Assembly: GCA_950054195.1 (NCBI GenBank)
Contig: CATLPG010000024.1
Span: forward strand, 1-42,563
Direction: 5' to 3'
Length of the DNA: 42,563 bases
From: an uncultured Saccharospirillaceae bacterium
Lineage (GTDB): Bacteria > Bacteroidota > Bacteroidia > Flavobacteriales_D > CAJJDF01
Shown here one piece after another: positions 1-42,563 of the stretch. The notes below the pieces were generated by a model. It searched no databases, had not been told where the DNA came from, and worked only from the letters and a program-made list of their open reading frames with translations. The position numbers and the translations under genes are program-made. Each line of letters begins with the position of its first letter. Position 1 is the first letter of the stretch.

Positions 1-1455
1 TTCTAACTCATCTCCAACGTTACAGAATTCAGATGGATGCTTGATTTTCTTGTTCCAAGAAAGGTCAGAAACGTGAATTAATCCATCAATACCTGGCTCT
101 AATTCAGTAAACACTCCAAAGTTTGTGAAGTTTCTAACAGTAGATTTATGCTTAGATCCAACTGCATATTTAGTTTCAATATCAGCCCATGGATCTGGTG
201 TTAATTGTTTTAATCCAAGAGACATTTTTCTTTCTTCACGATCTAACGTAAGAACTACTGCTTCGATCTCATCATCTACAGATAAGAAATCCTGAGCAGA
301 TCTTAAGTGTTGTGACCATGACATTTCAGAAACGTGGATTAATCCTTCTACACCATCTGCGATTTCAACAAAAGCACCGTAATCAGCAACAACTACAACT
401 TTACCTTTTACCTTATCACCTACAGCTAATTTTTCATCAAGAGCATCCCATGGATGAGCTTCTAATTGTTTTAAACCAAGAGCAATTCTTTTCTTATCAT
501 CATCAAAATCAAGAATTACAACATTGATTTTCTCGTCAAGTGTAACGATTTCTTCTGGGTGCTTCACACGCTTCCAAGAAAGGTCTGTAATATGGATTAA
601 TCCATCTACACCTCCAAGGTCAACGAATACTCCATAAGAAGTAATGTTTTTAACGATACCTTGAAGTACTTGACCGTTCTCAAGACCAGACATAATTTGT
701 TTCTTTTGCTCTTCAAGCTCAGCTTCGATAAGTGCTTTATGAGAAACAACTACGTTTTTAAATTCGTGATTAATTTTTACAACCTTGAACTCCATGTTTT
801 TACCAACATAAACATCATAGTCTCTGATTGGCTTAACATCAATTTGAGATCCAGGTAAGAATGCTTCAATACCAAAAACATCAGCGATTAATCCACCTTT
901 TGTTCTTGATTTAACTAAACCAGTAATGATTTCACCAGTTTCTAAGCACTCATTAACTTTTTGCCATGCTCTATGAACACGAGCAATTTTATGAGAAACT
1001 TCTAATTGACCTGTTTTATTCTCTAATTTTTCGATAAAAAGATCAACTGTATCACCTACAGCTAAATCTGGATTATAACGGAATTCGTTCAATGGAACTA
1101 CCCCTTCAGATTTGTACCCGATGTTCACAACAGCTTCTCTATCAGTAATACGTTGAACAGTACCTTGCACTAATTCTTTTTCACCGATTGGCTTAATTGT
1201 ACCATCGTATTTTTTTTCTAATTCTGCAGCTTGGCTTGCACTGTAGTTAGCTCCAGCAGCATACTCATCCCAATCAAAATTTTCTAGATCATATTCTTCA
1301 GTTTCAAACACTAGTGGTGTATCTTCTGAGTCCTCATCATCTTCGTTCTCGTCTTGGTTTGAATTTGCTTTTGTTTGCTCAGGAGTTTGAGCTTCTTCTT
1401 GACTTACTGTTGTTTCAGAATTATCAACAGCTTTTTCTTCTGTATTTTCAGACAT
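1..1455 (-). CDS. rpsA: 30S ribosomal protein S1 (3' end outside window)
   Basis: Ribosomal protein S1 binds mRNA on the small subunit. Reading from the ATG at 1455, 485 codons stay open to the window edge, so the C-terminus is missing. The first ~85 residues are an acidic Glu/Asp/Gln-rich extension. Then come S1 (OB-fold) repeats at about residues 95-160, 175-245, 260-335 and 345-420, and a fifth from about 430 that is cut off. Typical S1 strings are visible, such as [40 protein letters not shown] and [21 protein letters not shown] further domain probably lies beyond the edge. The gene is monocistronic at its 5' end, with its own promoter and a folded leader (separate entries). Identity is secure; only the length is unknown. 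Confidence 0.97.
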
Positions 1456-1469
1456 AATGAAAATTTGTA

Positions 1470-1494
1470 TCTCACACTACAGCCGGTTGTGAGA
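1470..1494 (-). promoter_or_regulatory. hairpin in rpsA 5' leader, next to the start codon
   Basis: The arms TCTCACA (1470-1476) and TGTGAGA (1488-1494) are perfectly complementary around an 11-nt loop. The base of the stem is 14 nt upstream of the rpsA ATG. With the 5' hairpin at 1511-1528 it makes the short leader mostly structured. Translational control of rpsA by this structure is inference. Confidence 0.45.
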
Positions 1495-1510
1495 GGTTTT
1501 TAACATGGCT

Positions 1511-1528
1511 TTAGGCTGCCTCAGCTAA
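1511..1528 (-). promoter_or_regulatory. hairpin at the predicted 5' end of the rpsA transcript
   Basis: TTAG/CTAA and CTG/CAG arms pair around a CCT loop with one bulged G (1511-1528). It lies just inside the transcript predicted from the TACCTTTG box at 1538-1545. Function is unknown; it could stabilise the 5' end or belong to an S1 autoregulatory leader. Confidence 0.35.
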
Positions 1529-1537
1529 TTTAAGTTA

Positions 1538-1545
1538 CAAAGGTA
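1538..1545 (-). promoter_or_regulatory. Bacteroidota -7 promoter box for rpsA
   Basis: The minus strand reads TACCTTTG, an exact match to the Bacteroidota -7 consensus TAnnTTTG. Transcription would start near 1531, giving a leader of about 75 nt before the ATG. No convincing -33 element is visible in the AT-rich upstream sequence. Confidence 0.6.
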
Positions 1546-1558
1546 GGAAATAAATTAA

Positions 1559-1587
1559 TAGAAAAATTGATCTTTTTAATTTTTCTA
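1559..1587 (-). terminator. weak AT-rich hairpin after the purC/small-membrane-protein unit
   Basis: TAGAAAAATT (1559-1568) and AATTTTTCTA (1578-1587) form a 10-bp stem with a 9-nt loop. It lies 16 nt downstream of the small membrane-protein gene and just before the rpsA promoter. The stem is nearly all A-T, so termination strength is doubtful. Confidence 0.35.
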
Positions 1588-1602
1588 ATGGTTAGAGAAT
1601 TT

Positions 1603-1782
1603 TTAAAGCTTATCTGTTGACAGTGTTTTCCATATACCTAACCCTAAAGCTAGGACTTTTAATACTGATGCTGATATGATTAATAGGTTAGCATTAGGCC
1701 AATGCATTATTTTAAACATGGCTCCAATAACCATAACGGCTATTCCAAGCAAAAATAAAGCTATAATATATTTGGTTTTCAA
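1603..1782 (-). CDS. small two-helix membrane protein resembling the GldL N-terminus
   Basis: A 59-residue frame starts at TTG (1782) and ends at TAA (1603-1605). Two hydrophobic segments are visible, about residues 4-22 and 33-50. Between them lies the string GAMFKIMHWPNANLL. This matches the GAxFKIxHWPxAxxLL signature at the transmembrane hairpin of GldL, the T9SS/gliding motor subunit, but GldL is more than three times longer and its cytoplasmic part is absent here. The gene is in the same frame as purC and begins two codons after the purC stop (TAA AAC CAA TTG), so co-translation is likely. The only later ATG start that keeps any of the first helix (codon 17) would destroy most of it, which is why TTG is chosen. 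Function unknown: a GldL-like orphan hairpin protein. Confidence 0.72.
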   Translation of the reverse strand: MKTKYIIALFLLGIAVMVIGAMFKIMHWPNANLLIISASVLKVLALGLGIWKTLSTDKL

Positions 1783-1788
1783 TTGGTT

Positions 1789-2745
1789 TTAAGGTTTGAA
1801 CTGCTCATTAACCCTAGCCAAGTAACGCTCTACATCTTCTTTAATAGTGGAGACAGTATATCCCTCAAAGTTTTCTCCTGTAATTTTTTCATAGAGCTCT
1901 TTGTATCTCATGGTTACAGAATCAACAAAATTTTCGCTCATTTCTGGAATTTGCTGTCCTTCTTTTCCTTGAAAACCGTTTTCAATTAACCATTCTCTAA
2001 CAAATTCTTTCGATAATTGTTTTTGAGGCAATCCCTTTGCTTGTCTTTCCTTATAACCTTCTGCATAGAAATAGCGAGAAGAATCAGGTGTATGGATTTC
2101 ATCAATCAGATAGATTTGATCTCCTTTTTTACCAAATTCATACTTTGTATCTACTAGAATTAACCCTTGCTTAGCTGCTACCTCTGTTCCTCTTTGGAAA
2201 AGAGCATATGTATATTTTTCTAGCTTTTCGTAGTCTTCTTTTGAAACTATTCCTTTTGCTAAAATTTGTTCCTTACTAATATCTTGATCATGCTCTCCAT
2301 CTTGAGCTTTGGTTGATGGTGTAATTATTGGAGTAGGTAATTTATCATTTTGTTTTAGTCCATCAGGTAGTTTAACTCCACATAATTCTCTTTTACCAAC
2401 ATTATATTCTCTCCATGCATGTCCTGCCAAATATCCTCTAATAACCATTTCTACTTTGAAAGGCTCACAAAAATGACCAATTGCTACATTAGGATGAGGA
2501 GAATCAATAAACCAATTAGGAACAATATTTTGTGTTTCTCTCAAAAACTTGGCAGCAATTCCTGTTAAAATTTGACCTTTAAACGGGATACCTTTGGGTA
2601 AAATTACATCAAACGCAGAGATTCGATCAGTTGCTATCAATACGGCATACTCATCGTTTATTGTGTAGACATCTCTTACTTTTCCTTTATAAACCTTTGT
2701 TTGATTAGTAAATGTAAAATCTGTTGATGTAATGGTGTTTGACAT
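1789..2745 (-). CDS. purC: phosphoribosylaminoimidazole-succinocarboxamide synthase
   Basis: SAICAR synthase joins CAIR with aspartate using ATP in de novo purine synthesis; it is cytosolic. The 318 residues include the N-terminal ATP-grasp-like motif [11 protein letters not shown] (about 18-28), [11 protein letters not shown], the substrate-binding stretch [21 protein letters not shown] and the family signature [13 protein letters not shown] (about 214-226). Length fits the longer (~300-residue) PurC class. No other pur genes are adjacent. Upstream is the terminator of the neighbouring surface-protein gene (2771-2795), so purC needs a promoter in the remaining ~25 bp or depends on readthrough; no clear TAnnTTTG box is visible. 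Downstream, the small GldL-like gene follows in the same frame. Confidence 0.98.
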
Positions 2746-2770
2746 AGAAAAATTCTTTTCCGAAAATAAA

Positions 2771-2795
2771 AAAAGCTACCGACTTGGTAGCTTTT
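2771..2795 (-). terminator. strong intrinsic terminator after the 1265-residue surface protein
   Basis: AAAAGCTACC (2771-2780) and GGTAGCTTTT (2786-2795) form a 10-bp perfect stem with a 5-nt loop, followed on the minus strand by a T run. It lies 16 nt after the stop at 2812. The symmetric A/T flanks make it formally bidirectional, but both neighbours are on the minus strand. Confidence 0.85.
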
Positions 2796-2811
2796 AATAA
2801 TAAAAAGATTT

Positions 2812-5800
2812 TCACCTAACAACACTTACATGGCCTGTTTTGATTTCATTGGTAGTATTAATATCAGAGTAAATCAATCTCCACACATAAGTATCAAGCT
2901 TTACAAACTCCCCTTTAAATTTACCATCCCAACCTTCGTTCATATCATTAGATTCGAATAGTAAATCTCCCCAACGATTAAAAATATATAGCTGATACTC
3001 TGTAATGTCTTCGCCTTTAACATAAAAAACATCATTATGTCCATCATTATCAGGTGTAAAAGCATTTGCAACATAAATTGCACCATCAACGCCTATAATA
3101 ACAGTATCGGAAACTATACAACCAAATTGATCCTCTAAGAAGGCTACGTACGGTATTGTAGTTTCGGGGGATGCGACATTATCAATACAATCTATGCAAT
3201 GTAGCGTAGGCTCTGGACTCCATGAAACTTCACCTGGCGTATACGTTGGTGATAAATCAACAGACTCTCCATAATTGATTACTTGATCTTCTCCTATGTA
3301 CAGTTCTGGAATTGGAGAAATAGCAATATTTATGATAGCAGTATCCATACATCCAACAGAATCTGTACCAACTACCGTGTAAGTTGTTGGAATTATTGGC
3401 ATTGTGTTAACGGTATCATTAAATGGATTATCAACTTTTAAAGAGGGACTCCATGCATATGATGAGGCACCCGTAACCCATAATTGAATAGTATCATTAA
3501 AACAAACTTCTTTATCAGGAGAAGTTAATAAAGTTGGCTTTTGAACAAATACAATAACAGTATCTTGAACTGTTCCACAAGCATTCGTTAAATCTACATA
3601 ATAAGTAGTTGTTTGGTTAGCTTCTGCTGTAATTTGGTTATTTGTAGGGTCTGTAATAGCTTCTGTACTTGACCAGAAATAACTATCTCCACCAGAAGAA
3701 GAAATTATTACTTGATCACTTGGACATTTAGTAACATCAGCACTTGAAATAGGGTTTGGTAAATCTTGTTGCACGTTAACCGTTACCTGCTCTGTAGAAG
3801 AACAGCCTAAACTATTTGTAACTTCCACTGAATATGTAGTTGTAATAGAAGGTGTAGCTATTGTACTACTTGACAAAGGATCAGATAATGAACTTGGTGG
3901 AGTCCAAGAGTATATAGAACCTCCGGTTGCCCATAAGTTAGCAGATTCTCCTAAGCAGATGGTTGTATCATCAACAATATTGATAGCCACACCATCAACG
4001 GTTACCGTTACAAAAGCAGTATCAGTATTACACATACTTGTACCAATAACCCTGTAAGTAGTTGTTACCGTTGGGTTAGCTGTAGGAGTAGCAGAAAAAG
4101 GGTTACTTAATCCTGCTGCAGGAGACCACTCATAAGTAGCTGCCCCAGAAACCGATAATTGCACACCATTTCCGTTACAAACTACGGTATCGTTACTTAC
4201 AGTGATAGAGTCATCTGGAGCAAATACAGTTAGCGTCATGTAAGCGGTATCTGGTTTCACACACGTACTTATTGAGTCAATAGCAATTAATCGTATGTTA
4301 TAAACTCCAGGATTATTGTATAAATGAGTTGGATACTTATCATTTGAAACAGGTGATCCATCTCCAAAATCCCAAAAATATTTATTTCCTCCACTCGTAT
4401 TTGAAAAATTTGCCAAATAAGGCGCACATCCTACGGTGTCTGGCTGAGGAACTCCCACAGCTTTAATTTGACTAATTTCAAAATCAATTTTAAATACTGT
4501 TACATCGTAACCTCCTCCATTTTGATTCATACTCCACGCGTTTCCAAGAGTTGGAAAACCTGCATCTGTACATGTTGCTTGATAAATAACACCTCTTTTA
4601 TCAAATCTACTCGTTCCTCCATCCACATGAGAATCTGATGCTCCATAATAGCTTCCAAAGTTAAGTGTTGTCGCATCAGGTGTGAGACCTAATAAATAAA
4701 ACCCTCCTGAAGATGTTTGCACGGCATTAGGGGTAATATCAAAGCCTGATAAACCTCCTAATCCTGAATGTCCAGAAGCATAAATAAAACCACAATCATC
4801 AACTAAAAATGCTATTGGAGCTATTTCTTTTGTAGTAGTAGTGTAAATTCTGTTTGTTAATGACGGGTTAAATTTTGTTATAAACAGTCCATTTCCTCCA
4901 TTATATTTACCCGAGGTAGCACTTACAACACCCTCTGTTTGACCGAGAATATATACATCTTGATTTAAGTCGATTTCTACAAAAAAAGCTTGATCATCAT
5001 CAGAAGACCCAAAATAGGTTTTGTTTTGAATAGAAGAACCAGATTGATTAATTGCAACTAAAAATCCATCCATTCCTCCATTATAACCGAAAGCTCCTCC
5101 TGTGCCTAAAAAATTACTTGATGCGCTTCCTGCAACATAAACCACTCCATTTCCAACTTTTACTCCATAAGCTGCATCATCATTGTTACCACCAAGATAA
5201 GTGCTAAACATTAAATTTGATAGCGATGGATTTAATTTAAAAGTAACACCATCTTGCGAACCTCCTAAAGAAGATTGATAAGCCGCAGATGATGTTGGAA
5301 AATTGGAAGAACTCGTCATACTTGCTATGTAACAATTTCCTGATCCATCCACTACAATTTCGCCTCTGAAATCATCTCCGTAATTCATATAAATGGAGTT
5401 TGTACCATCATCATCATTTCCTCCAACATAAGTTGAACCTTCAAGAGTAAAACCATTTACTGAAAATTTCGATACTACAATATCACTTGAACCGTTATAT
5501 GTTTGATCATAGGCAGATGAAGTAGTTGGAAAATTAGATGATGAAGAGCTACCTAATACATATAAATTTCCTTGATAATTGTATAATGAGTGTGGGTAAT
5601 CGTCATCCAATCCACCTAAGTACGTTCCATAAAGTAATACAGAACCATCTGGATTATATTTATGAATACACATCTCTCTACTACCTTGGTATGAGGTTTG
5701 ATAAGCTCCCATAGTTGTTGGCAACCCTCCTGGGCTAAATCCAGCTCCAGCTGAATAAATATTTCCAGCATCGTCATAGGTTGCTGTGTGTCCCCATATT

Positions 5801-6609
5801 TCTTCTGTACTTCCCGAATAAGTCGAAGCTAAAACTACTGGATCGATAATTAAATCATGAGATTTATCATATTCTCCAATGCTAAATGAAACTATGTTGT
5901 TTTGTAACACATACTCCCCTACTATTTCTTTTCGAACCCCATTAATTTCCTGGTAAATATATGGTGCTTGTTCAATTACATCACCTAAGGTTGTTTTGAC
6001 AATTAATTTACCATTACTGATGGATAAATTATCTTGTCCAGTAAATTTTAGGTTTATTAATCCTGCATTCGCTTGAGGATGAACAACAAAATCATACTTT
6101 AAATGGCCATTTGAACTATAATAGCTTACATCGATATTCGGATAAACATCAATTCCACTCACTTTAGAAAAAGAAGCAGCATTAGAAGCCCATTTAGACT
6201 GATCATTTCCTAAAAAGTAATTGTAATGATGATTGTTCTTTTGCTCAAATTCAAAACGATTAATCTCACCATTTACAAACGTTACATTATATGCATGTTG
6301 ATTGATTAACTGATTTTTTGAATTATGTTTGGGTCCTTCTTCATTATGATGTTCATCGTGATGAATTTCTCTTAATTTCTTAACATCATATAAATTGAAG
6401 GTATTTCCATTTTTATGAAGAAATACACTCCCTCCAACAAAATTACTTCTGAATTTCACCGATGGATGCCACTGCCCCTTGTTTTCAACAAATTCTAATG
6501 ACTGGGCTTGAAATTGCGTAAAAAATAAAATAACAAACAGACTAAGAGAAAATTTACCAAACAAGTTTTTAGTTTTTGTATTATCTATTTCAAACTTCAT
6601 GCCAATCAT
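2812..6609 (-). CDS. T9SS type B cargo: SBBP beta-propeller, PKD and Ig-like surface protein
   Basis: A predicted 1265-residue exported protein. After an unusually long N-terminus (a second ATG at codon 4 is possible) comes a signal peptide ending near FQAQS. The LEFVENKGQWHPSVKFRSN start of the mature protein is the hallmark of the DUF7948-type N-terminal domain in Bacteroidota. Residues about 260-690 carry SBBP-like beta-propeller repeats (recurrent STYLGGxxDD and SSNFPT motifs). A PKD domain with FWDFGDGS follows at about 716-800. Five tandem Ig-like units (about 800-1175) each open with a Cys and end in TTTYxV-like strands. The last ~85 residues form the type B sorting domain: VANAFTPDNDGHNDVF, then YIFNRWGDLLF and GWDGKF. 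It is expected to cross the outer membrane by T9SS and remain at the surface. Ligand unknown. It lies 161 bp downstream of the 1024-residue cargo gene. Confidence 0.93.
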   Translation of the reverse strand: MIGMKFEIDNTKTKNLFGKFSLSLFVILFFTQFQAQSLEFVENKGQWHPSVKFRSNFVGGSVFLHKNGNTFNLYDVKKLREIHHDEHHNEEGPKHNSKNQLINQHAYNVTFVNGEINRFEFEQKNNHHYNYFLGNDQSKWASNAASFSKVSGIDVYPNIDVSYYSSNGHLKYDFVVHPQANAGLINLKFTGQDNLSISNGKLIVKTTLGDVIEQAPYIYQEINGVRKEIVGEYVLQNNIVSFSIGEYDKSHDLIIDPVVLASTYSGSTEEIWGHTATYDDAGNIYSAGAGFSPGGLPTTMGAYQTSYQGSREMCIHKYNPDGSVLLYGTYLGGLDDDYPHSLYNYQGNLYVLGSSSSSNFPTTSSAYDQTYNGSSDIVVSKFSVNGFTLEGSTYVGGNDDDGTNSIYMNYGDDFRGEIVVDGSGNCYIASMTSSSNFPTSSAAYQSSLGGSQDGVTFKLNPSLSNLMFSTYLGGNNDDAAYGVKVGNGVVYVAGSASSNFLGTGGAFGYNGGMDGFLVAINQSGSSIQNKTYFGSSDDDQAFFVEIDLNQDVYILGQTEGVVSATSGKYNGGNGLFITKFNPSLTNRIYTTTTKEIAPIAFLVDDCGFIYASGHSGLGGLSGFDITPNAVQTSSGGFYLLGLTPDATTLNFGSYYGASDSHVDGGTSRFDKRGVIYQATCTDAGFPTLGNAWSMNQNGGGYDVTVFKIDFEISQIKAVGVPQPDTVGCAPYLANFSNTSGGNKYFWDFGDGSPVSNDKYPTHLYNNPGVYNIRLIAIDSISTCVKPDTAYMTLTVFAPDDSITVSNDTVVCNGNGVQLSVSGAATYEWSPAAGLSNPFSATPTANPTVTTTYRVIGTSMCNTDTAFVTVTVDGVAINIVDDTTICLGESANLWATGGSIYSWTPPSSLSDPLSSSTIATPSITTTYSVEVTNSLGCSSTEQVTVNVQQDLPNPISSADVTKCPSDQVIISSSGGDSYFWSSTEAITDPTNNQITAEANQTTTYYVDLTNACGTVQDTVIVFVQKPTLLTSPDKEVCFNDTIQLWVTGASSYAWSPSLKVDNPFNDTVNTMPIIPTTYTVVGTDSVGCMDTAIINIAISPIPELYIGEDQVINYGESVDLSPTYTPGEVSWSPEPTLHCIDCIDNVASPETTIPYVAFLEDQFGCIVSDTVIIGVDGAIYVANAFTPDNDGHNDVFYVKGEDITEYQLYIFNRWGDLLFESNDMNEGWDGKFKGEFVKLDTYVWRLIYSDINTTNEIKTGHVSVVR

Positions 6610-6770
6610 TGCTTTATCAACGTAATAATTAAAACAATAGTAAGAAAAGATTTATTAAGTTCATGTTAAGATGGATGGACAAAAGGGAATGTAAAACGTA
6701 TTCAATTGAAAAACATATATTTATGCCTGTTTTAAAATATTTCTTTTTAACAAGATTAACTTCTCTATGC

Positions 6771-9700
6771 TTATCTATATAAACTAAAATGACCGTCTAA
6801 AAATTGGTCATCGAAATTACCTTTAAAGCGATAAGTAATTTTATATAGATAAACGTCTTCTTTACACGCCTTACCATTGTATGTGCCATCCCAGCCTTTT
6901 CCCACGAGATCAGTAGTAAATAGCAACCTCCCCCACCTATTATATATTTCTAACTTATAGGATGCTACATTAGAAACAACTGGTACAAAAACATCATTTA
7001 GTCCATCATTATTAGGAATAAAGGCATTAGGCACGTAAATGAGGGACTCATCGAGAACATTTATTGTTGAGCAAGTAGTATCTGAGCATCCAAATGAGTT
7101 TATAACAGATAAACATAAATTATTTGCTCCAAGCACTGGAGGTAAAACAAGTTCTGGATTTAGAACCGAATCAACATAATTATTATTTAAAAACCAACTA
7201 TTGGTATCATTATCTGAAGAAGTATTTGTAACAGTCAATACATTTTCAAAGATACTAGGGTTTTTAGGTGCGTAATAAAAAATTGCTTCTGGTTTGTTTT
7301 GAACACTAATTGGAATAGTTAGCATATACTCAGCATTGCATTTGGCAGTAGAAACTTTGAATTTTGGAGTATAAGCGCCTGAATTTGTATAAACATAATT
7401 CACTGTATCACAATTATTAAATGCATTCCCATCTCCCATCGTCCACAAGCAATCTCCTCCAGTAAAACCTACTATATTTGGTATTAGTTGAACTTGTAAA
7501 GGTGCACATCCCGACAGAATATTCGATATAAAACTTACTGAATCTCCTGAAACCCTAACTGAAGTTGAATCACCTACATTAATACAACCATTGCCGTCAC
7601 TTACGGAAAAAACAGAATAAGTTCCCGTATCAGAAACGTAAGTTGTAAAGTTAGTCGATGTAATTCCAGAAAAGCCAACGGAAGAAGTTCCTCCATTATC
7701 ATAAGTAACATTCCATGGGCTAGCACCAGTAAATTGAATATTTAATGGAACAGAATCATTCAAACATAAATCTCCACCTCCACTAATTAACGAAGCCGTT
7801 GGCAAAGAAAAAACGTTAACAGTATCCCAGCTAGAGTCATTACATATCCCTGGCGTAACATATTTTAATATGTATGTACCACCTCCAGTTTCATTTATAA
7901 TTTCACCAGCGATTGAGTCTAAATATGCAGAATCGAATGGATTTTCAATTGAAAATGTTCCACCTGAAGAACCAGTAATGGTTGCCTGATTATTGGTTCC
8001 CAAACAAAAATCGGTTAGTTCAAAAAATGGATTTTCTTTCGATAAAACTTGGATTGGTTGAACGGTAGAATCAGGACATGTGCCACCTACACTATATTGT
8101 AAGTTATAGGTATTACCTAAGAAGGTATTCGTTAACACTCCTTTATTTGCGTTTACAAAAGCACCGTTAGAAGGTGGTAAAAGAGAAAAAACACCTCCTG
8201 CGGAACCCAATATAGTAACGGTATTTGAATCTCCTTCGCATATATCACTCGATACGAAATCTGCCGATGCCTCAAGTGCTGTTATAGTATCATAAACAGT
8301 GTCCAAACAAACAGCATGAGAAATGATATATGTTTCCCCTAGCTCTGGATTAATTATTTGCCCTGTACTTCCATTAATCAACGAAGAAGTGGAGTTATCT
8401 ACCAATGAAAATAAACCAGTATCGGCCAAAAACACAATATCATTTGTTTGTCCTTCACAAAAATCACTTGATGTGAAAGCCGCATCACCTGGGTTATTTA
8501 TAATTAATGTATCTTGAGTATTTAATACAGTAACACACCCTAGACTGTTTGTAATGGACAATGTTTTTATAATTGTATTCAAGGTAATTGGTATACGTAT
8601 GGTAAACCCATCTGTTAACTGATCAAACTCCAAGGTATCCCCATTAATTTCCGTTACCAAATCATAAGGACCGTAACAACCAGGTATATTTAAAACTGCA
8701 TCAGCACTATCACACCTACTACCTATAAGTTGCGTATTATAGATAACCGTATCCATTGGGTAAAGTTGGATGTTGTCCAAGAAGCCAAAAATAAAGTCCA
8801 GCCCTACGTAATTGTATGAATTACTCGTCCAAAAAGTAGAGGAGAAAACATTCCAATTATAATACAAATTAATCAAGCTTTTATCAATAATCGCCAACGT
8901 ATCGTATGCACCGTTTGTTGGCACGGAAGATGAATTACCAGCAGTTAGTACGAAATCTCTTGCATTTTGCTTAGTCCTCAGTGCTGAAAATTCAACTTTG
9001 TATTTTTGATTTTGACATAAATTTAAGAATTGGGTTATAGTCGGACCCAGACTCGATAAAAACACAAATCCGCTACCAGATGGAAACGGTTGCGGAGGTA
9101 TTTGATAATCACCAATCGGGTCACTCTGGTTTCGCCCTATATATTGTCCACAAACATTAAAATACCTAGGGGTCGAGACATTTTCATGATAGTTCCAATC
9201 AACTAGGAAGTTTATAATATCAGGATATGCAGTAGACCTATCTGGACAACTTGTATAATCCTCGAAATCTCCATTTGATATAAAATTGCAAGGGTGTTCA
9301 ATAAATTCATCAACACATCCAGACTGACTAACTTTAACTCCAATTTGTTTCCACGTTCGATCAACCCCACATTCTGGGTGGTACGTTATATTTCCACAGG
9401 AGTTATCTCTACTTCTGCCATCTTGAACCTCAATGCTAAAATCAAAAATAAAATTCCCTGTATCCAAATAAGAAACTGACCAGCAATAACCGTCCACCTT
9501 TGATATTGCAACACTATTAGGCATGTTTAAACAGGATAGCACTATTCTAAAATGGGCATTTTTATCACTTGGCGGACTAGGACAAGCCGAACTATAACTA
9601 GGAAAATTATCTGCATAGTAACAAGGACGAACACCTACATTGTTTGTTGGAGGATAAGACCATGCCTCTTCGGGTATCCGATCGTTCAAACAAATTAATT

Positions 9701-9845
9701 TTGTTTGAAATAATTCAGTTGCACATACATTACTTTCATAAGAAATAAGGTTAGCTTGAGCATTTAGTCTAGCTAATGAAGTAATACTTATAAATAGTAA
9801 AAGAATATAACCTAGCGAAACATGATGCAAATATGTGAAAAACAT
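6771..9845 (-). CDS. T9SS type B cargo with jelly-roll-like N-terminal region and PKD/Ig repeats
   Basis: A predicted 1024-residue secreted protein with a signal peptide ending near RLNAQ. The first ~185 residues are cysteine-rich and I do not recognise them. At about 187-375 is the module beginning NFISNGDFEDYTSCP and ending FLDNIQLYP; similar NGDFExYxxCP...DN modules are common in Bacteroidota surface proteins and look like jelly-roll (carbohydrate-binding-type) folds, though function is inferred. Three ~75-residue repeats with SSDFCEG / SSDICEG / TDFCLG openings follow. Then come an Ig-like unit and a PKD-like domain (CLWTMGDGN, about 770-860). The C-terminus is the type B sorting domain: VPNAFIPNNDGLNDVF, YNRWGRLLF, GWDGTYNG. 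It starts only 21 bp after the stop of the 2627-residue cargo gene, so the two are probably co-transcribed. Confidence 0.92.
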   Translation of the reverse strand: MFFTYLHHVSLGYILLLFISITSLARLNAQANLISYESNVCATELFQTKLICLNDRIPEEAWSYPPTNNVGVRPCYYADNFPSYSSACPSPPSDKNAHFRIVLSCLNMPNSVAISKVDGYCWSVSYLDTGNFIFDFSIEVQDGRSRDNSCGNITYHPECGVDRTWKQIGVKVSQSGCVDEFIEHPCNFISNGDFEDYTSCPDRSTAYPDIINFLVDWNYHENVSTPRYFNVCGQYIGRNQSDPIGDYQIPPQPFPSGSGFVFLSSLGPTITQFLNLCQNQKYKVEFSALRTKQNARDFVLTAGNSSSVPTNGAYDTLAIIDKSLINLYYNWNVFSSTFWTSNSYNYVGLDFIFGFLDNIQLYPMDTVIYNTQLIGSRCDSADAVLNIPGCYGPYDLVTEINGDTLEFDQLTDGFTIRIPITLNTIIKTLSITNSLGCVTVLNTQDTLIINNPGDAAFTSSDFCEGQTNDIVFLADTGLFSLVDNSTSSLINGSTGQIINPELGETYIISHAVCLDTVYDTITALEASADFVSSDICEGDSNTVTILGSAGGVFSLLPPSNGAFVNANKGVLTNTFLGNTYNLQYSVGGTCPDSTVQPIQVLSKENPFFELTDFCLGTNNQATITGSSGGTFSIENPFDSAYLDSIAGEIINETGGGTYILKYVTPGICNDSSWDTVNVFSLPTASLISGGGDLCLNDSVPLNIQFTGASPWNVTYDNGGTSSVGFSGITSTNFTTYVSDTGTYSVFSVSDGNGCINVGDSTSVRVSGDSVSFISNILSGCAPLQVQLIPNIVGFTGGDCLWTMGDGNAFNNCDTVNYVYTNSGAYTPKFKVSTAKCNAEYMLTIPISVQNKPEAIFYYAPKNPSIFENVLTVTNTSSDNDTNSWFLNNNYVDSVLNPELVLPPVLGANNLCLSVINSFGCSDTTCSTINVLDESLIYVPNAFIPNNDGLNDVFVPVVSNVASYKLEIYNRWGRLLFTTDLVGKGWDGTYNGKACKEDVYLYKITYRFKGNFDDQFLDGHFSLYR

Positions 9846-9866
9846 CTGATTAAACCCTACTAGTTT

Positions 9867-12800
9867 TTACTTAATTAATGTTACATGTCCTCTTATTACA
9901 GTATCAGTTTCATTATCGCTACATACTTCTCTGTATTTGATTACCCAAACGTAAACATCTTGTTTCAAGGTTTTTCCATTTAGCTTACCGTCCCATCCTT
10001 TTGTTTCATCATCTGTTTCGTAAAGTAAATCTCCCCAGCGATTATATACTTGTAAATTAAAATTCTCTATTCCATAAGCAACAGGAATAAATATATCATT
10101 TACACCATTATCATCTGGAGAAAAAGCATTAGGTATATACACTGTGTTTTGAATCCCTACGTACAGATAATAACTTGAGGTATCTGTACAACCCTCAATG
10201 TTGGTAACTACTTGACTGAGTTCAAAAATACCGGTATCACTGTAATAATGATTTGGATTAGCTTCTGTAAAAAGAAACCCATCACCAAAGTCATATTCAT
10301 AATAAGCTGCATTTTCTGACGCATCCTCAACATAAATCATATCATCTACTTGAATGCATTGCGTTGGTTCAAATGTAAATGATGAAACAGGCAATGGATG
10401 CACAATAACTGAGTTAGGACTTATGATTGTATCAAAACATCCTTTATCCGACTCCACTATAAGTGTCATTGTATTCGTATCAGATTCAAAGAAACATATT
10501 TCTGGTGATGCTTCATCAGATACTAATGAATCGTCATCATACCATTTATAATGCACCAAAATATCAGGAGCATCTACTGTAGATTGATCTAAGAACTCTA
10601 TACACTCGTTTTTACAAATTTCATTAACTGCTGTAAGGTAATTAGCCGAAGGATTAGGATTATTATAAATTATTACAGTATCTCTAGCCACTGGACACAC
10701 TCCATTTTCTACATTCCAAACTATTCTATAATAACCAATATTCATAGTCATGAGGTTATAATTTACATCAGGTCTATTTGCTGATGGATTAACAGTATTA
10801 TCATAAACAAATGTTGGAGTATTCGGGTTATTGTATGTTTGGTCTAGACTCCAATAATAATCAGTAGCATTGTTAGGATAGTAATTACTGTACAATGGTA
10901 ATTGTCTTACGTTACATATAGAGGTATCATTCATTACTCCCGCTTCGGGGGTTTCAAATACAAATATGGACATTGTATCGTAATCTGATTGACAATAATC
11001 ACTTTCAATTTCCCAAACCAATCTATTTTCACCGTAAACCAACCCGCCTATCAAAGCTGTAGAATCATTTACTGATTGAATAGTTATAGCTAAATTGCTC
11101 GTGCTATCTTTATGCCAAACTCCCCGTTCAAAGTTTAGTAAACTTGGAGAATTTCCAGAAATAAGCAAATTAGCAGGTTCACAAATAGATGTATCAGACG
11201 GTAAAATTGCTTGGTGTGGTATTAAGTTCCTAACTATTGCAGTGTCATAAGCTACTGGACAAACACCGTTCACCACTCCAAGGTATATTTCACTTTGCCC
11301 ATAATTAATAAAGTTGATGGTTGTATTTATTGCGTTTGAGTCTGCAAATTGAATAGTGCTCGCAGCATTTTTGCTCCACGTTGGAATTGCTTGTGGAGGC
11401 GTCATATTACCATTTAAAAAAGCAGTAGGTTGGTCACATAAAAGTATCGTATCCACCAAAGCTGTTGGCTGTTCAAATCTAAAGATGGACATGGTATCAT
11501 AAGCAGATGGACAATAATCGCCAGTTACCTCATAGATGACTCTAGTTTCCCCATAAATTAAATCACTTAAATTAGCAATCGTATCGTCTTGAACAGCTAA
11601 TATGGCGGAGTTACCTGTCGGATCTATTTGCCAAAAAGATCGCTCTAAATTAGAACTATCCAAACTGTTACCTGTCACCACTATATTTAAATCCTCACAT
11701 ACAGATGAATCTATTGGTAAAGTAGCCACATATGGACGAATTCTATGAATTTTCATCTCTGCTGTGTCTGATGGACATACACCATTTGTCGATACTAAAT
11801 CAATAAAACTTTCACCATAAGGAATATTATTTGCATTGGTATTTACTTGAGATGAATCATCGAAAGTTATACCAGATAAAGGATAAGCAGACCAAGTTGT
11901 TATTAAACTAGGAACATTTGGGAAAGCACTTGCTGTATTGAGCTGTATCGTTTGTAAATCGCAAAAAGTGCTGTCAATAACGGATGAAATAGATTGCTGA
12001 TAAACGATAAGAGACATCGTATCATAAGCCGAAGCACAGTAATCACTTGTTATTTCCCATATAATTCGTTGTTCGCCATACGTCAATCCTGATAACTGAG
12101 CCATACTATCAACCAGTGGAACTAAAGAAAAACTTGTATTAAAATTTGAATCAATTAACCAATTTCCTCTTTCATAATTATCGGTATCTGGACCATTACC
12201 CAAAATTATTAAATTACTCGTTTCACACATCATAGTATCAGCTGGCAAAGAAGCTGTGTGAGGCTCTATTCTATTTAATCTCATAGCAGCCGTATCTGCA
12301 GGACATACACCATTAATCGACTCTAGGTATACAAAACTTTCTCCGTATGGAACACTGGTTAAATCTGTCACTAAATTTGTAGGTGCAGTAATTCCAATTG
12401 GACTACCCCCATCTGTAAACCACCTTACTGACAGACTTGGTAAATTAGGAGTTGCTATGGCATCATCAATTGTTATTCCACCCAGATCACAGAAAATCGT
12501 ATCAAAAACGGTAGATGTGGATTGTTCAAAAATGGTAAACGAAACAGTATCGCTCTGTGGAGCACAGTAACCATTGTCCTTTATGAAAGCAACATCAATT
12601 ATACCGTATCCAGAAACATTTAGGGTGTTAGTTTCTAAAGAAGAATCTACCATGGTAGCTGGATTACCAGTTGCATTTGATAGAACTCTCCAAAGGCTAG
12701 ATTCAAAAGGTAAGTTTGGATTTCCATTTAATGGTATCGTTGTTGTTTCACAAAATTGATCATCTAGTCCTGCATCAACCAATGGTAATGGATAAACCTC

Positions 12801-15800
12801 AACTAGCATAGTATCAATGGACATACAACCAACCCTATCTAACGTAAGTTCAAGCAGCGTACTATCAATTGATATTGTCGCATTGTTTTTAGAGAAAATA
12901 GGCTGTGCTTTAGTTGCAACATCTATATCAGTAGAAGGAGCCCAAGTATACAAGTAACCATTTATTGAGTCACTTCCTAAAACAGCCGTTTCATCTGTAC
13001 ATAAGCTGGTGTCTTGCAACTGTATATCTAGTGTTACATCGGTGTAAGCTATATCTGACTCACAAAAACAAGAACTATTAACGCTATCCAAGCGTACAAA
13101 CACCCCACAAGCTTCACCTGGTCCAACTGCTACATCAAAATTAAAGTGAGTTAACGTGTTAAAACCAGCAATTGAATCTGTAGTAGAATAGGTTCCTACC
13201 AAGGTATCATTGGTAGTAAAAACCATATCATTATCAACATCATGATAAATTTCAAAGGTTGAGTTATATCCCTGTAAAATTTCTGCTCCTGTATTTCTTA
13301 AGTCAAGATCAAATGTTACTAACTCACCGGCAGAACCATTCAATACAGATGTTGCTGATAAGTTCTCTATCGTTGGATATGATTTTAATACAAAGGTATT
13401 TTTGGTAGAGTCTCCTGTAATTGTTTCAATATTACATACCACACTTGTTGCTACACATGTTGCGGAAGTAGATGCTGTAGTTGCCACATTAAACGTAGGT
13501 ATGTCTTGGCAAGTAAGCGTATCAGCATTACCTTGAACATCAAACGCAAACCTGGTTGTATCTCCTGCTGTTAAACCAGAAGGCAGCGCCCAAGTTAACT
13601 CTTGTTTACCAATTGCATTCGTTCGTATACTAAATGATCCAGCTGAAGGTCCATTAAGAATAGACTGGTAATTGCCTTGATATGTAACATTACTTGGAAG
13701 TTCTACGATAACAGAGTCCGTAACCCAAAAATCATTTGGCCCTTCATTTGCTATTGTTATGATAATAGGCGCATTATTTGAACAAGGTGTTATTTGAAAT
13801 AAAGAGACCTCTGTATAAGTTTCATATGGTGGAACAGCATCTTCAATAACAAGTGGTGTAGACGCATTTACATCACTTTGAATGGTATCTCCACAATTCG
13901 CCACGATACTAGAAAAGAAATTAAATTTAGCTCCAGAAGCATAATCACAGTCGGTAAGTACCTTAAATCGAAGCTCCATTTCATTATTTGGAGGATCACC
14001 GATTCCATGAAAACCATTAACTGTTATAAATGCTACATCATTAGATACATCCCAATTTAATATACCTGCATTATTTACAGGGTCATTTGAGGCTACTAAC
14101 CCACTTCCAAAAGGATAATCTACTCTGGTAGAATTTGGGAGGTAAGTAACTCCTGCGGGTAAAACTCCAAAAAGATTAAAATCGTAAGCTGTACCCTGAA
14201 GTACATTCTTCATATATACCACATACTCTGCGGTATCACATAGGCGGATAGAGTCACTAACTAATGTAACATTTGTTTGAACTTCTGGTAACCGTGGCGT
14301 TACTGTTAGCGTAACTAACTCTGGGCTACATTCGTAAGTTTCTACAGAATCAGGATAACCTGGACAATCCCATCCTAAGGCAAGCTCAACAGAATCTTTC
14401 GTACAGTTACTAAAATCTGCCACTACCATAAATTCTCTCTCAACTAAATCTTCTACCTCACCAATCTCAAAAATTCCGTTGTTATTTGTTAACAGAGTAC
14501 CACTATCCAAATCGTAAACTCTTAAAATTTCTACACCAGTATTTTCATAAAAGTCGCCTAACCAAACGTTATGAGCTGTTGAAATATTACTAACATTACT
14601 AACTCGAACAGTCCAAGCTATTGTATCATTTACAGCGAATAGGTTTGGGTTATTTGCTTGTAACCTCATCTTAGGAGCATCATACCTAAATGTCATTGGA
14701 CGCGTCCACTTTGGACGAACAGCAGAATCTCCATACTGAGCTTTCCAAACATACTCTAAGTTTGTTACCACCTCAACATCTCTAGGTGTTTCGCATGTTG
14801 GTTTTAGAACAACTTCCAAGTAACTATAGTAAGACTCATCAGGTCTAAATAAGTTGACATTATCGTATAAAGACTCAATATCGTAGATTAGTTTATTCGT
14901 ATCAGAATAAATTGGACTTACATTGATCCATGCATCATTCGCATTATCTGTATTGTTTGACCATATATATTTATTGCTACCACCATCTTGAAAGTGTCTT
15001 ATTTCCCTGAACCTAGATCGGGATAAAATAAACCCATCTGGTATATTGTATGTTACCGTATCGACTACACCAAAATTTCTATATTCTCTTGGGAATAAAT
15101 TATCTCCAGGTGATGTATACCAATCACCCACACTATAGTATGGTAAGGTTGAAAAAACGATTGAATCACATGATTGCGTAATTAACGTTCCATTTCCATG
15201 AACGTAATGAGATACTGGTATTACAGTTAAGTTCATTGCGTAATCTCCGCAGTAATAACGGTGACAAATGCTATCACCTACAGGTTCGGGATCAGAATTT
15301 ACGTGCATGGATACTGAGCCATCAATTATTCTACTACTTCCAGTACTAGTGAGAGCATTTCGACTTTTAGCAATTTTATAGTAGCCTTTGAAAACAATAG
15401 AATCTCCATGTCTGTATAGAAAACCAGGAGGTAAATCACCTCGGGCAATTAAAACTGAGGCACTAATATCATACAAGTACTGCCCAGAGGTTGCTGTTAA
15501 ACTTGGCGTGACTGATGGAGGTATTCCTGAACTCACATATTTTGTACCGTTCCGGTAGACTTCAATGGTATCCGTGAGATAACCCAGCAAATCCATTTCT
15601 GAATTAAAATTAGCCCTTGCATAACATAAATCCCACTGAGAGCCAGCTGGAAAATGCATAACTCCAACAACTCTATTAAATACTGTATCTCCGAAAACAG
15701 CTCTATCTAAACGAATTTCGGGATGATCAGCTCTTCCGTTATTATCAGGTAATCCATCTTCGTTAACATCAGGATTTCCTCTTGTATGTCTTATAAATTC

Positions 15801-17750
15801 ATAATCTCTAACCAAAAGACCTGAATCACAGCCTGGACAATCAACTTCAGAAGAGAATCCTCTACAGGAATAATCCATGATTTGAGTACAGTTGGTATCT
15901 GGTATAAATTGAATGAGGATATCAATATTGGCAGAGCCATCAATTCTAGTAGTTGAATTACTTGCTCCCCCAGGTCTTGAGCAAGGTGGCTCAGTTGAAG
16001 GATCTACGGTTGTTGTAGGGCAATCGCTACAACTAGCTTGTAAAAAGAACTCTATGTTTCCACCGTCTGGGTTAAATGGTCTTGGCCCATTAAAATGTGC
16101 AACGATAACTGAATCATATTCTTCAACGTAATCGCTTATCCACTGGCTTGTTCCAAGTTGATTATTAACTGTTATGTTACCTCCTACTAAACTAAAACAA
16201 GAGTTTTTAGATATGTTAATTATCCACTTGCTTAACCCATTATTAGGAAATTTACCAAAAGTAAATCCATTTGTTAGAAAGGATACTCTTTTCGTTTCTC
16301 CGTCTTGAAAGTTTGCAGGAGCTGCATCTGTTACTGCATCCCACCTGATGTATGTTCTAATATCTCCTCCATTAGGACCTACGTTGTATTGATCATCACA
16401 AACACTTCTATACGAATATTTATATGCCCACGCATCATAAAGATCCCTATAACAATCTCCTTCTTTATCACAATAAACAATTTCGAAATCCACTTCTAGT
16501 GAATCACCTGCTGGAAGATTTGGAAGATTTAAAACAAATCCTTGCACTGGATTTACAACACCACAGCCATCGTTATATGTTGAATTTGATATATATAAGC
16601 TATCAATAGTAAATGGTTGAACAACTCCATTGATTCTTACTTCTAATGTATTGGTATCAAAAAACTGATTATAACCATTACTGAATGAATTATTTGCAGT
16701 TGATGATGGATGACCGTAAGCTGTGTAAATATCTAAACGAAAATCTTGAGCTTCTCCTAATCCATCATTTTTAAGCTTTAGCGTGTGTGAGTTATTGCTA
16801 TCTAAGCACTGTACTTGAAAGCTTTCAATAGAAGGCTCTACATTTGGAATTGTACCAGGGAAAATAACGTTCGCACTTTCATTTCCTCCTCCTTGCTTCG
16901 CTTGACAATCATCACCGTTGCATCCCCAAGATGTTTGATATGTTGAAGCAGTACTTCCACAAGCATCAATGCGAACTGTTTCACAAAATCGCAAGGTATC
17001 ACCATTTTCAAAAACGCCATCACTATCTCCTCCAGCCATTATCTCTGCTGCACCAAAATTCAAGGTCATAAATGATGCTGATTGAGATGTAATATTATTC
17101 AAATCAACACCTGTGATTACAATGTCTGTTCCATGATTTTCTGTAAGTGTGAAATTTGTTAAGTATCCTAATCCTTGATTCGTAATTGTTACACATCTTT
17201 GAAAAACATCTCCTATCGCCCCAGGGTACTCTTGATTTGTAATTTTAATAATTGATAGTGCTGGCTCTTGCACCGAAAAAGATTTTGACGTATGTGTTGA
17301 TGTTGAGGGTGTTGAATTTGCAGTATAATCTAATGTAATGATATTTCTATATTGTGTAGCAGGTGGATTATCAAAAACATTGCAATTTACTTTAAAACGA
17401 ATAGTTATTTCATAAGGAGCTGATCCTCCAGCTATATTGGGCACACTAAAAACTGGTGCAGATAAATTACTTATATCACTTTCTGTCGCTCCAGTTACAG
17501 AACCTACTACATATTCGATACCCAGTTGCATAGCAATATCTGCTAAAATATTTTGCGCTTGAAAAGTAGTCGTATTCTCAATGGTAAACCGCATTGTTTT
17601 TTCTTCTTCACAAACGTTGATATCATTTGGTAACTCACTACACATTACCAATGGAATTCCAGAGGCTATTTGATTACACTCTTGTCCACTGGTTTGTGTA
17701 AATGCCAAACCGCACATCAAAATTGAAGCGAAAAATAGAATATGTTTCAT
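9867..17750 (-). CDS. giant T9SS type B cargo (2627 residues), DUF11-like and repeat-rich surface protein
   Basis: The largest gene in the window. A signal peptide (MKHILFFASILMCGLAFT) is followed by about 1500 residues of DUF11-like beta-sandwich domains, recognisable by VxITNxGLG, VRVSNVSN and ITIANEGPND strings typical of bacterial adhesins and surface stalks. From about residue 1650 to 2270 a composite unit of ~165 residues recurs about three times, each with YGEsfxxLxSxNGVCPxDTA and then YGExRxxxExxxDYCxSxYDTMS. PKD-like domains (YYEYDFGDGF) follow at about 2360-2535. The type B sorting domain ends the protein (YIPNAFSPDDNGVNDIF, YNRWGDLLY, GWDGKLNGK). It is probably a long cell-surface or biofilm adhesin exported by T9SS; its ligand cannot be read from sequence. 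The gene is preceded by the M16 terminator (17834-17858), so transcription starts within 17751-17833; I see no exact promoter consensus there. Confidence 0.93.
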   Translation of the reverse strand: MKHILFFASILMCGLAFTQTSGQECNQIASGIPLVMCSELPNDINVCEEEKTMRFTIENTTTFQAQNILADIAMQLGIEYVVGSVTGATESDISNLSAPVFSVPNIAGGSAPYEITIRFKVNCNVFDNPPATQYRNIITLDYTANSTPSTSTHTSKSFSVQEPALSIIKITNQEYPGAIGDVFQRCVTITNQGLGYLTNFTLTENHGTDIVITGVDLNNITSQSASFMTLNFGAAEIMAGGDSDGVFENGDTLRFCETVRIDACGSTASTYQTSWGCNGDDCQAKQGGGNESANVIFPGTIPNVEPSIESFQVQCLDSNNSHTLKLKNDGLGEAQDFRLDIYTAYGHPSSTANNSFSNGYNQFFDTNTLEVRINGVVQPFTIDSLYISNSTYNDGCGVVNPVQGFVLNLPNLPAGDSLEVDFEIVYCDKEGDCYRDLYDAWAYKYSYRSVCDDQYNVGPNGGDIRTYIRWDAVTDAAPANFQDGETKRVSFLTNGFTFGKFPNNGLSKWIINISKNSCFSLVGGNITVNNQLGTSQWISDYVEEYDSVIVAHFNGPRPFNPDGGNIEFFLQASCSDCPTTTVDPSTEPPCSRPGGASNSTTRIDGSANIDILIQFIPDTNCTQIMDYSCRGFSSEVDCPGCDSGLLVRDYEFIRHTRGNPDVNEDGLPDNNGRADHPEIRLDRAVFGDTVFNRVVGVMHFPAGSQWDLCYARANFNSEMDLLGYLTDTIEVYRNGTKYVSSGIPPSVTPSLTATSGQYLYDISASVLIARGDLPPGFLYRHGDSIVFKGYYKIAKSRNALTSTGSSRIIDGSVSMHVNSDPEPVGDSICHRYYCGDYAMNLTVIPVSHYVHGNGTLITQSCDSIVFSTLPYYSVGDWYTSPGDNLFPREYRNFGVVDTVTYNIPDGFILSRSRFREIRHFQDGGSNKYIWSNNTDNANDAWINVSPIYSDTNKLIYDIESLYDNVNLFRPDESYYSYLEVVLKPTCETPRDVEVVTNLEYVWKAQYGDSAVRPKWTRPMTFRYDAPKMRLQANNPNLFAVNDTIAWTVRVSNVSNISTAHNVWLGDFYENTGVEILRVYDLDSGTLLTNNNGIFEIGEVEDLVEREFMVVADFSNCTKDSVELALGWDCPGYPDSVETYECSPELVTLTVTPRLPEVQTNVTLVSDSIRLCDTAEYVVYMKNVLQGTAYDFNLFGVLPAGVTYLPNSTRVDYPFGSGLVASNDPVNNAGILNWDVSNDVAFITVNGFHGIGDPPNNEMELRFKVLTDCDYASGAKFNFFSSIVANCGDTIQSDVNASTPLVIEDAVPPYETYTEVSLFQITPCSNNAPIIITIANEGPNDFWVTDSVIVELPSNVTYQGNYQSILNGPSAGSFSIRTNAIGKQELTWALPSGLTAGDTTRFAFDVQGNADTLTCQDIPTFNVATTASTSATCVATSVVCNIETITGDSTKNTFVLKSYPTIENLSATSVLNGSAGELVTFDLDLRNTGAEILQGYNSTFEIYHDVDNDMVFTTNDTLVGTYSTTDSIAGFNTLTHFNFDVAVGPGEACGVFVRLDSVNSSCFCESDIAYTDVTLDIQLQDTSLCTDETAVLGSDSINGYLYTWAPSTDIDVATKAQPIFSKNNATISIDSTLLELTLDRVGCMSIDTMLVEVYPLPLVDAGLDDQFCETTTIPLNGNPNLPFESSLWRVLSNATGNPATMVDSSLETNTLNVSGYGIIDVAFIKDNGYCAPQSDTVSFTIFEQSTSTVFDTIFCDLGGITIDDAIATPNLPSLSVRWFTDGGSPIGITAPTNLVTDLTSVPYGESFVYLESINGVCPADTAAMRLNRIEPHTASLPADTMMCETSNLIILGNGPDTDNYERGNWLIDSNFNTSFSLVPLVDSMAQLSGLTYGEQRIIWEITSDYCASAYDTMSLIVYQQSISSVIDSTFCDLQTIQLNTASAFPNVPSLITTWSAYPLSGITFDDSSQVNTNANNIPYGESFIDLVSTNGVCPSDTAEMKIHRIRPYVATLPIDSSVCEDLNIVVTGNSLDSSNLERSFWQIDPTGNSAILAVQDDTIANLSDLIYGETRVIYEVTGDYCPSAYDTMSIFRFEQPTALVDTILLCDQPTAFLNGNMTPPQAIPTWSKNAASTIQFADSNAINTTINFINYGQSEIYLGVVNGVCPVAYDTAIVRNLIPHQAILPSDTSICEPANLLISGNSPSLLNFERGVWHKDSTSNLAITIQSVNDSTALIGGLVYGENRLVWEIESDYCQSDYDTMSIFVFETPEAGVMNDTSICNVRQLPLYSNYYPNNATDYYWSLDQTYNNPNTPTFVYDNTVNPSANRPDVNYNLMTMNIGYYRIVWNVENGVCPVARDTVIIYNNPNPSANYLTAVNEICKNECIEFLDQSTVDAPDILVHYKWYDDDSLVSDEASPEICFFESDTNTMTLIVESDKGCFDTIISPNSVIVHPLPVSSFTFEPTQCIQVDDMIYVEDASENAAYYEYDFGDGFLFTEANPNHYYSDTGIFELSQVVTNIEGCTDTSSYYLYVGIQNTVYIPNAFSPDDNGVNDIFIPVAYGIENFNLQVYNRWGDLLYETDDETKGWDGKLNGKTLKQDVYVWVIKYREVCSDNETDTVIRGHVTLIK

Positions 17751-17833
17751 AAGGGCTCTTTGTCCATTTAAATTACGAAGACAAAATGAAAAAGGTTGTC
17801 TACATACTTAACTAATTATCAAAAGTTAATAAA

Positions 17834-17858
17834 AAAAGACCGCCAATGGCGGTCTTTT
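17834..17858 (-). terminator. strong intrinsic terminator of the M16 peptidase operon
   Basis: AAAAGACCGCC (17834-17844) and GGCGGTCTTTT (17848-17858) form an 11-bp perfect stem with a 3-nt loop. On the minus strand the T run extends to 7 bases. It is 30 nt past the stop at 17889 and separates the peptidase pair from the giant cargo gene. Confidence 0.9.
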
Positions 17859-17888
17859 CAAGTTATGGTGTACTTCCAACAAAGTAAT

Positions 17889-20045
17889 TTAATTCACTTT
17901 AAATGTATCTGCTGGTAAAGTAGTGTTTATTTTAATAGATTTTACTTCAGCTTTCATGTCCATTCCTCCTCCAGCAGGAATTTTCATTGAGTAAGGAAAC
18001 TTAATTCCATCTACTTCTTTATAGTCAGAATAATCAGTATTAGTAACCTCTTCCCCATTTGGACCCTCAACTACTTGAGATTCTCTAAGTTTCAATCCAG
18101 ACTCTTTTGAGTAAAACTCGGTTGTTTTATCTCCAGAAGGTGAAGTAACCTCAACTTCGTAAGCACTCTCCCCATTAATGGATTTAATTCCTACTAATTC
18201 CGTTTTATATCCTTGTTCTTTATAATAAAGCTCCGAGAACATCATATCATTAGCCATATCAGCTTTGTCCTCATCAGATATTGGTTGCTCAGCTCCCTGA
18301 ATAACAACTTTTGCATCTTTACCATCATACACTTGCTCCATTAAATCCATCCCCATCGCTGCTAATGACATTTTCATTTTTGATTTATTAGGAACTGCTT
18401 TCACTTGAGTCATGCTTACTTCCATTCCTTGCATCATAGAAGTCATTTCAATACTAATGTTTTTAACCGACTTTAACTTCTTAGCACCACCGATAGCTTT
18501 GATGTATTTATTAATTACATCGCTTGCCGTAATATCACCACTAATCTTTTCAACTTTTGGTGCTTCAATAACCTCTGCTTGCTTATTCAAATAGCTCACA
18601 GATCCAAAACGCTCTAATTTTGGTCCTACAGCTGCCGCATCACCAACAACAGTAATAGTTAAATTACTTGGCTGCATATACTTATTTGCCACACGCTTAA
18701 TATCTTCAGCAGTTACTGCATCAATTCGCTTTAAATACCCTTTAAAATAATCTTTAGGTAAACTATACTTATCAATATTAGCTGCAAAGCTTGCTAGCGT
18801 TCTAGGACTTTCTAGTGCTTGAGCAAACGTTCCTGCGATATAATTCTTTGCATTTTTTAGTTCTTTATCAGTTACAAGCTCCGTTCTCATTCTCTTAATT
18901 TCATATAAGAATTGTTCAACAGCACTGTCAGTAACTTCATTTCTAACTTTTGCAGAAGAAGAAAACTCTCCGATATATCTATCAGGACTAATACCTCCAT
19001 AAGCTCCATAAGTATATGATTTATCTTCTCTTAGATTTTGGAATAATCTTCCAGAAAAACCACTGCCATAAATCTCATTTAGCACTTTGATAGCTTCGTA
19101 ATCTTCATCTCCTAAACTAACCTTTGCTAGGTTTGATAAACTAATGTTAGATTGTACTGATCCATCCTTATTAACCACAAACACTTCTGTATTTGTTCTT
19201 TTAACTGGTTGCTCGAACGTTTCATTGTATTTTGCTCCCTTTTCCCAGTTAGATAGACTTTTCTCAACTAATGACTTCGCATCTTTTAAAGAAATATCAC
19301 CAACTATTGTTAAAATAGAATTATCTGGTTGAAAATACTTCTTGTAATAATTTTTACAATCTTCTAGTTTAATATTGTTTATTGTCTCTTTTGACTCAAA
19401 CTCTCCATATGCATGCTTTTTCCCGTATAGCATTGCATTAGATACATTACCTAAAATTGCATCAGCATCTTCTGCTTCTGCTTCTAAACCTGAAATATTT
19501 TGCTTGATTAGTTTATCAAACTCTTCCTCAGGAAACGAAGGATTTAAAGTAACATCAGCTAAAACATCGAGAATCTCACCTTTGTATTTTGATAATCCGG
19601 ACGCATAAACACCTGTAGAACCTGCGCTTAAACTAGCCCCCATGAAATCAATTTCTTCATCCAACTTTTCCTTTGGTCTGTTTATTGTTCCAGCCTCTAA
19701 CAAGCTTCCTGCAACACTTACGTACCCAGCTTTATCTCCTTCATAAATAGGCTTTCTATCTATAGATAAACTATAAGAAATGGTTGGTAGCTTATGATTT
19801 TCAATAACAAATACTTTAAGTCCATTATCTAATGTAAACGCCTCATAATTTCCAACAGTTATTTCTTTTGCTTTTCCTGCTGGCGGACGAATACTTCTAT
19901 CAATGTCATCATTTAATGAGCTTAAGCCATCATTAACAATCTGCTCTGTTGTCTTTTTGTTAGTATCAGCAACTTTTTTTGATCCTGTACAAGCAACGAG
20001 TAATCCTCCTGCTATTATACTTGATATGATATATGTTTTTTTCAT
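17889..20045 (-). CDS. M16-family (insulinase-like) lipoprotein lacking zinc ligands, with C-terminal LolA-like domain
   Basis: The 718-residue product begins with a lipobox (LVAC, Cys19), so it should be a lipoprotein. Residues about 60-490 are two M16 halves. At the place where active members have HxxEH this protein has SVAGS (about 110-114), so it should not bind zinc. It keeps the second-half R/Y substrate-binding pair seen in catalytically silent subunits (FQNLREDKSYTYGAYGG). The last ~210 residues (from TASDVINKYIKAIGG) resemble the beta half-barrel of outer-membrane lipoprotein-sorting proteins (LolA/LolB-like). It lies 31 bp after the active M16 gene, so the two probably form a heterodimeric periplasmic or outer-membrane-anchored peptidase. 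This pairing is common in bacteria; the LolA-like fusion is the notable part. Confidence 0.93.
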   Translation of the reverse strand: MKKTYIISSIIAGGLLVACTGSKKVADTNKKTTEQIVNDGLSSLNDDIDRSIRPPAGKAKEITVGNYEAFTLDNGLKVFVIENHKLPTISYSLSIDRKPIYEGDKAGYVSVAGSLLEAGTINRPKEKLDEEIDFMGASLSAGSTGVYASGLSKYKGEILDVLADVTLNPSFPEEEFDKLIKQNISGLEAEAEDADAILGNVSNAMLYGKKHAYGEFESKETINNIKLEDCKNYYKKYFQPDNSILTIVGDISLKDAKSLVEKSLSNWEKGAKYNETFEQPVKRTNTEVFVVNKDGSVQSNISLSNLAKVSLGDEDYEAIKVLNEIYGSGFSGRLFQNLREDKSYTYGAYGGISPDRYIGEFSSSAKVRNEVTDSAVEQFLYEIKRMRTELVTDKELKNAKNYIAGTFAQALESPRTLASFAANIDKYSLPKDYFKGYLKRIDAVTAEDIKRVANKYMQPSNLTITVVGDAAAVGPKLERFGSVSYLNKQAEVIEAPKVEKISGDITASDVINKYIKAIGGAKKLKSVKNISIEMTSMMQGMEVSMTQVKAVPNKSKMKMSLAAMGMDLMEQVYDGKDAKVVIQGAEQPISDEDKADMANDMMFSELYYKEQGYKTELVGIKSINGESAYEVEVTSPSGDKTTEFYSKESGLKLRESQVVEGPNGEEVTNTDYSDYKEVDGIKFPYSMKIPAGGGMDMKAEVKSIKINTTLPADTFKVN

Positions 20046-20076
20046 TTTAAATTAAATGCTTTATCTCGTTAAACAA

Positions 20077-21384
20077 TTATTTTTTTGGAAGATAATACAG
20101 TGTTACACTGTTTGATGGTACAAAATATTTCTTTGCTACTCTACGAATATCTTCTCTAGTTACTTTTCTATACTTTTCAATTTCTGTATTAATTAAATTA
20201 GCATCTCCATAATAGGTGTGATAATTAGCTAATGTTTCTGCAATACCAACTACTCTAGAGTTGCTTGAGATAAACTGAGCCTCCATTTGATTTTGAATTT
20301 TTTTGTATTCATTTTCAGTAATCAAATCAGTTTTAAGTTGATTAATTACGGCATCCATTTCTTCTGCCACTTTCTCTACTTCTACTCCCGCATTAGCTAA
20401 GCCCAAAGCAATGAACGAACCAGATTGATCTAAAGAATATGGGAAACCAGCTGCCATTAATGCTAATTGCTTATCATCAACCAGAGTTTTGTACATTCTT
20501 GCACTCTTACCTCCTGATAAAATAGTTGCTATCATGTCCAAAGCATAAGCGTCTTCGTTGGTTTGTCCAACAGTTTTGTATGCTTTAAAAACTCCAGGTA
20601 ACTGAATGTTATCATAAACAGTATCTACAATTTTGTTTTTTAATAATGCTTGATCTACCGTTGGTCTAGTAATAGCTGTTTCACCTTTTGGAATTGTACT
20701 AAAATATTTTTTAATGTACTTTTTTGCTTCAGCAATATCAATATCTCCTGCAATACTCAATGTAGCATTGTTAGGTACGTAATACTTATCGTAAAATGCT
20801 TGGAAATCTGAAATTTCTGCTGCATTTAAATCTTCGAATGATCCTATTGGAGTATGCTCATACGCTTGGTTAGCATAAATTCTCTTGAACATTTCCTCTG
20901 CAAAGGTAGAATATGGTTGGCTATAACGTTGTCTTTTCTCTTCTTTTACAACCTCTCTTTGGTTATCAACACCATCTTGATTAATTACAGCATTAAGCAT
21001 ACGCTCACTTTCCATCCATAATCCTAATTCCAATTGATTAGATGGTAAAACTTCATAATAGAACGTTCGGTCATTAGAAGTATTTGCATTTATGGTACCT
21101 CCTACTGATTGAACAATCTTTGCATACTCATCTCTTCCTATATTTTTTGATTCTTCAAACATTAAATGTTCAAAAAAGTGGGCATATCCCGTTTTACCTT
21201 TTTCTTCATCTTTAGAACCAACCTCATACAATACAGTTACAGCAACAATAGGTGTGCTGTGATCTTCATGTAAAATAACATGTAACCCATTATCAAGGGT
21301 ATACTCCTCAAATTTGATATTGCTCTTTTGAGCAAAAACCTGCCCAGCTAAAAACAAGCCAGATAGCAAAAGAATTTTCTTCAT
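20077..21384 (-). CDS. M16-family zinc peptidase, active subunit
   Basis: A 435-residue peptidase with a signal peptide ending near QVFAQ. The inverted zinc motif HFFEH sits at residues 69-73, in GYAHFFEHLMFEES. The distal glutamate is expected at 148/149 in NQREVVKEEKR, the usual ~75 residues later. The second half has the SxxxxLxxKK-type M16_C pattern without a second zinc site. It likely degrades peptides in the periplasm with the silent partner encoded immediately downstream. A -7 box lies about 40 nt upstream (21425-21432), so this gene leads a two-gene operon ending at 17834-17858. Substrate unknown. Confidence 0.95.
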   Translation of the reverse strand: MKKILLLSGLFLAGQVFAQKSNIKFEEYTLDNGLHVILHEDHSTPIVAVTVLYEVGSKDEEKGKTGYAHFFEHLMFEESKNIGRDEYAKIVQSVGGTINANTSNDRTFYYEVLPSNQLELGLWMESERMLNAVINQDGVDNQREVVKEEKRQRYSQPYSTFAEEMFKRIYANQAYEHTPIGSFEDLNAAEISDFQAFYDKYYVPNNATLSIAGDIDIAEAKKYIKKYFSTIPKGETAITRPTVDQALLKNKIVDTVYDNIQLPGVFKAYKTVGQTNEDAYALDMIATILSGGKSARMYKTLVDDKQLALMAAGFPYSLDQSGSFIALGLANAGVEVEKVAEEMDAVINQLKTDLITENEYKKIQNQMEAQFISSNSRVVGIAETLANYHTYYGDANLINTEIEKYRKVTREDIRRVAKKYFVPSNSVTLYYLPKK

Positions 21385-21424
21385 AATTACTTATAAACTT
21401 TAGTTACTAATTAAGTATAAGTTT

Positions 21425-21432
21425 CAAATGTA
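21425..21432 (-). promoter_or_regulatory. Bacteroidota -7 box for the M16 operon
   Basis: The minus strand reads TACATTTG, an exact match to TAnnTTTG, 41 nt upstream of the ATG at 21384. No clear -33 TTG at the usual spacing. Confidence 0.45.
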
Positions 21433-21521
21433 ACAAAATAGATTGTTTTGAATATACTGGGAATGGATTAATGGTTTCTAAAAGTGATAAACGGATCAGA
21501 CAAATGTTTATAGTTTTAAAA

Positions 21522-21550
21522 AATGTTAAGAGTTAAAGCTTTTTAACATT
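21522..21550. repeat. inverted repeat AATGTTAA / TTAACATT in the divergent intergenic region
   Basis: Arms at 21522-21529 and 21543-21550 are perfectly complementary with a 13-nt spacer. The right part, TTTTAACAT, is the same 9-mer as the half-site of the palindrome at 40022-40039. It lies 43-71 bp upstream of the plus-strand gene at 21593 and may be an operator. In AT-rich DNA, chance is a serious alternative. Confidence 0.35.
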
Positions 21551-21578
21551 GTTCCTAGTCAATAATGAAAGTACTTTG
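21549..21578 (+). promoter_or_regulatory. possible promoter for the 219-residue protein
   Basis: TTG at 21549-21551 and TACTTTG at 21572-21578 (one base shorter than TAnnTTTG) are 20 bp apart, close to Bacteroidota -33/-7 spacing. The start codon is 15 nt further on, so the leader would be very short. Confidence 0.25.
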
Positions 21579-21592
21579 AGTTTCTTTCTGAG

Positions 21593-22252
21593 ATGAAAAA
21601 GAAAGTAATACAGATTAGTTTAACATTGTTTCAATTAACAATGTTTTTAAGTAATTTTTGTCAAACGGATTCTACAAATAAAACATCAAAGATTGTTCAT
21701 GTGCATGGAAAAGTATATGATCAAACAAACAAGCATCCCTTGCCTTTTGTTGGTGTAACTATTCAATCAATTAAAAAAGGGACATCAACAAGTAATATAG
21801 GAAGTTTTTTCATTTCTTGTTATAGTGGAGACACACTTCAATTTTCATTTATTGGTTACAAAAACCTTGTACTACCTATTCAAACAGATACTGGTACATC
21901 TTTATTTCTAGAAGTATTTATGAAAGAGGATACTATACTTTTAAAAGAAAAAGAAGTGTATCCCTGGCCATCTAGAGAACAATTTAAAGATGCCTTTGTT
22001 AACACTAACCTCCCTTCTAGTGAACAACAAATTGCCATGAAAAATCTTGATCAAAACATATTAAACGGTAAGATGAATGCTTATGAACTTCCTCTTTATG
22101 AAAGAAATTATAAAACTTTTCTAAATGAAATGGATAGACAAAGAAAAACTAGATATAAAATTTCTCCATTTCAAGACATGTTCACTGTAGGCAAGTCATT
22201 AAAATCAATCAAAAAACTTGTAAAGAAAAAAAAGCCCATCAAGTTATTGTAA
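21593..22252 (+). CDS. carboxypeptidase-regulatory-like domain protein, exported
   Basis: A 219-residue protein with a signal peptide ending near SNFCQ. Residues about 33-112 form a CarboxypepD_reg-like beta-sandwich (VHGKVYDQTNKHPLPFVGVTI, then FSFIGYKN), the module often found at the N-terminus of TonB-dependent receptors. There is no receptor barrel here. The C-terminal half is charged and ends in a very basic tail (KKLVKKKK). Stand-alone proteins of this kind are common in Bacteroidota, usually of unknown function. It is 115 bp upstream of a TonB-dependent receptor that begins with the same module, but that receptor has its own promoter box. Confidence 0.85.
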   Translation: MKKKVIQISLTLFQLTMFLSNFCQTDSTNKTSKIVHVHGKVYDQTNKHPLPFVGVTIQSIKKGTSTSNIGSFFISCYSGDTLQFSFIGYKNLVLPIQTDTGTSLFLEVFMKEDTILLKEKEVYPWPSREQFKDAFVNTNLPSSEQQIAMKNLDQNILNGKMNAYELPLYERNYKTFLNEMDRQRKTRYKISPFQDMFTVGKSLKSIKKLVKKKKPIKLL

Positions 22253-22326
22253 CCAAAAAATAAGTAATTGCCTCATGATATAATACATTCCATTCTTCTC
22301 CGTTAGGTACACCGTAGATTTATCTT

Positions 22327-22334
22327 TACTTTTG
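22327..22334 (+). promoter_or_regulatory. Bacteroidota -7 box for the TonB-dependent receptor gene
   Basis: TACTTTTG matches TAnnTTTG exactly, 33 nt upstream of the ATG at 22368. A -33 TTG at the expected distance is not evident. Confidence 0.5.
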
Positions 22335-22367
22335 CTTTCTTTTAAATCAAACAATACTAAACGTTAA

Positions 22368-25034
22368 ATGAAGAAACTTCTTGCTCTTTTTCTATTAATT
22401 ACAGTAGGTAGTCACCTGCTAGGGCAAGAAATGGCGACCATCAAAGGAACTATAGTCGATCAGTTAGGCCGAACTGTGCCTGATGCAAACATAACCGTAA
22501 GAGGAACAGCTTATGGCACAACATCAGATGAAGCGGGAAAGTATGAATTTAAAGTTCCTGCAAATGAAACCTTAAGACTTAGATTTTCTAACATTCAGTA
22601 TCAAACACGCTTATTTCGATTAGAATTAGAGCCTAACCAAATAAAGGTTTTAAATATTGAGTTTGATTTAAGAACATTAGGACCTATTGTTATTAGCGAC
22701 AGACAAAAACGTACCATGGAAGATCTTTTTGTGATCGTTGATGGTGAAAAAATCCCCTCTACTAGTGGCAATTTTGAAGATATTGTAAAAACGGCAGGAC
22801 TTGGAGTATCATCAGCCAATGAATTATCCTCTGGATATAACGTAAGAGGCGGAAATTTCGAAGAAAACCTCATTTACGTGAATGACATAGAGATTTACCG
22901 TCCTTTCCTTGCCCGATCTGGGCAACAAGAAGGGTTAAGTTTTATTAACTCCGCCTTGGTAGATCAAATCAGTTTTTCTGCTGGTGGATTTGATGCCAAA
23001 TATGGGGATAAACTTTCTTCTGTGCTTGATGTCACTTATCGTAAGCCCAGAGAAAATAAAGGCTCTTTTTCTGCTAGCTTGTTAGGTGTAAATGGTCACT
23101 TTGAAGGTTTATCAAAAAATCAACTTTGGACACACACTACTGGAGCCAGATATCGTACAAATAGATATTTATTAGGTGCACTTGATACTAAGGGAGATTA
23201 CCGACCAACATTTGCAGATATTCAAACATATGTTACTTACACTCCTAACGATAAGTGGGAGCACTCCTTTTTAGGGAATTACGCACTTAACAAATACCTC
23301 GTTGTTCCTGAAAACAGAGAAACTAGTTTTGGATCCATTAATCAAGCATTAAAGTTTACTGTGTTTTTTGACGGACAAGAAGTTACCCAATATCAAACCT
23401 TTACAGGTGCTTTTACCAGTGCTTTTACGCCCAATGATTCGACAACACTTAAATTTATTGGATCAGCATTTAGAACACTACAAGATGAAAACTTTGATGT
23501 TGAAGGTCAATACTTACTTGATGAACTTGAAAGAGATCCTGGATCTGACGATTTTGGTGATGTAGCCTTTAATATAGGGGTTGGAGGTTTTTTAAGACAT
23601 GCTAGAAATCAATTGGATGCTACAGTTTTAACTCTTCAGCACAAAGGAGAACGAAGAAATAAAAAAAGAAAATTACTTTGGGGTGTAAAAGCTCAGCATG
23701 ACATCATCAACGATAAACTAAAAGAATGGAATGTATTGGACTCTGCTGGATATTTAGCTCCTAGAGATGAAGATTCTGTTGGCTATGTAGATTCATCTGC
23801 TCAACCTTATCAATTTTTAAATGTGAACGATTTACTTATAGCTGAAAACAACGTAAACACGTTTAGATTTTCTGCCTACATCCAACAATCGTGGAATTTG
23901 ATGGAAATCATTGATAAAAAATTTACTAAAACCAAAGTACTCGATGATACAACCTATCAAGTAGATACAACTATTCAAACCAGTAAAGGATTTAATATAA
24001 ATGCTGGTATTAGAGGAAACTATTGGACGTTTAATAATGAATTTGTAATTAGCCCAAGAGCATCCATAGAGTACCGTCCAAGCTGGTTATACCTTAATAA
24101 AAAAGGACAAATAAAGAAGCATAACATCTCCTTTCGATTTGCCAGTGGAGTATATCAGCAACCTCCCTTCTATCGTGAATATAGAAGATTTGACGGTAGC
24201 ATAAATGATAATATCCAAGCACAACGTTCTATTCATTTTGTATTAGGTGGTGACTACATCTTTAAAATGTGGGATAAAGACTTCAAATTCACTTCTGAAA
24301 CATACTATAAAATACTTGATCGTGTGATTCCTTATGATATTGATAATGTGCGTATACGCTATTATGCCGAAAACAATGCTAAGGCATTTTCTAGAGGAAT
24401 TGACTTCAAAATAAATGGTCGTTTCATTGCCGATTTAGAATCATGGGCTACTCTTTCGATTATGCAAACTAAAATTGATATTGCTAATGATCAATTTTTC
24501 GCATATGTCAACACAAATGGTGAAACGATTATTCCAGGAATAACAGCAAATGATACCATTGCTGATTCATTAACTTACTTCCCAGGCTATCTACCTAGAC
24601 CAACAGATCAGCGTATTTCCTTTGGGTTGTTCTTCCAAGATAAAATGCCTAAAGTTTGGAATTCAAAAAACACCAAGTGGGATACATTTAAAGTAAATAT
24701 GAACTTCATTTTTGCCACTGGATTCCCATACCTAAGCAAAGACATACTTACAAATCCTGTTTATGAGGAAAACAAGTTTATTCCTAGAACACCAAGGTAT
24801 ATTAGAGCTGACATAGGGTTTGTAAAAGATTTTATCTCTAAAGAATATCCTTCCAAAAAGAAATTTTGGAAACAGTTTGAAGAACTTTCACTTAGCTTAG
24901 AAATTTTCAACTTTTTAGGTATTGACAATACAGTTTCTTACAATTTTATTCGAGCAACAAACGGTCAAAAATATGCAATTCCTAACCGCTTAACTGCTCG
25001 TAGATTTAATCTAAAACTTATTGGTAAGTTCTAA
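22368..25034 (+). CDS. TonB-dependent outer-membrane receptor with N-terminal carboxypeptidase-regulatory-like domain
   Basis: An 888-residue outer-membrane protein. Signal peptide 1-20 (ending GSHLLGQ). CarboxypepD_reg-like domain at about 23-105 (IKGTIVDQLGRTVPDANITV). Plug domain at about 135-225 with SGYNVRGGNFEENLIYVNDI and the GGFDAKYGDKLSSVLDV stretch typical of the plug end. The rest is a 22-strand barrel rich in aromatic girdles, ending in a terminal Phe (RRFNLKLIGKF), as outer-membrane proteins do. No SusD-like gene is adjacent, so it is not a classic SusCD glycan system. The substrate (metal chelate, vitamin, peptide or sugar) cannot be told from sequence. rsgA follows 91 bp downstream. 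Confidence 0.95.
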   Translation: MKKLLALFLLITVGSHLLGQEMATIKGTIVDQLGRTVPDANITVRGTAYGTTSDEAGKYEFKVPANETLRLRFSNIQYQTRLFRLELEPNQIKVLNIEFDLRTLGPIVISDRQKRTMEDLFVIVDGEKIPSTSGNFEDIVKTAGLGVSSANELSSGYNVRGGNFEENLIYVNDIEIYRPFLARSGQQEGLSFINSALVDQISFSAGGFDAKYGDKLSSVLDVTYRKPRENKGSFSASLLGVNGHFEGLSKNQLWTHTTGARYRTNRYLLGALDTKGDYRPTFADIQTYVTYTPNDKWEHSFLGNYALNKYLVVPENRETSFGSINQALKFTVFFDGQEVTQYQTFTGAFTSAFTPNDSTTLKFIGSAFRTLQDENFDVEGQYLLDELERDPGSDDFGDVAFNIGVGGFLRHARNQLDATVLTLQHKGERRNKKRKLLWGVKAQHDIINDKLKEWNVLDSAGYLAPRDEDSVGYVDSSAQPYQFLNVNDLLIAENNVNTFRFSAYIQQSWNLMEIIDKKFTKTKVLDDTTYQVDTTIQTSKGFNINAGIRGNYWTFNNEFVISPRASIEYRPSWLYLNKKGQIKKHNISFRFASGVYQQPPFYREYRRFDGSINDNIQAQRSIHFVLGGDYIFKMWDKDFKFTSETYYKILDRVIPYDIDNVRIRYYAENNAKAFSRGIDFKINGRFIADLESWATLSIMQTKIDIANDQFFAYVNTNGETIIPGITANDTIADSLTYFPGYLPRPTDQRISFGLFFQDKMPKVWNSKNTKWDTFKVNMNFIFATGFPYLSKDILTNPVYEENKFIPRTPRYIRADIGFVKDFISKEYPSKKKFWKQFEELSLSLEIFNFLGIDNTVSYNFIRATNGQKYAIPNRLTARRFNLKLIGKF

Positions 25035-25113
25035 TTTTTAAGATCTATTTATTCTGTAAACAACTTTAAAAACTATTTTTAGCTAAACGCAATAAAAAGT
25101 TTTTAGAATCTCA

Positions 25114-25121
25114 TATTTTTG
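25114..25121 (+). promoter_or_regulatory. possible -7 box immediately before the rsgA GTG start
   Basis: TATTTTTG matches TAnnTTTG and ends 4 nt before the GTG start at 25126. If used, the transcript would begin at or next to the start codon (leaderless). The region is T-rich, so a chance match is possible. Confidence 0.3.
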
Positions 25122-25125
25122 TTTT

Positions 25126-26073
25126 GTGCAAAAAGGATTAGTTATAAAATCTACCGGTAGTTGGTACCAAGTAAAAAGTGAAGCCAACGAAATTGTAGAA
25201 TGTCGTATTAAAGGAAAATTCCGTTTAAAAGGCATTGACACAACAAATCCTATCGCTGTTGGCGATCAAGTTGAGTTTGAAATGATCGAGGATGGTACTG
25301 GAGTTATAAAAACTATTGAGCCTAGAAAAAACTATATCATTAGGAAATCAGTTAACCTATCCAAAAAGGCACATATTATTGCTAGCAATATTGATCAAGC
25401 ATTTTTAATTGTTACATTAAAAAATCCACAAACCTATCCTTCTTTTATCGATCGTTTTTTAGTCTCTGCAGAAGCTTATGATATTCCTGTAACACTATTA
25501 TTTAACAAAATTGATCTTTTGGATACTAAAGAAAGGGAAGAACTCAATCAACTGATTGGCATCTATGAGGCTATTGGGTATGCTTGTTTAAGTATTTCAG
25601 TAAAAGAAAATGAGAACATTGATCCAATAAAGGAAGAATTCAAAAACAAATCTTCAGTTATTGGTGGTCATTCTGGTGTAGGTAAATCATCACTTATAAA
25701 TGCATTAGATCCAAACCTTGATATTCGTGTTGGAGAAATTTCAGATAGCCATAAACAAGGAAAACACACAACTACCTTTGCCGAAATGCACGAATTAAAT
25801 TTTGGAGGCTACATTATAGATACTCCAGGTATTCGTGGATTAGGCTTGGTTGATATCGAAAAAGAAAATTTAGCACATTATTACCCAGAGATGGCAGAAC
25901 TTATGCACGCATGCAAGTTTCATAACTGTGTTCATATTAACGAGCCTAAATGTGCTATTAAAGAAGCTGTGGATGAAGGAGAAATTTCAATATCAAGATA
26001 CAACACCTACCTCTCTCTTTACCATGAAAATGACGATGAAAACTATCGGGAAAATCTTTATGGTCCAAAATAA
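25126..26073 (+). CDS. rsgA: ribosome small subunit-dependent GTPase A
   Basis: RsgA is a circularly permuted GTPase that checks late maturation of the 30S subunit. The 315 residues show an N-terminal OB-fold (CRIKGKFRLKG, then PIAVGDQVEFE). The GTPase motifs occur in permuted order: G4 FNKID (about 126-130), then G1 GHSGVGKSS (about 183-191), then G3 DTPGIRGLG. The C-terminal zinc-binding CKFHNCVHINEPKC supplies the Cys/His ligands. The start is GTG at 25126; upstream in-frame sequence has no better candidate, and the encoded N-terminus aligns with the usual beginning of the OB-fold (GLVIKSTGSWYQVK). Gene order with the surface genes on both sides appears incidental. Confidence 0.97.
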   Translation: MQKGLVIKSTGSWYQVKSEANEIVECRIKGKFRLKGIDTTNPIAVGDQVEFEMIEDGTGVIKTIEPRKNYIIRKSVNLSKKAHIIASNIDQAFLIVTLKNPQTYPSFIDRFLVSAEAYDIPVTLLFNKIDLLDTKEREELNQLIGIYEAIGYACLSISVKENENIDPIKEEFKNKSSVIGGHSGVGKSSLINALDPNLDIRVGEISDSHKQGKHTTTFAEMHELNFGGYIIDTPGIRGLGLVDIEKENLAHYYPEMAELMHACKFHNCVHINEPKCAIKEAVDEGEISISRYNTYLSLYHENDDENYRENLYGPK

Positions 26074-26145
26074 AAATTAATTTCCTGTAACTTTTCGCCT
26101 CTCTCAATTGTTTTACTATCAGAAACAGATAAAAAGAGCGTTGTT

Positions 26146-27108
26146 ATGGAAAAGAGGGGATATATATTATTACTTGTAGTTGCATTTTTTACGATAAATA
26201 GTTGGTCACAAGATCCTGAATTTACTCAGTTTTATGCTAATCAACTGTATTTAAACCCTGCTTTTGCAGGCTCACATAACTGTCCAAGAGTGAATCTTAA
26301 CTACAGGAACCAATGGCCAGGATTATCAGGCACATTTGTTACACATAGTGTTTCATACGATCAAGGTTTACGATTTATCAAAGGTGGAGGCGGTGGATTA
26401 CTAATTACAAATGATGTAGCCGCTAAAACATTATCAACCTTAAATGTATCAGGGATTTATGCTCAACAATTTCGGTTAACTAGAGACGTAAGTCTACGAT
26501 TTGGTGCTCAAGTTACCTATTACCAAAAAAAATTAGATTGGAACAAACTCACCTTTGGTGATATGATTGATCCTCGAAGAGGTTTTGTTTATCAAACAGC
26601 AGATGTACCAAGAGGAGGAAACACACGAGGTGTAGATTTTTCAGCTGGTGCTCTATTATTTAGCAAACGATTTTATGCTGGTATAGCCGTTCACCATTTA
26701 GCAGAACCTAATGAAAGCTTAGTTCAAGGAAATAGTCCATTACCTAGAAAGTATACAGGGCATGCGGGAGCGTTAATTCCATTATCCGAAAGTAAGTATA
26801 GTGATAATGATGCTCAAATTTCACCTAATATTTTGTTTCGTCAGCAAGGAACATTTCAACAGTTAAACTTAGGACTTTATGTTACTAAAGGAAGTTTTTG
26901 GGGAGGTGTTTGGTACAGAAATGCTGATGCCTTTATTCTCTTAGTTGGGTTACAATCAAATGGATTTAAAATAGGGTATAGTTATGATGTTACCACCAGT
27001 AAGCTAACTCTTGCTACTGCTGGATCACACGAAATTTCATTGGGGATGAACTTTACATGTAGACCTCCAATTAAACGATATCGAACAGTCAGTTGTCCAT
27101 CCTTTTAG
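26146..27108 (+). CDS. PorP/SprF-family type IX secretion outer-membrane protein
   Basis: A 320-residue PorP/SprF-family beta-barrel. Signal peptide ends near NSWSQ. The family signature follows directly: DPEFTQFYANQLYLNPAFAG, then NYRNQWPGL at about residues 22-62, with SVSYDQ soon after. The rest alternates short hydrophobic strands, as in a barrel. SprF-like proteins are needed for secretion and attachment of type B (gliding-motility-associated C-terminal domain) cargo and are usually encoded next to one. Here a type B cargo gene follows at 27232. A near -7 box (TAACTTTT at 26088-26095, last base differing from consensus) lies 51 nt upstream. Individual family names (PorP versus SprF) cannot be settled without phylogeny. 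Confidence 0.94.
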   Translation: MEKRGYILLLVVAFFTINSWSQDPEFTQFYANQLYLNPAFAGSHNCPRVNLNYRNQWPGLSGTFVTHSVSYDQGLRFIKGGGGGLLITNDVAAKTLSTLNVSGIYAQQFRLTRDVSLRFGAQVTYYQKKLDWNKLTFGDMIDPRRGFVYQTADVPRGGNTRGVDFSAGALLFSKRFYAGIAVHHLAEPNESLVQGNSPLPRKYTGHAGALIPLSESKYSDNDAQISPNILFRQQGTFQQLNLGLYVTKGSFWGGVWYRNADAFILLVGLQSNGFKIGYSYDVTTSKLTLATAGSHEISLGMNFTCRPPIKRYRTVSCPSF

Positions 27109-27118
27109 ACTGTTCGGT
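27080..27118 (+). repeat. inverted repeat spanning the porP/sprF-like stop codon
   Basis: CGAACAGTC (27082-27090) and GACTGTTCG (27108-27116) are perfectly complementary, extended by a T-G and an A-T pair, with a 17-nt loop. The stop codon TAG (27106-27108) is at the edge of the right arm. A terminator hairpin follows 15 nt later. It may protect the 3' end of the transcript or affect termination. Confidence 0.45.
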
Positions 27119-27132
27119 TGAAAGACCAGTAC

Positions 27133-27158
27133 AAAGGTCACCTTTACGGGTGGCCTTT
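27133..27158 (+). terminator. intrinsic terminator between porP/sprF-like gene and its cargo gene
   Basis: AAAGGTCACC (27133-27142) and GGTGGCCTTT (27149-27158) form a 10-bp stem (one G-T pair) with a 6-nt loop, followed by TGTGTTT. It is 25 nt after the stop. It lies inside the longest open frame of the next gene, which argues that the next gene starts later, at ATG 27232. Confidence 0.7.
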
Positions 27159-27231
27159 TGTGTTTAGAATTAATGCGCTAAGCCAAGCAACCAAGTCAAT
27201 CATTATTCGTATACTAGTTAAGAATTTAAAC

Positions 27232-30200
27232 ATGTACACGTTTATCCATAAAAATATTTCCTTAACAGCTTTGTTGTTATTGTTTTGCTTACCATTTTTC
27301 GGACAAGAAATTTGTGACAATGAAATAGATGATGACGGTGATGGCTATATAGATTATTTCGATTCTGATTGTGATTGTTTTACCGCTAACCGAACCAACT
27401 ATTATTACAGGTGTTCACAGAATCAAAATCCTTGTCAGTTTGTACCTCAACCCCAAATAGGCATACAAACTAAATGGCATGCCGTTATTGAAAATTACGG
27501 GGGGCGTGTAGTTCCATTAAGTGGTGATATCAATTCAGATGGTATAGTGGAGGTTGTAATTAATGGAACCAACCACTTAACAATATTTAATGCTAACGAT
27601 GGATCACAAATCCAAACAATACCATTACCAAACAGATTTATGGACTTTAGTGCTCCAGCCATGGCTGATGTTGATAGAGATGGCTTTGCTGAAATATTTG
27701 TTGGAGTTGCTGATTTTGTCATTCAGTGCTACAAAAATACTGGTACAGGCTACGCTTTACAGTGGGCAGATACCCTACAAGAAAGCAATAGAAACCCATC
27801 TATCATAGATTTTGATAATGACGGTATACCCGAACTGTTATGTGGTAACGTAATTATTGATCCTATCACTGGACAAACAATTATTGATGGAGGAACAGCA
27901 AACTCCTCTGGACAAGGTAGAGCTTCTGGAGCATGGTCGGTAGGAGCAGATGTTATTCCCGATTTAAATTGTACATATTGTACAGGGAAAGAACTTATTG
28001 CGGGTAATCAGGTTTACTCCGTTAATATAGATCGTGGAAATAATTTTATAGGAGCTAGTTTAACCATACACATGCAAATTGCTGAAGGAGATGGGAGAAC
28101 ATCCATTGCTGATCTTGATAAAGATGGTGATCTTGATGCTGTTATTACTAGAGGTAATGAAATTTATATTTGGGATTTACAAACTCCAACACTTTTAGCC
28201 CCAAAAATAACTGGTGGTGGTGCTCCATTTAGTAGTCATGTAAACATTGGTGACTTTAACAAAGATGGACTTATTGATATGGGAGTCGTTGGAAATAACC
28301 TTTACACCGTTTTAACCTTCGACAATGGGCTGTTAGATACTTTATGGCAAATTGCTACAACTGATGGATCTGGAATGACAGGTAGTACATTATTTGATTT
28401 TGATGCTGACGGCTCACAAGAAGTGGTATACCGTGATGAAACAGACTTAAGGATTATTGATGGGGCTACAGGTGTGGATAAAGTAACAATTCCTTGTACC
28501 TCTGGAACGAGAAACGAGTATCCAACAGTTGCAGATATTGATCAAGATGGAGAATCCGAAATTATGTGTGCCTGTGGAAACGGAATTACCGTTTTTGAGA
28601 CTGATGGTTCATCAACGTGGGCACCATCCAGAAAAGTATGGAATCAACATGCTTATTTCAATGTAAACATTAATGACGACTTAACAGTTCCCCTTGAACA
28701 GCAAAATCATGGAATTATTGAGGACTCCATAAAAATGAATACCTTTTTAACACAATATAGTGCACCCATTTTTATTTTGCCAAATGCTACAATTACAGCT
28801 ATTGATACTACCTGCTTGAATGATTCTATTACATTAACATTTAGTATTTGTAATGATCAATCTGTGTTAAGCGATTCATTACCAGTATCATTATTTTTAG
28901 GTGATCCTCGAGGTGCCCCCTCCTCTCCTATCCAAACTAAATATACAACTGGTGAGTTAATTGATTCTTCGTGTGAACAGCTCTTTTTTAGTATTCACCA
29001 AGATGATATTACTGATACGCTTTTTATCATAGGAAATGTTGATACTGGCACAATAATTATTCCTGATTTTAGCAATATTCCTCCAGCTAAAAATGCCGAG
29101 TGTAGTTATGAAAACAACGTTATAAGGTATTACCAAGAATATACTTACACCATACAAACTAAGGATGTTTCTTGTTTTGGAGGAAATGATGGTGAAATTA
29201 ACATTACTAGTACCAGAGATTATCTTTATTCCTTAGATGGAGGGCCAGGATACCCTGTAGGAGACTTTACTGGATTAATGGCTGATTCATTTGATATTAG
29301 AATTACTAATCCAGCGGGTTGTTTTAAAGATACTTCTGCTATTATTTTAGAGCCAGACACCTTAGAATCAACATTTACACAAACTGACATTAGCTGTTTT
29401 GGCTTTAATGATGGAGTAATAGATGTTACTACTACTGGAGGAACTACTCCGTATGATTACAGCCTTGATTATGGTATAACGAATCAATCAAGTCCTGTCT
29501 TTTTAAATTTAATAGCTGGAACTTATAATATACAAGTTACTGATAGTAACGGGTGTATTAATTTACTAAATACTACGTTAACAGAACCTCCTAAATTTTC
29601 TATATCTCTACCAGCTGATACTTGTATTCGTGATCAATTAGCGATTGGTCCTGAACTTGAAAATGGAATTTCACCTTTTACATACAACTGGTACGATGAT
29701 TTTTATATAAACAGTGTATCAAATGACTCAAACTTTATAACTAACCGATCCACTGATGTTTTGTATCGTTTAGTAGTTAGTGATAGTAGTAATTGTTTAG
29801 ATACCGCAGAAATACAAGTTAATGTGATACCACAAGCGAACTTTACAGTTGATACGAACCAACAATGTGAGCCAGCTTCTTTCTTATTTACTAATACATC
29901 AACTTACCAAAACCCGCTTAGTTGTATTTGGGATTTTGGGGATGGTATTACCATTAACAATTGTAACTCAGAAATAGCCAAAGACTATGATAGTGTTGGA
30001 GTATATACTGTAGAGCTAACTATCATTGAGAACAATGGTTGTGCTGATACCATCACTAGAACAGATACGGTAGCATCTAAAATAAAGCCAGTAGCTTATT
30101 TTAATTATTTTCCAAAAGATTTAATTTCTACTGTAGAGAATAAAATCTATTTTGATAATGAAAGTGTTGATGCGAACAGCTATGCTTGGACAGTAGATGG

Positions 30201-30612
30201 GGAGTCGGTTGCTATTACTCGCGACCTCACTTATGAGTTTGTTGACAACCCAACGCATACCTATGAAGTATGTTTGTATGTTGATACTGCTAGTTGCTAT
30301 GATATACATTGTGAAACCATCACTTTAACTCCCGATGTTATTATTTACTTGCCTAATACATTCTCTCCGAATGGTGATGGGATAAATGATATTTTTAGAG
30401 CAGAAGTTAATGGTAGAGAGAACCTAATTCTTGAGGATTTTATCATCAAAAATAGATGGGGACAAACTGTTTTCCAAACGAATAACATAGATAAAGGTTG
30501 GAATGGAGGCGATAATCCTATTATCGACACTTATGTTTGGAGAATAAAATATAAAGTTGATGAAACTACCGAGTCGGTTTATATCAATGGAATAGTTAAC
30601 TTAATAAAATAG
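27232..30612 (+). CDS. T9SS type B cargo: FG-GAP propeller, SprB repeats, PKD
   Basis: Start chosen at ATG 27232 because it gives a clean signal peptide (ISLTALLLLFCLPFFGQ). The upstream TTG at 27118 would add 38 residues encoded across a terminator. The product has 1126 residues. After the signal comes an Asp-rich calcium-binding-like stretch (CDNEIDDDGDGYIDYFDSDC). At about 98-440 are seven clear FG-GAP/VCBS motifs (DINSDG, DVDRDG, DFDNDG, DLDKDG, DFNKDG, DFDADG, DIDQDG), forming an integrin-like beta-propeller. Two SprB repeats (DVSCFGGNDGEI and DISCFGFNDGVI) lie at about 640-785. A PKD domain (IWDFGDG) is at about 880-945. The type B sorting domain ends the protein (YLPNTFSPNGDGINDIF, KNRWGQTVF, GWNGG). 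Encoded right after a PorP/SprF protein, the likely secretion partner. Confidence 0.93.
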   Translation: MYTFIHKNISLTALLLLFCLPFFGQEICDNEIDDDGDGYIDYFDSDCDCFTANRTNYYYRCSQNQNPCQFVPQPQIGIQTKWHAVIENYGGRVVPLSGDINSDGIVEVVINGTNHLTIFNANDGSQIQTIPLPNRFMDFSAPAMADVDRDGFAEIFVGVADFVIQCYKNTGTGYALQWADTLQESNRNPSIIDFDNDGIPELLCGNVIIDPITGQTIIDGGTANSSGQGRASGAWSVGADVIPDLNCTYCTGKELIAGNQVYSVNIDRGNNFIGASLTIHMQIAEGDGRTSIADLDKDGDLDAVITRGNEIYIWDLQTPTLLAPKITGGGAPFSSHVNIGDFNKDGLIDMGVVGNNLYTVLTFDNGLLDTLWQIATTDGSGMTGSTLFDFDADGSQEVVYRDETDLRIIDGATGVDKVTIPCTSGTRNEYPTVADIDQDGESEIMCACGNGITVFETDGSSTWAPSRKVWNQHAYFNVNINDDLTVPLEQQNHGIIEDSIKMNTFLTQYSAPIFILPNATITAIDTTCLNDSITLTFSICNDQSVLSDSLPVSLFLGDPRGAPSSPIQTKYTTGELIDSSCEQLFFSIHQDDITDTLFIIGNVDTGTIIIPDFSNIPPAKNAECSYENNVIRYYQEYTYTIQTKDVSCFGGNDGEINITSTRDYLYSLDGGPGYPVGDFTGLMADSFDIRITNPAGCFKDTSAIILEPDTLESTFTQTDISCFGFNDGVIDVTTTGGTTPYDYSLDYGITNQSSPVFLNLIAGTYNIQVTDSNGCINLLNTTLTEPPKFSISLPADTCIRDQLAIGPELENGISPFTYNWYDDFYINSVSNDSNFITNRSTDVLYRLVVSDSSNCLDTAEIQVNVIPQANFTVDTNQQCEPASFLFTNTSTYQNPLSCIWDFGDGITINNCNSEIAKDYDSVGVYTVELTIIENNGCADTITRTDTVASKIKPVAYFNYFPKDLISTVENKIYFDNESVDANSYAWTVDGESVAITRDLTYEFVDNPTHTYEVCLYVDTASCYDIHCETITLTPDVIIYLPNTFSPNGDGINDIFRAEVNGRENLILEDFIIKNRWGQTVFQTNNIDKGWNGGDNPIIDTYVWRIKYKVDETTESVYINGIVNLIK

Positions 30613-30639
30613 AGAAATCTTATTCTTTCTCTATTTTAT
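30604..30639. terminator. bidirectional terminator containing both convergent stop codons
   Basis: A 14-bp perfect stem (30604-30617 with 30626-30639) and an 8-nt loop. The plus-strand stop (30610-30612) lies in the left arm and the minus-strand stop (30620-30622) in the loop. Both sides have A/T tracts. The last codons of both genes therefore form the terminator stem. Confidence 0.75.
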
Positions 30640-32812
30640 CAAACGCTTTAATTAGTTTGTTTACTTTTGATTCAAGCCTATCGTTTCTTTTACTTTCTTT
30701 AGCTAGCTTTTCTTCAAGCTCTTTTTTCTCTTTATTAAGCTTGATAATGTGTAAATAAAGCTCCTCAATTTTTTCTAAGTTTTTTAATGACGATTGAGTT
30801 ATGTTAAAGTTACCCGTTTGCTTTATTTCTTTAGCAGATGGAATTCCAGGAAGGTGTCCTTTTTCTTTTGTGAAATTTTCAATTTCTTCTAGTGATTTAA
30901 ACTCGTAATCAGCTTTGAGGTTAGATTCTCCTTTATAATACTTTTCAAAAACATAATCAGGAACGGTTAGTGTAGTTGCACCTGAGATAAAGTTTCCGGA
31001 GGCACGGATGTTACCGTTTACGTCTAAACGTTCAGTTGGATTTGGAAAACCTATTCCTACATTTTCATTAGATAAGTCTATCGATAAAGAAGTTGTTACC
31101 GTTGGTTGACCTAGGTGTAATTTACCCGTATTATCAATCCAAAGCCCTCCGCTAGAACCACTTGTAGCATTTCTCATTTCGATACCAGTATGACTTCCAA
31201 TAACATCATCATATCTAATTGCAACGAAAGAAGTATCATTCCCTATTCTTGCATTACCTTTCTGTACGTTAAGTCTAGCAACAGGGCTAGTTGTTCCTAT
31301 TCCCACATTTGCTGTACTCCCTTTGATATAAATAGCTGTATCTGAGGCTACATGAAATTGCATGGATGCTGCTAAAGACGGGTTTCTACTAAACACAACT
31401 AATGAACCTGGAGCAGTTTCTAGTCCATGATTTGTACTAAAAGTATAAAATTTACCAGCTCTTATTTCACCAGCGTTGGTTGCATCTAAATCATGTTCTG
31501 GATCATTTGTTGCTACTCCAACTCTATCTCCAACTAGCGACATGGTTGGGTTAGTTGATAAGTTAGACCTTTGGAAATACAACCTTCCTTGATCAGTTGA
31601 ATCTGGAGAGGTTATATAAAACTCATTAGATCCATTTGATCTAATTCTTAGAAATGGACCATCAGGATCTATGATAGTTGCACCTGTTCTTAATGCATCT
31701 GCTACCTCTGTGGCATCACCAATTTGTAATCTATTTGCTGGGAAATTAGTTCCTATCCCAACATTACCTGAACCTCTAATTGCTAATGCAGTTTCTTTGA
31801 TATTATCATTACCTGTATTTATAAAGTATACTCCTCCATCAGGGTTCACTTGATTCCCGTCTGTTTTCTCAATAATTAAGGCATCGTTTGATCCATTAGG
31901 GAAGTCATGTTTATAATATATTTTGGCTCTATCAGCAGATACAGCACTGTTTCTAGGAATTGCACCTGTAAAACCTATCCCAGCCGTGTCATTTAACTGT
32001 ATACCTCCTCCTTGAAGTTCTAATAGTTCTGAAGGAGATGAAGTTCCAACACCTACAAAACCAGTATCAGTAATACTCATTCTTCTTTGTGCAATCGGTC
32101 CATCATCAACATCTGTTGTATAAAAACCAATAGAAGACCCTTGACTTGATCTTGAAGCTACTTGTAAATCAACACCGTTATTAATGATTTGTGCTTCATC
32201 TTCATTATCTATTACTCCAGCAGTACTGTAACCTAATGTTAATCTGGGTGTATTATCTCCAACTGAAACTCGGTTAGGCTGTGTTATTATGCCATTTAAC
32301 GCACTTATTGAATGCGTATTATCATATACTGCCCCTGTAAGTCTTTGTCCTACTCTTAGTCTTCCACTATTATCAATAAACGTTGTATCTCCACTCAACA
32401 TAGCTTTTCTAGCATATATATTCCCTGAAGTTAATCCTACACTTGCTCCATCAATCCATTCTGAACTATCTTGAACGATATACCCATCTTGTGAAGTAAT
32501 GAACTTAACCCACTCACTCACCACAGTGTCCCAATAATAAAGTCCGGTATCAACAGCAGTCGTTCCTGTACCAGCAGCAGTTGTATTAAACACAACTAAA
32601 CTGTGTGCCGGTGAAACAACAGGAGCTGAAATATTTTTAGCTGTTAATGCTATTCTAGGAACAAGAATTCCTTTGGTAGTTGCCTCAGCATCTAGTATAG
32701 CAGATGCATCTGGTGTACGATTAATATTAGCTTCATCTACTTTTATTCCTGTTTGGGCTATGGCGTAATTACCAATTAGCAAAATGACAATAGCTACTAA
32801 TAGTTTATTCAT
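30620..32812 (-). CDS. tail-fibre-like secreted protein with coiled-coil C-terminus (paralogue 3 of operon)
   Basis: A 730-residue protein with a signal peptide ending near NYAIAQ. The N-terminal module (about 20-115) is shared with the two upstream genes: PDASAILDAEATTKGILVPR, then GLYYWDTVVSEWVK. The middle is a series of beta repeats with GxVGIGTxxP motifs, as in phage-fibre-like bacterial proteins. One stretch (RLNVQKGNARIGNDTSF to LHLGQPTV) is also present in the 1577-residue protein. The C-terminal ~125 residues have a conserved module (VPDYVFEKYYKG, then FTKEKGHLPGIPSAKE) that recurs in Bacteroidota fibre-like proteins, then a Lys/Glu-rich coiled coil. No T9SS sorting domain. Its ATG overlaps the stop of the preceding gene (TAATG), so translation is coupled. 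Likely trimeric surface or matrix fibre; function unknown. Confidence 0.85.
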   Translation of the reverse strand: MNKLLVAIVILLIGNYAIAQTGIKVDEANINRTPDASAILDAEATTKGILVPRIALTAKNISAPVVSPAHSLVVFNTTAAGTGTTAVDTGLYYWDTVVSEWVKFITSQDGYIVQDSSEWIDGASVGLTSGNIYARKAMLSGDTTFIDNSGRLRVGQRLTGAVYDNTHSISALNGIITQPNRVSVGDNTPRLTLGYSTAGVIDNEDEAQIINNGVDLQVASRSSQGSSIGFYTTDVDDGPIAQRRMSITDTGFVGVGTSSPSELLELQGGGIQLNDTAGIGFTGAIPRNSAVSADRAKIYYKHDFPNGSNDALIIEKTDGNQVNPDGGVYFINTGNDNIKETALAIRGSGNVGIGTNFPANRLQIGDATEVADALRTGATIIDPDGPFLRIRSNGSNEFYITSPDSTDQGRLYFQRSNLSTNPTMSLVGDRVGVATNDPEHDLDATNAGEIRAGKFYTFSTNHGLETAPGSLVVFSRNPSLAASMQFHVASDTAIYIKGSTANVGIGTTSPVARLNVQKGNARIGNDTSFVAIRYDDVIGSHTGIEMRNATSGSSGGLWIDNTGKLHLGQPTVTTSLSIDLSNENVGIGFPNPTERLDVNGNIRASGNFISGATTLTVPDYVFEKYYKGESNLKADYEFKSLEEIENFTKEKGHLPGIPSAKEIKQTGNFNITQSSLKNLEKIEELYLHIIKLNKEKKELEEKLAKESKRNDRLESKVNKLIKAFDKIEKE
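30740..31015 (-). repeat. paralogous C-terminal module, copy in the 730-residue gene
   Basis: This segment is nearly the same at DNA and protein level as 32905-33185 in the neighbouring gene (both encode ASGNFISGATTLTVPDYVFE and FTKEKGHLPGIPSAKE). The sequences between the conserved ends of the two genes are much less alike. Duplication or gene conversion is likely. Confidence 0.6.
32511..32755 (-). repeat. paralogous N-terminal module, copy in the 730-residue gene
   Basis: Matches 34908-35152 in the next gene with few differences by eye; both encode PDASAILDAEATTKGILVPR and DTGLYYWDTVVSEWVK. It marks the start of the mature protein in both paralogues. Confidence 0.65.
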
Positions 32813-35202
32813 TATTTATCTTGTTTTAGGATGAGTTCTTTTAATTCTTTGAGCTCTTTTTCTTGAGTATCTAATCTTTTTTGAAGCTCTTGTTTTTCTT
32901 TATTTATTTTGATTACATGCAAATATAACTCTTCAATTTTCTCTAAGTTATTTAATGACGATTGAGTCACATTGAATTGGTCTTTTTCTGTTACTTCTTT
33001 AGCTGATGGAATTCCTGGAAGATGTCCTTTTTCTTTAGTGAAATTTTCAATTTCTTCTAATGATTTGAATTCATAATCAGCTTTAAGGTTAGACTTGCCT
33101 TTGTAGTAGGTTTCAAATACATAATCGGGAACTGTTAGTGTAGTTGCCCCTGAGATAAAGTTTCCTGATGCTCGGATGTTACCAATTACATCAAGTTTTT
33201 GTGATGGAACTAACACACCAATACCTACATCTCCTGCACCAGTAATTCTCATTTGAGCAGTTCCGAATTCGGTAGTGTTATTAGCAGCAGTATAAAAATA
33301 GATTGATGTTGCAGCATTTGCTGAATCTGTTCCTCCTCCAATCAAAACTGAATTCGTAGCTACATCTGCCTCACCACCAATAAGAGCCATAGGTTCTTCA
33401 GCGATTGTATAATGAGTTACTCCAATGTTTCCTCCTTTTACAGTTGCATCTCCGGTTTGATCTGCTAATTCAAGAACAACATCATTATTAATTGTGGAAA
33501 CAACATTTAACTTACTTGTTGGAGTAATTGTTCCAATACCTACATTTGAATTAGAGCTGATGTACATCATTGGATCTGTATTATCACCAATGTTAACTCT
33601 AAATTCCATTGCTCCTTTTAATGGATTAGGTGAAGCATCAGTAATGATTCCTCTTATAGAAGCTATTCTATTATTATCAGATAATATTGCTCCATTAGCT
33701 TCAGTTACAAAATTCAAACCTGACGTATTACCAATAGCTTCATTCGTAGATCTAATTAGCATGTTTGCCCCAGTAACCTGCGATACTTCTAAAATTTCTA
33801 CAGGGTTAGTTGTTCCTATCCCTACATTTCCTCCCCCAGAATTTATCAATAACTCAGCAGTCCCAGAAGCATTTGCATCAATTCTACCGTTATTTGAAGC
33901 ATCCATCCATAGTCGTAATCCAGTGGTAGCTGCACTATTTAGTATAGCTAACCCTGCATTACTATTATCTGCTTGTTGGTTAATTTGAACTAAACCAAAG
34001 GTTGGATTATTAGTACCTACGCCTAAAGCTCCTCCATCAGTAAAAACTAATGTAGAATCTTGGGTAGCATCTTCATCAGCTACTACTTGGAATTTACCAA
34101 CAGGTGTATTGGTAAATATTCCAACTCCTTGTTGACCGCTAGCTATAGTTAATATATCGGAGAAGTCACCGAATCCATTATGCTCCCTAAAAATAAACCC
34201 TCCATCTTGATGAACATTATTACCATCTAGAGCGTCAAAAACGAGCCAATCGTCAGCTGTTCCTGTAACAGAATTTTCTGTTAAAATACGAAAATGACCA
34301 TCTGGACCAACTTGATTGGCAGAGTTTCCAACGGGATTTGGCCCTAACTCTAGGTGAATCCTTTGATTGGGATCATCTGTTGTTAACTCACCTCTTAAAC
34401 GACTTATCCCATTAACAACTAATAGTTCTTCAGGAATCGCCATTCCAACCCCCACTTTTCCATTTGTATCTATCCTCATTCTAATACTTGAGCCCAAAGG
34501 ACCAGTCGTTAAAAAATCTAAGGTAGAGTATCCATTAGTATGGTCTAGAATTTTAGCTCCAATAATACTTGAAGCATTACCTGAACCTCCATTTCCATTA
34601 AACCAAATGGAACTATAGTTGCCGTTAGTTGGGTCATCATTAGAAATTACCAAAGCATTATTTGAAGCTGATATTCCCGTAGAAGAAGAAGAACTATTGA
34701 ACAAAGCTACATTCGAAGTGTTACCGTCAATATGAAGTATACTTGCGGGGTTATTGTTACCTATCCCCATTCTTCCATTATCTCTGACTACTACATCATT
34801 TCCACCTTGGTTTGCTTTTCGTGCAAAAATATATGCACCAGCATCAACCCATTCTGAGCTATCAGCTAATAAATAATTATCTTGCGAGGTTATTAGTTTA
34901 ACCCACTCACTAACAACAGTGTCCCAGTAATAAAGACCGGTATCAACAGCAGTTGTTCCTGTACCCGAAGCAGTTGTATTAAATACAATCAAACTATGTG
35001 CTGGTGAAACAACAGGAGCTGCTATATTTTTGGCTGTTAATGCTATTCTAGGAACTAGAATCCCCTTGGTAGTTGCCTCAGCATCTAGTATAGCAGATGC
35101 ATCTGGTGTTCTATTTACATTTGCTTCATCTACTTTAATACCTGTTTGAGTAAATAAACTAAAACTGGTCATCGTGATAAGAAATATTAAGGCTGTTTTC
35201 AT
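32812..35202 (-). CDS. tail-fibre-like secreted protein with coiled-coil C-terminus (paralogue 2 of operon)
   Basis: A 796-residue protein with a signal peptide (MKTALIFLITMTSFSLFTQ). The N-terminal module and C-terminal module are close copies of those in the 730-residue protein encoded next. The middle differs and is again rich in GNVGIGTTxP and GRMGIGNNNP turns. The C-terminus repeats VPDYVFETYYKG and GHLPGIPSAKE and ends in a coiled coil (LDTQEKELKELKEL). It has no T9SS sorting domain, no transmembrane anchor and no S74 domain. It is 19 bp after the 1577-residue gene and overlaps the following gene by one base. I infer a trimeric fibre; the C-terminal module could be a folding/trimerisation unit, which is not established from this sequence. 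Confidence 0.85.
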   Translation of the reverse strand: MKTALIFLITMTSFSLFTQTGIKVDEANVNRTPDASAILDAEATTKGILVPRIALTAKNIAAPVVSPAHSLIVFNTTASGTGTTAVDTGLYYWDTVVSEWVKLITSQDNYLLADSSEWVDAGAYIFARKANQGGNDVVVRDNGRMGIGNNNPASILHIDGNTSNVALFNSSSSSTGISASNNALVISNDDPTNGNYSSIWFNGNGGSGNASSIIGAKILDHTNGYSTLDFLTTGPLGSSIRMRIDTNGKVGVGMAIPEELLVVNGISRLRGELTTDDPNQRIHLELGPNPVGNSANQVGPDGHFRILTENSVTGTADDWLVFDALDGNNVHQDGGFIFREHNGFGDFSDILTIASGQQGVGIFTNTPVGKFQVVADEDATQDSTLVFTDGGALGVGTNNPTFGLVQINQQADNSNAGLAILNSAATTGLRLWMDASNNGRIDANASGTAELLINSGGGNVGIGTTNPVEILEVSQVTGANMLIRSTNEAIGNTSGLNFVTEANGAILSDNNRIASIRGIITDASPNPLKGAMEFRVNIGDNTDPMMYISSNSNVGIGTITPTSKLNVVSTINNDVVLELADQTGDATVKGGNIGVTHYTIAEEPMALIGGEADVATNSVLIGGGTDSANAATSIYFYTAANNTTEFGTAQMRITGAGDVGIGVLVPSQKLDVIGNIRASGNFISGATTLTVPDYVFETYYKGKSNLKADYEFKSLEEIENFTKEKGHLPGIPSAKEVTEKDQFNVTQSSLNNLEKIEELYLHVIKINKEKQELQKRLDTQEKELKELKELILKQDK
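32905..33185 (-). repeat. paralogous C-terminal module, copy in the 796-residue gene
   Basis: Partner of 30740-31015. The same peptide strings are encoded with scattered, mainly synonymous base changes. Confidence 0.6.
34908..35152 (-). repeat. paralogous N-terminal module, copy in the 796-residue gene
   Basis: Partner of 32511-32755. Long identical runs include the stretch encoding LVPRIALTAKNI. Confidence 0.65.
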
Positions 35203-35221
35203 TTTGTCTTTTTTGGGAGGA

Positions 35222-38200
35222 TTACTTAGTACCTAAATCTTGCTTATTAAGCATAAGCTTGATTTGCTCCAATTCACTTTTTAACTGGTTGTAATTTTGT
35301 TTTAATTCTTGATTTTCTATCTCAAGTTGCTTTACAGATTGCTTAACGGTTGTATTCTCAGCTTTAAATGAATTATTTTCTTTTTTAAGTGCTTCGATTT
35401 GCTCTTGTTGCTCTTTTACTGCTTCAATAAGTATTGGTGTGAATTTGCTATAATCAACTGCTTTATATCCTGTTTTTTCGTTTGTATTCACTAATTCAGG
35501 ATATACTTTTTCAACTTCTTGAGCTATTACACCTATTTGAATACCATCACCAAAACCTTTTTCTTTGTATTCTTCTTTCATAAAATAGTTTACCCCTCTT
35601 AACTTCATTAGTTTTTCTAAGGTATTATCAAGTGTGTGTATGTCTCTTTTGTATCTTCTATCAGAAGAAACAATTGTACCACTAGCCAAAATATTCCCAA
35701 CTACTTCTAGTTTTTCAGCTGGTGAATCAGTACCAATTCCAGTATAACCATTAAAATAGTTAGTATCATTTGCACCTCCTTGATAAATCCCATATTGCAT
35801 GGTAGCTCCAACATCATTAATAAACACCCCATAACCTGTATCAATAGAACCAGCTCCATTATTGAAAATACCAATACTAATGCCATATGCTGCTGATATG
35901 ATTCCAGTTGATTCATTATCCACTTGATTATGTGAGCCGTAAGCTTCAGTAATATTTCCTGTATTTAAGTTTTCGGATAAGTTTACTGCTCCATAGTTAT
36001 TTTCTATTGTTGCGGTAGGACTGTTATTTTGTCCAAAATTATAGGCTCCATGATTAAATGTAATATCACCAGTGGCACCTGGGTTATTAGTAGATAAATT
36101 ATATCCTCCAATTTGATTACTTACTGTACCGATTGAAAGGTTATCAGCTCTATTGTATGCACCCCACATTTGGGTTGCTACTCCTCCACCATTATGCTGA
36201 GCTAAGTGGTAACCACCACCTATAAGTTGTGAATTATTTGCTCCTGATTGTATCAAATAATCTAAATCTGCAAAATTTGCTCCTGTTGCTGCAGCTGCTG
36301 GTGCAAACGTAGTTCGTGTATATGAAGAATAATTGTTACCTGCAATTAAATCACTCTGATTATCTTCAACATGAAAAATATACAATGGAGCTTCTGTTCC
36401 TATACCTACACTTCCACTCTCCAGAACAGTTAATGTTGAATCAATTGTACCATCAAAATCAGTTGTAATTTGGAATCTTCCAGTAGGGTTTAATGTTCCC
36501 ACACCTACTCTTCCCCAGTTACTTCCATTTCCAGCCACATGTATTCCTGGTTTATCTACAGTTGTTAGTGATGAAGCTAAACCAATCCCATTTCCATCGG
36601 CTTGAGTAATGAATCCAAAATTGCCATTCATATTCGAGTCTAGTGCAATATTACCACCTCTAACAGAAAGTCTATCGGTTGTTGAATTAGCCCCAATTGT
36701 AACATTTCCTAATGTAAAAATATCTTCACTATTACTTGTTGGCGGCTCATTGGTTACTCTACTATACCAATCATGATCTTCTATACTATCTCTTAGAGAG
36801 TTTACAATACTGTCGTATGGCAATTTTTGAACTGTTCCATTAATATTACTTGTTAAGATATTTGAGATATCTGTGGTATCGTTGATTGTTCGGATACGAG
36901 CTTCTCCATTTACATCTAAACGATGGGTGGGATTTGTTGAGCCAATAGCTAAATAACCCAAACTATCTAATCTCATTTTTTCCGCAGAAACACCTCCATT
37001 AGCAGTATAAAACAATAGATTTCCATTAATTCCATCTCCTGTATTTCCGGTTACCTGAGCCATTTCGACACCTTGAGACTCGAAACTTAATACAGATCCA
37101 TTTGCAGGAGGACCGACATTATTGATAATAATTCTTGCTTCCGTCATATTAATCCCTTCAATATGAAGACGTGCATCAGGGGTTTCAGTTCCAATTCCAA
37201 CTCTTCCGTTATCAGTAAGTATGAAAGTTGAGTCAATTGTCCCATTTTGATCCAATGATACTTGAAATTTACCTTGTGGGTTATTAGTTCCTACCCCAAC
37301 TCTTCCCATTGTATAAATTGTATCATTTATACTGGTTGGAGCAGCATTTGTATTTACATTATAAAAATCATGATCTTCGATACTATCTCTTAGAGAGTTT
37401 ACAATACTGTCGTATGGTAATTTTTGAACTATGCCATTAATATTACTTGTTAAGATATTTGAGATATCTGTGGTATCGTTGATTGTTCGGATACGAGCTT
37501 CTCCGTTAACATCTAAGCGATGGGTGGGTGTTGTAATTCCTAAACCAACATCCCCAATATTATTTACTCTTATTCTTTGATTCCCTGAACCATCTGCAAT
37601 TATAATCGTGTTGCTTAAGCTAGAGTCGGCTGCTGCAGACCCGATTTGAGCTCCTATAAATGTATTATTACTACCTTGTCTTAAAAAACCTCCGCTATTA
37701 AATCCAACTATTGTATTAAAGTTTGCTGTAGTAGTATTTCTTGCTCCTGACCGACCAATAATTGTATTACCATTTCCATTATTAGACATAAGAGTACTAT
37801 GACCAATAGCAATATTATTATTCCCTGATTGATTACTCCTTAGTGCCACATAACCTATTGCCACATTGTCTACTCCTGATGTATTTCCTTGCATAGCAAA
37901 AGAACCAATTGAAATATTAGCTCCAGCAGATAAATTATTTGATAATGACGCATACCCTAATGCCACGTTATTTCCTCCAGAAACATTGCTTGTTAATGCT
38001 CCAGCACCTAAAGCTACGTTATTTGCACCTATATCATTCATTCGTAAAGCTCCAGCCCCAACTCCTGTATTATTTACCCCGGAAGTAGTATTATTTAGTG
38101 ATCTGAAGCCAAGTCCAGTATTAGCATTACCGGTAGTAATACTGTCTAAGGCAAAATTACCAATTGCTGTATTATTTACAAGATCATTATTACCTCTACC

Positions 38201-39955
38201 TACTCTTACTCCATTAAAGGAAGCATCGCTGTTTGCTCCGCTAGTTTCTAGCATCCAATTGGGGTTGTTTGTACCGATTCCAACATAACCATTAGTATAA
38301 ATTGTATCATTTATACTGGTTGGAGCAGCATTTGTATTTACATTATAAAAATCATGATCTTCGATACTATCTCTTAGAGAGTTTACAATACTGTCGTATG
38401 GTAATTTTTGAACTACTCCATTAATATTACTTGTTAAGATATTTGAGATATCTGTGGTATCGTTGATTGTTCGGATACGAGCTTGTCCATTAACGTCTAA
38501 GCGATTGGTAGGTGTTGTAGTTCCTAAACCTATATCATGCGTTATCAGGTCAATCGTAAGTTGATTTGAGATTGTAGGTTGACCTAAATGCATTTTAGCC
38601 AAATTATCCAACCAAAGCCCACCTGATGTTCCAGAATTGGCATTTCTCATTTCGATACCAGTATTAGTTCCTGTTATGTCACTATACCTTAAACTTATAA
38701 AAGACGTATCATTACCTACTCTAGCATTTCCACCTTGAACATTTAATGAAGCTAAAGGACTATTTGTTCCTATACCAACATTCCCCATCGTATATATTGT
38801 ATCAGTTATATTTGCAGGAGCTAAATTTGTGTTTATATTAAACCAATCTCGATCTCTTAATCCGCTTAAGTCAACTGTGTCAATCACACCATCTTCATTT
38901 ACATAAGAAAATGATGAATCTCCTATTTGAGAAACAAATGTTACTGTTTCCACACTATCGACCATAGCTTTTACATCAAGTAATGTGGTATCGCCATTCT
39001 CATCTACATAACTAATTGTGGAATCTGTATTGAATACCTCTGTTACGGTTTCTACGCTATCTACCATTGCTTGAACATCTATAACAGTCGTATCTCCGTT
39101 TTCGTCTACATAACTGATCGTGGAATCTGTATTGAATATCTCTGTTACGGTTTCTACGCTATCCACCATGGCTTGAACATCTATTACAGTGGTATCCCCG
39201 TTTTCATCTACATAACTGATCGTGGAATCTGTATTGAATATCTCTGTTACGGTTTCTACGCTATCGACCATAGCTTTTACATCAAGTACTGTAGTATCTC
39301 TGTTTTCATCTACATAACTAATCGTGGAATCTGTATTGAATACCTCTGTTACGGTTTCTACGCTATCTACCATTGCTTGAACGTCAATTAAAGTGGTATC
39401 TCCGTTCTCATCTACATAACTGATTGTGGAATCTGTATTGGTTAAACTGGTTAGAATATTAACTGAATCTCTCAGCCACTTTAATGTAGTATCATTAGTT
39501 ACTAAATTATTAGCTATAGTTGTATAAAATAAGGAGTCATTTGCTATACCAATTAAATTTGCACTAGCAGAATTACCATCTTCTATATAAACAGTTATTG
39601 TTGTTCCATTAATTGTTACAGAATCAATATTTTGATCATCAGAACCACTTGATGACATTCTTAACCACTTAGTTGAATCTGAGCTCCAGTAGTAATAACC
39701 TTCATAAACGGTATCATTACCAGCCCCAGCAGCTCCAATATTAAACACCAATAAACTTTGCACTGGTGATGGCACAGTTACCACATCATTAACATCCGTG
39801 AGTTGTATTCTGGGTATTAATATTCCTTTATCAGGGTAATCAACCTCTAATCCTGCTGATGGATCTGGATTGCCCACTGTAGGCGCAATTTTTACACCTT
39901 GAGCAAAATTTTGAACACTTAAAATGATGAAAGTCAGAAATACTATTTTTTTCAT
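35222..39955 (-). CDS. large secreted fibre protein with S74 intramolecular-chaperone domain (first gene of operon)
   Basis: A 1577-residue protein. Signal peptide ends near QNFAQ; the N-terminal module (about 19-95) is distantly like that of the two downstream proteins (GILIPRIQLTD, then GYYYWSSDSTKWL). Residues about 172-341 are five near-identical 34-residue repeats. Residues about 595-775 are head-type repeats (NNVALGYASLSNN, DNVAIGYVALRSN) like the left-handed roll of YadA-type trimers. A block encoding YDSIVNSLRDSIEDHD occurs three times. From about 1428 the S74 chaperone domain reads VSSDRRYKRDI, IGVIAQEVEKVYPELV and VDYSKFTPILIEAVKE. Ser1431 precedes Asp, and Lys is five residues on, matching the Ser/Lys autocleavage dyad known from endosialidase chaperones. 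A coiled coil (about 1510-1577) ends the protein. No T9SS domain. Likely a trimeric surface fibre; target unknown. Confidence 0.88.
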   Translation of the reverse strand: MKKIVFLTFIILSVQNFAQGVKIAPTVGNPDPSAGLEVDYPDKGILIPRIQLTDVNDVVTVPSPVQSLLVFNIGAAGAGNDTVYEGYYYWSSDSTKWLRMSSSGSDDQNIDSVTINGTTITVYIEDGNSASANLIGIANDSLFYTTIANNLVTNDTTLKWLRDSVNILTSLTNTDSTISYVDENGDTTLIDVQAMVDSVETVTEVFNTDSTISYVDENRDTTVLDVKAMVDSVETVTEIFNTDSTISYVDENGDTTVIDVQAMVDSVETVTEIFNTDSTISYVDENGDTTVIDVQAMVDSVETVTEVFNTDSTISYVDENGDTTLLDVKAMVDSVETVTFVSQIGDSSFSYVNEDGVIDTVDLSGLRDRDWFNINTNLAPANITDTIYTMGNVGIGTNSPLASLNVQGGNARVGNDTSFISLRYSDITGTNTGIEMRNANSGTSGGLWLDNLAKMHLGQPTISNQLTIDLITHDIGLGTTTPTNRLDVNGQARIRTINDTTDISNILTSNINGVVQKLPYDSIVNSLRDSIEDHDFYNVNTNAAPTSINDTIYTNGYVGIGTNNPNWMLETSGANSDASFNGVRVGRGNNDLVNNTAIGNFALDSITTGNANTGLGFRSLNNTTSGVNNTGVGAGALRMNDIGANNVALGAGALTSNVSGGNNVALGYASLSNNLSAGANISIGSFAMQGNTSGVDNVAIGYVALRSNQSGNNNIAIGHSTLMSNNGNGNTIIGRSGARNTTTANFNTIVGFNSGGFLRQGSNNTFIGAQIGSAAADSSLSNTIIIADGSGNQRIRVNNIGDVGLGITTPTHRLDVNGEARIRTINDTTDISNILTSNINGIVQKLPYDSIVNSLRDSIEDHDFYNVNTNAAPTSINDTIYTMGRVGVGTNNPQGKFQVSLDQNGTIDSTFILTDNGRVGIGTETPDARLHIEGINMTEARIIINNVGPPANGSVLSFESQGVEMAQVTGNTGDGINGNLLFYTANGGVSAEKMRLDSLGYLAIGSTNPTHRLDVNGEARIRTINDTTDISNILTSNINGTVQKLPYDSIVNSLRDSIEDHDWYSRVTNEPPTSNSEDIFTLGNVTIGANSTTDRLSVRGGNIALDSNMNGNFGFITQADGNGIGLASSLTTVDKPGIHVAGNGSNWGRVGVGTLNPTGRFQITTDFDGTIDSTLTVLESGSVGIGTEAPLYIFHVEDNQSDLIAGNNYSSYTRTTFAPAAAATGANFADLDYLIQSGANNSQLIGGGYHLAQHNGGGVATQMWGAYNRADNLSIGTVSNQIGGYNLSTNNPGATGDITFNHGAYNFGQNNSPTATIENNYGAVNLSENLNTGNITEAYGSHNQVDNESTGIISAAYGISIGIFNNGAGSIDTGYGVFINDVGATMQYGIYQGGANDTNYFNGYTGIGTDSPAEKLEVVGNILASGTIVSSDRRYKRDIHTLDNTLEKLMKLRGVNYFMKEEYKEKGFGDGIQIGVIAQEVEKVYPELVNTNEKTGYKAVDYSKFTPILIEAVKEQQEQIEALKKENNSFKAENTTVKQSVKQLEIENQELKQNYNQLKSELEQIKLMLNKQDLGTK
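36771..36931 (-). repeat. dispersed intragenic repeat, copy 3 of 3
   Basis: Encodes the YDSIVNSLRDSIEDHD region and the preceding RLDVNGEARIRTINDTTDIS stretch, nearly base-identical to 37368-37528 and 38352-38512. Confidence 0.7.
37311..37531 (-). repeat. dispersed intragenic repeat, copy 2 of 3
   Basis: Longer version of the block at 36771-36931, including the following segment encoding NVNTNAAPTSINDTIYT. Nearly identical to 38295-38515. Confidence 0.7.
37640..38180 (-). repeat. YadA-like head-repeat region in the 1577-residue protein
   Basis: About eight protein repeats of 21-24 residues follow the pattern GNNNxAxGxxALxxNxxG (for example NTGLGFRSLNNTTSG and NNIAIGHSTLMSN). The DNA copies have diverged more than the 102-bp array. 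The pattern fits a left-handed parallel beta-roll in a trimer. Confidence 0.6.
38295..38515 (-). repeat. dispersed intragenic repeat, copy 1 of 3
   Basis: Same block as 37311-37531. One difference is Gln in place of Glu in NGQARIRT. Confidence 0.7.
38933..39442 (-). repeat. 102-bp tandem repeat, five copies, in frame
   Basis: Five consecutive 102-bp units (510 bp) encode the 34-residue unit beginning NTDSTISYVDENGDTT and continuing VQAMVDSVETVTE. Long runs are base-identical between copies. Variants are confined to a few codons (for example ENG to ENR in the second unit, IDVQ versus LDVK). A degenerate sixth unit (FSYVNEDGVIDTVDLSG) follows. The unit length keeps the reading frame. Confidence 0.92.
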
Positions 39956-39975
39956 TTGGACTGCTTAATTTTCAT

Positions 39976-39983
39976 CAAAAGTA
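39976..39983 (-). promoter_or_regulatory. Bacteroidota -7 box for the fibre operon
   Basis: The minus strand reads TACTTTTG, matching TAnnTTTG, 21 nt upstream of the ATG at 39955. Transcription would begin around 39970. Confidence 0.45.
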
Positions 39984-40021
39984 CAATAAATAGATGAAAA
40001 TTAAGTACTAACACGCATATA

Positions 40022-40039
40022 TTTTAACATATGTTAAAA
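40022..40039. repeat. 18-bp perfect palindrome upstream of the fibre operon
   Basis: TTTTAACATATGTTAAAA is identical on both strands. Its centre is about 50 bp upstream of the -7 box at 39976-39983 and 46 bp downstream of the uvrB stop. It could be an operator for a dimeric regulator. As a hairpin it would be a weak terminator for uvrB. Confidence 0.5.
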
Positions 40040-40068
40040 CGATTATGTGACTTACGAAAAATACAGTA

Positions 40069-40084
40069 TCAATACAATTATTGA
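40069..40084 (-). terminator. weak hairpin after uvrB
   Basis: TCAATA (40069-40074) and TATTGA (40079-40084) make a 6-bp stem with a 4-nt loop, then TACTGTATTTTT on the minus strand. It starts 2 nt after the uvrB stop. Short and AT-rich, so only tentative. Confidence 0.3.
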
Positions 40085-40085
40085 C

Positions 40086-42083
40086 CTATAACTGTGCCTT
40101 TAATTCCGTGAGCTTATCTCTGTATTTAGCAGCCTCAATAAAATCAAATTCTTTGGCGGCTTTTTCCATTGCTTTTTGGACTTTTTGAATTTGATTTTCT
40201 ATTTGATTTTTAGTAAGGTATTTCATTTCTTCTTCTGCAGCTACCTTAACAATCTCTTTTTGCTCCTGCTCGTAGGTTCTTTTCTTGTTTACATTACTTA
40301 AAACAGACTTATTTTTCTTAATAATTGCTTGTGGAGTTATGTTATGTTTTTCATTATACGCTTGCTGCTTAGCCCTCCTTCTGTCTGTCTCTTCAATTGT
40401 TTTTCGCATGGAGTCAGTCATCTTATCCGCATACATAATTACTCTACCATTAACATTTCTAGCTGCTCTACCAACTGTTTGAACCAATGATCGCTCAGAC
40501 CTTAAGAAACCTTCTTTATCAGCATCTAAGATAATTACTAGAGAAACTTCTGGAAGATCAAGTCCTTCCCTCAATAGATTTACACCCACCAATACATCAT
40601 ACAAACCATCTCTTAAATCTTGGATAATTTCTACACGATCTAGTGTATCTACATCCGAATGGATATACCTACTTCTCACTCCTATTTTCTCTAGGTATTT
40701 TTGAAGTTCTTCTGCCATTCTTTTCGTTAGGGTTGTAACTAAAACGCGTTCATCTTTGCTAACATTTTCCTGTACTTCCTCTAAAAGATCATCAATTTGA
40801 TTTAAGCTTGGTCGAACATGAATTTGAGGATCTAACAATCCTGTAGGACGAATAAGTTGCTCAGCAATAATTCCTTCAGATTTTTCCAGCTCATAATCAG
40901 CAGGAGTTGCACTCACATAAATGGCTTGATTAAGAATTTCTTCAAATTCCTCAAATTTTAATGGACGATTATCCATAGCCGCAGGTAAACGAAACCCATG
41001 CTCTACAAGGTTAATTTTCCTCGATCGATCACCTCCATACATGGCTCTAATTTGCGGTATAGTTACGTGACTTTCATCAATGACCATTAAAAAATCATCG
41101 GGAAAATAATCTAACAAGCAGAACGGCCGTGTACCAGGTTCTCTTCCATCAAAATAGCGCGAATAATTCTCAATTCCAGAACAATATCCCAACTCTCGAA
41201 TCATTTCTAAGTCTAACGTAGTCCTCTCCTCCAAACGTTTAGCCTCTAAAGGCATACCAACTTCTTTAAAATAATCAACTCGCTCTACCATATCATGTTG
41301 AATCTGATGAATGGCAGACTGTACAGTATCTTTACTAGTAACAAATATATTTGCTGGATAGATTAAATAATTATCAAACTTCTCTATAACTGATAAAGTT
41401 GCAAGATCAAACGTTTCGATGGATTCAATTTCATCGCCCCAAAAAGTCACTTTTAAACACACATCAGCGTAAGGTAGGTTTATATCAATAGTATCTCCTG
41501 TTACTTTGAACGTACCGTTTTCTAGATTTTCTTTTGTTCTAGCGTATAAATTCCCTACCAAGTTTAATAGAAATGCATTTCGAGACACTAGGTCTCCCAC
41601 CTTAATTTCCATGATTCCTTGCTTAAAAGCTTCTGGATTACCAATACCATAAATGCAACTAACAGAAGAAACCACAATAACATCACTTCTTCCAGAAAGC
41701 AAAGCTGAGGTAGCACTTAGTCGAAGTTTTTCTATTTCCTCATTAATCGATAAATCTTTTTCAATATAAGTTCCTGTAACAGGTATATAAGCCTCTGGCT
41801 GATAATAATCATAGTAAGAAACAAAATATTCCACTTTATTCTCAGGAAAAAAGCTTTTAAACTCTCCATACAACTGAGCTGCTAGTGTTTTGTTGTGAGA
41901 TAAAATTAACGTAGGCTTATTTACTTGTTGAATGACATTTGCAATCGAAAATGTTTTTCCTGATCCTGTAACACCCAACAATGTTTGGTGTTTAGCCCCT
42001 TCATCAATTCCTTCTACCAGCTGATTGATCGCCTGTGGCTGATCTCCAGTTGGTTTAAAGTCTGATATTAAATCAAATGTCAT
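40086..42083 (-). CDS. uvrB: excinuclease ABC subunit B
   Basis: UvrB is the damage-verifying helicase-like subunit of UvrABC nucleotide excision repair. The 665 residues are the normal length. Visible are Walker A GVTGSGKT (37-44), LSHNKTLAAQLYGEF, the beta-hairpin YYDYYQPEAYIP (90-101) that inserts between DNA strands, VIDESH of the helicase core, the motif V/VI region LREGLDLPEVSLV and QTVGRAARN, and the C-terminal UVR domain (FDFIEAAKYRDKL) that contacts UvrC. All catalytic elements appear intact. The ATG lies 2 nt after the stop of the gldA-like gene, so the two are probably co-transcribed and translationally coupled. Confidence 0.98.
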   Translation of the reverse strand: MTFDLISDFKPTGDQPQAINQLVEGIDEGAKHQTLLGVTGSGKTFSIANVIQQVNKPTLILSHNKTLAAQLYGEFKSFFPENKVEYFVSYYDYYQPEAYIPVTGTYIEKDLSINEEIEKLRLSATSALLSGRSDVIVVSSVSCIYGIGNPEAFKQGIMEIKVGDLVSRNAFLLNLVGNLYARTKENLENGTFKVTGDTIDINLPYADVCLKVTFWGDEIESIETFDLATLSVIEKFDNYLIYPANIFVTSKDTVQSAIHQIQHDMVERVDYFKEVGMPLEAKRLEERTTLDLEMIRELGYCSGIENYSRYFDGREPGTRPFCLLDYFPDDFLMVIDESHVTIPQIRAMYGGDRSRKINLVEHGFRLPAAMDNRPLKFEEFEEILNQAIYVSATPADYELEKSEGIIAEQLIRPTGLLDPQIHVRPSLNQIDDLLEEVQENVSKDERVLVTTLTKRMAEELQKYLEKIGVRSRYIHSDVDTLDRVEIIQDLRDGLYDVLVGVNLLREGLDLPEVSLVIILDADKEGFLRSERSLVQTVGRAARNVNGRVIMYADKMTDSMRKTIEETDRRRAKQQAYNEKHNITPQAIIKKNKSVLSNVNKKRTYEQEQKEIVKVAAEEEMKYLTKNQIENQIQKVQKAMEKAAKEFDFIEAAKYRDKLTELKAQL

Positions 42084-42085
42084 AC

Positions 42086-42563
42086 TTAGGCATTTTGAGT
42101 TAATGACTTGAAAATATCTTCAAGTTTTTGAGTTTTAACTTGCATGCTCAAAATCAACAAATCATTCGCGTTAGCAAACTTAGAGATGTCCTTTCTGATA
42201 TCTTTTTCATGATTAGAAAACATTTCCCAAGTAGTATCATTAACCTTTGATATTTTGTGTATTCCATCAATCTTGATACTATTCTTAGAAATTGGCTTAT
42301 CAAATTCAACCAATACTACTTGTTCACTTTTATTTTTAGATAAAATATCTGTTGAGTTTTCATCAGCTAAAAGTGTTCCCCTATTAATAATAACTACACG
42401 ATCACAAAGGGCTTCAACCTCTTGCATAATGTGGGTAGAAAACATTACTGTTTTTTCTTTTCCAATATTCCTAATAACTTCTCTTATATCTGCTAGTTGA
42501 TTGGGATCTAAACCGCTTGTTGGTTCATCTAAAATTAAAATTTCTGGGTCATGAATAAGTGCT
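42086..42563 (-). CDS. gldA: GldA-like ABC transporter ATP-binding protein (5' part outside window)
   Basis: The frame is open from the window edge to TAA at 42086-42088, giving 159 C-terminal residues. It starts inside the nucleotide-binding domain: Walker B and D-loop LILDEPTSGLDPNQL, the H-loop in FSTHIMQEVEALCDRV, then a ~90-residue C-terminal extension. STHIMQEVEALCDR and DPNQLADIR are characteristic of GldA, the ATPase of the GldAFG transporter needed for gliding in Flavobacterium. Walker A and the ABC signature are beyond the window, so intactness cannot be judged. A related ABC-2 type exporter ATPase is the alternative. The internal ATG at 42445 is not the real start. Confidence 0.8.
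   Translation of the reverse strand, partial: ALIHDPEILILDEPTSGLDPNQLADIREVIRNIGKEKTVMFSTHIMQEVEALCDRVVIINRGTLLADENSTDILSKNKSEQVVLVEFDKPISKNSIKIDGIHKISKVNDTTWEMFSNHEKDIRKDISKFANANDLLILSMQVKTQKLEDIFKSLTQNA

Follow-up and report, generated by a model that had tools for sequence, protein, structure and literature searches.

Three consecutive genes on the minus strand of the 42,563-nucleotide stretch of DNA analysed here (the window) encode secreted, fibre-like proteins, and they raise the question of what such proteins do on a bacterial chromosome and whether they belong to a known kind of system. The first-pass annotation inferred a chromosomal fibre or matrix system and named it as a candidate for an undescribed one. 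The genes are transcribed in the order P0003, P0002, P0001 (39955 to 30620; Table 1). A gap of 19 bp separates the first two, and one base is common to the stop codon of P0002 and the start codon of P0001 (CATTA on the plus strand); the spacing originally described is thus borne out by the ORF coordinates.

Table 1. Features of the three fibre genes in window coordinates
Feature	Position	Strand	Residues or length	Remarks
P0003, first operon gene	35222..39955	-	1577 aa	Fibre with S74 end
P0003 signal peptide	39902..39955	-	1-18	Mature start Q19
P0003 N-module	39653..39901	-	19-101	Profile search
P0003 five near-identical 34-aa tandem repeats, NTDSTISYVDENGDTTVIDVQAMVDSVETVTEVF	38936..39439	-		
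P0003 shaft, eight VGIGTxxPxxxL capping-loop-like motifs	36371..38779	-		8 versus 0.06 expected in shuffles
P0003 YadA-head-like NNTAIGNFAL repeats	37586..38176	-		phrog_23837 and phrog_4636 match here
P0003 S74 intramolecular chaperone/self-cleavage domain, SDRRYK	35489..35665	-		PF13884; PDB 6f45, MyRF 7dc3
P0003 C-terminal coiled coil	35246..35428	-		Heptad-like sequence; weak coiled-coil family matches
P0002	32812..35202	-	796 aa	Fibre with V end
P0002 N-module	34891..35148	-	19-104	Profile search
P0002 shaft, six capping-loop-like motifs	33190..34770	-		Bdellovibrio Bd2133 match, PDB 8ond E 3e-4
P0002 V module	32881..33132	-	691-774	
P0001	30620..32812	-	730 aa	V-ended fibre
P0001 N-module	32498..32755	-	20-105	Profile search
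P0001 shaft, five capping-loop-like motifs	31022..32056	-		PDB 8ojn E 0.0045, 8ol4 E 0.011
P0001 V module	30713..30964	-	617-700	AF2 mean pLDDT 86.8; alignment
P0001 long C-terminal V helix, likely coiled coil	30659..30802	-	671-718	AF2 model

All three proteins open with a hydrophobic signal peptide, and Q is the residue predicted to start the mature protein, as is usual after signal-peptide cleavage in Bacteroidetes (PMC5837995). Among 240 complete V proteins (defined below), 191 start signal-peptide-like, 182 of these with Q. In agreement with the annotation, a common module of about 85 aa lies directly after the signal peptide (N-module; profile E 1e-32 to 1e-35); it is 94% identical between P0001 and P0002. 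The AF2 model of the P0001 N-module had a mean pLDDT of 78. The N-module had no PDB match by sequence or by fold search, and no significant cover in Pfam, NCBIfam or PHROG.

The C-terminal ends are of two kinds. As annotated, P0003 ends in a Peptidase_S74 domain (PF13884, E 1.2e-16; 61.1 bits versus the Pfam gathering cut-off of 22). Like other members of this family (endosialidase, T5 LTF and MyRF), it has the SDxxxK catalytic dyad, kept as SDRRYK, and a terminal coiled coil; the Ser and Lys are present in all S74 copies of this genome. P0001 and P0002, in contrast, gave no match to PF13884 and end in VPDYVF...HLPGIPSAKE, here called the V module. That these two proteins have this module in common, as first noticed, is confirmed by an identity of 83–85%; with 9 copies in the genome and hundreds elsewhere, the module is far beyond chance. 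The shafts of the two proteins are 31% identical. Ends that are kept while the shafts diverge are the pattern expected if specificity sits in the shaft. The coiled coil reported at the V ends is present, but it also follows S74 in P0003 and is therefore not what separates the two kinds of end. The 34-aa tandem repeats of P0003 are likely variable in copy number.

The shafts point to a known system. The motif VGIGTxxPxxxL occurs 5, 6 and 8 times in P0001, P0002 and P0003, respectively (<0.1 expected from shuffles). At the thresholds used, a PDB sequence search with the whole proteins returned only mosaic adhesive trimer (MAT) fibres of the predator Bdellovibrio, MyRF and the long tail fibre of a phage (6f45). 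The MAT chains among the best hits of the shafts were 8ond (E 3e-4), 8ojn, 8ol4 and 8oml, with matches that are weak in bits (17–22) and in part driven by repeats. The Bd2133 alignment reaches the joint directly before the V module of P0002, and in the matches to MAT chains the shaft end AGNVGIGATAPTAKLEVAGTIHSTS aligns with AGDVGIGVLVPSQKLDVIGNIRASG, directly ahead of the C-terminal module. The fibres of the MAT superfamily of Bdellovibrio bacteriovorus are secreted trimers. A constant N-domain follows their signal peptide, their β-helix shaft carries VGxxxxPxxxL-type capping loops, and one Bdellovibrio genome holds 13 S74 and 8 non-S74 ends (PMC10769870). The trio is likewise chromosomal and secreted, with a constant part after the signal peptide; capping-loop-type motifs and a matching shaft are seen in it at the level of sequence, and S74 and non-S74 ends occur together in its genome (13 + 9). 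The differences are that the host belongs to Bacteroidota, that the genes form an operon, and that the N-module, a possible homologue at most, has ~85 aa where the Bdellovibrio N-domain has ~130 aa. Moreover, the non-S74 end of the trio is the helical V, whereas MAT tips are β-sandwich, TNF-like or C-type lectin domains; a V-type end is not among the tips in the main text of the MAT paper (PMC10769870). V genes elsewhere also often lie beside T9SS cargo genes. The MAT superfamily is the closest known system, and from its sequences the trio can be read as secreted, MAT-like adhesive trimers whose two kinds of C-terminal module are interchangeable. With this precedent, most of the claim of an undescribed system falls; what stands is the V module, for which no description was found.

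V is absent from Pfam, NCBIfam and PHROGs, and the string HLPGIPSA had no match in a literature text search. Within the reach of these searches, the module is widespread and undescribed. It was C-terminal in all 267 proteins collected, with a following tail of median 14 aa (maximum 56), and never occurred together with S74 in one protein (0/267). Residues D25, V27, Y42, H59, L60, P61, K87, E89, E90 and L93 of a 125-aa fragment are conserved. The AF2 model of this fragment, based on 80 sequences, has a confident helical fold, in which three short helices precede a 48-residue terminal helix (77–124). Foldseek searches with the model gave no match in PDB; in BFVD the hits were a protein of a giant virus (probability 1.00, E 6e-3) and, as a weak one, a protein of an uncultured phage. 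The S74-type domain of MyRF trimerises by a collar-plus-coiled-coil design (PMC8326128), of which the modelled V, with its terminal helix, is reminiscent. The shaft ends in front of V and of S74 are of one kind, and this common layout suggested that V might be a degenerate S74. That idea was rejected: the cores alone show no homology (hhalign probability 0.8%, with 9 of 60 column-permuted controls scoring equally high), and the 95% probability obtained by profile comparison of longer regions is due to the common shaft end and coiled coil. The V alignment has no conserved Ser–Lys pair at the position of the S74 dyad.

Among viral contigs, a profile scan detected V at 28 loci, some of which are bacterial signal-peptide genes at prophage edges; a single-sequence scan of viral contigs and tblastn of 50,697 GenBank phage records gave no V match. 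Three of the contigs (L213, L217 and L222) are from true phages, uncultured and contractile-tailed. There, V ends long proteins without signal peptides, and their genes adjoin those of the tail sheath, tail tube or baseplate wedge. V is thus used at tail-fibre ends, the place taken elsewhere by S74, and the notion that V is confined to bacteria was discarded. In L213 the sequence ...SPAQKLEVVGNISASG...NVPDYVFEPEYRL...HLPGIPS... forms nearly the same joint as in the window proteins. By analogy, this occurrence is the strongest argument that V would fold or cap a fibre trimer. The L213 gene (positions 3–8315) is one reading frame of at least 2770 aa, apparently encoding a giant tail fibre. The trio also resembles the fibres of contractile-tailed phages in its PHROG tail-fibre matches, but its proteins have signal peptides and its genes lie among housekeeping genes, with no virion genes.

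One flank of the trio consists of purC, large type B T9SS cargo, M16 peptidase genes, rsgA, a PorP/SprF gene and a type B cargo gene, and the other of uvrB and gldA; the neighbours are not phage genes, as the first-pass annotation stated. Near the trio no phage or eCIS genes were found, nor tail or baseplate genes together with the three genes, and the tail sheath family PF04984 had no match in the genome. The signal peptides and the lack of a sheath support the description of a chromosomal, secreted, fibre-like system that is neither phage nor eCIS. In the genome, V occurs in 9 genes and S74 in 13, and the N-module has 16 matches. The 22 V or S74 genes are scattered over the chromosome, several clusters combine both kinds of end, and the trio is one of the clusters that make up a large paralogous family. 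Conserved synteny of the operon, proposed as a check, was not found: all five same-family genomes compared have another secreted gene (~1260 aa) behind gldA-uvrB and lack the trio there, which makes the operon accessory. Since the slot after uvrB holds the fibre trio here and a different secreted protein in the five relatives, this site could be a hot spot for genes of secreted proteins. The ~1260-aa protein has a type-A-like end. Promoter and terminator scans gave results at chance level.

In the window (26146–30612), the PorP/SprF gene is followed by a type B cargo gene that is convergent with the trio, with 7 bp between their coding ends. The CHU_C type B sorting domain has 75 matches in the whole 3.3-Mb genome, indicating a very T9SS-rich secretome; 5 of 13 fibre clusters lie within 7 kb of type B cargo versus ~3 expected, which is not significant. 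At another locus (L059, 851–7016), a gene for an N-module protein without S74 or V precedes an S74 fibre gene and a type B cargo gene, and a third kind of fibre end may therefore exist.

Here, we propose that the trio are probably Sec-exported, homotrimeric adhesive fibres of the MAT kind, located at the surface or outside the cell, in which the C-terminal module, S74 or V, nucleates the trimer. Export would start with Sec, and the steps after it are drawn from the relatives. The constant N-module would sit beside the cell, and the repeat shaft would form a trimeric β-helix whose variable stretches offer binding surfaces. The C-terminal module would start the folding and set the register of the trimer, in the periplasm or outside the cell. 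In P0003, S74 would fold the trimer and then cleave itself off at the Ser of SDRRYK. In P0001 and P0002, V would act at the same joint as a helical cap, with its C-terminal coiled coil and collar helices starting and closing the trimer. V most likely stays on the mature fibre because it lacks the Ser–Lys dyad. The mature fibres may then be displayed or released at the surface, with the variable shaft faces binding. The trio would have arisen by duplication, in which the ends were kept and the shafts diversified into a repertoire of binding specificities. We infer trimerisation by V, its retention, passage through the outer membrane, surface location and adhesion by analogy with these known fibres.

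Surface fibres determine what a bacterium adheres to. If the proposal is right, Bacteroidota can hold large repertoires of phage-like adhesive fibres (22 V or S74 genes here), comparable to the fibres by which a predator recognises its prey. A fibre-end module that is widespread but absent from three family libraries could be named, modelled and tested, and many Bacteroidota proteins now labelled hypothetical or cell wall anchor would gain a function. The MAT-like architecture was already known, and V is the new part as far as these searches reach. A bolder combination, which we consider doubtful, holds that V is a second, S74-independent class of trimerisation cap exchanged between phages and bacteria, and that V fibres also exit via T9SS with neither a type A nor a type B domain, perhaps accompanied by the cargo of neighbouring genes.

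The alternative that survives best is that V itself serves the T9SS as an export signal of a third kind, a helical C-terminal domain replacing type A or B. Of the 296 Bacteroidota genomes sampled, 56 (19%) carry V, with up to 15 copies per genome; all 56 have SprA, and none of the 69 SprA-negative genomes has V (Fisher p 8e-8). However, the SprA-negative genomes are nearly all of one family, which makes the association phylogenetically weak, and S74 has the same pattern (87/88). The invariably C-terminal position of V fits an export signal, and so does its neighbourhood. At least two V genes occur in 38 of 80 loci. A V gene shares its strand with the gene after it in 65 of 74 cases, and the two lie within 100 bp in 54. 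Type A cargo is next downstream at 22/74 loci, versus 8/74 at the first upstream and 4/43 at the third downstream position. TIGR04183 is matched by 20 of 47 large downstream ORFs, and the families in these 47 genes include Por_Secre_tail, GCX_COOH, YD/RHS repeats and subtilases. The trio, too, is secreted by a member of the phylum of T9SS cargo proteins, but the absence of type A or B T9SS domains, membrane anchors and barrels stated in the first-pass annotation held in Pfam and NCBIfam searches of all three proteins. Beyond this phylum, a wider scan found V in >550 loci; most of these are in Bacteroidota, and small numbers in Ignavibacteria, Calditrichaceae, Kapaibacterium and proteobacterial MAGs. 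Against an export signal, V occurs on complete plasmids of Leisingera and Haliovirga; neither the phylum of Leisingera nor Fusobacteriota, to which Haliovirga belongs, is known for T9SS. A Rhodobacter MAG and a Lysobacterales MAG have V but no SprA was found in them, although misbinning is possible. V also ends phage tail fibres that have no signal peptide. Known T9SS sorting domains are Ig-like β-sandwiches, whereas V is helical in the AF2 model. A functional tie of V to T9SS secretion is possible, but we regard its role as the export signal as unlikely.

It is quite unlikely that the proteins stay in the periplasm as structural or scaffold components and are never exported through the outer membrane. 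Searches of Pfam and NCBIfam recognised no outer-membrane export signal or anchor in them, as such a location would have it. Their size (the longest has 1577 aa) and long fibre shaft, the likeness to surface-displayed MATs and the position of V genes beside secreted cargo genes in other genomes argue against it.

The first-pass annotation had proposed that the three proteins form mixed heterotrimers or a common matrix, and the operon layout and the nearly identical ends of P0001 and P0002 are in keeping with this. Intertwined β-helices, however, need matching registers, and the P0001 and P0002 shafts have diverged too far in sequence to favour them. Because the S74 and V cores are unrelated, a C-terminal nucleus common to P0003 and the other two is unlikely. 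V genes elsewhere are often solitary or in V-only clusters. Mixed trimers of all three proteins appear unlikely from their sequences, and we give the proposal as a whole only a slim chance.

Finally, it is highly improbable that the trio consists of prophage tail-fibre genes, domesticated or in decay, or of eCIS or tailocin fibre genes, despite the PHROG matches and the use of V and S74 in real phage fibres, since the frames are long and intact with signal peptides, the many V or S74 genes are spread over a chromosome without a tail sheath, the neighbours are housekeeping and T9SS genes, and the trio N-terminus is a signal peptide with the N-module, not the eBAP baseplate anchor borne by eCIS fibres (PMC12923769).

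An RHS neighbourhood was considered as a general rule for V and rejected, as it was seen for only 9 of the 47 downstream ORFs and is absent at the window. V-gene clusters lie upstream of giant YD-repeat/RHS-like genes at six loci (L080, L087, L116, L135, L180 and L182), in Pedobacter, Flavobacteriaceae, Fulvivirga and Imperialibacter and on plasmids of Haliovirga and Amniculibacterium; a fibre plus RHS secretion module is possible there. On the complete plasmid of Haliovirga abyssi (L180, 3728–9470), five consecutive V genes are located downstream of a secretin gene.
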